Assembly (NCBI GenBank): GCA_022539475.1
Contig: VCMS01000188.1
Coordinates: forward strand, 46,636-110,635
Direction: 5' to 3'
DNA from: Gracilaria domingensis
Taxonomy: Eukaryota; Rhodophyta; Florideophyceae; Gracilariales; Gracilariaceae
Length of the DNA: 64,000 bases
The position numbers and the translations under genes are program-made. How positions within the stretch are numbered: position 1 is the stretch's first letter; the number at the start of each line of letters is the position of its first letter. The notes below the pieces were generated by a model. The model worked only from the letters and a program-made list of their open reading frames with translations, ran no database searches and was not told where the DNA came from. This document shows positions 1 to 64,000 of this stretch, one piece after another.

Positions 1-118
1 GTACAGTGTCATGACACTCACGAAAACCAAGGAACGATCTAAAAGGATATGACGATGTTGAATGCATAACGACAGGTGTATCTTCAACGTACCCCAGACA
101 GGATCGTTCCTCATCTAA

Positions 119-153
119 GGGCCATTCCATAAGTTTACAAATTTGGAAAACGG
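119..153 (+). repeat. Left terminal inverted repeat of Harbinger A
   Basis: Begins GGGCCATTCCATAAG and pairs with the right end at 24290-24324. It also resembles the Harbinger B termini (GGGCCGTTCTAG), supporting one family. TSD TAA lies at 116-118. Confidence 0.8.
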
Positions 154-449
154 AAAGGGCCAATCAAGACGTGTGCAATATTCATTGCACACGTTGCCTT
201 GCTCTTGTTTCCGCAACCGTTTCCGTAGGGCGCTCGATTTGTTTTGCCTTCATAAAAACAAACCCCGATTGCTATCGCATACACTGTCGCAATGCAATAA
301 GTTCTATACTTGCACAGCGCTCACAAACTCAAATAAGTAAATCTCCCTCCATGTCGTGCACTTTAGAATGCGAGGTTCCCAACCACCATCAATGAATGTA
401 GGACATTTCAGCGCAGCCCTCACTACCGCAGTCCTTACAACAAACTAAT

Positions 450-1721
450 AATGCTTCAACAACTGAAAAAACACCAACAGATGTATCTACCGCTGTAGCT
501 ATTCTACAACAGCAAAAGATGAACAACGGATTCTGCAAGCAGTCAATTAAAGCATCTAAAATCGTTGGGGCATACAATGCAAAGCGTGATACTAAGCTCA
601 ATCTGATCGGGATGAAAACGGTGCGGCGCACTGTTTTGTTCTTGGATCTACAGCAAATCATTAATGATCTACCTTATCATGCACAATGCAATATGGCTAT
701 TGGGTCGAAATTCTCAATGACGACCGTTTGCAGTGAGCGTAAGGACACCTTCGAAGAAGTATCAAAATATATTTGAGGAGATATTCTAGTGCTTGAAGAT
801 GGAAAGGTTAAAATTTGTTTGCCTATGAAGACAGAACCTGTGAATAGTTCTTAACTCACCGACGGAAGAGCACCAGCGTTTGACGCGTCAAAAGTTTCCC
901 GTATACTGCATGCCCTCACTGATCCACATATGACTGTCGCGCCCCAGATATTGGTGGAATGCTTAAGCATTAAACAAGAATGAGTTGGACCAACAGCGCG
1001 AAGATCTTTCGTGCGAGAAGATTGCTCCATTGTTTAATGATCTATCTTTTAAACCACCTCCAAATACCATTCGTACAGGTCGTATTACTCTCAGTGACAT
1101 CCGTCTATTGAACTCTGCACAGCGACCATATGAACGAGAGCGTGATTTACTCAAGCGTAAATTCGCTGCGTTCACGAGCCAATACGGCATATGCTTATCT
1201 CGCTACGAACCAACTGGACAAGGTGATCCGGAAGCGCCTTTCTTAGTTTCGCTAACGGTGTCAGTTACATCATGTACGCGCATTGCTTTCTTAAATTGCA
1301 CACTATTCTGCAACCTCCTGCGACCATAGCACTGGAGGCAGACACGCAACAAGAGGAAGGCGTTAATGAAGGTATATCACCATACGGATTTGGGAGGAAT
1401 GCTGCCAGCCATAGTCAATACTCATCACGACGTAAGACGCTGGATGTCAATATTGTTGGCATGGACGGGCTTGTTTCTGTTCTTTCTGCTAGACGTGACA
1501 CAAGTTCAGTGGAGAATGATGAGCTAAATCGTGGTACTCTTCAGCTCGAAATGTTTGAGGCTCACGCTCGTCATACTACTTCTGCATTGGAAGCAATCAG
1601 GAAAACTATGCAAATGATGGATGAAGCTAGAAGCGTTGAGGATAGGGAGGTTTTCAAGCTTGTTCTGGATAAACTTAAGGCTAACCTCGATTGCGGTGCA
1701 AGGATGCAATCCAGATCGTGA
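450..1721 (+). pseudogene. Harbinger second-gene (accessory ORF) pseudogene, copy A
   Basis: Conceptual translation matches the accessory ORF of Harbinger B (18286-19525) along its length. Shared blocks include a KQ(S/A)(I/L)K stretch near 540, DGRAPAF near 860, KIAPLFND near 1020, LKRKF near 1150 and YIMYAHCFL near 1270. Lesions are stops at 774-776 and about 842, a shift at about 975-985 and a shift at about 1230. The product would be about 400 residues, charged and helical toward the C-terminus. PIF/Harbinger elements usually carry a second DNA-binding gene (often Myb/SANT); I see no such domain here, so the role is inferred from position only. Confidence 0.75.
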
Positions 1722-2675
1722 GACAATGCGAGTTCTTGTTTATTGTACACCATAACAGCGCATTATTGCCGTAGGCTTAGCTAGAACTGTGCAGAATTCA
1801 GTGAAGAATTATACGCGGAAGGCCCTAGACGTGACTATAGAAGCGGGTAAGGCGTTCGAAACGAACTTGAAAACTGCTGAGATGGCTGGCGTTCCAGGCA
1901 AGGAAGCCGCAAGCCACCCGCACCCATCCAAGGCGAAGGCGTTTTCGTTTGCCGCGTCGCTCTTGGAAGAACTTTGCTTGCAGAAACGCAGACAATCGGT
2001 GTGAGTTCTAACTCATGAAGTGGTATGCTGTCCTCCCATAAGCTACTTTCTAGACTACTCCATATTGAGGCAATGTCTTTGCTTGTGGACTTTCCCTGAC
2101 AGTCTTCAAAACAGGAACCGCACTTTGCAATGCATGGATGGAACGACGCGAGTCTCTAAGCTACTCGGCTCTGAATCTGTAATCGCGCAGATTAAGGTAC
2201 ATCGGGGTGGACTTGCACGCGCCCGCAACAATGGCATAACTTCTCATGTTCTTCGCATAAGTCGCAGGAGTACAAGCCCGTTATGATGTTTCATATAACC
2301 CTTTCTTGCACCGTCCTTGTGCACGCGCCGGCGAGAGGCCCAGTGAAGACTGCAGAATTTACAGCACGCAGTACGCCTTTGGTCATAACCATGTGCTCGA
2401 TTTCTTCGAAGTGTAAGCGTCGCAGAATGGTATTCAGCGAGACCATGAGCTTTCCCACTGGGAACCCAAAGCGTCATTTGCCCATCGCCTTCGAAAGCTA
2501 GGCGCCGAGTTCCGTCCACAGGTCACGTGCGCCTTTGCGCGACGCGTCGGTTTTGATCATGTGCTGTACGTACCGTCTGACAGCAGCTGCTTGAGCACTA
2601 TAGTGCTCACTAGCTAGTGAGCGCAATGAATTCACGAAAAGCGCTATGAAAAGTGGCGTAAAGATGATTAGTGGC
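1722..2675 (+). other. Harbinger A cargo, decayed unidentified coding fragments
   Basis: No intact gene. Short open stretches exist at 1789-2004 and at about 2400-2610, where a frame reads HRLRKLGAEFRPQ and continues to a stop near 2613. Another frame is open from 2604 to the gypsy-1 junction at 2675 and resumes in frame after gypsy-1 at 20922, so it was continuous before insertion. I do not recognise any family. The position matches the cargo slot that is filled with different gene pieces in Harbinger B. Confidence 0.45.
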
Positions 2676-2894
2676 TATGCAGATTTCAGGTTTAAAGCGA
2701 AAAAGAACACAATATAAAGTCAACGATCCGATGCTTGGATCCTGGAAGTTTTTCCTTTCGTTCTCTGCATCGTTTTTATTTCTCAAGCAGTAAACTGGCT
2801 CCTATTTCAAACGGAGCCAGTGTCAGACACTGTCAGCGCGATGCGCCGTGTTTCAAAGAGCATCTTCAGCCTCATCAAGTGGGCTACTGCTACA
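2676..2894 (-). repeat. 3' LTR of gypsy-1
   Basis: 219 bp, 97% identical by eye to 20698-20916. On the coding strand it has a TATA-like TTTATATTG and an AATAAA polyadenylation motif. Its internal edge is interrupted by the MULE, whose target duplication covers the last 7 LTR bases plus 3 internal bases. Confidence 0.85.
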
Positions 2895-2897
2895 GTG

Positions 2898-3351
2898 AGT
2901 AGACTTTAAACTCCCTACAATGTCCGTCACGATGTGTCGTGAACGGCCGGTTGCCGCCGGTGGCCGTGTCCGTTGAAGCATTACACAACACGGCATTACA
3001 CGCACCGATTGCAGCTGTTGTGCACCGATGCACGCACAGTTGTTCACGCGCTGCCTCCGCCGGCGATCAAAACCTTGCAAGCTGATCTCGCCGGCTGTGT
3101 TCACCAGTCTCCTCCCTCGTCGTCGCTCAGCCTTTGCGCCTTCGGCGCCATTCGCGCTTCGCGCCCTTTTGCGCACTCCTCCGTTATCTCCTCGCCTTTG
3201 GCGCCCCCTGGCGTCATTTGCTACCATCGTTGTCGCTCAATCTACGCCACACGCCCTCGTGCTCTCCCGCACAGCCAACAATGCCACACTCTTCTTGCTA
3301 CTGGCTTCCCTCTGTCCCGCTTAGCCTTGGTTGATCGACGTTCCCCGCCCT
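2898..3351 (+). repeat. Left TIR of the MULE
   Basis: About 453 bp, nearly identical to the reverse complement of 7773-8224; similarity stops sharply after CCCGCCCTT. The strand is pyrimidine-rich, which creates long spurious ORFs in both TIRs. Confidence 0.9.
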
Positions 3352-4041
3352 TTTGCTCTACGCCTCATCTTTTGGCTTCGATGTGCCTCTCTTGGTCAGT
3401 GTCCACCAGTGATTGCGTCGCTTTCTCTTTCTAGCTCTGCTTTTGGCATCATTCTCGGCTCCGGCTTTTCCGCGTCTTGCGGCCACTCGCGTTTGATTTC
3501 TACCTCCGACGCCTTCCGGCCTCCTTCGTGTCACGCCTTTTTACGTTGACTATCTTCGCGCCACTTTTATAGCCATGGTAGGTGCTGCAGCGCTTTGTGC
3601 GCTGAGGTGCAATCGGCGCCTTCGTCGCAGTCTTTGTCAACAGGGTGGGTCTTGCTCCGTTTGGACAACATCTCATCACGTTTTCATCGTCAACGCAACT
3701 TTAATGTTTTTTGTGAGCGCTGTATTGTAGTGTGCGCTGCACGTCATTCTCACCATTCTCACCATTCTTCTGGTCTAGTTGTTCTCTATACCATTTGCGC
3801 TATGCTGCCCTACTTTCAGCGCTATCGTCAATCTTCTTCGGCACTTTCGTCGTTACTTTTCAGGGCTTTTTCGTTGCCTTAATTGTTACTAGTCAAATGT
3901 TCGGCAAACTCATGGGTATCTAGAGTGATCACGAGAGACGTATTTGGGTACCGGACAGGAATAATTTGGGGACGGACAGAATTTATAAGGGGAAAGGACT
4001 AGATTTTAGTTTTGGCACCAAACAAGCGCGGAGCACAATAA
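3352..4041 (+). other. MULE left subterminal region, no gene seen
   Basis: Pyrimidine-rich on the plus strand, with no convincing coding frame. It precedes the transposase and probably holds its promoter; no clear TATA box was identified. Confidence 0.5.
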
Positions 4042-6684
4042 TTGCATAAGGTTCCTTGGTATATAGTGTTGGGCTTTGAAATGTTCTTCAAGTATCTACT
4101 CATCGACATCAAGAACTCAGTGGACGTCATGGGTAATCCGCGAATATTATACCACGAACTGTTTGAAAGCATTCCACCATACGAAGATGTGATGGACGCG
4201 CTACTTTGTACGCTGCAAGTGACTACAGAAGATATCGAATCGGCGTTTCGTGCTATCACTCAAGAGAACGATGAGATTTCAATGGACGAGAACTTTTTTA
4301 CAGCCATATACATGAAGCTGTTGGATCATAGGGAGCAATGGACTCTTTCTGCACTTCGCTCGTTTGCGGTTACGACTCGCAGTGGTTGCAATAAAGCGTT
4401 CACTACGGACTGTTTCTTTTCGAATACTAGCTTCACTCTCACACAGAGATGTTACAAGTGTCGCAGTGAAACTAAAACCTGCGAGGTCCCAACTGTGGTG
4501 AACGCGAAGTTGTCGGGTAGAAACCTCACTTCAGATATGTTTGTGTCTGTGTACAAGACCATCATTGAAGCAGCCCGTCATCTCTCCTATCCAACCGAAG
4601 TACTCTGTGTAGCCTATGACTGCTTGTTTGACTTAACAGTCTCTGAGCCCAATGATACAGGGCATGATTGCAGCGCTCTGCCAGACAATATGGTAGGTAC
4701 CACACAGCAAGAATTTCTCTCAATTGTGCAGAAGATAGAGAAGTATACATACATTGTGCATCAAAGAGCTTCGGGTACCCGCAAGTCGGAATCGTACATA
4801 TGCAGTCAGAGGCGCACTAAACAACCCAACATGAACCGGCCAATCAAGAGACATCGCCAGTCTAAAAAGGAAATGGACTGTGGAGGTTTCTTATCTTTCT
4901 CTTACGGACGTGGGTACAACGCGGTTGCTAGAGTAAAACATGAACGACATCATGAAAAGCTACAAAAGCTGCCACCACTTAATTTGAGGGCACCAGGCGC
5001 AGAAAGAGAAATTAAGGTCATGATTGAAGCCGGCATGACACCATTCCAGATATGTGAGCACATTCGAAGAATGTTTAAAGTGGAGTTTCAATACCACTAA
5101 GTATACTACATCTGGAGCAGAGAGTTGGAGAATCGTTCCAAGAAGTGTGCTGATCCCACTGATTCTGCTCTGCGAATGATTGAAGATTCGAGCAACATTG
5201 ATTTACTTTACATGAAGTACGATCCATTCTGTGTTGGATTCGTAGTGAGAACGGGACTGGAAATTGCTAGGCAACGTAACATTGTAGAGATTCAAATTGA
5301 CTCTACATATAAGACGAACAGCAACAGTATGGAATTGTTCGCTGTGATTGGCTCATACATTGGTGTCGGATTTCCTCTTGCCTATCTACTTCTCGACTCT
5401 CAAAAGCCGGATGAAGCAGAAGAAGGGTATAGGATAAGAGTTCTGACTACATTTTTGGATAGTTTTAAACGCGCAACTCCATATATCAAGCCATTGTTTT
5501 TCTTTAGTGACAAAGACAAAGCGCAGTTGTCAGCAATTTTTAACGTGTACAGGACTCATCCTTCTATGTGTTTGTGGCACATGAAACGCGCGATCAAGAA
5601 GAAATTCAATGAGCTAAGAAAAACCGAGTGCACATTATACACAAAGAAGTTGGAAAGTGAAGCGTTGTCATTGATCACCTACCACTACCATCTGCATCCA
5701 TTCTTTGTTAAGTTGTCCTTGAAGGCTATACATGCGCTATATATATCCGAAATGAATACGTTTTGCGATAGCTACCCACTGTTGCAAAAATATCTCATGG
5801 ATAACTGGTACAAGGCAGAGTGTTTTGCCAAGTGGGGAAGACGACGTACTGATTTCGTGCCAATTGCTAAGACGACAATGATGGTTGAAAGTCATTGGAG
5901 GGTACTGAAGAGGTTATACCTGCACAACTACAATCGCCCCAGAGTCGACCTTCTTGTGTACATAATTGATCGCAACTTTCTATCGAAGTACAAATTTGAT
6001 TTTGAATCATACATTACTGGGCGTAAGAAGCCCTCTTGGTGGAAGTCCTTTACAAAAGAATGGAGAGCAGCTGCAATTAGGCAGCATAACCACGTTTACC
6101 ATACTGATACCCAAGCATGGAACTGCTCTTGCAAAGCCTTTTTGCTCAGCAGATTTATGTTCTGCAAACACCTTGTCAAAGGCAGGAGCTGTCCTTTGTA
6201 CCGTGTCATCATTCGGAGTCGTCGGCCTCCGTTCCTTCGTTTTGCCAGAGCAGAGGGCAATTACACCGCAATCTTTACTGAAGAAGACGCAACCAATTAC
6301 TGCCGAGATGATGATTACTTCCTCGAAGGTCGCACCTCACAACCGTTGCCTCTGCCAAGCCACGCCGCACTGCCTAGCAACAATCAACCATTCGCGGTAG
6401 AGATTACTGAGCAAAGCGATAACCCCTTTCTCGAATTAGATGATTCGGTAGAAATTGTTCAGCATAACCAAGTCTCGACATCGGACGAAATCCGCTCTCT
6501 TCTTGAATGGACTTTGGAGCATCTCCGGCAGCTGCGTGAAACGAGTGCATCCGCAAAACAGACTCAGCACCTTCGAAAGGTCTTACAGAAGCTGTTCGAA
6601 TACCGCACCGACGTTCGAAAGAATCTACAGGCACGTGTAGCGCCTACTACATGGAGCAACCGAAACACACTTGAACTCCGGTGA
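4042..6684 (+). pseudogene. MULE transposase, single premature stop
   Basis: One frame spans the region with a single internal TAA (5098-5100); the same frame reopens at once. The N-terminal part (4042-5097) has no recognised domain beyond basic patches. The C-terminal part is a MULE transposase: first catalytic Asp in IDSTYKTN (codon 5299-5301), second in FSDKDKAQ (5509-5511), a LWHMKRAI motif, and the catalytic Glu in VESHWRVLKR (5887-5889). A SWIM zinc finger of form CxC-x10-CxH follows near 6125-6171. Start uncertain: the first ATG in frame is at 4081. The enzyme would cut and paste the element using its TIRs. If the stop is read through or is a sequencing error, the element could be active. 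Confidence 0.88.
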
Positions 6685-7772
6685 TAGGTATAAAAGATAT
6701 AGATACTCTTTCTTCTGCTCTGCCACCTGTCCTTCCTTCCTCCCGTGTATGCCGTCCTAGAGAACATAACGTTGTGCCGATATTGCGGTTGTATCAATTT
6801 CTGGACGGGGATGGCGCAGAGGGCGACGAAGGTGTTGACCAGAGCGGTGTAGAGCAGCAAAACAAAGCTGGAGTGATAAGCGGTGCAAACTCGGGAGAAA
6901 AAAAGGAGGTCACACAGGGGTGAGGACCAGCGACGAAGATTGGTGGCAAGGGTGGGAAGCTTCAAAAGCAGAGGGCGGCAAGGTCAAGTAGTCTCATGGA
7001 GCGGGCACGAAGTGGGGCGGTATATCAATGGAGATTAGAAAAACAGCAAAGTCGACATCGAAGCCTATGTAACGTACGTACTGATGGCGAAAAGGCCCTA
7101 GCTCGATCGGTAGTATGGTGGAAAAATGGCGACTTGAAAGAGAAAAGGGCACCGAGAGCAGCGACGACTGTGAATCTGCCAAAGATAGAGATGGAGCCCG
7201 GAGTTGGCGAGGAGAAGACCAAGGGCCCAGTGATGTGAAGGTTAGAGGGCGTGAGCGCTGGCGTGGCAGACGCAGATTTGGCGGCACAGAGTAGCAAGGA
7301 AACCGCAAGGAAACCGCCGAAGGCGGAGCAAGCAGAAGGCAAGATCGAGGTTGAGAGAGCACAAAAAAAAAGAGTGGCAGAGGTAGCGCGCTGGAGAACG
7401 CGAAAGACGTTTGACGCGAGCAAAGCAAGGCAAGCGATGGAGGATTAGTAACGAAGACCGAGCGACGAAGAGCTAGCGGAAAAAGACACGAGATGGAAGC
7501 CAAGCGGCAGACGATGAAAGTCGTAGGCCAAGCAGCAGAGAACGAGCGACAGAAGCCAACCGATGAAGGACGAGCAACGACGGATGTCAAGCTGCGACTA
7601 TGCGACGACACGAGAAAGAGAGAATGGAGCGGTTCAGAGCGTGGCAGGCGTCGGGGGTCACCAGGAGGAACCAAATGCGCGAAAGGCGAGGAAACAACGA
7701 ATTAGAAACATTGCCGGCGTTACATGCGGGTAAACTACGAGGGAGAAGTAAAGCATAGGTGACGACTCTGAA
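6685..7772 (-). other. MULE right subterminal region, no gene seen
   Basis: Strongly purine-rich on the plus strand (pyrimidine-rich on minus), mirroring the left subterminal region in composition but not in sequence. ORFs on both strands here look like composition artefacts. Confidence 0.5.
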
Positions 7773-8224
7773 GGGCGGGGAACGTCGATGGACCAAGGCT
7801 GAGCGGGACAAAGGGAAGCCAGTAGCAAGAAGAGTGTGGCATTGTTGGCTGTGCGGGAGAGCACGAGGGCGTGTGACGTAGATTGAGCGACAACGATGGT
7901 GGCAAATGACGCCAGGGGGCGCCAAAGGCGAGGAGATAACGGAGGAGTGCGCAAAAGGGCGCGAAGCGCGAATGGCGCCGAAGGCGCAAAGGCTGAGCGA
8001 CGACGAGGGAGGAGACTGGTGAACACAGCCGGCGAGATCAGCTTGCAAGGTTTTGATCGCCGGCGGAGGCAGCGCGTGAACAATTGTGCGTGCATCGTTG
8101 CACAACAGCTGCAATCGGTGCGTGTAATGCCGTGTTGTGTAATGCTTCAACGGACACGGCGACCGGCGGCAACCGACCGTTCACGACACATCGTGACGGA
8201 CATTGTAGGGAGTTTAAAGTCTAG
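7773..8224 (-). repeat. Right TIR of the MULE
   Basis: Inverted copy of 2898-3351, differing at scattered single bases. The outer end reads GTTTAAAGTCTAG and is followed directly by the target duplication TGCTACAGTG at 8225-8234. Confidence 0.9.
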
Positions 8225-8250
8225 TGCTACAGTGGTCTCAGAAACGTCTT

Positions 8251-11200
8251 CTAGACTGTTTCTTCAAAGCCACAGAGGCGAAGTGCTCGCTTTCTCAGTT
8301 TGCGCTTTTGTGCAGTGTACAGGAAGTCATGGAGAAGACCAGGCAAATCGTCGCCAACATTTGCTAGCGGCTTCCAGGTTTTGTCGTCCTCGTCCGGTAG
8401 TCCTTGCCACTAAATCAGAACCTCAATTCTTTCTTGACCGTCTCGAATATTGCACAGTTTTTCTGCTGTCTGTACGTCTCCACAATTATGCTTGGCATAC
8501 TTCAATAATGCCTCATCTACTTCTTCATTTTCCAATTTCGCTCGATACAGTATCAACCTAGAGACATGCACTACCTTCGCTTCATGTGAAACCAAATCCT
8601 CGACTCGAAATACCCAATCTGATACAGTGTCAACAACGCGACGAGGACCTTTCCAAACGAATTGAAGCTTGTGATGCTTCGTAGTACTACGGGCTTCACG
8701 TACCAGAGCAAAACAACCGATATCAATTTCGATTCTCTTCACCTTTGTCTTTGCATTGTGGTACTCGACTCGTCTCTTTCGTTTTCCTTTGACTGTTTCA
8801 GAAACATCGTGATGCATCTTCTCAAAAGCGTCTTGTAGTCTGTCTATGCAAACTATCTGTCGTATACGCAATTCATCCTGAGTATTCGCATGCATATACT
8901 GCTCAACTGGCCATGCACGCGTCAGTGGTCTCAGAGGTTGATGGCCAGTAAAAATTTCTAATGGTGTTCGAAACACACCTTGTTCCTCTTTGTGGCGTAG
9001 CCCCAATCGCTCTAGAGGCGACTGATTCAGTACACTCTGGATACTTTCCACAGCAGATGGCCACTCTCGGGGACGTAGCTTCCATTCAGAGAGAAGAGAT
9101 TTACATGCTCGTAAAACTTCTTTGCACATGCGCTCCACTGTACCATTGCTCCAAGGACAGTACGTCGTAGTGAAATGATGATGATAGTGGAATTCTTGGG
9201 AAAGCTTCTTTAGGAGTTGGTTCTTGAAATGAGCACCTTGATCGCTCACCAGCCACTCCCATCCTCCGAATGAAGCGATCCACATCGCAAGAGCTTCTGC
9301 GGCTACGGTGCTATCCGCTGTCGAGCATGGCCAGAGCCAAACGTAGGAGCTCAGGTCGACTTTGATGAGCAAGACATGTTTCTGACCAGTTGTACTGTCT
9401 CCCATAAAAAGAAAGTCTACATGGAGTACTTCGTTAGGTCTGCTGCCATGCAGTGCACTTCCCAATGGGCGTCGAATTCGCGATCCGGAGCGAGTTATAA
9501 TAAAATGAATACAACCGCTTATGAAATTATTAACATCTTCATTCATTTTGTTCCACCATACTTCTTCCTGGAGGATACTGGCCGTGGCAACGCGCCCCCT
9601 GTGTCCACTTATTCCACAATGGGCTATTTCCAAGAGACGTAGCGTAAGCTCTAGGTCTTGACGGGGAATCCATATTTTGTTGTTCACATTCCACAACTTA
9701 CTGGAAGAATCCCAGGTTAATAGAGAGTCGATGCTATCTTCCGGTTCAGCGTCAGCCTTCGCTTTCGTCTGTGAGTGCCTAAATGTTTCAAGCGTTGGCC
9801 ACTCAATATCATCCGTACTTGGAATGATTCGACGTAGTTTTAGTACCAAACTGTGTACAGAACCCATCTGAAGTTTCTTCGTGCGATGGTTTTTTGTCCA
9901 TCGTGTCAGCATGTCTGCAAAGACATTAAGTTCAGCGCTGAGGTGACAGATCAAATAATCAAACTTCGACAGAAAGAGAGCCCATCTTTGCACTTTGCAA
10001 ACGATATGTCTGCCCAGGTTGGGTTCAAAAACTCGAGGGTTGAAGATGAACAGTAGATTACGGTGGTCTGTGAATACATAAACAGGATTCTCACCCATAA
10101 GGAGACAATCTAGTTTCTTGAACACCTAAAAGATAGCAAAGGCTTCTTTTTCGGGAGTGCTCCACTTCGTCTGAGTTGCAGTAAATTCTTGACCAACAAA
10201 AGCCAATGGTTCGTGGTCTTGCTGGTCTAAATCGCGATCAATCTGCTCTAATGGGACTTGAGTCACTACGCCCGACCAGAAACGTTCAGAAGCATCAGTG
10301 AATATACATATTGCGTAGTTATCCTTTGGATACGATAAGCGCACTGCTTGACGTAGTCGCTCCTGTAGTGTCTCAAAAGCTTCCTGATGTTCTTCGTTCC
10401 ATTTCAGCTGCACGAGGCTAACATTTTGTATTGCCTTCTTGGTTCGCTTGGACTTCATCTGATATGCTTTTTCAAGCAACTCCTTCAACGGAGACAAAAG
10501 CTTTGCTGCGTCGGGAACACAGTGCGGCATCTATCTGACGCAGTGTACAAACTCACAAAGCTCTGCTGCAGCTTTTGGAATTTCTATATTCTTCAACGCT
10601 TCGATCCTGGATGGATCTAAGCGATAGCCCTTCTTGTCAATAACACGACCGCACCACTTCACCTCTGTCTTGAAGAAAGAACTTTTCTTAAGAGATATAA
10701 ATAGTTCTTTCTCTGTGCATATGCCAAAGAAGCGGTCGAGAACATCAAGAAGTTTGCCTTCATCGCGAGCATAAAGAATGAAATCGTCAACCCAGAGCTT
10801 GAAGTGATCCTGTAACTCTTGAAATGCAGTTTGTACGCATCTCTGAAAGTGCGATACAGCATTGGTCAGTCCCATGAGTACTCGTCGCGAGGAATATATT
10901 CCTTTCGGACAGATAATGCCACACTTTTCGTAAGAGTCTGGATCAAGTGGGACTTGTCAATATCCGGACACGAAGTCAATAACTGCAAAGACAGTGCTTC
11001 CTTCGAAGTCTTGTATCTCGGAATCTATATGCGGCATGGGCCACACTACTTTCTCTGTAGCAGAGTTAATTGGCCGTAGGTCCACGGTCATACGAAATTT
11101 GGCTTTTGAACTTGGCTTGGCGACAATAAGCGGAGCCGAAAGCCACTTTGCTTCCGGAAATGGCATCATAAAGTCCATTTCTACAAGTTTCTCGATGAAA

Positions 11201-11963
11201 CTGTCAAGAAATATCTGTTGTTCTGTCGGATAGCAGCGCGCTTTCACCTTGATGTGCATGCGACCTTTTATGGTCTCAATCCTCAGAGGTGATAACTTGG
11301 CTGGTGGCGACTTTCCCAGCCTTAGTCGAAAATTTGCGGGTACTTATCGAAGCTTAATTGTAGCCTCTCGGATCCTGATTTCGACAGCTCATTTGACTTA
11401 GCTTACAGTACCGATTTCCTCATTGCATCTTTAATATCCACTTCGCTGTCCTCTCCAACGTCGAGATAGATGGATTCTTCAGTATTGTCATCATCGCTTT
11501 GATCACCTTGACTGTGCATTATGCCCCGCAAAGAAATCGATGACACCTTTGCTGCCTCCTTGTCGTCCTCGAGACGAATGTCGTTTGAGGCATACAAAAG
11601 AGGAATATCAACGTCGGACCCAACTCGAGACATTGCCGCTTCGAGCATGACCCGGTTGCTTAGCCCGAGGGCGTTCAGAACCTGCCTACCAATCACAATA
11701 CCAGTAGCAGGCTCATTAGCTGCGAGCCAATCGACATTGCGGAGAAGCAAGAGTTTATCGTGACGGACTTCCAAAGCCACATCAGCGGACACTCGAAAAT
11801 TACAGGTAATTGGAGCGGCAGCTTCGTTGAATACATTATACACTGCTGTTCGTACCAGCTTGTGCATTGAACGAATGCCATCTAGATCCTTCAGCTTATT
11901 GTAAAATGACATTGGCAATATGTTTGCCGAAGATCCTTGATCAGCGGTTACTTCGTCTTCCAA
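8251..11963 (-). pseudogene. Gypsy-1 pol: protease, RT, RNase H, integrase, chromodomain
   Basis: Reading leftward: a retropepsin-like site (ADQGSSANIL near 11940), reverse transcriptase (FAVIDFVSGY near 10960; LWVDDFILYA near 10780, a variant of YVDD), RNase H (FTDASERFWSG near 10280), integrase with a zinc-binding HHCC region whose last Cys is lost (near 9500-9640) and catalytic Asp/Asp/Glu in HVDFLFMG, VSDQGAHF and GTVERMCKE, then a chromodomain-like WQGLPDEDDKTW near 8390. In-frame stops fall at 11403, 10957, 10531, 10126 and 8410, and there is a shift between 11260 and 11402. The retrotransposon copy is dead. Confidence 0.88.
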
Positions 11964-12154
11964 ATTTTATTTACAGAACAGAGCATCAAAGATGGTAGAG
12001 GTCTTTTTCTCGTCCTTTGTCTTGATCTTCTTTACCGATCTCTTTTGGGTTTGAGATTTTTCTTTCTGTTCGCGAAATGTCTTGAGAAAAGCCTTTTTTT
12101 TCCTCTGTTGAATTAGGACATTTGCTAATGAAATGACGTTTTCCATAGCACTTA
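11964..12154 (-). pseudogene. Gypsy-1 gag 3' part, cut off by Harbinger B
   Basis: Minus-strand translation gives a zinc-knuckle end (KCYGKRHFISKCP, C-x4-H-x4-C) followed by a lysine-rich stretch. It continues the gag frame that stops at 19883 once Harbinger B is removed. An 8-A run near 12095-12105 shifts the frame and a TAA near 11966 separates it from the protease; either decay or, for the A run, a -1 frameshift site is possible. Confidence 0.7.
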
Positions 12155-12173
12155 GGGCCGTTCTAGGAGTTGA
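12155..12173 (+). repeat. Left TIR of Harbinger B
   Basis: GGGCCGTTCTAGGAGTTGA, followed by a G/A-rich stretch. Pairs with 19861-19879. Confidence 0.85.
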
Positions 12174-12353
12174 AAAAGGTGGGAAAACGGAAAAAAAAGT
12201 TTTCGTTTACTTGTTTCCAGACAAGAACGTGTTCCATGAGTGTAAGTAAATAAAGGAAAGCGTTAGCACAAATTCCACACAAGAGCGCATTCATGTGTGT
12301 GCAAGTGCGAAATCGTCTCTGTTCTCCTCAACGCAGCACTTCAACCCTGCTTC

Positions 12354-13625
12354 ATGATCGGACACAAAGGTTTGGTTCGCCGCCATTTGCTGCATCGAAG
12401 ACTGCTTCAGAAAGCTGTAAAAATCAGACAATGGAGAACTACAGAACTGCCAGATACTATTCAGGTTCTTTATCTATTGCTTCAAGAATTTCAACGTTCA
12501 AAGAGTCTGCGATCTAGGACACTCATATTTCGCCCACTATTTTCAGTCTCACATCATCTACAATCGCTACCAAATAATTACTTTCAACGTATGTATCGTG
12601 TTTCAAAGCAGCAGTTTGAAACTCTTTGTGAGCTTCTCCGAGAACGATTACATCGCACACAAAGGAATAGTTCACTTTTTGAACATGCACTTCAGGTCGA
12701 AGTCATGCTGTTCATAACCCTTCGACTATTAGCTGGGGCTAGTTATTTAGACGTCAGCTGGCCGTACGGGATTGGAATTTCTACTGTTTATGCGGTCTTT
12801 GAAGAAACTTTGTTAGCGTTCGATGACTGTCTACCGCCAATACGATTTCCACAAACAGAGAGCGAATGCGTGCAAAACGCAAATATGTTTTGTTGGCTGC
12901 GTAACACACCATTACATGGTGTAGTAGCTGCACTAGACGATCTTGCTGTTGAAATTCGAAGACCAAGATCTGACGAAGTTCCTGATGCTCGTAAGTACTT
13001 CAATCGAAAAGGATTTTTTGCGATCTGTGTGCAAGCAGCAGTAAAAGCCGATTATCGATTCTGTTTCGTATCAGCGCGTCACTCAGGAGGGACACACGAC
13101 TCTACTGCGTTTGGAGCTACAAAACTATATGAGTTGCTCACTGGTTCTATTCTACCAGCATGGGCAGCCGTGGTCGCTGACGATGCCTACTCGAACGAGA
13201 AGGCTGTACTGACACCATACCCTGGAGAATCGCTCACACAGCGCGAAGATGCTTTTAATGCGTACTTATCTCTGTGTCGAACAGTAATGGAGCAAGCATT
13301 TGGTATGCTCGTGTGTCGCTTTGGTATATTCTGGTCTGTGTTGCGCTATCCATTGCCAAAGGTAAGTCTTGTAGTAATGGTAGCTTGCAAACTTCACAAC
13401 TTTATTATGGAGAACTGCGATTCTTCACTGTTTGATATGATCCCAATGCATGAGGAAAATCACGTGAGTGGTGAACCTTATGTTCACTTTCAAGATGTGT
13501 TGCATATGGAACAAGAAAGTATGAGAGGGCGAAATCGTAGTCGTGAATCATCTACACTCCGCGATGGGATTGCTGATCAGCTTCAAGCACTTGGCTTAGT
13601 TAGCCGTAGAATTCTGCATGGATAG
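12354..13625 (+). CDS. PIF/Harbinger transposase (DDE_Tnp_4 type), intact
   Basis: A 423-residue frame from the first ATG (the frame is open from 12297). Catalytic Asp pair in ALDDLAVEI (12936-12941), second Asp in GGTHDSTAF (13098-13100), ADDAYS, and Glu in VMEQAFG followed by CRFGIF (13290-13292), the HARBI1-type order. Length is normal for the family. Upstream text (RMYRVSKQQFETLCELL) is the usual helical N-terminal segment. It is the only intact transposase in the window and could act on both Harbingers and related copies. Homologue: the broken copy at 22902-24150. Confidence 0.9.
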   Translation: MIGHKGLVRRHLLHRRLLQKAVKIRQWRTTELPDTIQVLYLLLQEFQRSKSLRSRTLIFRPLFSVSHHLQSLPNNYFQRMYRVSKQQFETLCELLRERLHRTQRNSSLFEHALQVEVMLFITLRLLAGASYLDVSWPYGIGISTVYAVFEETLLAFDDCLPPIRFPQTESECVQNANMFCWLRNTPLHGVVAALDDLAVEIRRPRSDEVPDARKYFNRKGFFAICVQAAVKADYRFCFVSARHSGGTHDSTAFGATKLYELLTGSILPAWAAVVADDAYSNEKAVLTPYPGESLTQREDAFNAYLSLCRTVMEQAFGMLVCRFGIFWSVLRYPLPKVSLVVMVACKLHNFIMENCDSSLFDMIPMHEENHVSGEPYVHFQDVLHMEQESMRGRNRSRESSTLRDGIADQLQALGLVSRRILHG

Positions 13626-13789
13626 AAAGGTTATTGTGTTCTAACAAAGGCTTCTACGAGCGACAGCGTTCTCGCCTCTCGCATCCCCAAATCCGAGTTC
13701 CTCTCTGTCAGCAGTTTCTTGGCGAGAGGTGAGACAGGAGAGGCGGGAGAGTCGGAAGAGGAGCGTTGCTATAGTTATGCACCACCTCG

Positions 13790-14962
13790 ATGTACAGCCC
13801 CGCGGCATGTTCCTGTGCGAAATGCAATCTTGCAACTATCAACGAACCCGATTACATCATCAACGCTGAGAGTTTCAACGCTTGCGGGAATGCATTGCAA
13901 ATCGCTGCATGTCGGAAACGTACAGGAACGGAGCGGCGCAGCACCATGATGATCATTAAACGCAATAAGATGCAGAAGGGCTCTTCCCCATTCCCGGATT
14001 TCAGCGCGAATCAGCATGCTCCCAGTTGCCGCCAGGAAAAACAGTCGCACCAAAACAGCTGCTGCCTTCTTTCAGAACATCGCCATCGAACGCCAACAAA
14101 AGCTCAATCCTCGTCGCCCGACCATCCGCCATTCCTCCGCCCCCGTCGTTCGCGCAGCGCAATGACCGAAACCAACCCGCACGCTAACGCCGATTTCCGC
14201 CAGTTCTTCATCCCCCCAGTGCATGAAAAGGCCGCACCGTCCACTTCAACAGAACTCCATGCCAAACAACCCGCCACAGAGAGCAACGATGTGCAGTTGG
14301 ACACCAAACTATCAAATCTCTTTGACGGCCTTGTGCCAAATGAGTCACCTTCATCTCCTCCGTCTACTCGTCAAATTGAACCGGTTCTCGCAAACGACTC
14401 TGACGTTGAGTTGGATGCCGAGCTTTCAAAGGTCTTCGACAAACCGGCTGTGACGGAGGTATCGCCCTCCCCGCCACCGTCCGTCGTGCCGCAGCAAAAC
14501 CGCTCTGTAGCACATGCGCTTCGAGCAAACTCGAAACGACTTTCGCTCTCCGCTGCGTACAAAAGCAAGGGCGCTGGCGCCCTGCTTTTCGCTTCGTCAG
14601 TAGCGCCCGTGACGACGAAGGCGAAGCCCAAGCCGATCAATTCCGGAGAAACGGAGCCTGCCACCGAGGATACCACCAACGCAACGAGCGAGGGTGATAA
14701 AGAGGTTCGAAAGCCGCTCAATGACGGACACAAGTCAGAAGACGTCGCGCCTGCGTCTGCGAGGGAGCTGATGAAGAGGCGCCTGGCGGCGAGGAATAGC
14801 GCGTCCAGGAAACGGCATGCTCCATCAAACTCCTCGTTGATGAACGCATCAAATAACGCGTCGCTCCCAAAGCCTTCAGAAGGACAATTCCCGTATCATG
14901 ACAAAGACAAGACCGGCAGTTCGCTGAAATATGCCCGATTCGGCGACGCACAGCCGCGCTGA
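13790..14962 (+). CDS. Disordered Ser/Pro-rich protein, unidentified, in Harbinger B cargo
   Basis: A 390-residue open frame without stops, rich in Ser, Pro, Thr, Asn and Ala, with two similar acidic segments (VQLDTKLSNLFDGL and VELDAELSKVFDKP) and a basic LMKRRLAARNSASRKR stretch near the C-terminus. The repeated (V/D)xLDxxLSxxFD pattern argues for real coding origin. The first 100 or so residues look unlike the rest, so the true start may be an internal ATG (for example 14161). I do not recognise the family; no membrane segment or signal peptide is evident. It sits just after the transposase in the cargo region and may be a captured host gene. Confidence 0.5.
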   Translation: MYSPAACSCAKCNLATINEPDYIINAESFNACGNALQIAACRKRTGTERRSTMMIIKRNKMQKGSSPFPDFSANQHAPSCRQEKQSHQNSCCLLSEHRHRTPTKAQSSSPDHPPFLRPRRSRSAMTETNPHANADFRQFFIPPVHEKAAPSTSTELHAKQPATESNDVQLDTKLSNLFDGLVPNESPSSPPSTRQIEPVLANDSDVELDAELSKVFDKPAVTEVSPSPPPSVVPQQNRSVAHALRANSKRLSLSAAYKSKGAGALLFASSVAPVTTKAKPKPINSGETEPATEDTTNATSEGDKEVRKPLNDGHKSEDVAPASARELMKRRLAARNSASRKRHAPSNSSLMNASNNASLPKPSEGQFPYHDKDKTGSSLKYARFGDAQPR

Positions 14963-17187
14963 CGCACAGTACACGACAAAGATTATCAGCGCGGAAGGGC
15001 AACAAGTATGAACAGAAGGATGAGAAGCGGCTGCGCCGCCTCAAGGGCAGTGGACAAGCCCGTTTGGCACAGCCAGCACAGAGTAAACAGCCGCACCAAG
15101 TGACAATCGGGCGTAGAACACAGTATACGAACGCAGTGCGCACACTTGAGCACCTGGGCTTCACTTTGGATGAGCAATGTTCCTTGTGGCTCCGAGCGAC
15201 GAGGTGCAGACCGTCGGGTACGGCCCACTGTTGAAGCGGGCGCTCACGCACGTGGCCGCCGAAGAACGGACTGCGGCGCAGAGCGCCGCTGCAGACGAGG
15301 CGCGCACGGCGCTGATGGAACTGTGCGACGAATACGAGGGCGAAGGCGGCGGATAGAAGAGCGGCACGCGAACACGCCCGCAAAAAACGTACAACACGTG
15401 CTGCATACAACCGTAAAGGCGCTCGATACCGAAGGTATATCAACGCAGCTGTACATCGATGCACAACAAACCGATGTAGTTGCAACAACGATGGCGCCTC
15501 CGCGGCGATGAGCAAAGGACGCGGGCTCAGCGCGACACTACCTGCGGCTGCCCGAATGGCGCCTTCCATGACCTGAAGCGCCCCAACTAAAAGCGCGGCG
15601 TCAGTCCCGACCCGCGTAGCTAGCCGCTCCGCGCCTCGTTCACGCTGGTGAACCGGCCCGCGTCCAGCAGCTGCTCGACGCCCTCCGCGTTCATCGTCGC
15701 TGCGCTGTTGGTGGTAGCCGCAGACGCCCTCTTGACCGAGATGTGCAAGCAACTCTGTCTTTTGGCCCCGCACGTCATAACCACCGCATGCACGCCAAAC
15801 CCTTCCAAGACCATCATCCCGTTCTCCGATCGGTGCCCGACTCTTGCAGTCGGCGACAGGCCATGGCGGCTGTGACCGCAATCTCCGCGGGCGTGGTGCG
15901 CTGAAAGCGCACAATATGACGATTCTGGTCGAACAAATGGTGGTGTGAAACGCCTTGCAACTGCTCTGCATGCGTACAGCACGCCACTGCCCGTGCTTCA
16001 ACTCGGCGGAGCTCCATTCGTCAACCCTCGATTGAAGCACGCTTTTTTGTGAACAGTAACGTGTGTGTTTTCGACATGCAAGGAATCCAGCCCAAGGTTG
16101 TTGACAAACGGCGTCAACGAGCGCTTTGAATCAGGTAACGTTAACAGATTCGTTTCGTTGCCCGGTGTCAGAAGAAAGGGCGACTGTCTGAGTCCGTCGC
16201 TGATCAAGTCGCGCGCGCACCGATCTCGGCCGATGAATAGACCAGAGGCGGCCGATCAGCCGCAGCTCTTGTTGAGGGTAATCACGATCGCTTTCCAAGC
16301 GCCCATGTCGATGGTCACATGCGCCGCAGCGCTTCCCGAACGGTGACAGGTATAGGGCAGCCGCAACTTTTTGTCGCCCTGCTCGAAGGTGCCGTTTGAT
16401 GACAGGCCGCGCGTGCTGATGGACAGCACTTTGTCGGAGCTCTTCACGCTTGGATTGGCGTATTGAAGGGCTGTGGCCTTCTGGTTGACGCGCACGATCA
16501 GCGTGGTCACCGCAGATGATGCGGACACGAGCATTGCGTACCACATGTCACCAGGTGAAGGAAAGAAGGCCGTACGTCACTGGCGTATCGCTTTATCACT
16601 GTGGTGTGTATCAAGTACTTATCCGTAGGACGTACAGAAACATGATAAACCTGGTTTCATTCTCGCGCTTTATCGCGCGCACATCGAAATAACAGCGTGA
16701 ACCAAACGCGCCCATGTGGGTGTGCAAACGCGTTGAAAACGGCATGCGCTTGCGGCGAGCCTGTAGAAAGCGTCTGAGACTTCAGTCGATACTCTGCCTG
16801 GCGCGCACGGTAAAACAGGTGGAGGAAGGACACTTGATCGTGGTGGGTTGGGAACATGGTGAACATTGGGGCGAGGCGGCAAACACACACGCGACTGTGG
16901 TAACGGCGGCGGTGCTGGCGATCGGATGGCGGGCGCAACGCACGGGAATGAAGAGAGATATTTTTACGACATGGTGAGCTGGATGTAGCGCGCGCCCAAT
17001 GGGCGACGCCCATGTTGTTTTTGTGAATACAGTACTGCACAGGTGTCACACGCCCAGCCACTAGTGGCTCAGCGTGTGACAGTGCACTGCAATGAAGAGC
17101 TGAAACGGCCGCCGGCGCCGATCCGCGGACGCCCACACTCAGCGCTTCTTCGACATATCGCTCGACGGATCCTCCGCGCTCATTTCA
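14963..17187. other. Harbinger B cargo: mixed decayed gene fragments
   Basis: No intact gene. Coding-like remnants include a plus frame near 15180-15355 (APSDEVQTVGYGPLLKR...), a minus frame at 15620-15900 (HRSENGMMVLEGFGVHAVV), and a minus frame at 16256-16546 ending in LRLPYTCHRSG with paired Cys residues. None was recognised. Opposite orientations and abrupt frame ends suggest several source genes. Confidence 0.4.
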
Positions 17188-17880
17188 TTGCTTGGGAGTT
17201 GCAGCGTGATGAGCTACGTTGCCGCTTTTCTCCCTGCGCTGCAGATTTCCCACAAGGCGCCAGCCGCAAGGCGACGAACACGGATTGAGCCAAGCGCCAG
17301 CACGGCGCCTCGCACGCTGTCCGTCGACACGCCACAGCCCACTCCGCGCCCAAGGTGGTTCCGCGTGCCCGTGCCAGACACGTACGCGCCGCACTCGCAG
17401 CACGAAGAGCTGAAGAGTTCGCTTCGATCGCCGGGCGTGCACACAGTGTGTGAGGAGGCGGCTTGCCCCAACATTGGGGAGTGCTAAAACGGTGGCACGG
17501 CAACTATCATGGTGCTGGGCGACACCTGCACGCGCGTGTGCCGGTTTTGGGCGTTGAACACGGCGGCACAGCCGGCGCCTCTCGATGAAGATGAGCTTCT
17601 TAATGTGGCGGCGGAGATTGCGCAATGGGGAATCAGGTACGTGGTGCTGACGAGGGTGGAGCGCGACGATGGCTGATGGGATTGCGGCTCATTTCGCAAA
17701 GACTGTGCAATACATCATGCTAGCCCAACCAGAGCTTCCGGTGGAGTGTCTGGTGGGCGACTTTCATGGAGACGAAAGCGCGGTGCGTTCGCCGGCGGAG
17801 TGCGGCTTGGACGTTCTCGCGCACAATGTGGAGACGGTGCGACGGCTGTAGCCGCACGTGAGGGACAGGCGGGCCAAGTA
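17188..17880 (+). pseudogene. LIAS-like: Lipoyl synthase fragment (captured, dead)
   Basis: Lipoyl synthases are radical-SAM enzymes that insert sulfur into octanoyl groups. The frame shows [10 protein letters not shown], then [15 protein letters not shown] (first Fe-S cluster Cys set), a TAA where Trp is normal (17486-17488), [11 protein letters not shown] and CTRVCRFW. In the radical-SAM triad CxxxCxxC the third Cys is Trp here, so the cluster could not form. A frame break near 17670 leads to AAHFAKTVQYI and LDVLAHNVETVRRL. The C-terminal third is absent after about 17880. No intact copy is in the window. Its place between transposase and accessory ORF marks it as transposon cargo. Confidence 0.85.
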
Positions 17881-18285
17881 GGAGCAGAGCCCGATCTCAT
17901 TACTGTCGCCGCCGCCCTCGCATTAGATGCACGCCGACGCAACCGCAGGCGATTCGTCTTTCGGCCACGCCCACATCGCCGCATCGCGTTGCTTGAAACT
18001 TTGAAACAGTACGCATTCTGGGCCTCCACCACCGCCCTCCAGCCGCATGTCCTCATCGCTCTCGTTGAATCCTTCCACCTGCGCCTACCACATCTCTCTG
18101 CGCATCGCACCGGCGAGCTTTCTGCTCATGTCACCTTTAATTGCTCCCCGATCGCATTCACACCAACTGCTGCGTCCACCTCTGCCGCCGATGTCGCGAA
18201 CGTCATCGCTGCCTCGCGCAGACGCTGCATAATGGAGGGAAAAGCCACATCCTAGCGCTCAACGACGGGAAACTGGATACTTTAG
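17881..18285 (-). other. Harbinger B cargo, unidentified coding remnant
   Basis: GC-rich. On the minus strand a frame with two stops reads KLAGAMRREMW then VEGFNESDEDM and ECVLFQSFKQRDAAM, which looks coding-derived. Family not recognised. Confidence 0.3.
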
Positions 18286-19525
18286 TCATATGAGCGATGA
18301 TCGAGGTCTCTCGGCAAGACTTTCAATAGAGCGCTGAAGCGTTCTACGAATTGCATCCTTCTCCTTCTCGTCAATTGCCCTCTCCATTAAAGACTTTGCC
18401 TTCTCAATAACGCTCATCGCCTCATTGTTCCAACGCTCCCTAGCATGTAGCGCTTCGTACAACATCTTGTCTCGCTCTGCCGCCTCCAATTCCTTCGCGA
18501 CAAGCTTGTCTTGCGGCTGCAGAGCCGAAACAATATCTTCAATTCCTGCTGAGTGCTCCGCAGACGCAGTTCTTCTTTTTTTACGCATGCGCTCATGAAT
18601 TACAGTCGACGTAGAGAGCTGCGGACGCAGACCTTCTCCGATACCCTCTTCTCTCGGTGCCTCTACACTTGGAGCTCTCGTTGCAAGAGGTTCCAATACT
18701 GGATGTTGCTCTAAAAAGCAGTGGGCGTACATTATATATGTTTGACCTGCTGCGTAATACACAAATCGTTCTGGACCTCCCTCTCCGGAGCTCTCAAACT
18801 TAGCTTGGCATGTACCATAAAAGCTTTTAAACTCGCCGAACTTTCTTTTTAGCACACCTCCGTCTCGATGATGCAACTTCACTGAAAGATTGATTGACTC
18901 AATGTCACTCAACGTCACTTCTCCACAAAACGTTCTAATTGGTCGCGGTTTAAACTCAATGTCATTGAATAGCGGTGCAATATGTTCGCTCCAAAGATCT
19001 ACTGTTTCTGCATCTAGCTCTTCTCTTGTTAGAGTTCGCTTCAGCTTTTGAGTGGTCGACGTCATTCGTGTATCACCGAGCACGTGCAGAAGACGAAAAT
19101 ACTCATTGGCTTCGAACGCCGGCCGCCTCCCGTCAATTAGATGTTCATTGCTCGATCGGGTCTCCGGTTGACCAACTTCTACTTCTCCATCCCTGAAAAC
19201 GGGCTTATCGCCATTTACCCAATTCACAATCTCCGTCCGTGCGGCATTCCTACTGACTCGGACAGTAGCAGAATTCAGGTGCATCAATCTGTAGTATTTT
19301 GGATTACTACCGTCGTATGAACCATCAACAAGATTGCAGAGAGTAGCCAGACCTATTTTTCTCTGAACCATTTTTGTACCAATAACGACACGCTTCGTTG
19401 ATAGCTTGGCATTCTGTGCTCCGATTAAATGGAGCTCTTTTAAGGCCTGCTTTCAATTGGCGGTGTGAAACTTGTGGGTTTGTAGAAGCTCAATGGCTTC
19501 TCTCAGAGTGTTTGGCACTGTATCA
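18286..19525 (-). pseudogene. Harbinger second-gene (accessory ORF), copy B, one stop
   Basis: A 361-residue open frame (19371 to 18286) extends upstream in the same frame through one TGA (19453-19455) to about 19525, where homology to copy A (450-1721) also begins. Conserved blocks: LREAIELLQ, DGRRPAF, SEHIAPLFNDI, VLKRKF, YIMYAHCFLEQ. The C-terminus is charged and predicted helical (EALHARERWNNEAMSVIEKAKSLMERAIDEK region). It faces the transposase and starts about 350 bp inside the right TIR. Presumed to be the second protein needed for transposition; no known DNA-binding motif was seen. Confidence 0.75.
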
Positions 19526-19860
19526 GGGAGATTTTATGGCGTTACGAGTAATGTCTCGGAGCGTTGCAACCTAGGGCTCGGTTCTTGGCTGTGCTAGGCA
19601 CTAGATGCGCTGTTTATCTCGACCTGAGATGTGCTCATGCTGCTCGGTTCTGGAACTTGAACTTCTGCACCAGCAGAAGAAGACAAATGTTTTCAGTTGC
19701 AGAGAGAATGCTTGGGTGTTGTTGTTGTCCGTTCCCGTCTGGAGAAAAGCGGAAACTCCAGACGGAAACGAACAAACTTTATTTGTTGAACAGCATGACC
19801 ACAACGTGTTAAGATGTGATTGGTTTTCGGTTGGTTTCGCTTTTCTGTACCGCAATCTCA

Positions 19861-19879
19861 TCAACTCGTAGAACGCCCC
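19861..19879 (-). repeat. Right TIR of Harbinger B
   Basis: Reverse complement GGGGCGTTCTACGAGTTGA, pairing with 12155-12173. TSD TTA at 19880-19882. Confidence 0.85.
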
Positions 19880-19882
19880 TTA

Positions 19883-20658
19883 GATTTGTTCCAACAAAGT
19901 GGAGCTTCATGACGAGGTTTGGTGTTCCGCTCGCCGTCTGATGCTTCATGTTTGCGCTTGGTAATTTGCACGTTGATTGGGAGAATAGTATCGTGCAAGC
20001 GATCTTTGTTAGTGCGAGATACATACTCAAACTTTCTCGCTTCTTTGGCCAGACGGCGAATGAAAGCTCCAAAGTCTTTCTTATGTAATCCGGAGTGTGA
20101 TGCAATCAAGAGAATTTCCTCCATGTGGTCTTGAAATTTGCGGCGTTGAACACGTTCTCTGATGTGTTTAATGGCAACTTCAGGATTCTTGGCAGTTGCC
20201 TCTGCATAGCCTTGATCTCGCAGTGCATTTCTGTACTGTACGATTAAATCGAATACCCGTCCTTCGGGGTCATGAATAGACATATCCATTTTTACATCTT
20301 TGACAATGCGTTCCCACAGGTTAACTCGTATCTCATCCTGATCAAACTTAGATCTCTTTCGTAGACCTTCCTTGATTTGCTCATCTGTCACGGAATCGAT
20401 GTTGTCGGCCTTGACAAATCCAGCTTCGATCATAGTTTCTAGAACACTTTCTGTCACACTGGTTTTCCAAGAGGCTGGGTTGATCTTCAGACCTTCTTTC
20501 TTCTTCTCGATTATTTGCTCTTCATATTTCTTGCGTTTACGCAGAAATTGAGCAGTAGAGGCGATGTCAATTTTCTCGAGCAATGGAGCCTCAATGCCAA
20601 CTACCGTTGTCTGTTGGACACATGCGTCAGCATCAGTTTGATCGTTATCTTGCGTCAT
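19883..20658 (-). pseudogene. Gypsy-1 gag, 5' part
   Basis: Starts at ATG 20656-20658, 40 bases inside the 5' LTR. It encodes about 259 residues with a charged helical segment (LRKRKKYEEQIIEKKK) and a capsid-like core, then PLCWNKSK where Harbinger B interrupts the zinc-knuckle region. The frame continues at 12154 when the insert and one TTA are removed. No internal stop is seen before the insertion. Confidence 0.8.
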
Positions 20659-20697
20659 TGCGCTACTGTTGAAATCGTGTTTACAAAAAGTTATAAC

Positions 20698-20916
20698 TAT
20701 GCAGATTTCAGGTTCAAAGCGACAAAGAACACAATATAAAGTCAACGATCCGATGCTTGGATCCTGGAAGTTTTTCCTTTCATTCTCTGCATCGTTTTTA
20801 TTTCTCAAGCAGTAAACTGGCTCCTATTTCAAACGGAGCCAGTGTCAGACACTGCCAGCGAGATGCGCCGTGTTTCAAAGAGCATCTTCAGCCTCATCAA
20901 GTGAGCTACTGCTACA
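20698..20916 (-). repeat. 5' LTR of gypsy-1
   Basis: Direct copy of 2676-2894 with 6 differences. TSD GTGGC follows at 20917-20921. No convincing primer-binding site beginning TGG lies next to its inner edge (coding-strand GTTATAACTTTTTG). Confidence 0.85.
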
Positions 20917-20921
20917 GTGGC

Positions 20922-21416
20922 GTCGTGTTGGCTGACGAGCGTGCCAGGGGGTTTGCTCGCGTGCCCATCTTGCTGCGCGCCGACGTGGGCGATAACATTT
21001 TCAACCTGGGCTTACAAGAGGTGAGCGAGGAACAGCCGCATATTTACGTCCCCGTGGGTATTACGCGACGCTCGGGTTCAGAGAAGGGGCTGGGCTATTA
21101 TCACCAACACCTGTCTGTAGAGTTTGCAGAAGAATATGTTCATGCGGAACTTGCTTTTGTCACAGACGCACCGTGTTGAAGTTGGCACTTCGTTGATGAT
21201 TGGGCTGCACACCAAGCGAAAGCAGGCCGTTCCCAACTGCGTTATGCCGCATAAACAAAAGAGCAGTAACCAAGCGTCTGCTGCGGTGTTTAACAAGAAG
21301 GTGTTGAAGCTTGCCGTGCTTCCGATGCAGCAAATGAAAGAGCGCGCGAGGTTGAGCGCGCTCGAGCGTTGCGATGCCGAATTGACGTCATTTATGAGGG
21401 CAACGCGTGGTTGATA
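20922..21416 (+). pseudogene. Harbinger A cargo: unidentified coding fragment
   Basis: The frame open since 2604 resumes here after gypsy-1 and runs to a stop at about 21179 (reads VVLADERARGFARVPILL, then VGITRRSGSEKG). Another frame, 21124-21414, stays open (HKQKSSNQASAAVFNKK; MKERARLSALERCD). Composition is coding-like but the family is not recognised. Confidence 0.45.
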
Positions 21417-21545
21417 GCGCTGTCAGACGCCTGACTACGAGCGAAACATCAAATCCAACTGCGACAGTTGCAGACGGGCAGGATGTCACCCCGACTTTCG
21501 CGTTGCTTCACACCACGTCTGATCCGCGATTGAGACCCATATGAC

Positions 21546-22780
21546 ACGTTGTCTCCGAGATGGCAAAGCCCTTCATCATCTTCTCGGCCAGCATGCCGAC
21601 CATCAAGTCCACATTCTCGATACTGTCCTCCCCCTATACCTCCACCATGGCATTACATGCATCTTCATTGTCGCCGCGCAAATCCTTGATGCTCTTGAAG
21701 GCCTTCATGTGTAACGCAAGTCTAAAGTCGTTGTTTGTAGCAGCAGAAGCAACGCTCACGGTCGCGATACAAGTCCAGCGCAGCAAGATCGACGAGGTCC
21801 AGCTTCTGGCGCCCATATTCGTTAGTCCGTGGCAGCTGGCATAGGTCCTTGGGATAGTTGAACAGTTCGAGGTTGCCGCAGGAATAGCGCAACACGGCCT
21901 CGCAATATTTTTCGGGCTGGCCTTCCTTGTTCAACTTCTCGTCACCGGGTAGACCGATAAGGTCGCTGAGCGGCACAAAGCGAGAGTCGATCGGCAGGCG
22001 GTCGAGTAGAAGCGGGTGCAGTCGGTAAACGGAGACGAACTCCACGATGAGGCAATATGGCACTCCATGGTTCTCGGTGTCCTGCGCGACAACGCTGAAC
22101 AGACCTGTCGGGCCTTTGCTGAACGGCAGACCAAGAGCTCGAGGGAGTTCGAACCAATTTGAATTCCTGTAGCGGATAGACGCAGGTATCGGAGGCGAAC
22201 TCAACATGTGAGTATCGCTAGCAAACCAACGCGAAGATAGATGCGCAAGAGGATGGAGATGGCGTTACATTCAATACTTACATTCCAACCTCAAGAGTGT
22301 CCGTCTTGAGGAGCTCAACGGTCCAATCGATGGTATGAATCTTGGCGGTAATCGTGGAAACAGCCAAGTGCGCCAAATTGAACAACGTCTCATCTTCTTC
22401 CTTCGGCTCCGGATGTGCTCCTGCAATGGGGTCGGCGATAGCATTATGCTTCCTCAAGGAGATCTCCTGCAGCAGTGACACGACGACCCAGCTTTTCTTC
22501 GAGTCTCTGACAAGGTTCGTTCCGTTATCAGCTTTGGGGAGTGCGCCCTCGATGGTGCCTTGATGGAGCTTGCCGCTGCGCCCTGTACGGGCGCGAGAGA
22601 CAGCGACATCATTCTGGCCGTACAAGAAGCTGGCCTCCCACCAGTGTGTGTGGAAGTCGTCGAAGAAGCCGTCGCCACGACGCTTGGTTACGGAATGCAG
22701 CGAGCAGACACTGCGGCCAGCCGCTGGGAAGCTCAACGGTTTCGTCACTGTCATGGTGCCCCAACCAATCATGTGACTTC
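21546..22780 (-). pseudogene. Animal-type haem peroxidase / fatty-acid dioxygenase-like fragment
   Basis: Minus-strand exons match the An_peroxidase family (prostaglandin synthase, alpha-dioxygenase relatives). From 22772: FFDDFHTHWWEASFLYGQND, LLQEISLRKHNAIAD (LREHN block with Glu changed to Lys), ITAKIHTIDWTVELL. A probable intron lies about 22277-22207 (GTAAGT donor, TACTCAC branch-like motif). Then FVSVYRLHPLLLD, GNLELFNYPK, DLVDLAALDLYRDRER. A frameshift near 21745 precedes ALHMKAFKSIKDL and a stop at about 21634. The N-terminal half of the family domain is missing. It is bounded by the Harbinger A transposase, so it is read as captured cargo that kept an intron. Confidence 0.8.
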
Positions 22781-22901
22781 GTAGTGCATACAGAAGGCCG
22801 AGAGAAATAGAAAGGTGTTGAGGTTAGTGGACTGGTGCCCTGTATAGGTTGACATTCTGCATCACCGTGCGGCGCGCCAGAAGTGACAAGGCGCAAACAG
22901 A

Positions 22902-24150
22902 CTACCTTCTCCAAAGGAGCCCCACTCGTTGGAGATTATCGGCAATACTATCACGCAACTCCAGTCTTTCACTCCGCCTATTTCTGGATCTCACATTGTC
23001 TCTCTCCATATGGCAGAGATCTTGGAACTGAATTACAGGAACACCTGAAACAAAGTTTTCTTCATAATGTGGAGGCACTTCAAAGACATCACTGTCTGCA
23101 TTATCAATAATAAAGTTATTGAGTCTGCAGGCAACCATAATAATCAAAGTGCACTTCGGCAGTGCATACCGAAGTGCGAACCAAACGATACCAAACCTAG
23201 GTACAAATTTGCCAAAAGCCTGCTCCACACCGATACGACAAAATGAATGATACGCATTGAACGAGTCCTCCTTCATTGACTAGTTCTTTCCAGGATATGG
23301 AGTCACAATTCTGTGTTCATTGGAATAGACGTCATCACCAAACACTGCAGCCCAACTGGGCAGCGTATTACAAGTTAGTAGCTGATAAGGCTCTGTAGCG
23401 CAAAACTCCATTGCGTCGTGAGTCTCACTAGCATGCCTTGCTGATACAAAGCAAAATTTGTAGTTGGCTTGTAGTGCGGGTTGAACACAGATTGCAAAGA
23501 ATCCTTTCCTGCTAAAGTACTTCTTAGGATCAGCAATGTAACTTAATTGAGGACGGCGAATCTCCACAGCAACGCGATCAAGAGCTCCAATGACTCTATG
23601 GAATGGATTTCGTCGCATTTCCTAAAACTGTTTCGCGTTAGCTCTACACTCTTCTTCAGTTACTGGAAATGAGATCCGAAGTAAGCATTTGTCCAAAGCT
23701 ATAAGTATGTCATTGAAGATACAATACACAGTTGATTCCGATATGCCATACGGCCATCCGACATCTAAGTAACTCGCACCAGCAAGTAGACGCATTGCTA
23801 CGCAGAGCATAACCTCAACAGAAACTGATGGAGCCAAGATGCTTTCATCACATTGTAGCCGTTTCAATGAAGTAAAAACCAAATGATACACAGTCATGAA
23901 CTGTGCTTTTCACATTCTGTACATACGTCGAACCATAAAGTCTGTTATAGAAGCCATGTGTTGCAGAAAATAAACTGAGTACGGGCACGGACAATGTGCA
24001 GATTTGGAAGATCGTCATCAGTAGAAGATGATGCACCAGCACATAAGATTGAGCACAAAATATGTAAACAAACGTCATGCCTATAATTTTCTTTCTGTAT
24101 ATGGTAGCGTTCACGACGTTTGCGACAGAGCAGAGGTGGGCTTTTCATCG
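22902..24150 (-). pseudogene. Harbinger A transposase pseudogene
   Basis: Homologous along its length to the intact transposase at 12354-13625: AGASYLDVGWPYGISESTVY, GALDRVAVEIRRP (first catalytic Asp), SARHASETHDAMEF (second), GVEQAFGKF with PRFGI (Glu). In-frame stops at 23622 and 23280, and a frameshift near 23870; the N-terminal segment lies in another frame up to about 24150. Reads inward from the right end of Harbinger A. Confidence 0.88.
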
Positions 24151-24289
24151 TGTAAGAGGCAAAGACAGACATACTGAATCTCTCGAAGTAGGCTCTGCTA
24201 ATGAGTGCAGACGATAGACCTTCAGAAATCCGCGGAACTCATGTAACAACTGGCATAAGAAATTTAGAAATCTTTTTTATTTCGAGTTG

Positions 24290-24324
24290 CCCATTTCCAA
24301 ATTCATGAACTAATATAATGGCCC
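24290..24324 (-). repeat. Right TIR of Harbinger A
   Basis: Reverse complement begins GGGCCATTATATTAGTTC and runs into ATTTGGAAA, matching the left end at 119-153. TSD TAA at 24325-24327. Confidence 0.8.
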
Positions 24325-24368
24325 TAAATGCAGCAAAAGCAACATTGCCGTACAATTGGACACGATTG

Positions 24369-25218
24369 TGTAGAGCAAAACGTCCTGGTGAGAAATGCAC
24401 CGAGGTGCCTTTCATAGTCTGTTGATCCGTTACTGGCTTCGACACCTCACGTTATGAGAGGCTACCGCAGTGGTGGCCCTATTTTTGGGTATGCCTAGGA
24501 AAGATAGTGTTTCTGCACACGTGTGCTGGGTTGGGCCGATAGCGAGTGCGCCGTGGCGAGTCTGCCACGGTTTCACACGTGTAGGGTGTTGGCCGGCAGC
24601 GCCGGATAGTTAGATATTTTTAGTTGACATTTTCAAGTGCGCTATATAGATGGTGGCACTTGCTGCCAACTGTACGAGAAGTAAACCTCAAGGAGGCCCT
24701 TGGCTCTAGCTCCTTGCCGCGTGCGAACGGTTCTTGGTGCCTAACCAGGGTGTACCGCCGCATCCGCGGAGTTGCTATCCACCTCTGTCCCCGAGGAGTT
24801 CTACACCGTCGTTACGGCATCTTTTGTTGATTGTTTGTTATTATTTCCGTCATACGGCTCATGTTTCTCTGCCCTGTTATACAGGTTTTGCCCACTAGTC
24901 TCGGAACTTATTCCCGTTTATCACGACTCAGTGCTCCGCAGTGCGGCTCGTTTACTAATCCTTTGTTGCCCCCTACCGTTGCGCTTGATACCCCCACTCG
25001 CTGTAGCTCGCCGGAACAAGCGGATACATACGCCGATTCTTCCCCTTCAGCTCTAACTGCACGCTCAGATCCGGGCCACCCGGACTTACACCCGGCATGG
25101 CGCTGGCCCTATCAGAGGTTTCTACTGTTGCATCTACCTCTATAGAGAGCACGTCCCAAACACCCTGTCCGTGCGCTTTCCGCGACGCGGCTCTTGTTTG
25201 CCCCCTCGTGGGATTGCA
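24369..25218 (+). repeat. 5' LTR of gypsy-2
   Basis: About 850 bp. A TATA-like CTATATAG at 24642-24649 is also present in the 3' copy (near 34815), so it probably marks the promoter. The exact 3' edge is uncertain by about 8 bases: the copies stay alike through GGGATTGCAC. Confidence 0.8.
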
Positions 25219-25226
25219 CCACAAAC

Positions 25227-25248
25227 TGGTCTCCCGACTTAGAATCGG
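25227..25248 (+). promoter_or_regulatory. Primer-binding site of gypsy-2
   Basis: TGGTCTCCCGACTTAGAATC. Its complement ends ...GGGAGACCA and includes CGATTC in the T-loop position, the layout of a tRNA 3' end (T-arm, 7-nt acceptor strand, discriminator, CCA). The tRNA species is not identified. Lies 8 bases after the apparent LTR end. Confidence 0.65.
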
Positions 25249-25387
25249 CTTTATCGGCCAACATCTGTTGGAGTTGGTTCGTTTGTTTGGAGCCCAGATA
25301 GTTGGGAATAACCGTTCTTACGGTTCTTTCATTGTCCGTTTTCGGAAGTTGTTTTGGTTGCCAATTGGCCGACTGTGTCGGTGAACG

Positions 25388-27187
25388 ATGTCATTCAGTC
25401 GCAGGAGTGGCGTGCCACGTGCTGCTTCTGTCCCTGGTTCGTCCGGCTTGCCGGCAAGTCTGCCTCCGATGCCGAAGGACACCCTCGAGGTCCCCGGTAA
25501 TGGCGATTCGAAACCGGCTTCCCAGGGTCTCCGTTCTGATAACGGGGCCCCACCCACTCGTGGGCCAACTGAAACCGCACCTGCGGCTGATTCCGCCGCT
25601 GCGGTCGACGTTATGTTGTCTCGGTCCGACGAGTACACCCTCCGCGAATTGGAGGCTCAGGTTCGCATCCTGCAGAACTCCCAAGTGGGCCTCATCCGGG
25701 ATATTACGAAACTCCGGCAACGGCTCGATGAAGCCTATGTCCGGGATGTTTCGAGCGACGTCTGTGTTTTACGGTCTGATGTCAACCAGATTATGGAACA
25801 ACGACAAGTGTCAGCTGCCCTGCACGAGCAGATTTCTGCGCGCCTGGACCGCCTGGCTACCCGTCTGAAGACGGTCGAGCAAATAATCGTATCTGATGCT
25901 GTTGCGCCCGGAGCCCCGGTTTCTGAAGGTTCTCAGCACTCGCGCCGTTCCCGGGATCGTCTGGCACGAAAGAAGGTCAAGGTTGAGTTTGACTCGTCTT
26001 CTTCGTCCTCTTCTGATGAGGGAGACCCTCAAAAGGGGTCGTCTACCGACTCTTCGGACAACGCGGAAGAGCGTCCACGCTATCCTGCATCCCGTTCGCG
26101 GGTTACTGAGGCCACTTCTGGTGTTGCACGAGGCCGTACGAAAGGACGGAGACACCTAGGATTGAAGGAATTGAAGCCGACAAATCTACTGTACCGGAAG
26201 TTACTGTTCTACCGATATTATCGGCTTGAAGACACGACGCTACAGAGGACCCCACGTGGGACTGGCAAAGTGCGAAATCATCTCCGACAAATGGAGCTCA
26301 CGCTAAAGCCCCACAAGTTCTCTAGGGAAGATCAAATTCTTGTCTTGGATTTTCTTGGCCGCTTCGTGGCGGAAGATGATATACTTCGGATGAGTGAGGC
26401 ACAGGCTTATATTGCGCTGCAGTACTTTTTGACGGGCGTAGCCGAAGATCAATTCAATTTGGTTTGTGGGTCATCTCACGCCTGCGAAGGAGGAGTTACG
26501 TGCTGGCCGGAAGCGGTACAATATCTCCTGCGCTCTTACGCGACAGGCAATGCGATACAGGGTGCTATACTCGCGCTGCGAGATACGAAGCAAGGAGGCG
26601 AAGAGTCGGAAGCCGTTTATTCTACCCGCATCAAAAAGGCTTTCCACAGATGTGGCAAGGTGTTCTCCGCAGCTGAGCGGTGTACGATGTTTGTTGATGG
26701 CCTAGATCGTTCGATCAGGACGCCGGTTGCCCGTTATCGGGAGAAAAAACGCCGAATTACTTATCTGGAACTCGTACAATTTGCCCAAGCTGAGGGAGAT
26801 GCAGCTCGCGCACGCGCTGGTGTTAAGACGCGCACGCGCCGCCTCCTTCATGCAGAAGGCCGGTACTCTTCTTTGCCTCTATCGCGAGGTTCGGTTCAAG
26901 GGGGTTATGAAAACCTACACCTGTTACAGGCTGATGGTTCAATGCCGACTACGGAGTTGCCGTCAACGACGGAGCCTCCTACTGTTGACGTAGACCCTGC
27001 TCTGTACACCGGTCAACACGTTTCGGTTTTGCACGTGCCACACGCTGGTGGATATTGCAGTCAACGCCCTGGTTGAAGGGATCCCTATCCTCCACGACAG
27101 GAGCGCCGTCAGCCGAATCCGGATCTTCTTCGGCACCTTATTTGCCACACTTGTTACAGGCATGGACACATCGTTCCGAATTTTTCA
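25388..27187 (+). pseudogene. Gypsy-2 gag
   Basis: Open 25388-27076 (562 residues): Ser/Pro-rich N-terminus, a heptad-like segment (LRELEAQVRILQNSQVGLI), an acidic Ser run, then a capsid-like region (EDQILVLDFLGRFVAEDDIL; AVQYLLRSYATGNAIQGAIL; AERCTMFVDGLDRSI). After a frame break near 27060 a zinc knuckle ICHTCYRHGHIVPNF lies at 27141-27185, with the fourth Cys replaced by Phe. Gag packages the RNA in particles. Confidence 0.8.
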
Positions 27188-27594
27188 ATGCCCATACGGG
27201 ATATGGCAAAGATTATGCCTCAGTATGAGTCGTTGACTCCCGCCGAACGGAAACTTGTTTCCGACAAGTCGTACATTCGTACGAAGGCGGAGATTCAGCC
27301 TGGAAACCAGGAAACGGTGCGGTCGAATGGTGGAACTGTAGCCGCTCCTGCGGAATCGAAACCTCCGCAGATTGGCGGCGAAGCTCAGAAAATCTGCGCA
27401 CGGGAGCCTCCAGCAATGCAGAGGCGCCCCCAGCGACGGGGTCTAGCGCGCCTGTGGCTGAGAAGCCTCGCTTCCCGGTCACAATCCTTTCGAGGAAGAT
27501 GGCCACTACAGAGGTGGACTCTGAGCACCTTGGTATCTTGCGTCGCCCGTAGATACGGTCTAAGAACAGGCGGTCCTCGGATAGAGTCCTGGTC

Positions 27595-27933
27595 ATGGCG
27601 AAACGAAACTACAAAGTTTACGCCGACCTAGGGGTTTCCGACCAGTATGTGGTTCGGCAGTTGTCCGTGCTCGATACAAGAGCTGCGCCAAACTTTTTGG
27701 TTGAGTTTATGATTCCGCCACACTTGCGGTCTCGCGTTCGTGCGGCGCCGCATGTTGATATCGCGGATGCAAATAATCGGCCACTCTCTACAGTGGGGGT
27801 GATAGACCTGCTTGTCAGGCTTGGCCGCTACGTGGTGAAGCGCGACTTCTTGGTTTGCAAGCAGCTCGCTGCGCCGGTTATACTCGGATGTGACTTCTGT
27901 GACCGCTTCGTCGAATCAATTCGACCGCGGTGA
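27595..27933 (+). pseudogene. Gypsy-2 aspartic protease domain
   Basis: A 112-residue open frame with retropepsin layout: active-site loop VLDTRAAPNF (DTGA expected; Gly codon is AGA, Arg) and the distal PVILGCDFCDRF (ILG-D motif). The Gly-to-Arg change would inactivate it. Confidence 0.75.
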
Positions 27934-28233
27934 AGAACCATGGAAATGGAGTATGGAACCATTGTACCGATCGTTCGGCGTCCCCTTCGACGGGCTTTGA
28001 AGAAGCAAGTTCTCTTGCCTGCTGCGCAGGAGCCTGCCGCTGACGAACGGAAGTCTACGAAGCTCCGAGTTGCTCGGTCTGTTTGCATTCCGCCCGAATC
28101 GCAGGTCTTGGTTACCGTAACATCTGCACAATCTGGCTTACAAACCGTGCAAACGTTGCCTGAATTGCAGGAGAAGCAATAGCTCGCCTTCGCTAATGGG
28201 ATTGTTTTTGTCGAACCCGAGAAGCCTTTTCAG

Positions 28234-29990
28234 GTGCTGGTTGCGAACTTCAGCCGTCTTCCTCAACGGTTGGTTAGGAGCCAAGTTATTGGATCATTGC
28301 TCCCACACCCTCCGGCTATAGTGCCTACTCAGGTTTCTATGGCCGAAGTTCTCGGTATCCTCGAGGCTGAGGAGAGAGAGGTGGAACGGAACAATTCCGA
28401 ATCGAATACCGGTCCGAACAGTTCGTCGGGAGATGCTACGCAGACCTCGTTGGATGCCAATGAGCGCAGCCTGTCGAAGGAAGCGAGGCCGACCTCGTCG
28501 GACGATAATAAAAAGGAACTGAGTGCTGCTGACACGAAGGATAAGGCAGTACAGGAGCTGAAGTCTCTGGATCTTGAACATGTCCCAGAGACTCACCGCG
28601 ATAGATTGCGGCACATGCTCGAAGAGTTCACGCCCATGTGGGATGGCACTCTGAGTAAGATTGGAATAAACGAACATCAGATCGATCTAATGCCGAACAC
28701 ACGGCCAATCTCACAGCACACTTACATGGCAGAACCGACAGCTCTGCAGGAGAAGAAAGCTCAAGTTGAGAAAATCCTCCGCGCTGGAGTTATTGAGCCG
28801 GCTCAGTCACCTTGGGCATCGCCGGTGGTGCTCGCGCCCAAAGCTGATGGGTCTTAGCGATTTTGCATCGATTACCGCAAGCTGAACGCGGCCACGGTCA
28901 GGGATGTGTATCCCATCCCACAAATAGATGAATGCATCGATTTGTTGGGCGACTCGAACGTTTTCACAACCCTAGACGCGAATTGGGGCTACTGGCAAGT
29001 TCCCGTGAGGGCCGAAGATCGTGACAAGAGAGCCTTCGTTTGTCATGAAGGATTGTACCGATTTAATCGGTTGCCCTTTGGGTTAACGAACGGGCCAGCC
29101 ACATTTCAGAGAGCTGCGGATTTTTGCTCGCCCGCTTCAAGTGGAAGACTTGCCTTGTTTAACTGGACGACATCATTGTCTATTCCAGCAACCTGGACGA
29201 GCACTTGACCCACGCACGGGATGTGATGCGAATCTTTCGCGATGCAGGCATTACGCTCAACCTCAAGAAGTGTAAGTTGTTCACCGAAACCGTCAGGTAT
29301 CTCGGCCACGTTATCCGTCCTGGACGGCTGTCGATAGACGAAGTCCGTGTAAAATCCCTGAAAGAGGCTAAGCATCTGAGGACGCAGACTGAACTCCGAT
29401 CTTTTCTCGGCTTGTGTAATGTTTACCGCCGCTTCATACCGAACTTTGCGAACATTGCGGCTCCGTTGAATGAGCTCCTCCGTAAAGAACAGCAAGTCAA
29501 TTTGGAAGAATTCGACCACCGCAAGGCTGCGGCTTTCTCGTCGCTTGTGGACGCGGTGACATCGCCACCTGTTTTATCCCTACCTAGAGCTGGTCTGCCG
29601 TATGCAATAGATACGGATGCGAGCGACTACCAAGTTGGCTGTGCACTATTCCAGACCACCAAGGATGGCGAGTGATTGCCAATTAGGTATTGGTCAAGAA
29701 GCCTCAAAGTTCAGGAGAAAAATTACTCGGTATCCGAGAAGGAGTGCTTGGCAGTTGTCTGGGCATTACAGACACTGCGGCCCTACCTTATGTGAACTCG
29801 CTTCATTGTTCATACCGATCATTCGGCACTACGCTGGCTACTGTCTATAGCAGACCCATCTGGCCGCTTGATGCGGTGGAGACTTCGTTTGTCGGAATTC
29901 GACTTTCAAATCCGCTACAAGAAAGGGCTCCTGAACACTCAGGCTGATGCACTGTCCCGCTTAGAAACAGCGGCCAAAGCTGCGCCAGTC
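28234..29990 (+). pseudogene. Gypsy-2 reverse transcriptase and RNase H
   Basis: 28234-28857 is a linker then RT start (EKILRAGVIEPAQSPWASPVV), TAG at 28855-28857, then FCIDYRKLNAATVRD, FTTLDANWGYWQVPV and FNRLPFGLTNGPATFQ. The catalytic box reads *LDDIIVYS because its Tyr codon is TAA (near 29162). RT thumb and RNase H (YAIDTDASDYQVG near 29605) follow, with a frame break near 29675. Dead. Confidence 0.85.
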
Positions 29991-31129
29991 GACGACCTGG
30001 AAATGCCGTGCTTCCTGGCGGAAGACGGCTCGAGTGATGCCGATGAAGATTCGGAAGGATGGGACATCTACGATGCTGTCTTAGCAGTGTCAGACACGCG
30101 CCCAGAATCGGGTTCTTTCGTACCGATCAAGCCGGAAGAACTCATCCGGGAGGAGCATACGGACCGTTTTTGTACGGAAATTTGTAGCCGTCTGAACGGC
30201 GGAGCACGACTGCCCTTCGTCGAGAACGACCAAGGATTCCTCATCCAAACTGTCGGACACAGGCCACAGATTGTGGTTCCGCACTCACTTCAGTCACGAG
30301 TACTGCATCTGTCGCACTATGTGAAGCTCTCAGCCCACCCTGGTGGCAGGAAGTTTTACTACACCTTGAGGAAGGACTTCTACTGGCCAGCGATGGCTTT
30401 CGATGCGTATGCCACTGTTCGTGGATGTTCTGGTTGCGCAAAGAACCGCGTCAAACTGCGGAAGTACTCCAAGAAGTTGGTACTTCTCCCTGCTAGGGCT
30501 CCACTCTAATTCGTCGCTATCGACTTGCTCGGCGAGTTTATTCGCACGCGCCAGGGAAACCGGTTTCTACTTGTGATCACCGACCGCTTTCTAAGCTGGT
30601 ACGGACTGTGCCTTTGAAGAAGGTTACCGCCAGTGCGGTCGCCCAAGCTTTCGTTACACACTGGGTTTTTGTCTATGGACCGCCGATTGATTTGCTATCG
30701 GATAATGGACCGCAGTTTGCGGGTAGGTTCTTTCAAGACGTCTGCCGCATCTTGCGGATCCAAGACTGGTTCACGACAATATATCATCCCCAGAGTAATA
30801 GGCAGGTTGAACGCTTTAACCGCACAATGCTCAATGCATTACGGACATTCGTTGCCGAGCATCCGTCGGAATGGGATCAATACACGGATGCGGTGACGTA
30901 TGCCTACAATACGCAGGTTCATCGCAATACTCAAATCTCGCCGTTCGAGCTTGTGCTATCACGCGTTCCACCGTCAGCGGTCATCGAGCCACAGCCAGTA
31001 CTAGAAAAATTCCCCTCGCCCCGCCTACATAGGGAAGCGTGAAAGGGATGGCTTACGAAGATTATTCCTACGGTTAGGCAGAATATCGCTAAGGCACAAG
31101 CCGCCTACAAGCGGTATTTCGACGCAAGA
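29991..31129 (+). pseudogene. Gypsy-2 integrase
   Basis: Zinc-binding HHCC domain (HLSHYVKLSAH ... CSGCAKN near 30310-30450), stop at 30507-30509, first catalytic Asp in VAIDLLGEF, a frame break near 30600, second Asp in LLSDNGPQFAG (near 30700), Glu in SNRQVERFNRT (near 30800). All three catalytic residues persist although the frame is broken. Stop at about 31040. Confidence 0.85.
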
Positions 31130-32880
31130 GTGCGCAAACATGCCCCTCAGATCAGGGAAGGTAGCTATGCTTTCATACGCAAGGAACACTACAATCCCGA
31201 GAAGGAGAAGCGCCACAAGCTCTCTCCTATCGCGGATGGTCCGTACCGGGTCATTTCAGTCACCGACACTACGGTTGTCCTCGACGTCAAGGGAGAGCAC
31301 GAGCGCTTTTCGCGGGATCGCGTAACGCCTGCACCAACGCCTGCTTCTCAGCAGACGCAACCAGGAACGCCGGATATCACTACGCCTACTGTGGAACCCG
31401 AAGCGAAAGCGCGTACTTCGTTGTCAGTATTGTCACATACAAACCGCGGACTTGCTGATTTGCCGGATAAGCCGGAATCTTACCAGTCAGTCTCTGCTGC
31501 CGCTCACGTACGCACGCGGATACTGGCCCCTCCGGGGATACTAACTACGGCCCCCGACGCTCCAACTGAGGAGGGGGAGGAGTCAGATCGCTCTTCGTCG
31601 TTGTCACCTTCGTCGACCGAATTGCCTTCCCAAGCCTCTGTCCCGCCGCAGCACGCGCTGACACAGGAGAAGCAGCGGGAGATCCGGAGCGAAGAGACTG
31701 ACCCGCAGTTATCGCGGAAGCCTGAGGAGGAACGCAACACTTCGGTGGAGCACGAAGCCGGAAAATCGGAAGAACACCAGGATGTAGCTGCTGCAGAAGC
31801 CGCCGCTTCGCCCGCGAATGGTACTGTACTGCCCTCACAGACGGAAGGACAGGAACCTGCCCCAGCTGTGCAGCGTGAGACCGGCACACCGGAAAAGAGT
31901 ATGGTAAATACGGCAGCAGCCGCGTCAAATGCGGAGAAAACACGCGTGCCGCAGTCGGAGCCCGCTAGCGGGAGCGCAAATGCATCAAGAAAAGCCGAAA
32001 GTTCGGGGGAAAAGTTAGTCGAACGAGACCGTGCTGTTACGGCAGACCCGACTTCGGGAGATCTCAGTGAAGCATCAAGTGATGAAGCCGTTGAAAACAC
32101 GGAGGAAACCGCCGATATGGCGAGCCGATACGCCACAGTAAGTGGGGAGCAGCACAACGCTGCACGCGCGCACACAACGAGCCAAGTGTCCGGCTTCGCC
32201 GGCAATCGGCCTCCAATTGAGGAGGACAGCACACGAGCCGGGCACGCGCCTGCTGTAAGCCTCGCGGCCGCCGAAAACGGAAATTCCGAAATTGAATCGA
32301 CAGCGCACAGCCGTGCAACGGCACATACGCAGATTTGTGGCGAAACGCCGCCACGGCGCGCACAACAGCACCACTCGCTGGCGCACCGCAAGGCGGACCG
32401 TTCCCCCTCACGACGGGAGATCCCGCCGGAACGCCGGAAGCTCGCTGTTCGAGAAGACCAGAGCAAGGTCACAGCCCGTTAACTGGGGAAGGAAAGCCAG
32501 AAATCTGGAAGCCTGAATGTCAGGAACACGCAATCGTCACCAGAACCCCCTGGCGTACACAACGCACTGCCGTCAACACGGAAGCCGTTTGGCAACGACG
32601 CCCACGACGGCAAAGCATTCAAAGACACCTCAGAAGAGGGCACAATAACCGAACCGCACACAGAGAGGCATGTCCTCGACAGGAAGTACGTTATGGACCG
32701 TCTGATTAGTCACGGCTACGCCTCTGATGGAGAGCTATTGTATCGAGTCCGTTTGTAAGGCTGTCCTTCGTCGAAGGACACACATAAGCCTATCGAGCAT
32801 CTTCCTCGCTCTAAGGTCCTACAGTACCACCGTCGCACACGAACACCGATACCGGCTACGCTGGACAGAGCCCAACTGGG
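31130..32880 (+). pseudogene. Gypsy-2 integrase C-terminus, long disordered tail, chromodomain
   Basis: 31130-32482 is a 450-residue open frame: the GPY/F-like module (LSPIADGPYRVISV) then about 380 residues rich in Glu, Ala, Ser, Thr and Pro with no domain. After a frame break a chromodomain-like end reads LDRKYVMDRLI, ELLYRVRL, a TAA in place of the aromatic pair, and PIEHLPRSKVLQ (to about 32850). Chromodomains of chromoviruses bind histone marks and steer integration. The open state of the long tail in an otherwise broken element is notable. Confidence 0.75.
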
Positions 32881-34530
32881 TTGACCACCCACAACTTGTC
32901 ATTTATGCCGTCTCAGACGGCATATGCCGCTTCACACGGATGGAATTGCATCATGCAAAACGTTCCGCTTCACGCGGATGCAACGACGTTGATACTAACA
33001 AGCCGCCCTAGGCGGACGCTACCGAAAAGCAGGAACAAGCCGCTCTATGCGGACAGCCTTTGCTGAACAAACAAGCCGCGAGACGCGGAAGCCACCTGGA
33101 GTGGAGAAGAAGATGAAGAAGAAAGAAGCCTTCGAAGAAGGAGAAGAAACCAGGACACTGGAAGGAAGACTAAGAAATTTTATCGCTACAGCCGCTTCTG
33201 CGGAGAGATAGCTTTCTCCTGTGGGTCATTCGCAACAGCTTTCAACGAGGTATTGCCCACTGAGAAGGGGGGGAACAAGAAGAAAAATTTGAGCCAAGCC
33301 GACAACGGCTTGATGAAATACCTCTACTATACGGGGCATGCCTTATCGTATATACCACCTTTTGGTGCCACTACATATATAACAGTGCCGAGCCTCGTCG
33401 GTTTCTTTGCCGCAGAGACGGATTTACATTCGCCATTACTGGTAAATTGCGCTTGACCGTCCTTGCTGTTCACGGTTTTATAGCCCAGTTTTCTTGGGGT
33501 GTATGCACGTTCATGGGTCTCTGGCATCTGTTTCACCCTTCTACGGTATGTACTGAGTCAGTTCGTTAACACTATGCCTTCATTGATGACGAAGGTCTAA
33601 GCACTACAGTACTGCTGGTACACTGGATCGGACTTGTGCTGTCTCTGTTACACGGCATTTCTGAGCATCTCAACATCGCTAAGCCATCTCTGTGGATGAT
33701 ATTCAGCCCCTCTATGACGTTTTTTTCCATTTGAGAAGGTTGGAAGCGAAGTTCCGAAGTGATCTCGGTCGGTCAATCAACTTGCCCTTTTGGAATGTCC
33801 GAACTGGAATGATCAAGTTTGACCGACTTAATCAAAAGCAAATTCCGATCTCTTGCCATTAATCGACTGTCATAAGAGAGAATTAAACTTGACGGAAACG
33901 GTTTATTGTCGTCTGGAACGGTTCCAGAGTTATGGCGTTCGCGAAACACCCCTTCGTCGCGCTATTTTTAGCACAAGTTGGCGGTGTGCTATCTCCGCAA
34001 CGCGGCCATCGATTGCAACAGGAACTGCCACCCAAATAAATCTTCGGCAGAGTTACAAGTCAAGCCAAAGAAGGCTGTAGTCGGTTACCGTTCAAGCCGC
34101 TCAGCAGAGGTGTTCAGTTTGCCGATTTTCGGCAATCTACAGGGTACCTGAACGAGAATGACCTCGTTTGAGGCACTTACCTGTCTTCAAATCCGACTTT
34201 CTTTGGCTCAATCGTCTCGTACGACTCAGAAAAATTACCGGAAGAGCCGGTTTGACCCGTGCTTTACGGTGCGTCGAAAACTCGGAACAGCAGAAATTGG
34301 TGAAGGACATACTGTAGCAGATACCGGTCGGGAATTTTCGCTAGGGAACGACCACTGTCGTGGACTGGAGCCTCTCTGGGGAGGATTTAGGACTGGCTGG
34401 GACGTGTGTATTTGGAGGCACAGCCGCTCGGTTGCGGAGAGGAACCCAACAGTGGGGATCTCAGCGCATGATCTGGGTAACCTGCCAGCAGTTCGGACGC
34501 GTCGAGCCGATGGAGTCGGGTGTCTCAGCC
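32881..34530 (+). other. Gypsy-2 3' untranslated region, no gene seen
   Basis: About 1.6 kb between the chromodomain and the polypurine tract. Short direct motifs built on GCCGC...GCGGA recur near 33000-33200. No coding frame was supported. Confidence 0.55.
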
Positions 34531-34544
34531 TGAGGAGGGGGAGA
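34531..34544 (+). promoter_or_regulatory. Polypurine tract of gypsy-2
   Basis: TGAGGAGGGGGAGA immediately precedes the 3' LTR (TGTAGAGC at 34545), the plus-strand priming site layout. It fixes the LTR start. Confidence 0.85.
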
Positions 34545-35391
34545 TGTAGAGCAAAATGCCCTTCGGTGGGGATGCCCTTCAGTGCTTTTCATATAGGTTT
34601 GATCCGTCACTGGCTTCGCCACCTCATTTATGAGAGGGTATTGCGACCACCGGCCCATTTTGGGTTATGCCTAGGAAGGATAGTTTTTTTCCCCGTGTGG
34701 TGAGTTGGCCCGATAGCGGGTGCGCCGTGGCGAGCCTGCCACGGTTGCACACCTTTAGTGTGTTGGCCGGCATTGCCGTATAGTTAGATATTCTAGTTGA
34801 TATTTCCAAGTGCCCTATATAGGTGGCGGCACTTGCTGCCACTGTACCGGAAGTAAACCTCAAGAAGGCTTCTGGCTCTGACTTTCTTGCCGCTTGCGAA
34901 CGGTCTTCGTCCCTAATCAGGCAAGCCGCCGCAATTCCGAGCTAGTCATCCGACCTCTACCACTGAGGAGTTCTAGACCATCGTTACGGCATCTTTTGTT
35001 GTTTGTTTGTTATTATTTCCGTCATACGGCTCTCGTTTCTCTGCCCTGTTATACAGGTTTTTGCTCACTAGTCTCGGGAATTATTCCCGTTTATCACGAC
35101 TCAGTGCTCCGCAGTACGGCTCGTTTGCTGATTCTCTGGTGCTCCCTACCGTTGGGATGGATGTCTCCACTAGCTGTGGCTCGCCGGAACAACCGGATAC
35201 CTACGCCGATTCTTCCCCTTCGCATCTGACTGCACGCTCAGATCGGGGCCACCCGGACTTACACCCGGCATCGCGCTGGCTCTATCAGAGGGTTCTACTG
35301 CTGCATCTACCTCTATAGAGAGCAGGTCCCGAACACCCTGTCGGTGCGCTTTCCGCGACGGGGCCCCTGTTTGCCCACTCGTGGGATTGCA
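34545..35391 (+). repeat. 3' LTR of gypsy-2
   Basis: About 847 bp, matching 24369-25218 with many scattered differences, densest in the first 130 bases. Confidence 0.85.
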
Positions 35392-35763
35392 CAAACAAGT
35401 TTTCCTGATACAATCACCATACTGCCACAAATCCCGCAAAGACAGGTACTGCATAGACATCTCATCTTCATAATTCTCTTCAAACGAACCTTAATTGCAG
35501 TTTCAGAAGTGGTAGAACGCTTCCTGTTCAATTGCGATATTGAATGCCATACCAGTGGTGCCACCAATGATGTTAACGATACCGAGCATGTCCCAATTAG
35601 ACGCAACGGCACGAAAGACATATGACATTTGTGCAATTACCAGCCTGCCGCACCTTTTCAATGTTCATATGTACAGCCTTACAATAATATACTATTCTTA
35701 ATACTCGCAAGACACTCATAATTTACTAATCATCTCATCCAGTTCGAGGCGCTCGCAGCCTCA

Positions 35764-38700
35764 TTATTGACAAATCGTCATCACTACTGCTCTCGAGCAC
35801 TTCAGTTCTACCGGCCTCCGCTTCCACACTGATCTCCACGACCACTTGGTCTTCTTCCATGTCAACCGCCCTTCCTTATCGGACAACAGTTCATTCTCCG
35901 TCTCCTCCTCCTCGTCACCACTGACAAACGTGGGTCGGAAATCCCGTACCCGATGAACTGCATCAGGTAGTGCGTAGCTCTCTGGGACCATGTACATGTG
36001 GAATCTAACCAGCAAATCCATGGACTCAGGCCTATCCACTTTGTCCTTCTCACTTGCTCCAGCATGTCTCACATCACCACGGCCCACGAATATAGAGTAC
36101 TGTAGGATGATTATCTTCTTCGCTGGATACGCCTCCGACATCACTCGCAACTGTTGGTTGTTCATCCCGACCAGTTGATGGCTTCCAGGGCTCACCCAGA
36201 GAGGAAATCCCTCTTTCCCAGAGACCATCACAAAGTATCCGGGGCTAGGAATATTCATTGTTTCCTTCGTAACCAGACCACTGAAGTCCGTGTGCAGCGT
36301 CTGTCGCATGCAATTTCTCGTGGTCCCCAGAAATCGGCCAGCAGTTTTCGCAGTGTACATCTTCACAGCTTCTATTTCATTGTCCCATAGTCCCAAAGCC
36401 GCAGAAATTGTACCCATTGGAACATCAAGTAAAGCACGCGCCCTTACAACCCACCTGAGCTCCTCATTATCCTCCGGCTTCTCCACTGTACCCCAACGTG
36501 TCGACATCACTCTCCCGTCCTTCCATCCTTCATCATCGTTGATGACATGAACAAACGACTTCTGTTCCTCCCCTTTCCGTATATCCGGCATCGCTCCATA
36601 CTCATTCTCGAAGAAGTGGACCAATTTCCCTGACACATCTCCAAACTCCCGAACTTCTTCCAACTCCTCCCATTTAGGGACACCATTATCCGTCGCAAAG
36701 CTATCAAGCACGCAAAATCCATTCTGCCTTAGCTCAGCTTGCATTCGGGCGAAGAAAATTTGCCGAAATTCGTCATGCTTCTTCGCAGCAACCCACAGCA
36801 CCTCTTCATCATCCATACCTGTCGGGCGAGTACGAGGATAATGCATACCAAATGTCTCCGCCCGGAGGCGATTTTCAGCCCTTGCAGCGTGCCAAAACAC
36901 AAGATGGTGTACATCTCTGAGATCTGAGACACTTAGCAGCTCCGACCTATGTGCCTTCGGCAAGTGAATGACTCTGAGCCAGGGATCCTTGTGCTCAATC
37001 GCGTTCTTCCCTTGCCATTCCTGCGGCCTCAGCCTGACATAACCGCACCATGATGGGTTCTGTAGGCCATCATATGCATCTCCTCGAACAAGTCCGTGCT
37101 CCTCAGATTCCGGAAGAGCTGTAGGTAACTCGTCATCAAATGACCCCCCATCTGTCTCTTGCTGATCGTCTGGCGCAGCATCTTTCTCGACGGTGACAAC
37201 CCGTGAAACTGTGACAGCAAGAAGCTCTTCGTCATCTACAAATGCAGAACTGCATGCGTTCTCTGCATTCTCTCCCTCTGCCAATGACACAAACTGAACC
37301 TTCATCGACCTTCCTCTCAGCACATGTTCATTTAGTTGAGACATCAGGTTATCCGCTGTCATGCTGTTCAGAGTGGATCTCATCTGTTGTGTGAAAGTCT
37401 TTCTCTGTTTCTTTCTGGGCGGAGCCCGCTGTTTATCTTCAGAGCTATCTTGAACTTCTATGGCACCTCGATTTTGGCCGTGCTCAATTTCCTTATAACG
37501 CACCTGCGCTCGTTCTCGTGGACTTCTTCGCGGCTCCCATTCTTCACTGACAGATGTTCCAGCAGCAGCAGCGGGAGTCCTCCTCTTCGCCACAAACTGC
37601 TTCACTGGTGCGGGCGGCGGATTTACCTTGAGCATCGTCCGTAATCGATTCTGAACGGAAGTCGTGGCAGTTCTAATTGAGTTCGTCCTGCTCCAAACAC
37701 GCAGCAATGTATTTAAGTTCACAACTTTTCCCAAAAGGAACTGATACACAGCTGCGTTGTTGTCTGGGTCTTCAACGTCATCTTCATTCGATGGAGCAGA
37801 AAGACTGACTTCGCGTTTCAGAAATACTTCCATGGACTCTTCCTCGTTCAGTTCATTCCTCACTGCTCGAGCTGAGCGGAACATAGACACTGCTCTATCA
37901 TAAAAAAAACCTCGAACCTCCTCGAAGCGTTTCCATTGCTTTGTCTTCGTCGACTTGCCCTTCAATAGAAACATCTGAAGACAATCAAGAATGAAGGAAA
38001 ACTCCTCGGCATCCAAAACATATAGCGGAGTATGAGACAGATGTGTGAGACTTATGTCACTCACAGTTTCACATATATCCTCGAAATGGGCCAGCATTTC
38101 CTCACGAGACATGAGTTGCAGGGCGACATTAGCATATCTCAGATACTGACGCTCTTGCACAGTCCCAATCAGTTGGCTCTCATTCAACACTTCTGTCACT
38201 TCTGCAGGATCCACGTCTGCCGGCGTCACCCTCTCAACATTTTCAATTAGAATGGCGACCACACTAACTATAGAGTGTATCTTGTCTGCAAACATCATTT
38301 TTCGCATGGTAACTCGTCGACTCATAGAGGTACGAAGCAAAACATAACAATTCCTTCATCCCAATGAGCCTCCCATCTCTTCGTATCAGCAGATTGCAAC
38401 GGCAAAACTTGGCTAATCTCTTCCACTTCGGTGCACCAGTCGCTGCCAAATATTGTATAATTTTCAGGCGATGCAAACCATCCACAATGAAGCACTTCTT
38501 CGTTAGGCGTCCCTTGTCAGTATCCCTCTCTCCCGTAGTAGCATCTTGTAAGGCCACCACTAGAGAACCGATCGACTACAATATCCCCCGCTCCTCCATA
38601 CTCTTCATGAGGGCTTCAACGTGGCGTTTACTTACTCCACGGAGTAAATTGGGCGGAGTGTCCACGGGAGTAATGTCAACAGTAACAACAACCATCCGGT

Positions 38701-39634
38701 AGTGATTGAGGTTCATCTTTGGGACCTTCTGAGGAATTCGTCTGTACGTCTTGCTTCTGCTCCGAGTAGGTGTCCCTTGTGTTCCTGACTGCTCGCCAGA
38801 AACACTTGAACGTGCCATTCTTGCGGACAGAAGCACAAAGTCATCGTCCTGCTGCTCCGCAGTTTCTGGTGCAGTTTGGGGTACAGATGGACCAGCTCCT
38901 CGTGCGGATTGCGCATCCGCGTCTGGAAGGGGACCTTTTATGATCTCATCTTCCTCTTCTTGCACAGCCATCGCATGCTGAACGGTCTGTTTCGACGCAG
39001 AAGATCCCCTTGTGTTGACGATCTGATTCATCGCAGAGGATGCCCTTCTCGACCCAGTGGGCTTCGTAGCGGAGGTAGACTTTGTTTGGCCTGTCCGCTT
39101 CGTAGCTCGAAATGATCTCGTCTCCATAGTTCGCTTCGTAACAGACGACGGACCGGCCCGCGGAGGTGCTACTGATGCGCTACCTCTAGGGGTTGATGAA
39201 CTTCGAATTGGCTCCGTGCGGCTTGTCAGCGTCATCGCATCACTCATAGCGCTCACCGTTCGTCGCCTGGACGTCGGAATGCTGGCTGCCACCGGTTCCA
39301 TCATTTTCTCATCCCAAGGAGCGGCCGTCCGGAGATCCTGGATGTATTGTGGTAGATCCAGGCCTTCCGCATGGTAAGGGTAGAACGTCTGACCGCTTCG
39401 TCTGATGAGAATATTATGAACCACCACAACACCTGGGTCCAATTGCTTCCCGTTCAACTCGCAGCGTAGAACACTTCCAATTCCATGCAACAACTCTTCC
39501 CCGACTATCACCTTTCCTTCGTTCTCAATATCCATCTGCAGAGAAACCCGCATTCCAACTTGCAATCATCGAATGCTCCGCCGTGTGCGAGGAGTCACGC
39601 TTTGCGTACGCTTTCGAACAGGAATCGGCTTCAT
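35764..39634 (-). pseudogene. ParB-like domain plus 2OG-Fe(II) dioxygenase fusion
   Basis: Starts at ATG 39632-39634 (MKPIPVRKRTQ). A TGA at about 39566, a disordered Arg/Ser/Thr-rich linker, then a ParB-like fold: DITPVDTPPNLLRG, VEALMKSMEERGIL, TAG near 38574, CFIVDGLHRLKIIQYL (the DGxxR signature), and helices after a frame change near 38340. 35764-38340 is one 858-residue frame. Its C-terminal third is a double-stranded beta-helix oxygenase: LHTDFSG with Fe ligands His (36293-36295) and Asp (36287-36289), GRGDVRHAGA with distal His (36064-36066), and LLVRFHMY with the 2OG-binding Arg (36004-36006). Relative to copy 2 a 4-base loss near 35875 changes the last 50 residues. ParB-type domains bind or cut DNA; such oxygenases hydroxylate bases or proteins. 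The substrate is unknown. Confidence 0.7.
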
Positions 39635-40087
39635 GTTGAACGGTTATTGCAGTGAAAGGTTTAGATCCATAATACGCTCGCTCTGGACGATACAAGAACG
39701 GAGGCGAGCCTTTAAATGGCGAGTTACGCTGGGCACCCCCGTTTTCGGCACCTTCTCCCAGCGCACCGCCAGTCTCGTCCGTGTCCTGTCCGTGGCCGCT
39801 GGCTCGCTGAATGTACGCTTTAGAGTCGTGGCGTACGCGCAACGATGACTCACGCAATCAATGGTCGCTCTCTAATCGTGCTCTTCAAGTGCTCATAACA
39901 CTGTCATAGTAGTCAAAAGTACACTCATTCATGTACAGCCGACTTCCGCCAATACACACGGACAGCGGCGAAAACGTACCGGCGGGCGGGTGTAGCGAAA
40001 TCAATGCGGGAAGTACCGGGGGGGCGTGTTTTGGGAGGTCTCCGGAAGGTGTCAGAATGTGTCCAGAATGTGCCCGCGGGTGGGGGA

Positions 40088-40129
40088 GGTCCGGTCGTGT
40101 TAGGGTAGCTACCCTAACACGAGCGGACC
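40088..40129. repeat. Palindrome 1 (centre 40108/40109)
   Basis: GGTCCG...GTTAGGGTAGCTACCCTAAC...CGGACC, a 42-bp near-perfect palindrome with one mismatch pair (GTC/GAG arm). Could extrude as a cruciform. Confidence 0.85.
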
Positions 40130-40485
40130 CACCCGTCCGCTGGCATAAAATCGCACATTTTTCAAAAAAGCGGCCAGAACGTATCTGTTTGTCGCACAAT
40201 GGTGGTACGACGAGAGGGAGAGCACGTACGGAAGGGTGTGAAGCGCGTTCGCAACAACGCCCTTCTCACCCTGCTGTCAGCAGCGCTCGGTGTCGTGCGT
40301 TCGGAGTGAGGCTGTTGTTGCGCGCCGTGGCTGGCCAGCACATCGGCTGCCCTCCGATGGGCTGCATGCGCGTAACGGACTTACGGCTCCGGGATGGAAC
40401 TGCGTCGTGTGCAGTCCATGACTGGCGTAAAGATTAGTGTAATGAAAAATGTAAGTTGTTTCATAGCTTACCACTAGACTAAACA

Positions 40486-40660
40486 AGACTGCTATCGATG
40501 GCGACCTGAAGTATTGCTGCGCCAAGGGCGCCCGCCGTGCCGGGGTACGCCATCGCCATTAGCGGTGAATCCAGTTCGTCAGCCGCGTCGTCGAACACCG
40601 CGCAGAATGCATACAGTCCCCCACATTCTTGACACTCGACACCACCCTCTTCTCTTCAGC
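40486..40660 (-). pseudogene. Unidentified coding remnant in the intergene
   Basis: Minus-strand frame reads VECQECGGLYAFCAVFDDAA and continues LDSPLMAMAYPGTAGALGAA to a TAG near 40486. It looks like the C-terminus of a captured protein. Family not recognised. Confidence 0.3.
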
Positions 40661-40793
40661 AGTTGTGGTGCGCGTAAGAATTAGGGAGCGTTTGGAGGAG
40701 GGAGAAGATGGGTTGGTGCGCGGAGGTGACGCCGTGGTTGCGGCAAGTGCCAGGGGGCGTGTTTTGAGAGGTCCCCGGAAGGCGCCAGAATTT

Positions 40794-40887
40794 GGCCAGA
40801 ACGTGCCTGCGGGCGGGGAGGTTCGGTCGTGTTATGGTAGCTACCCTAACACGACCGGAAGCCCCCGCCCGCGGGCACGTTCTGGCC
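40794..40887. repeat. Palindrome 2 (centre 40840/40841)
   Basis: 94-bp inverted repeat without spacer, outer arms GGCCAGAACGTGCC/GGGCACGTTCTGGCC and the same GTAGCTAC core. A few mismatches. Confidence 0.88.
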
Positions 40888-40914
40888 GATTATTTGAAAA
40901 ATGTGCGATTTTAT

Positions 40915-40994
40915 GCCCGCGGGCTTGAGGGGGGGTCCGGTCGTGTTAGGGTAGCTACCCTAGCACGACCGACCCCCCCTCCCAGCCGCGGGCA
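40915..40994. repeat. Palindrome 3 (centre 40954/40955)
   Basis: About 80 bp, outer GCCCGCGGGC arms and the core GTTAGGGTAGCTACCCTAGC. Spaced 114 bp from palindrome 2. Confidence 0.85.
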
Positions 40995-41354
40995 CGTTCT
41001 AGCCACATTCTGGCACCCTCCGCAGACCTGCCAGAGCACAACTTCCGGTACTTCTCGCAATGATTTCGCTGCACACGCCGTGCAGATATATCAAACTAGA
41101 CTAAACTAGCGCTTCACACCCACTTGGTCCGCGATTTTTAGCACAATACGCGACCTTTGCAATAGCTCCGAATCGCACGTGGCCTACACGCGACGCTATC
41201 GCACCCGCTCAAAGCGACATGGACACCGACCTCAGAAGCGAGCGGACACGGACACGAACGAGACTGGCAGTGCGATGGGAGGCGCTGCCGAAAGCGGGAG
41301 TGCCCAGCGTAAGTCGCAGTTTAAAGGCTCGCCTCCGTTGTTTGCGCTGAAGCG

Positions 41355-44300
41355 ATGGATTCCACTGACGATGGAGAGAAGATACATCTTATTGACATGA
41401 GTGCTCCGCCTCTGGCGTTCCATGCATATGCCAGACTTTTCTTGGTTCTTCGCAATGCGTTGGCAAACAGCGATGGATGCCCTGGTCGGCCACGGGACGT
41501 GGGGTTTAGAGGGCTAATAGAGTTTCGCGCCGACAACTATAAGCATATTCCGGAGGCAAGGAAGATGTTTGAGGAGGCCACTAACTCCAAGAACCTGCAG
41601 AACGTAACACTGCAACAGCTGCAAAAGAGTGTTGTGAATAACAAACCTGTGGAGCAACGATATCTTGTAACGAAGCTTCTTGAAAAGAAGGACAGGGATG
41701 AAGACCAGAGACTCCGTGATTATTTCCTTCTCTCTATGGATATCGGTATATACCTACCGGTGTGATGCCTGGTTGGTTATTTCATGACCAGGAAAAAGCA
41801 GGTTCTGAAGACGACAGTGTTTATCCCACCAACAGCTGTGAACTTATTTGAGGTCGTTATATACTTATCATACCTCGGCCACATAATGGGAGAGAACGAC
41901 AACATCAGAATGATGAAGAGGAAACAGCCGAAAAAGAAACGAAAAGTCAACCATGCACCATCTGTGTACATATCCACTTTTACGTCGTTCTCCAAAGACA
42001 ACTGTGATCGATTGAGATTTGCTATCAGTGAGGTCGTATGGGCATGGAGTTGTTTTGCGGCTCATCTTGGATATACGACCGTGCAGCACATGGTGAAACC
42101 ATACATTTATATGAATATGCAGACGTTGAAGTATACAGCGCTAGAGACACGGGAGTCTGGTTATGCCCCGACAAGCCAGAGTACTCGATTAAACACACAA
42201 GATGTGGCACAGAGCAGTACTAGTGGATCGATGGAGACCTTGAGCGATGAATGCGATACAAACATCCGAATACTGGCTAAGGAATTTTTGACAGATCTCG
42301 AAACCATATGCACCCACGATAGCCTCTATAGCTTACGGGCTGATCAGATGAGGAACTGGATAGAGTTTTCGAAGATACGGATGGATACCGTATCTGGTTC
42401 TGACTCCGGTGATTTGCCTGCACGATTTTAGAACTTTTCGCAGTTGCTATGGAAACCGATACAGGATATGCGTCATGAGGCAGGGTTCAATGTGGGCATT
42501 ACCGTGAAACCCGATATTGAACTGCGTATCCTTCTAAAACTTCCGTTAATGCCGAAACTTCTTCGACCAAGTCTGCCCCACCCACACCTCGTCGAGAGTA
42601 TATGCACCTCGTGAGCTCAGATAACGAAGACTTCGAAAAGCCGGTGAATCGTGCGGAGTATGAATCTCGGGTTATCGTGTACAACATCCAAAAGACTGGG
42701 ATTGAGCCGCCCATGAAGCGGATATCCAGTCTCCTTCGAATGAATATGGACAAGGTGTGGAAGGGGATGAGAAAGTCGCACTTTGTAGCGTACAATTGTG
42801 ACATGAAGGACCTGAGGCACACACATGAAACGTTTGTGAATGAGAGTGAGATTTTATGGGGTGAGACACAGCTTGTCCTAACAGACCATCGCCATCGCTT
42901 TAACACTCGAAGGAAGAGGAGCAAACGGAATAGTGCTCACGATGTCTTCAGTGAGAATGACATGATCAGTACGACGGACTTAATAAGTTCCGCGCTTCGG
43001 TCAGGTGGGCACTTCATTATATTCTGTGCCATGGCACGGTTTCATGTTTGGCACAGGATACTCTCGGAAACGGCAAATAGAAGAGATGACTGGAAGCAAA
43101 GGTAAGCCAGAACTCATGCCTTCGTTTAATGTGGATGGGAATCCACTTGTGTACATCCGGGATCGAAGTAATGTTGGCGGGAATCCACGGAAGTTTGGGA
43201 TACAGCCCGTAACGGAGTACGCCGTTCATGGGGTGAAGCGTGGATTGCGACTATCGGAGGAAGCCAGTCTTACTCCATTTGAGAAGAACAATTTCATTCT
43301 TTCTACTTTCCCGGCAAACAGGAATGTAATTGACCGGGTGCCGAAACCGAGAGCGGGGAAGTGGTTGACATGGAATTTAAATGATCCAGGTAGTTCAGTA
43401 CCAAGTGCGCAGTACATGAGACCGGAGCAGAAGTCTAGGGAGTTGATGAAAGAGTTGTTATGACGGTTCACAAGACCGGGTGATCTTGTCATGGACACGT
43501 TCGCGGGAATCTTTTCTACGGGTATAACGTGCGTATCGCTCACAAGGCATAGGAAGTTCTTGGGGTGCGAGAACAATATGCCATGCTTCAGCCATGCGAA
43601 GCACCATATAACGACTCCTATGGCTGAAGTTCTTCACCGGGGGAAGAATGAAATCGTGGTTGAACAGGAGGAGGTGGATGCTGCTTCAACGACTTATGAA
43701 CGGGTTCCACATCAAGACTGAGGTCGCGTTGAATGGAAGGCTCCATTTGGGTACCCCCAGTACCAAGTGATGCCTGCACATATTACTCGGTTCCTGGGAA
43801 GATACTGGAAGGACTGGGAGTTTTTCGACAAGTGTGGACAGCATACTGTAGATCTTTGAGAGGAGAAGTACCAAGGAGCTCTGAATCTAATGGATATACA
43901 TATGCTGTTGACGGTTGAAGCCAATCGCTATCGCTTACATGTAGCATATTCTAAGATTCGACATCCCCGTGTTGGTATGGGGGTGTTCACGGAACATAGG
44001 ATATTGGCTGTGGAAACTATCTGTCATTTTTATGGAAATTTGGTATACACGGATCTGACGAACCGGAAGGAAAGACACTTAACGTATGGAAGTGGCTGTC
44101 TGGGAGCCACGCCTGTGCGGTACAAGTTGTTTTCTATGATGGTCACTGTGACTGGTTCGGAGTTTCTGCACCTGAGGAACAGACCAAGAAAGGCTCAGGA
44201 TAGAAAGAAGAGCGAAGTCTACATTGTCCCGGCGCCTTTTTGTATCGGGGGCAACATTAACGACGGCGGATATCATGCCGGAAATACCGATTTATCGCAG

Positions 44301-44495
44301 CCCCAGTCAAACAGGACTCGAAGTGCCAATGTGCAGATGGTGAAAGCGAAGTCCGTGATACAGTTTAAGTCCGACCTTTTTAACTATGCTCTACTTCGTT
44401 GTAGAGCAGTAAAAGATATTGAGAAGGGCGAAGAGTTGTATTTCAACTACGAAGAGCAGTATGCCTGGAACTGGGCTCTGACATTGGAGCAATAG
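41355..44495 (+). pseudogene. N4/N6 DNA methyltransferase plus SET domain fusion
   Basis: ATG at 41355. The first 350 residues are unrecognised, with a basic MKRKQPKKKRKVNH stretch that could be a nuclear signal. Then a beta-class amino-methyltransferase: motif IV region LVLTD..RFNTRRKRS (near 42880), SGGHFIIFCAM, and the C-terminal motif I RPGDLVMDTFAG (near 43470-43505) with RKFLGCE. The SET domain at about 43960-44480 has VGMGVFTEHRI, a central CIGGNINDGG and the end DIEKGEELYFNYEE. Stops at 41763, 42429, 43461, 43719 and 43857; shifts at about 42450-42520 and 43060-43090. The catalytic DPPY-type motif reads DHRHRF, apparently altered by a 6-base tandem duplication at 42887-42898. In life it would mark DNA and histones; targets unknown. 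Confidence 0.75.
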
Positions 44496-44741
44496 ATGAG
44501 TGCAGTACCGAATAGAAAGTAAATATGCTTGTGAATGCTGCAGCTGCCTGCAATACGCGTTGTACATGTACACTGGAGCTCTTCATCTATATGTAACGGC
44601 GATATTTGCGACCCATTGCGCACCTCAAAATCCAAAAAAGCAGAAACTGCGGAGTCTCCAGGAATATCTGAACCATGCACTCCACCCAACCACCCCCTCT
44701 TCCCAAGTATTTCGTTTCCTTACCCCGTTTATCTCCACAAG

Positions 44742-47136
44742 ATGGGTATAACACCGAGAAAGCGAAATAGTACGCAGCGGAACAATAGTGGACAGAAGAA
44801 GAGAAGAGCATCTAATGATACGAATCAGGCTACAAGCACCGCACGTCCTAAACGGAAGTCATCTACGACGAAGGAGAGAGTCAGTGGGCGTCCTTCTACA
44901 GTACTCTCTCACTCATCTCGCAGCGGAGTGTCTTCCGGGATTGCGTCGAGACTTCGTGGATCAGCGAACGATGTTGTGCCGTTACCTGCCGATAATGTAA
45001 ATCGCGCATCTGTGTCTGCTCCCCAAGAAGAGGAGGTAACTCGGCCCAGCAGGTCAGGACAAGAGGGTATGACAACTGGAACTGAAGAGGTTCGTATGAC
45101 ACCAAAACCATCACGTCCCCCACCGATATCGAAGACTGGAGCTACTTGGGCGCGGGTTACGCCGTCCAGTGAATCGGGACAACAAGGTACAATGACGAGA
45201 AGTCGTGAGAACCCTACTATATTAAGATCGTCACCTCCCTCCCTGTCTTCTAGAACTGGGGCCGCTTTGAATCGTGTTATGCCTCGCAATGAGTCCGGTC
45301 AAGGGAGAAAGACAATAAGAAATCGAGAGACGACTGGTAGGCGAATTACTCCTAGACCTTCCCCTCTTTTCAGAACGGAGGCCGTTGCAGCTCGTAGGAG
45401 GCCCAATTCATCTGATATACGATGCAATGGAGGAGGACAGACCCGAGAGCTGGAGCTGTGAGCGATGGCAATGGTGGACACAGAAAGCCTAGAGCCTCTC
45501 GTGCCTAAGAGGGTGGCACATGAGGATAGTTTCGATAACGAAATAACACCGAATCCTGCTGCATTACCGGGGCTTGTCGCCGAAGAGGCTAGGGAAATAC
45601 TGGAAAATATCTACACTGGTGTGAACGCAACTTCTTTGAACAGATGTGATGTTCTAAATGAACTGAATTGCTTGAAAAAAAGGTTAAGACGCTACAAGAG
45701 GACTTGATGGTTCGGGGTATTCTAGTCAAGGTCGCCCAAGAGCAGAGTACGGCTTTGAAAAAGAGGCTTGAGGAGAAGGATCTAGTCATTGAAAGGCTAA
45801 GGGGGACACTGGAACAGGAGGCGGATAGGAGTACACGTGCTGGTGAATCTCGGCAGACAGGTCGAAAGAAGCATAAAATTGAGGTGTGCGACGAGTTTCG
45901 AGGGGTTGCCCGAGCAGTGTATCACAAAATGCTGACGTAGGCAAGGAGAGTAACAAGTGAGCTATGGTCCGAAGGTGAGTCGCTCACCCGAAATTGGGGT
46001 AACCGTGCCGAGAAGGTGGATGACGCAGCTGAGAGTGGAGAAGGGCTTATTGAGCCGGAGGAAGGTGGTTCATACATGGTTCCTAAAACCCCCTGGAGCT
46101 CTTGGGCAGTTTTGGCATGTTCACATCGTCGGTAGAGGGGGAGTCAAATGCTTTGCTGAAGAAAATGGTTGAAAGCGAGTTGAAGGAGTTGAGCTGGGAA
46201 GGTATTAGAAAAGCATCTCCTACCAACAAGTGTATACTGGAACTTTGTGCAGATATCTGCCTTAGGCAGAGAATGCGGCAGACCATGAGTGACCTCGTGG
46301 GCGTTGGGAAGAGAAATACGAGGGATAAAATACTTCTGCTCCTGGGCTACGATCTGATTTGGAGAAGAACAAAGCTCGTAGAAGAGAAGGCTGACGAACG
46401 CACAATGCAGTTGAAGGAAGGGCAGAAGAAAATACTTCGTATTGACGAAAATGGTGTACCGAACACTTCATGGTGGAGAAAAGCCCCATTTGTTCGTCTA
46501 AAGTACTCCAATGCGGACAATGTGGACGATATGCCGACGGAAGATCAATACTTGTTCTTCCGAAACCGTGTTGGGGTACAAGTACTGAAGAAGTTTATTG
46601 GCTATGATGTGGAAGAAAAGGATACGGGCACCTTTGTAGACGGCACTATACTGTTGGTCGCACGTTTGGACGCTTGGGTGTTGACGGTTGTGAGCCTTCT
46701 AAGCACGGATGCATCAAGGGGTGGCCAGAGACAGAAACTGTTTATAAAGAGGTTTGCCCAACTGCTACCTCTGTGTTTAAAGAATGTTTTAGCGGATGTT
46801 AGGCAACATGTCTTGAGGACCAATTCCAGCGAGTTTCATAATTATGGAACGACAACGGAAGGTTGGACTAAGGTTCTTGGTAATGACATGAGAGAGGCTA
46901 CATTTGGATATCGAATGCGGTCGAACGGAAGACTTTACCTCACTGTGAAAGAACAATTTTTTATTGACAGTGTGAGCCGAAGATTGGGTTCTATTAGCGA
47001 TAGTTTCGTTGGTGAATGCGAGGAAGGGGATATGGAGTTCAAGGAAATGGACATGAACGATTTTGGAAGTAGCACAGGATCACAAGAAAAGGCACCACAA
47101 GGTGAACAGGTAGAGGATGGAGCCCTTAATGTTTAA
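44742..47136 (+). pseudogene. Disordered/coiled-coil protein with conserved C-terminal region, unidentified
   Basis: Starts MGITPRKRNSTQRNN; about 230 residues rich in Ser, Thr, Arg and Pro, TGA at 45459, then MAMVDTESLEPLV. A 7-A run near 45675 breaks the frame before a coiled coil (LEKKVKTLQEDL; LKKRLEEKDLVIERL). TAG at 45938 and a shift near 46115 lead to a clean 344-residue frame (46102-47136), mixed alpha/beta with WWRKAPFVRLKY and an acidic tail. No family recognised. It ends 4 bases inside the convergent transposase. A structural or DNA-binding partner is possible. Confidence 0.55.
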
Positions 47137-50100
47137 GGCTGTACAAGATCAACGTGCTCAGTTGGTCCTTCACCTGAATCATGATAGAATCGATTGATGT
47201 AGAATCGGTGTTGAAACCATTGAAGTGGAGGACAAAAAGGTGGAGCAGGGTAGTTTGATCGAACAACATGGACAGTTCCCTGTAGTGCAGAAGCCGGAAA
47301 CATCCCGTACCAAGGAGTTAACTCTACGATACTCTCCGTTTTGGAATGACGACGGAACGGAAGAGTGTTGTTCTTTTCATCGTTTGTAGCCCACCGTAAA
47401 GATATGCATTTCAATATGTGGTCGATGTTTGTTGCGGGGGGTAAAACCTCGAAATACCGGACGAATGCCACCTCTGATGCGATAAGTGCACAATCAAGGA
47501 GAGATATTTGAATCAGAGCGACTACCTGGGCAACCCAAGTCTCTGAATCTTCTCCGCTTACCAATACAATGGAAAACTTTGGCTTTCTACTGGAATCAAA
47601 TGCTGGAGAAGCAAAGACTCGTTGGATGATGGGGTACTTAAGTCGTCCCAACTTGAGTGCCTTAGAAGAAAAATCGAAGTGTTCAGTAGTCGGAACAAAA
47701 CCGCCTTTCACGAGGGCCGAACTCACCATTGTTATCATTGTCTTTTCTGGAAAGTATGTAATAGAGTGCTCATCCAGTGTTTATTTCACGAAACTGAGGA
47801 AAGAAGGAAAGGCCTGTGCACCAATTTGGTCAAGAATCGACCTTGTGTCCGTACTTGAGAAACATCTCTCTAACAGCAGTCCATGTTTTTGAACTGGACA
47901 TACTTGAAACACAATGGTGAAGAGCTCGTAAAGTGAAAGAACGCCCTCTCATTGCAAATCGAGGGAGCTGTGTGGAAGTTCCTGGTAAACCTGGATTACG
48001 CTGGTGAGGAGTATTGCCATTCCATTGCTTTCTAACATGTCCGTGCTCAATGGAGCGAATAGTCTCATCCACAGCCGTTGCTGTTCTTCTGGACGTCTTT
48101 TTGTAGTGTCTCTTAAATAGCAGGTGTGCATGTTCGTATATGCCTGCGTCGTAGTACTTGAGACTTCCCAGACGGCGAATATCGTCCACGAGATGATCGA
48201 CAAGATGAAGCTTCAGAGTTCCCAGTCTGGAGGGAGGAAAATCCGCCAGAGTCATTGTTGCGGAACGCTTGAAGGCTTCAATCTCCGAACTAAGACACAG
48301 GAGAGAGCTTTCAGTCCAATACGGGTCACGATTGTATCTGAATAAAGTCGAAAGCAAGTCCGAGTACTGAGAGAAGATGGTTATGACTGGGGCAACGTCC
48401 TGTTCTCTACAGCATATGTCAAGGAATGCTCCTATGAAGGAGAAGACCATTTCAAGAGCTTTGTAGTTTTGGGCTTCCAGCATTCCACGGAGACCATCTT
48501 TCGTGAAGATACCATTCAAAGATTTGCCTTTCTCCTGCGTGGAGAAATCGATATGTAAACTTTTGGCAGGAGAATCGCGTTCTATGGCAGCTAGAATTGC
48601 GGTTGCATGGTTGAGAAGTTGAGTGCGTATCGTTCGAAATGAACGCGATGCAGATGTTCCTATTGTGGTGCACAGAGTTTCTGACTGCAGTCTCTCGATT
48701 GTGGCCGTTTCTATCAGCTTCGAGATGCCGAGATGCAAGTTGTGTAATGGTTCGAATGAGAACAGACTGTGTGGAGACAATCACGGTTCATTCCAAGGCT
48801 TACGAGAGTTTCGAGAAACGAAGGAATAAAAGATATGGACTTTGAACGCATAAGAGTATCCGCCTGAGATCTCCTCTCCGTCGCACGACGTCGACGTTTT
48901 TCCGCCACGTCCTTTTGTGCATGTTTTTATATAGCTGTGTATGTCTTTCGGATGCTTTTCGTGTGCTTTTAAGAACTTCCGTTGAATGAGTTGGGAACAT
49001 GACTGCATAAAGATGAGCTAGGGGCTTTGCATATATGACTCGGACTTTCCGTTTTGGTCCCATGAAGAATAGAAAGAACGTCCTTAGCCTCAGGAATATC
49101 CGCACAATAACTTGCAAGCAGAGGATGGCACACTCGACTTAGTTTGTCTTCGCCGATGAACTGAAAACCTTTCTGCGTGAGATTTAGAATGGGCTCCAGG
49201 ACTTGTCGAAGACAGTTTTGAAGGATTTGCATCCGGGACTCGCGTAGAGACTTGCTAGAAACGAATGGCATTGCGTCTGTTTCAGATGCGGAAACCTCGA
49301 TCAGTGTGGTGGGGAAGTATGCCACTACTGTGAGTTCATCACGGATGCACTTACGGCGTAGCTCGTCGGAGAAGTTGAGAAATAAGAGGTGAAGAGGATA
49401 GGCGGTAACCGATGTTTTCTTTAGAGTTGTTGAAAACTTATCGGTGTATACCTGCAGAAGACCTACGAAAGATTGACTGTAACTTATTTCTTGAGAGTAC
49501 CACTATTCTAATATCCAACGGCGCCTTTTGCGAGAGAGCCGGACATGTGGTGAGATATTTTCGTGGAGTGGGTCTGAGGTATAGGGTGGAAGAATGAGTT
49601 TTCGTTGTCAACCAACTGCAGCTGTTTCAAAAGTGTCTGAACAGGGTCTCTCGTGTAGAGGGTGGCGCTGAACTTACATCCATCTGGCGAGACGGTTCTT
49701 GGATTGAAATCGTCTTTTGAGGCGTTTCGTTCGAGAATGGCGTTCTTCAGTTCTGTACAGCGGTTGGAACTTGTTATGGTCTCGTTGAAACGCTTTTGCG
49801 AGAATCGCGGGTCACGAAGTAGCCCAATTAGCTCGTTTGCTTCACGATCACCAAGGTTGGAAGCTACTGAAGCCAGACAAGCCGTGAGATAATCCATAAG
49901 CAAATCAGAGAGGGCCTCCTCAGAAGGCACTGGGCGGAAACTGCTTCCGTGTTCTCGCTCTAATGCCGCGGGACCCAGGGAAGGAGAAACACAATGCCAA
50001 GTGTCCGGAATGAGAGGAGCGCACGGAGTGGGGTCAACGATGTCTTCGGACAACGAAGGCTCGGGAAGGCGACAAGGGGCAGTGACCGTTTTGGAAGATG

Positions 50101-50278
50101 CGAGCGCGCGCGCAGAGAGCTTGAGACGCGTGCTTCTTCGAATGGGAAGCCTATTGTCGTCTTCCCGCGCGGCTTTCAGATGAAGCGGGCAATGGTTAAC
50201 ATGCTGTTGAAGAGATAACAATCCTTGGCAAATAACGAACCGGCACCCACGCCTCTTATGTGTACAGTAGTAGACCAT
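47133..50278 (-). pseudogene. Plavaka-like transposase
   Basis: Start ATG at 50278 (MVYYCTHKRRGC) with a Cys/His zinc-finger-like N-terminus. After a disordered stretch the fold matches fungal Plavaka (CACTA-related) transposases as I know them: DPVQTLLKQLQ, a Phe-rich NFSDELRRKC with VAYFPTTLIE (near 49320), CLRQVLEPILNL, CHPLLASYCADIPEAKDV (near 49100), FEPLHNLHLGISKLI (near 48750), KLHLVDHLVDDIRRLG and YEHAHLLFKRHYKKTSRR (near 48100), and a C-terminal beta-rich part. Frames break at about 49508, 49000 and 47830. The family assignment is from motif memory; a KDZ-type transposase is the main alternative. Confidence 0.68.
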
Positions 50279-51855
50279 TGGAAGAAAAAATGAAGAAGAA
50301 ACGACAACAAAGACCGCAAAAGAAGGTCGTCCGAGGGGAGAAGGAGGTCGCGCGACAGTCGAGATCGACGTCAAGCTGAGAACGGAGAGTATAATTTGAG
50401 TGTATATCACGTGCTTTGGTTCCAAAAGGAACGTGGGAACACGTCGACCTCAACACAAGGGTGCACTTCTCGTATTATCTACCACTGGTTATAAACCTGT
50501 GATATCACAACGTTGTACGCTGTACACCTGTCCAATCTCGCCCATAAAAATAAATCTCTTCCCTCCGCCGCCTCCGCCGTCCGTCCGACGTCCGACCTTC
50601 TGCTACCGTCGTGATCCGTGCTATCCACATCTTCGCGTTCTACTCCGCTCCGTAGTACTTTTTTCCGCCCTCGCACTGGCTACGAAGTAGAGAGCGGAGA
50701 AAAGAATGAAGTACGCTTTAAGCGCATAAAGTTTATGTCCGCTTAATAGACGCCTTCATAAAGCGGACATCGTCCGTATCTCACGGATGTATTCCGTGCA
50801 GTCATTTCGTACGTTCTTTTATATCCTACGTATCTTTGCTCTAAACTAACTCATCCTCACCACGCTTTTTCCCGCTATGCGACATGTAAACGGCAGAAAA
50901 TAAGCTTTGGGTTACCGGATTCCCGTTTTCAACCTCCAACTCGTTCCATTTGTTCAACTACGTTCTGCTCGCTACAAGAATTTTTTTCAAACTTCTGAGG
51001 GTACTTGGATGGCAACTGGAAACAATTAGGGCATTTTGATCGCAGTTTGAGCACAGAATGAGACGAGCGCTTCATTACGGGGGTTTGACAATGCACAGAT
51101 GCAATGCATTCTGTGCTCGATGGGATTGCAAGATGTTGGAGCGCAAACGCTGCATCCGGATTCACGCGACAACGGCAGTTCACAGTTTGAAGTCTGCCCC
51201 CGGTCACGCTCCATCTGCACTCCGTTTGCCGTTTGAACGTCGTCGTCGCCGCCGGGCCACCTTTCAGCGCCGTGCCACTCATCTGCGCACCGTGAGCCTC
51301 GTCTTCTTCGCGCGCGTCGTGGGGGCTACTGTTGCGTGGGCGACGCCTCCATCGGACATCCGCCGCCGCTGGCGTCAAAGCCTTCGTCGGCGCCCTCGTC
51401 TCACCGCGCCGCGTCCCGTCAGCTCAAATATCTGCCTGTTTTGTCAAGGCTCTCCTGCTGTCGGCGGCGGCGTCGCCGTCCGCGCCCCCGGCGCTGGCCG
51501 TTAGCTCGTTCATTCCGTGCACTGCTGTGCCGAGAGCGCGCCGCGTGGCGCTGCCGCTGCGGCTGCGCTGGACGTTTGAGGCTGGCGTTTTCGAGAGCGA
51601 GAATCCGTACGCATCAGAGCTCGAGCAGACTGCCCCCTACATTGTGTCGCGCGGCTCGGGCATTCTGGAGAGCGACGAATCCATGTATTGGTGGCAGCTC
51701 TAACAATCAAGGGCGCGCGACATGTGTGTGACATGAATAAGCTGTCTTACATGGACGCAACGTAGCTTTTCGGTGCTGCAGTGGTCGCGCAGTTCAATCT
51801 CCACGTGCCAATGTGGACCGTACGAACACGACATGTCTTTCCCAACGAAACTGTT
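50279..51855. other. Stretch without supported genes; right edge of the Plavaka-like element somewhere here
   Basis: Contains a pyrimidine-rich stretch (50560-50680), a stem-loop at 50729-50775, and a GC-rich patch (51180-51700). A plus frame near 51540-51700 reads LRLRWTFEAGVFESENPY and looks coding-derived but was not recognised. Confidence 0.45.
50729..50775. repeat. Inverted repeat / stem-loop
   Basis: ATGTCCGCTT and AAGCGGACAT separated by about 16 bases, next to a CGCTTTAAGCG palindrome. Possibly near the element end. Confidence 0.6.
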
Positions 51856-53894
51856 TTACTTCCAACAATAATGCGTAGACAGCCAGGGTAACGCGCTGTA
51901 TTTTCGTAGACGGATAAGTCTAACCTCAAGCTTGTCTTCGTTGGCTTGAATTGATCTCCGTAGTCGCGAGTGGTGCAGCGGAAGAGCAATTTCTCCGTAT
52001 GTCCCTCCGTTGGATTCTCGGCTCGCCAGCCCAGGATTCACAGCTGCCACACCCCCGTCGACGCTCTTGGCAAACGCTTTCAATTTAGACGGCACAATGA
52101 TCACATAGACAGTTTCACCAGTGTCCACTTCCATAATGCCGAGTTGGTCCAAAACTCCGCTGTCCAGCGGCACAAAGTTGCGTGCACGGAAAGATGGGTA
52201 GAAAGAGCGTTGCCTCAACATGTGAGAAACGATAGAGCCCAAGCGATCTAGCTTGTTCATGCATACGCTATCGGCGGATACATCCAACAACGTAGGCAGG
52301 GGTGAAATGCCCACATAGGACACATGCTGCCCATCTTTTGCACTCACTCGCAACACGGATGGATTCGGACACAAATGAATGTTCGGATCGCAGCTCAGGA
52401 GGCGAGTTGAAGGCAGGTTGGGGACATAAAAAGGAATGGTGAACGTCCCTCAGCGCGAGAATGAGAAAGAACTGAAGAACCGTTTCTCCACCACGAACCA
52501 CCCTGGATATCGCCGCCTGTAGCGGAGAGATGACTCGATCGACAAACACTTGCTAATGCGAAATGGGTGTTCCGTCGGAGATATGTTGGTGCGATTCCTC
52601 AACGAACGGACCTGTCAAGATGACAACGTCTGGTCTGTTTCGCTCAATGATTTCAAGAAGATCGGAAAGAGGTTCATACTTGAAGTTGGACGGACGGGTG
52701 AACGGCCCGGCTGCGACAATGAGATTTTCGTACGGTTGAGTGGGCTGAATTTCCGGCTGAATGTCCTGTTCGTCTTCCATCTTCAGCTGATGTTCGGGTT
52801 CGGAAACGCGAGGTTGCTGTTGGTGAGTGTGCATGGCGTTGTCGTAGATGGCGTGCACGTCAAACAGCCTGCCATTGGTATTGGCGCCGTCGACAACAAC
52901 AATCATGCCCTGGTTGATAAAGAACAGATGCTTGTTCTTCACGAGCCTGTTAAGGTTGAATTTGATACGACTTCCATCTTCATTGTCCAGAGTGACGGAG
53001 TATACATTAATTCGGGCTGTAGACGTGGCGTCAGCGTCCTCCAATTCCGTTCGGATGCGGCCAGCGATGAGCACCGTAGCAGGACTTCCCTCTAATAGAC
53101 CCGTGTTGGACAGAGGTGGAACGTCATCTCCGCGCAGCAGCCTGACGCGGCTGAAGATGTGTTGCAGAACCATCTGCATGTGCGCGCGCACGTCATTGAT
53201 ACGTTGACGCACAGGATTGTTCATGTACCCGGCATTCCGCTGCGCAGCGACAGCGACCGGCTGCGCGTTTACTGCTCTGCTCACGTCGGCAGCCATGGGG
53301 TGATGCGGCGTCGCGTTAGAGTTATCAAGCGAAGTCTCGACGCGACCCGACGCATCACGGTTGGCATACTGTTCATCCGTCTCAACATCGCCCGGCTGCG
53401 CGCACTGCGCCGCATGTAGTGCGATCGGCAGGAGAGGCGCTGCGCGCGGTTTGACCGGCACGGGCAGCGGCTCATGCTTGAGCACGCGGCTCCTCTTCGC
53501 GGCCGACCCATCATGCTACAGCGCCTCGGCCAGATCGCACCACGAGCGGCTCGTTGTTGGCAACGTGCTTCTGCTCGCAGTAGTTGAAGAATTCGTCAAC
53601 GGAGCGGATGAGCGTGGGCGTGGGCGTGAGCGTGTGCAGCAGCGCGTGGCGGCTGCGCGGCGATGACCTGGGTTTTGTAGCCGACTGCAGCGCGCGCAGA
53701 TGGGCGGCGAAGGCGCGGAACCCGCTCTCCGACGGCGTGCCGGTGGACTTGGCGCTGGTAAGCGCCCACGCCTCCCGCTTGCAGTCCAGCTGTTGGGCGT
53801 GACGGCGGCCTTCTCGCAGACGGCGCGCGCGACCGCAGTGAGCGCGGGCGGCGGCGCGGCGCCCCCCAGCCTGAACAGCCAGTCGGTTGGCATG
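51856..53894 (-). pseudogene. POLA2-like: DNA polymerase alpha subunit B (POLA2) pseudogene
   Basis: POLA2 is the non-catalytic B subunit of the polymerase alpha-primase complex. N-terminal remnant MPTDWLFRLGG (53894), frame break near 53810, stop near 53516. 53485-52553 covers the OB-fold and start of the inactive phosphoesterase domain (TVLIAGRI; YENLIVAAGPF; RPDVVILTGPFVEE). TAG at 52553, then ALRDVHHSFLCPQPAF, a shift near 52375, then CPNPSVLRVS, HMLRQRSFYPSF and AAVNPGLASRESNGGTYGEI. Nearly full length, at least three lesions. Divergent from the gene at 54603. Confidence 0.88.
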
Positions 53895-54010
53895 GCGCGT
53901 CGACAGCAAAAAGCGCCGCTCGCACTCGCGGCGTAAGAACGGGCGCTGCGCGCCCGCGCGCGCCCTCGCGCCTTATGACGCGCGGCGGCGCTTTCGGGCC
54001 TGGCGCCGCG

Positions 54011-54038
54011 CGCCAAAATTAAAATTTTAATTTTGGCG
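54011..54038. promoter_or_regulatory. 28-bp perfect palindrome between divergent genes
   Basis: CGCCAAAATTAAAATTTTAA continuing to TTTTGGCG reads the same on both strands. It lies about 120 bp from the start of the POLA2-like gene. GGCGCCAAAA/TTTTGGCG resembles E2F-type sites, which would fit a replication gene; this is inference. Confidence 0.7.
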
Positions 54039-54079
54039 GGAGAGCGCGCAGCGGGCGGCGAGGCGCGTGCGCCGCCTGC

Positions 54080-54410
54080 GCTCGCTGCACGCGACAAGCA
54101 AGCGAGCTCCCTCGTGGCGCCGCTGCTTTTCCGCCTTTTTCTTTGTACGCCACGCTTGCGCCGCTGTACCTCGCGCGCTGGTCGCGCCCGCTGCCCTAGC
54201 GCCCCGCAGCCCCCCTCCGCCGCCTCCCGCGATCGTTGCGCGCGACAAGCAAACGAGCTCCCACGTCGCACGGCTGCTTTTTTGCCTTCTTTTTTATGTC
54301 CGCCGCGCTTGCGCGGCGTACATAAAAGCGCTTGCGCTTCTGTGCCTCGGGCACTCGCGGCGCCCGCTGCCTTAACGCTCCGCGCATCGCCGCCGCCGCA
54401 TCCGCCGCCG
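54080..54410. repeat. Two diverged direct repeats, GC-rich
   Basis: Units of about 150 bp start at about 54087 and 54236 (GCGCGACAAGCAA(A/G)CGAGCTCCC..., followed by a CTGCTTTT stretch). They create long artificial ORFs on both strands. Confidence 0.65.
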
Positions 54411-54602
54411 CGGCCGCCGCCCGCCGCCTGCCGACGTTGACTGCAGCTGGCGGCTTTGCTGCGCCAGCACTTTTGCCTCCTGCTGCGGTATCTTCCCTTG
54501 CTGCGCGCTTCTGCTCCCCGTCTGTCCGCTTGCCTCTGCCTTGTCTCGCAGTTTCTTACCCTCTTCCTTCCCTTCACCCCCCCGCACCTACTTACCCTTG
54601 AC

Positions 54603-55312
54603 ATGGAGTCGCCACTGCCACCAGCAGTTGATGAAAGTGTAGCTGTCGCTCCACCGGCCACCGTCGTCGTCATTAAGTCGCTCAACTCGTCGCCGCAGCA
54701 GCCGCTGTCCGGCAAGCAGGTCATGCGTGCGTAGGAGGCCGACTTCTGTCTGCACGTGCACAGCGTCGTGCTGGCAGACGCCATGGCGCATCAGACATTG
54801 CAGCTCTCGACGTCCGCACTGAGCCTTCTGATTTATTGTTGCCGTCGCTGACCTCGAGCTGCAATTGCTGCACGCTATGTGCTCTGTGCAGCGCGCCATT
54901 CAGAATGCGTTGCAGACACGCGTCAAGAACATGTCCTTCAAATCGCGCCTGTACCGTTTGTTCGAACGCTTGCAGCTCACGCCTGCGGAGCTGCGCGCCT
55001 TTGTTTTCATCATTCTCGATTGCGTCGGCGTAGAGGCCTCTGCCATGTGAGGAACGCTCGTCGTCCCGACATCGCTTCGATCTGTTCAACTGCCGCAAGC
55101 TTGCCGAGATGGATGGAGATCAGGTGCTGCACTTCCTCTCTCCGAGCGGAAAACACTTCACGCAGGGGCTGCTGGAAGTGGACGATGAATTTGCCGCCAT
55201 GTACGACGAGAACAAGTTTCGCGCGCCCCGAGAGGTGCTCAAGGCTGTGTATGGCTGCACGCTTGCCGTCGACGAGGCCATGACCGTCTGTGTTCTGCAA
55301 AGTGGAATATAG
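54603..55312 (+). pseudogene. Unidentified gene fragment divergent from POLA2-like
   Basis: ATG 54603 (MESPLPPAVDES). Frame breaks at about 54733, 54840 and 55050 separate segments that read as one protein: VVIKSLNSSPQQPLSGKQV, LLHAMCSVQRAIQNALQTR, LQLTPAELRAFVFIILDC, and VLHFLSPSGKHFTQGLLEVD with FRAPREVLKAVYG. It could be the N-terminal part of a larger ATPase-like protein, but no catalytic motif is present and I cannot name it. Confidence 0.5.
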
Positions 55313-55752
55313 TCTGTTCGCTTTGGAAACTAAGCTAGTTTTGGGGCTATTTGGGGCGTGCGAGGGGGTGGCAGAGGCAGGCACTCAAAAAATTAAGAAA
55401 TTTTGGAATATTAAATTCCATTTCGAGCAGTTTAGTTCTTGGGTCTCCTAGTTTTTGTAGAGGTTCTACTTCGCCGCACCACCCCATTCACTGTTTTCCG
55501 CGACCCTCTCTCAAAACTGCACTCGTGCTAGTTTGCGTTTCCATTTTCTCCCATGTTGCAATGCCAATCGCAACTCATCCTACCTCAATCATCCCATCAC
55601 TTCTTCCCAGTCCACACCACCCCCACTATTTACCCATTTCTCGCCCATCACGCGTTCGCATCCTCTCTCTCCGTCTCCGCAAACGTAATTTTGTAGAAGT
55701 CAGGTGGACAACTCTCCCCCTTCTCGTATACCCGCCTCGCCCCAAAACGGCT

Positions 55753-56683
55753 TCAAATCCCTCCCATCCTTCTCTCCTCCTGTCCCCTCAGAATCCCCTT
55801 CGCAGTCCGCGCTACCTCCGCCGCACTCCTAAACCCAGTCACCACCGGAGCTCCGATTCCCTCCCGCGGCACCTCCTCCACCACCTTCTTCATCTCCTTA
55901 CGCCTCTTCTTCAGACGGCTCTTCCCATCCTCAACCCCACCACCCTTTGTCTTCGGTGTCACAGGGGACCCCTTCTGCACCGCCACCCTTCCCACACTTC
56001 CCTTCTCCGTCTTTCCCTCCACACCTCCTTTCACCGTCTCCTCTTCCACCAATCTTTGCCTCTTGCCCAGCTCCTTCACCTCCTTCTCCAGCACGTCCAA
56101 CCTCTCGTTCAGAACCCTATTCTCCTCACACAACTCTCCAACCTCCCTTCCCGCACACTCCACTATCCCATACACATGATTTCTCATCTCCACTCCCAAT
56201 ACCGACAACGAATTCCGTAGGCTCGAAATCGCCTCAACCGAAACACCACTACCACCCCCACTCAGCACCACAGCGCCCATTTCCGTTACAATCTCCACAA
56301 TTCCATCGTCCAGTTGCTCCTTCATCACCAACCCCAACATCCCCACCCTCGCCTTCATCTCCCTCACAAACCGCATCTCCCTGTCACCCCCTCCGCCCCC
56401 ACTCTCTATCTGGTCTCCAACCTCTAACTAACTCAGATGCACCGCACCCCTTCTATCTATTGCGACCCCCTCCACCTCCAATTCTACCCCCCTCTCCACC
56501 TCATCACCATCCTCTCTCCTCGCCTCACACTTCTTTCCTTCATCAGCCACTTCCTTCTTCTGCGACATCCGACCAGCCGCCGTAATCACGTCCTCTTCCC
56601 GCTTTGGTGACGGCGTCGGCGGTAGCTCCTTTCCCTCCAACAGCGCCAACAGCTCTTCATCCTTCACGTATCCGTTCGACATC
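55753..56683 (-). pseudogene. Coiled-coil protein with one stop, unidentified
   Basis: ATG at 56681-56683 (MSNGYVKDEELLALLEG), PPTPSPKRE, an acidic stretch, one TAG at 56428, then a coiled coil (LCEENRVLNERLDVLEKEVKEL) and a basic tail (RLKKRRKEMKKVVEEVP). About 310 residues. May be a host gene or a gag-like TE gene. Confidence 0.5.
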
Positions 56684-57001
56684 TTCAGAAGAAGAAGTAG
56701 TAGTTGGATCGTAGTTTCCGCTGCGATACAGTGCAATCGAGCTAAACTGTGCTGTCCATCCCCACTGTCCAACCACACGGGCTATATCCAGCACCATGAT
56801 TGTCCCTGTTTCCTCATCCCATTTCCCGCCAAAACATCTACTGTACACCTCCGCACCTTCCACTATTTAAGCGCCATTCCTCTGTCCCCTCTTCACATAG
56901 TCCCCACCCACCTCGACTCGACCGGCGATATTTTTCCCTTCCACCATAACCTCACTCGATGTTTATAGCAAAACAGGAAGATATTGCCAGTGGAGGCAAG
57001 C

Positions 57002-57280
57002 TAGGGACTAGTGATTGTACTTAGAGTAGCTCACCCTCTGTCTCGACTGGGGGCATCTTCTTCTTCCATCACATCCTGTGTGGGTTGTGACAAAAAAAGA
57101 ATATGTCACCATTCGACACCGGATGGGTAACAATGATAGCACGTAGAGTAGTTCATCCTCCCTCTCAGCGTCCACTGGGGATATATTGATGTTCTCTCAC
57201 ATCCTTTCCCGGTTGTGATACAAGAGAAATACATCTCCAATGGAGACGGAGAATATAGTCGTGATAACACGTAAAGGTAA
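57002..57280. repeat. Imperfect tandem repeat, period about 120 bp
   Basis: Two and a bit units sharing TAGAGTAG(C/T)TCA(C/T)CCTC, CTGGGG, CTTCCATCACATCCT/CTCTCACATCCT and GGTTGTGA. No coding frame. Confidence 0.6.
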
Positions 57281-57314
57281 CAATGTCATAAACAATAATT
57301 TTATGCTACTATCT

Positions 57315-57620
57315 CTAACCAACCTTTCGAAAACCAGCTATGACATGAGCTGGGTTACTCGAGCCAAAGATGGCAGATCCTGCAACTGAAATGTTTGCAC
57401 CGGCCTTCACTACTCCTTTCACAGTACTCAGTCCAATACCCCCATCCACCTGTATCCCTATTCTTGGGTACAACTCCCTTGCATGTCGCACCTTATCAAG
57501 AACACCCTCCATCAACGCCTGTCCTCCAAACCCTGGCTCCACCGTCATCAACAATAACATGTCTACAACTCCTTCCTTCATAAGTGCTTCTACGACCTTT
57601 ATAGACGTATTCGGGCGCAA
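57315..57620 (-). pseudogene. RPE-like: Ribulose-phosphate 3-epimerase, C-terminal fragment
   Basis: RPE interconverts ribulose-5-P and xylulose-5-P. The frame gives LRPNTSIKVVEALMK, MLLLMTVEPGFGGQ, IGIQVDGGIG and ISVAGSAIFG, i.e. the last half of the TIM barrel. The upstream half is missing: the codons before LRPNT run into a TAA, and no RPE N-terminus is seen to 57930. A splice acceptor (TTAAAAG) just before leaves a small chance of a distant exon. Confidence 0.8.
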
Positions 57621-58032
57621 TCCAACTCCATCCTTTTAATTATGGCAATCCAAGTGAAGCTATAGAACCCGTTCACGTCATTTATGAAGCCAAGATGGCT
57701 CCTTTCATCCTGTATTCAAGCTCCCCGTAACTCGTACTGTACAACTACTTTACAACTCAGGTTCGAAATCAGTTTCATTCATTGTACACTTTCTACTCTT
57801 CCACCTACTTTTCATAAAACATCATCACACTTTGTGGTTTGTCGTCTCATACAAGCCCTATCATTCATTCAGTACAATCACATATCATACATTTCGCTCA
57901 CTTTCACAAAGTGAACCATGTTCCCGTTCTGCGCTTCCCAACCGTTTGTACTTAAGTATCACTCTTTACCCCAGCAGTTCTCCGCCCGATCTTCCATTTC
58001 TATCGTCACACAAAAACAATCGAACACTTGCA

Positions 58033-58935
58033 ATGAACTCCCAGTCCGACATGGCTCCGACTCCGCCTCCGAGTCCCAGATACTCTGACGTCCCTCAGGC
58101 CTCATCTCCCGCACGAAGGACTCGGGCCGTTATTGTTGGAAAGGAGCGTATAGGTACCATGATGGCGAACGAAGAAGATACGGTCATTTCCGCACACGAA
58201 TTCTGCAGCATGGCTGCTACATCTCATCTTTCTGATGTACCGATACTAGTTTGTGGAAGAACGAACACCCTGCAGACCGTAATTCAGGCTTGCCCTTATT
58301 CGCTCAGAGAGAATCTCGTTTTCTTCCAGAATGGAGACATCATACCATTGCTTTCGAAGCTCGGTGTGGACAAATGTTCAAAAGTTGTCCTATACGTTGG
58401 TGTCTCCTCAAGAAACGCAGCTCCGCAGGATGGTGTCACTCCTCAAAGTCCGGATGGTCTCACTGTCGCAACAGGAAAGTGGGCCTCCAACGTTGCAGAG
58501 AGGTTTAGGTCTATGGGTCCCACTTGCGGGGTTGTCGACGAAGACACATTTCTCGTAAGCTATTATGAGAAGCTCGTATGGCTCTCAGCGTTCAACATCG
58601 TCGGGGCCTCAAGAGGTTTCATTCCTATGGACGTAGTCGCTACGGAGTGCAGTACGGTTGTGCTCACAATAATGAAAGAGCTGTTGAAGATAGTTTCGCT
58701 TAAGACAGCTACTACTTTCAACCTGGAAGAGACCGTTGGGCGACTTCTTGCATATGGGAAAACTCTCGTTGGCTTCCCTACTTCTTTCTCCGACTTTCAG
58801 TTTAGGAACGCGTACTTCTACGACTTTTCCCGCCAAGAAAGAAACATTGTAGGCGGTGACCCCGCTCCTTTTCATACAAACTACGTCAACGTTGTTAAGG
58901 AAAAGTTATCCCCCTCCCAATTCCTCCAGCTTTGA
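58033..58935 (+). CDS. Ketopantoate reductase-like (ApbA/PanE fold) protein
   Basis: Intact 300-residue frame. After a Pro/Ser-rich start, RAVIVGKERIGTMM is a nucleotide-binding-loop remnant (GxGxxG becomes GKERIG). Then ILVCGRTNTLQTVI, LVFFQNGDIIPLL and VVLYVGVSSRN, the layout of the NAD(P) domain of this fold, and EKLVWLSAFNIVGAS in the C-terminal domain. The degenerate loop makes classic reductase activity doubtful. One of few intact genes here; probably a resident gene. Confidence 0.65.
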   Translation: MNSQSDMAPTPPPSPRYSDVPQASSPARRTRAVIVGKERIGTMMANEEDTVISAHEFCSMAATSHLSDVPILVCGRTNTLQTVIQACPYSLRENLVFFQNGDIIPLLSKLGVDKCSKVVLYVGVSSRNAAPQDGVTPQSPDGLTVATGKWASNVAERFRSMGPTCGVVDEDTFLVSYYEKLVWLSAFNIVGASRGFIPMDVVATECSTVVLTIMKELLKIVSLKTATTFNLEETVGRLLAYGKTLVGFPTSFSDFQFRNAYFYDFSRQERNIVGGDPAPFHTNYVNVVKEKLSPSQFLQL

Positions 58936-59554
58936 GGTTAGAACACATGACTTTTCGGTGTTGTAAACCTTCTAGAGATAGTTAAACATAAAAGTTACTT
59001 TATCGAAATGACCTGTTCCTATTACATTACTTATATTGTTCGTCCTTCTGTGGTTCAAATATGCCCCTTTAAATCCTACATCCCTTATCACTAATACCTG
59101 GCTAAGTTTTTGCTAGATGGAAAAGGGTCATTCCACATCATTAAAGTGCAAGATAATAGTAAGGAAACAAGTACAAAAAATTCTGAAGAACTAAGTCTTT
59201 GCAATACTTTGGGCACCCGTATAAAGTAAGGGAAACCTTTCATGGGTTTCAACCCTTAATGGAGGTTGTTTTACTGATCTTGATTTCTAAGCTCATGTTG
59301 AAGATATTCATAGTTTTCTTTACCCACTTGAACCCGTACATATAATTTATGACTAAATCATCCTTTCTTTACTGCAAATCGATGCAAAGGCTTCTCGTCG
59401 TAGTAACGTTTTAAAACAGTACTACAATACCCTTATATGGTCGTTCTTAGATTCTTTTTATACTACGAAACACTTTGTGAACATCAATCACATCCTTCTC
59501 ATTCGTATACCCACACTCATTTGCAAAACGAACCCTTTCGAAAGCTTTCAAAAC
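58936..59554. other. AT-rich intergenic spacer
   Basis: About 620 bp between two plus-strand genes. No repeat or coding signal noticed. It probably holds the terminator of the upstream gene (AATGACC/AATAC motifs only) and the promoter of the next. Confidence 0.5.
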
Positions 59555-60427
59555 ATGTATAACTCAGAAGTTGGAGCCCAAGAAGTAACTCCTCAGCAGC
59601 TGGCTAACGAAATATTCGAAAATGGCTACGCCGTGATTAGTGATATTGACGATACTCTGAAAAGAGCTGGGGAGAACATTCCTGCCGAATCAGTCAAATG
59701 CATGAAGTACATCAATGCACGCGTTGGTTTCGGAATTGCTACTGGGCGAGATATAGAGGATGCCGAGAGTTTCATGGAGCACCTGGGTGGCTACACTTTT
59801 GGCATCTCTGGAAACCAAGGCGCACGGGTGAGATTATCCAATGGTACCGAAATTGATCAGGACCTTGACAGGGAAGGCTACGAAAGATGTGGAGCCGAAC
59901 TTGAGAGACTTGAACTCTCCTTAAATGAATCGCACAGACTTCACGAAGAGCGTCAACAAGCAGTTGTGAGCACTAGAAAAGACAGTGGACTCCCTAACTT
60001 CAGGTACAATGCACTGTCGAAGTGGAAAACAGAAGTTAACTCCGGTATTTCAAAAGTGTTGACATCCTTTCCGAACCTGGTTGCGTACCCTCAAGATGAA
60101 AACTGTGACATAGGGGACATTCGTTTCACGAAAAATAGTGGGGCGCTAGCCTTGGTTGAAAACGACCCCCAGTTCGACACACATTTAATCGTTGCTCTCG
60201 GGAATGCTTCCAATGATGGCCCTCTATATGAAATGGCAACCCTGGCAGTTCATGTGGAGGGAGACGACCGTCCAACAGCGGTAACATATCTTGTTGATGG
60301 GGTGGAGGACGTGCATGAGACCATCAGAAGGGTGGCAGAACTGTACGGGTACAGAAAATGCCAGTGTCAATGGTTTAGAAATGCTCTTGGAATTTGTCTC
60401 AAGTGCTACGATGCCTGTAATACTTAG
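59555..60427 (+). CDS. HAD-superfamily phosphatase-like protein
   Basis: Intact 290-residue frame from ATG 59555 (open from 59477). HAD motif I is ISDIDDTLKRAG, followed by FGIATGRDIED and GNQGARV. A Lys-containing cap region (NALSKWKTEV) follows, then motif III/IV VALGNASNDGPLYEMA. The order fits Cof-type (class IIB) HADs such as sugar-phosphate or trehalose-phosphate phosphatases. The Cys-rich tail (CQCQWFRNALGICLKCYDAC) is unusual. Substrate unknown. Convergent with a dead paralogue at 60552. Confidence 0.7.
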   Translation: MYNSEVGAQEVTPQQLANEIFENGYAVISDIDDTLKRAGENIPAESVKCMKYINARVGFGIATGRDIEDAESFMEHLGGYTFGISGNQGARVRLSNGTEIDQDLDREGYERCGAELERLELSLNESHRLHEERQQAVVSTRKDSGLPNFRYNALSKWKTEVNSGISKVLTSFPNLVAYPQDENCDIGDIRFTKNSGALALVENDPQFDTHLIVALGNASNDGPLYEMATLAVHVEGDDRPTAVTYLVDGVEDVHETIRRVAELYGYRKCQCQWFRNALGICLKCYDACNT

Positions 60428-60551
60428 CTAGGATATGAGATCTCAGTAATAAAAGTGTCGTATATATCTCAATACCCTTTTATGATTCATGGTGGTTTTT
60501 ATCGTGCTGCTTTTCCTCGTAGCCGTACAACAGAGCCACCAGCATAATTGT

Positions 60552-61318
60552 CTAATGTACATCCTCCACGCTTTCGAACAGGTTGTGTACTCCACCCGGG
60601 ATACAATCTTCTTTGACGTGAACGCCGTACACGCCTACCTCATGCAAAGGCCCGTCGCTCAAAGCACTTACGAACGTCACGACGTCATCCGTATCAATAA
60701 ATCTCGGTTCATTATCCGCAAGATTTTCTCCTTCGCTTCCTTTTGTGTATCGCTTGTCCACAATTTTGCAACTTTTGTCGCCGGGATAGATAACAAACGC
60801 ATCCATCTTCTGCAACAGGTCCCCAATAGCAGAATCCATTTCTTCTCTCCACTGCCATAGTTTGTTGTACACGAATTGGGAAGGCCACTATCACTTCTGG
60901 TCTCCACGAACCCCTTCTCATCATCATTCACAATACCATGCCTCCTATTCAAATCCCTTGCCAGGAACAGTAGTCCGTCAACAGTTTGGTCAAGGGTGTG
61001 ATCATTGAATGCAGCCTTAATTTCCCTCTCGTCAGAGAAACGGAGGAAAGCTCCATGATTCGCCGAGACACCAAACTTATAGTCTCCGAGTCCTTCCAAT
61101 TTCCACTCCACGTCGCTCACACCACCGCCTGTGACAAGTCCGAAACCAACACGTTCGTCAATGAACTTCATGCACTTCACAACTTCTTCTGGAATTGACT
61201 ATCCTTCTCTTCTCAACGTTCCATCAACTGAACTTCATATACCGTAACCATTGGCATATATGAACTCAGACAAGGTATTGGGTGAAATTTTCGCCAAGTC
61301 TCTCTGTTCCTCTGCCAT
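60552..61318 (-). pseudogene. HAD phosphatase paralogue, inactive
   Basis: ATG at 61316-61318 (MAEEQRDLAKISPNTL). Motif I reads SSVDGTL with the nucleophile Asp replaced by Ser, flanked by TGA and TAG. VKCMKFIDERVGFGLVTGGG, FGVSANHGAFL and LSDGPLHEV match the intact gene at 59555. A frameshift lies near 60860. The start codon lies within a few bases of the boundary of the second Plavaka-like copy, which may have removed its promoter. Confidence 0.75.
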
Positions 61319-64000
61319 TTTTCCTGATACAGTCACCATACTGCCACAAGTACCGCATAGACAGGAACTGCATAGACTTCTCAGTTTCATACTTCTCTTA
61401 AAAGCAACCTTAAGTGCCGTTTCAGAAGTGTTAGCACGCTACATGTTCAATTGCGAATTGAATGGTGCCACCAATGATGTTAACGATACCGAGCAAACAT
61501 GCCACAGCATGTTGCAGTTAGACGCAACTGGACCAAAGACGTTTGACATTTGTTCAATTACCAGCCTGCCGCACCTTTTCTATGTTCATATGTATAGCCT
61601 TGCAATAGTATACTACTCTTAATACTCGCAGGACACTCATAATTTACGAATCATCTCATTCTCATCCACTTCGAGGCGCTCGCAGCCTCATTATTGGCAA
61701 ATCGTCATCACTACTACTCTCGAGCACTTCAGTTCTACCGGCCTCCGCTTCCGCACCAATCTCCACGACCACTTGGTCTTGTTCCATGTCAACCGCCCCA
61801 CCCTCCTTATCGGACAACAGTTCATCCTCCGCCTCCTCCTCCTCGTCACCATTGACAAACGTGGGTCGGAAATCCCGCACCCGATGAACAGCATCAGGTA
61901 GTGCGTAGCCCTCTGGTACCATGTACATGTGGTATCTAACCAGCAAATCCATAGACTCGGGCCTATCCACCTTGTCCTTCCCACTTGCTCTAGCATGTGT
62001 CACATCACCACGGCCCACGAATACAGAGTACGGTGGGATGATTATCTTCTTCGCTGGATACACCTCCGACATCACTCGCAACTGTTGGTTGTTCATCCCC
62101 ACCAGTTGATGGCTTCCAGCGCTCACCCAGAGAGAAAGCCCTCTTTCCCAGAAGCCATTACAAAGTATCCGGGGTTACCAGTATTCATTGTTTCCTTCGT
62201 AACCAGACCACTGAAGTCGGTGTGAAGCGTCTGGCGCTTGCACTTTCTCGTCGTCCCCAGAAATCGACCACCAGTTTTCGGAGTGTACATCTTCACAGCC
62301 TCTATTTCATTGTCCCAGAGTCCCAAAGCCGCAGCAATTGTACCCATTGGAGCATCAAGTAAAGCACGCGACCTTACACCCCACCTGAGCTCCTCATTAT
62401 CCTCCGGCTTCTCCACCGTACCCCAACGTGTCGACATCACTCTCCCCTCAAATGGTCCATCGCTACCGTCCTTCCATCCTTCATCATCGTAGATTATTTG
62501 AACAAACGACTTCTGTTCCTCCCCTTTCCGTATATCCGGCATCGCTCCATACTCATTCTCGAAGAAGTCCACCAACTTCCCCGACACATCTCCGAACTCC
62601 CGAACTTCTTCCAACTCCTCCCATTTAGAGACACCATTATCCGTCGCAAAGCCATCAAGCACGCAATATCCATTCTGCCTTAGCTCAGCTTGCATTCGGG
62701 CGAAGAACATTTGCCCAAATTCGTCATGCTCCTTCACAGCAACCCACAGCACCTCTTCATCATCCATACCTGTCGGCCGAGTACGAGGATGCTGCATACC
62801 AAATGTCTCCGCCCGTCGGCGATGTTTAGCCCTTGCAGCGTGCCAAAACACAAGATGGTGTACATCTCTGAGATCTGAGACACTTAGCAGCTCCGACCTA
62901 TGTGCCTTCGGCAAGTGAATGACTCTGAGCCAGAGGTCCTTGTGCTCAATTACGTTCTTCCCTTGCCATTCCTGCGGTCTCAGCCTGACATACCCCGCAC
63001 CAATGATGGGTTCGGTGGTCCATCCTATGGGTCTCCTCGAACAATTCCGTGCTCCTCAGATTCCGGAAGAGCTGTAGGTAACTCGTCATCAAATGACCCC
63101 CCACCTGTTTCTTGCTGATCGTCTGGCGCAGCATCTTTCTCGACGGTGACAACCCGTGGAACTGTCGCAGCAAGAAAGCTCTTCGTCATCCACAAATGCA
63201 GAACTGCCTGCGTTCTCTGCATTCGCTCCCTCTTCCAATGCCACGAACTGAACCTTCATCGACCTTTCCCTCAGCACATGTTCATTTAGTTGAAACATCA
63301 GGTCATCCGGTGTCATGCTGTTCAGAGTAGATCTCATCTGTTGTGTGAAAGTCTTTCTCCGTTTCTTCCTCGGTGGAGCCCGCTGTTCTTCTTCAGAGCT
63401 ATCCAGAACTTCTATGGCACCTCGATTGCGGCCGTGCTCAATTTTCCTATAAATCACCTGCGCCGTTCTCGTGCACTTCTTCGCGGCTCCCCTTCTTCAC
63501 TGGCAGATGTTGCAGCAGCAGCAGCGGGAGTCCTCCTGTTCGTCACGGACTGCTTCACTGGTGCAGGGGGCGGGAATTACCCTTCCGAGCATCGATCCGG
63601 CCATCGATTCCTGAACGGACAGTCGTGGCCCAGTTCTAATTGAGTTCGTCCTGCTCCGAACACGCGGCAATGGGTTGAAGTTCACAAACTTGTCCCAAAG
63701 GAACTGTACACAGCTGCGTTGTGTCTGGTTCTTCAACGTCACTTCATTCGATGGAGCAGAAAGACTGACTTCGCGTTTGAGAGGAACACTTCCATGACTC
63801 GTTCTCGTTCAGTTCATTCCTCACTGCTCGAAGCACGCGCGGGAACAGAGACATCCTGTCATAAAAGAAACCTGCGAAACTCTTCCAGTCTTTCCATGCT
63901 TTGTGTTCGTCGACTGCCCTTCAATAGGACATACTTAAGACAATCAAGACATGAAGGAGAAACTCCTCGGCATCCAAAACATATAGCGGAGTATGAGACA
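61319..64000 (-). pseudogene. Second copy of the ParB/2OG dioxygenase gene region (runs off the window)
   Basis: Similarity to 35400-38100 starts abruptly at 61319. The oxygenase C-terminus (61662-62914) keeps LHTDFSG, the distal-His block (THARAS, with Arg-Gly context changed) and LLVRYHMY, and ends LPIMRLRAPRSG, a C-terminus lost in copy 1. A frameshift lies near 62125; more lie between 63025 and 63740. It carries 8 codons (SDGPFEG region, near 62450) that copy 1 lacks. The linker and N-terminal part continue past 64000. Confidence 0.8.

Follow-up and report, generated by a model that had tools for sequence, protein, structure and literature searches.

Why should a DNA transposon of a red alga carry, side by side and divergently transcribed, one gene that joins a ParB-like domain to an oxygenase and another in which a DNA methyltransferase and a SET domain are combined? 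The question is raised by a 64,000-nt stretch of Gracilaria domingensis DNA (hereafter the window), which contains two copies, neither complete, of a DNA transposon of ~21.6 kb that encodes a Plavaka transposase. A fungal origin of this DNA was rejected, since its nearest proteins belong to G. domingensis; the host is an alga. Our answer, to which we give somewhat better than even credence, is that this is a Plavaka-group cut-and-paste transposon whose coupled divergent pair of DNA/chromatin modifiers serves as an anti-silencing or licensing module. The element ends, the copy number, the fused architectures, the conservation of catalytic residues to distant relatives and the palindrome array were all computed directly.

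The element and its copies

The map of the window was read against a near-complete reference copy, C81 (21,587 bp), in which all mapped parts lie between the two termini. Copy 1 shows 91.3% DNA identity to C81 from 35400, with right-hand homology extending to 50915-50970, and copy 2 opens with an exact left terminus (55285-55312). The divergent gene pair stands where the original prediction had placed it; the observation is confirmed, and the interpretation put on it is supported in part.

35400..50970, plus: transposon copy 1, without the left ~5.8 kb and the right terminus, modifier pair inside
35401..35478, minus: remnant of HADb, a HAD-like gene, where copy 1 breaks off on its left (26 aa at 73% by tblastn, C81 protein as query)
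35738..39640, minus: ParB(+HTH-like helices)-2OG dioxygenase gene, frame-broken (open frames of other copies mapped on)
39694..39786, minus: inverted-repeat arm of 93 nt just upstream of ParB-2OG (repeat search, 87% complementary)
40097..40120, no strand: 24-bp palindrome GTGTTAGGGTAGCTACCCTAACAC, exact (motif search with shuffles)
40829..40852, no strand: same palindrome, 1 mismatch
40943..40966, no strand: same palindrome, 1 mismatch
41250..41342, plus: the other 93-nt arm, just upstream of methyltransferase-SET
41355..44492, plus: beta-class N6/N4 DNA methyltransferase-SET gene, frame-broken (open frames of other copies mapped on)
44703..46650, plus: third plus-strand gene, coiled-coil by eye, in three frames (tblastn with the 682-aa frame of C81)
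47415..50401, minus: Plavaka-group transposase gene, broken (tblastn)
55285..64000, plus: transposon copy 2, truncated by the contig end (96.2% and 95.1% DNA identity to C81)
55756..56682, minus: gene CC1 of copy 2 (tblastn, 94%)
58033..58917, plus: dehydrogenase-like gene of copy 2, GxGxxG by eye (tblastn, 96%)
59357..60424, plus: HADa, HAD-family hydrolase gene (PF08282 42.1 bits, cut-off 20.9)
60483..61397, minus: HADb, second HAD-like gene, broken, tail-to-tail with HADa and 42-46% identical to it
61665..63998, minus: only the 3' portion of the ParB-2OG gene in copy 2, broken (tblastn)

Among the additional genes, HADb of C81 scores 20.4 bits with PF08282, slightly under the cut-off of 20.9, the dehydrogenase-like gene finds no Pfam or NCBIfam support (best PDB matches E 0.36 or worse), and the 682-aa frame of the third plus-strand gene has no Pfam match. 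An Rfam search of the window returned 0 matches.

The transposase, which is open over 1,024 aa in C81 and up to ~1,100 aa in other copies, is of the Plavaka group as proposed: PF18759 scores 31.8 bits on a slice of C81 (cut-off 26.3). A genome search for the transposase gave 672 candidates, 123 of them scored, at 62.4 to 87.5 bits, with another lineage among them. Exact element ends number 458 on the left and 478 on the right, the imperfect terminal repeats (CGTCTGT) agree between the two ends at 13 of 17 terminal bases, and a 2-bp target duplication is present at six of the ten end pairs examined, the other four having no matching one. The element thus has the terminal inverted repeats and the 2-3-bp target duplication of the Plavaka group. 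According to the part of PMC12730594 available to us, target duplications are 2 bp in PlavakaA and 2-3 bp in PlavakaB, and termini are TGT..ACA in PlavakaA, CATCA..TGATG in PlavakaB and usually CA..TG in CMCT. None of these is matched by the CGTCTG..CAGACG termini found here, and we therefore classify the element on its transposase alone and assign it to neither PlavakaA nor PlavakaB. The terminal inverted repeats, the target duplications, the Plavaka transposase and the ~460-480 exact ends mark it as a DNA transposon.

The element is very common in this red-seaweed genome, and dN/dS across 23 distinct copies is 0.596. Copies of ~10 kb were considered as a separate cargo-free element, a view that we rejected: C26, the one for which part of the sequence was examined, derives from the element by internal deletion and has kept the intergene and parts of both modifier genes.

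The two fused genes and the DNA between them

In copy 1, each modifier gene is recovered as three tblastn pieces, with the frame changing between pieces. ParB-2OG is open as a single frame of 1,308 aa in C81 and C296, in both of which methyltransferase-SET is broken; methyltransferase-SET is open as a single 1,045-aa frame in C47, a contig that starts within the ParB-2OG gene and carries a stop in that part. None of the copies examined has both genes open.

The ParB-like domain of the original prediction stands in part. DGxHR is found in all 13 proteins covering the region, and PHROGs gives weak ParB matches for two of three cropped regions (E 5.1e-4 and 2.8e-3), but Pfam ParB has no match at E <= 0.1 in 14 members, nor in 5 cropped regions, and a ParB profile score below threshold, which the prediction had itself named as counting against it, is what was found at the sequence level. 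Since Pfam ParB_N stays below its cut-off, we call the domain ParB-like and do not file it as a ParB_N member. The ParB_N profile gave 0 matches in 20 virus records. Among viral structures (BFVD), ParB/Spo0J proteins come on top for a relative (best E 1.8e-5, with large rmsd over several domains), and Orpheovirus and CeV-01B are among the matches; the fold was judged on that relative's multi-domain model, in which pLDDT is 67-90 there by ten-residue block.

As for the oxygenase, the predicted HxD, distal H and R are invariant in all 14 aligned proteins. By this motif and by the fold, again as modelled for a relative, it is a phytanoyl-CoA-dioxygenase-like 2OG-Fe(II) dioxygenase. There is no sign of the TET/JBP family with which it had been compared, either in the Pfam results at E <= 0.1 for the 14 proteins or in the best 50 matches in each of two PDB structure lists, although absence there is not exclusion. 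Enzymes of the phytanoyl-CoA-dioxygenase type act mostly on small molecules, so that the fold alone implies no DNA or histone substrate.

The other gene does combine, as anticipated, a beta-class methyltransferase and a SET domain: the open protein scores 57.0 bits with N6_N4_Mtase (PF01555, cut-off 26.7) and 31.9 bits with SET (PF00856, cut-off 22.4), and the SET piece in the window's own sequence 28.9 bits. Motif IV (DPPF, at 511) precedes motif I (FAGTFST, at 715), which is the beta-class order, and motif IV reads DPP[FY] in 17 of 17 aligned proteins; together with a CcrM-like fold in the structure model, this suggests N6-methyladenine as the product. The region of the C-terminal catalytic tyrosine of SET reads GEELYFNYGEQY in the element; four of the 17 aligned proteins (P0012, P0013, P0015 and P0019) either lack this region or have it in degenerate form.

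Between the divergent genes sits the palindrome array. No 24-bp palindrome is expected by chance (0 over 100 shuffles), there are 1,115 exact sites genome-wide (control 0), and of the 12 elements with paired ends on C2-C9 two have no exact form. The leaders of the two genes form one 93-nt inverted repeat. A role as transcriptional operators, or as sites for the transposase, is just as conceivable for the palindromes as one in ParB binding. Between the intergene and the element end regions no similarity was found at E <= 0.01. The intergene also has a strong predicted single-stranded DNA fold, from which, without a shuffle control at this length (>1,000 bases), we draw no claim.

Both fusions recur in metagenomic proteins at 22-47% identity, and one such ParB-2OG and methyltransferase-SET pair appears to lie on shared contigs. 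Contigs of 20,528 bp underlie the proteins P0005 and P0020; P0020 had no tblastn match at E <= 1 in phage and plasmid records. Among the matches listed, 12 of 53 to 2OG have a divergent listed SET partner within 12 kb, 7 plus-strand 2OG matches being too close to the contig start for this distance test.

What the pair may do

The mechanism that we regard as most likely is that the element writes and erases marks on its own chromatin, at an address given by DNA sequence. The ParB/HTH part would recognise the 24-bp palindromes, by analogy with bacterial ParB and parS, and would thereby bring the fused oxygenase to this DNA. The other protein, methyltransferase-SET, would set an amino-methyl mark (N6-methyladenine most likely) on the element and would also methylate histone lysines in its chromatin, and the pair would hold this chromatin in a state favouring expression and transposition or, alternatively, would time transposition according to the methylation state of the element. 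In its most explicit form, which we offer tentatively and with well under even confidence, this is a self-contained epigenetic switch, in which a ParB-oxygenase at parS-like palindromes would erase or alter marks, a single-chain enzyme would couple 6mA to histone methylation, and together they would set the chromatin of several hundred copies, palindrome-keeping deletion derivatives included.

Several of the observations above count against this mechanism: the ParB-like part that Pfam fails to detect, an oxygenase fold that implies no DNA or histone substrate, the SET region lost or degenerate in four proteins, the other roles conceivable for the palindromes, the broken state of one gene or the other in every copy examined, the 12 of 53 listed 2OG matches with a SET partner, and the end pairs and elements that lack a target duplication or an exact palindrome. 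Other readings also have to be weighed against it. The pair might restrain the element, with methyltransferase-SET writing repressive marks that the oxygenase resets, so as to limit copy number; the available part of PMC8885841 has bdelloid N4CMT and SETDB1 proposed to place repressive marks on transposons. We judge this unlikely here, since motif IV is DPP[FY] throughout whereas the 4mC catalytic motif in that source is SPPY, and since the extreme abundance of the element fits strong restraint poorly. We are equally doubtful that the cargo is regulatory and not epigenetic, in which case ParB-2OG would chiefly bind the palindromes to regulate the divergent promoter and the enzymes would act, for example, on a nucleotide or a protein. 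The layout is indeed operator-like (palindromes between divergent starts, inverted-repeat leaders), the oxygenase has the fold of small-molecule enzymes, and the presence of two HAD-like genes and a dehydrogenase-like one hints at cargo that is partly metabolic, but a DNA methyltransferase fused to SET points to chromatin, and distant proteins preserve both fusions, in one case with the two probably sharing contigs.

Descent from a DNA virus with a ParB, a 2OG oxygenase and a DNA methyltransferase is very improbable. Giant viruses and phages do encode ParB/sulfiredoxin and phytanoyl-CoA-dioxygenase-like proteins, and at least 58 relatives lie on viral contigs, but among the matches listed all of these are to the methyltransferase part and none to SET, no virus hallmark is found among the genes mapped in the window, and the termini, target duplications, transposase and exact ends described above are those of a transposon.

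The appeal of the anti-silencing or licensing module is that two fusions (a DNA methyltransferase with a histone-type methyltransferase, a bacterial partition-type domain with an oxygenase) flank a candidate target array. If true, it would provide (i) a case in nature of one protein connecting adenine methylation of DNA with methylation of histones and (ii) an anti-silencing system that is addressable, in a lineage whose epigenetics has been little studied.

Relation to known systems

Transposons with epigenetic enzymes are known, and those that we know of carry one such enzyme each. The original prediction knew of no description of this combination, and a literature search, with preprints and most subscription papers outside its coverage, found none. 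Bacterial ParB-parS offers the DGxHR motif, a helical part after the ParB-type domain and palindromic sites near the gene, all of which have counterparts here, but in the element the ParB-like domain is fused to an oxygenase and sits inside a eukaryotic transposon. Spm/En TnpA and VANDAL VANC are transposon proteins that bind repeated motifs of their own element and act in anti-silencing; the proposed likeness would lie in own-element repeat binding and counteracted silencing, and to our knowledge neither has enzymatic methyltransferase, SET or oxygenase domains. HarbingerS, reportedly SET-encoding Harbinger transposons (Kojima and Jurka, in 2014), likewise code for a SET histone methyltransferase, with a transposase of another superfamily, and we know of no DNA methyltransferase fusion or ParB-2OG in them.

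Closest in cargo are the TET/JBP-carrying fungal DNA transposons, PlavakaB families included, whose oxygenase is proposed to allow escape from methylation-based silencing (Kojima 2025, PMC12730594, in the part available). Like them, the element is a CMCT-group DNA transposon whose cargo includes a gene for a 2OG-Fe(II) oxygenase; going by the same part, it differs in that its oxygenase is phytanoyl-CoA-dioxygenase-like and fused to ParB, in the added methyltransferase-SET gene, in its termini (CGTCTG..CAGACG, not TGT..ACA or CATCA..TGATG), in its size of ~21.6 kb and in its red algal host. Bdelloid N4CMT with SETDB1, as far as the accessible text of PMC8885841 goes, similarly ties a bacterial-type amino-methyltransferase to histone methylation at transposons, but these are host genes, not transposon cargo, and N4CMT is fused to a chromodomain with the SET protein separate, whereas the element joins methyltransferase and SET in one protein.

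Ends, size and copy number

Aligning the near-complete reference copy on contig C81 (21,587 bp) to those in the window and on C296, C47, C329, C65 and C85 defined the ends of the element, a DNA transposon with a Plavaka transposase, and its boundaries are sharp. The left terminus is CGTCTGTGTTCTGCAAA and the right terminus, reading inward, is CGTCTGTCTCTTGCAGA, the two matching at 13 of 17 bases. Exact left and right ends number 458 and 478, respectively, in this genome of 77.9 Mb in 680 contigs, while reversed-pattern controls gave 0 for each. When the first 100 left and first 100 right ends listed were paired, a same-strand right end was found within 40 kb of 50 left ends (a few of these pairs, as on C54, C57 and C65, have a single right end in common), with end-to-end distances of 9-12 kb in 17 of the 50, 18.9-24.3 kb in 14, and values between or outside these ranges in the others. 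The frequent 9-12-kb spacing is exemplified by C26:355014-365321, a partly read copy with an internal deletion that retains both ends and the palindrome array. Six of ten end pairs read (C6, C8 twice, C27, C19 and C9) are flanked by an exact 2-bp target duplication, which is missing from the other four (C34, C54, C165 and C81); at 1 in 16 per pair, at least six matches would arise by chance with a probability of ~1e-5, a naive figure because the 2-bp length was itself taken from the same data. A ~467-bp piece on C296 (local 13456-13922, reverse strand copy), which bears the element's left end at 85% identity to C81 and is joined inside another copy, is perhaps a short relative having that end in common with the element.

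Features of the window (C188:46636-110635)
5101-6681: MULE transposase domain (40.6 bits)
8413-10125 and 29796-30506: fragments of retroelement integrase and RNase H
12267-13622: DDE_Tnp_4 (Harbinger-like) transposase (83.5 bits)
35400 to about 50970: copy 1 of the element, carrying the ParB-2OG/methyltransferase-SET pair; left end missing, right end stops early
52556-53515: part of a host gene for DNA polymerase alpha subunit B, near copy 2
from 55285: copy 2, beginning with the exact left terminus and cut by the contig end

Gene content and linkage

A full copy carries, in order, CC1 (minus strand, nearest the left end), a dehydrogenase-like gene (plus), the HAD-like genes HADa (plus) and HADb (minus), ParB-2OG (minus), the intergene, methyltransferase-SET (plus), a third gene (plus) and the Plavaka transposase (minus). 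The stretch 55285-61400 of the window shows the additional genes: the HAD-like pair, diverged from each other and arranged tail to tail, and the dehydrogenase-like gene. Copy 1 is damaged, since each of four genes in it (ParB-2OG, methyltransferase-SET, the third gene and the transposase) is split over several reading frames. The median dS of its ParB-2OG to other copies is 0.11 versus 0.026 for the set. The oxygenase ORF as a query retrieved three database proteins (81-87% identity). Each belongs to Gracilaria domingensis, a red alga that is therefore the most likely host. P0001-P0003 are database gene models of the element with misleading names (e.g. mediator subunit 15-like, SasA), and the oxygenase core is absent from P0001 and P0002.

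Among the matches listed, a divergent SET match lies within 12 kb of 12 of 53 2OG matches, at 3.8-6.4 kb, seven further plus-strand 2OG matches being too close to a contig start for this test. With 123 of 672 Plavaka candidates scored, at least 23 of the 80 with a profile start ≤100 have a SET match 4.3-5.3 kb off, tail to tail; both positive counts are lower bounds. None of the 43 scored matches starting later (>100) has a SET neighbour among the matches listed, and these we take to be mainly another lineage, a putative second Plavaka group (e.g. C22:687175 and C12:68428). Among distant relatives, P0005 (methyltransferase-SET) and P0020 (ParB-2OG) are each found on four contigs, the longest being 20,528 bp for both, and are very probably encoded on the same ones.

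A second methyltransferase-SET family is found on C382 (11387, 35738 and 111587; L140, L141), where three SET matches lie inside 1,169-1,170-aa frames. In the copy read, at 11387, ~600 aa hold both the methyltransferase and SET parts and share 29% identity with the window family and 34% with the protein P0009, so that at least two old lineages of the fusion exist in this genome. This deeply divergent copy has EPPYN as motif IV and is nearer some metagenomic relatives than the window family.

Palindromes and a possible self-marking system

Between the ParB-2OG and methyltransferase-SET starts, the palindrome GTGTTAGGGTANNTACCCTAACAC occurs three times within nested inverted repeats (0, 1 and 1 mismatches; expected 0), two of the sites being spaced 114 bp, and 93-nt inverted copies (87% complementary) lie directly upstream of both genes. 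There are 1,115 exact sites genome-wide (control 0). According to site and end listings for C2-C9, at least one is present in 10 of 12 end-paired elements, including all six of 10.3-11.2 kb, and none in two of 21-23 kb. Across five copies, 16 sites (admitted with ≤5 mismatches) carry non-motif bases at 1.7% of the fixed positions.

In bacteria, ParB proteins recognise palindromic sites that often lie close to their own gene, and the simplest reading is therefore that the array would address the ParB-2OG protein to the element. Its oxygenase would then remove or change a mark. The methyltransferase-SET protein, for its part, would deposit one mark on DNA and another on histones. Such action could serve self-restraint or plain regulation, the main rivals, but we favour self-marking as active, because a link between adenine methylation and permissive chromatin is described across eukaryotes (PMC12695648).

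The literature searched yielded no description of a transposon carrying a ParB-2OG or a methyltransferase-SET gene. TET/JBP genes have been described in fungal Plavaka and other transposons, with a proposed anti-silencing role, and SET-bearing Harbinger elements are cited there by title (PMC12730594). By its architecture the element belongs with the known modifier-carrying DNA transposons, but its combination of modifiers appears to be new.
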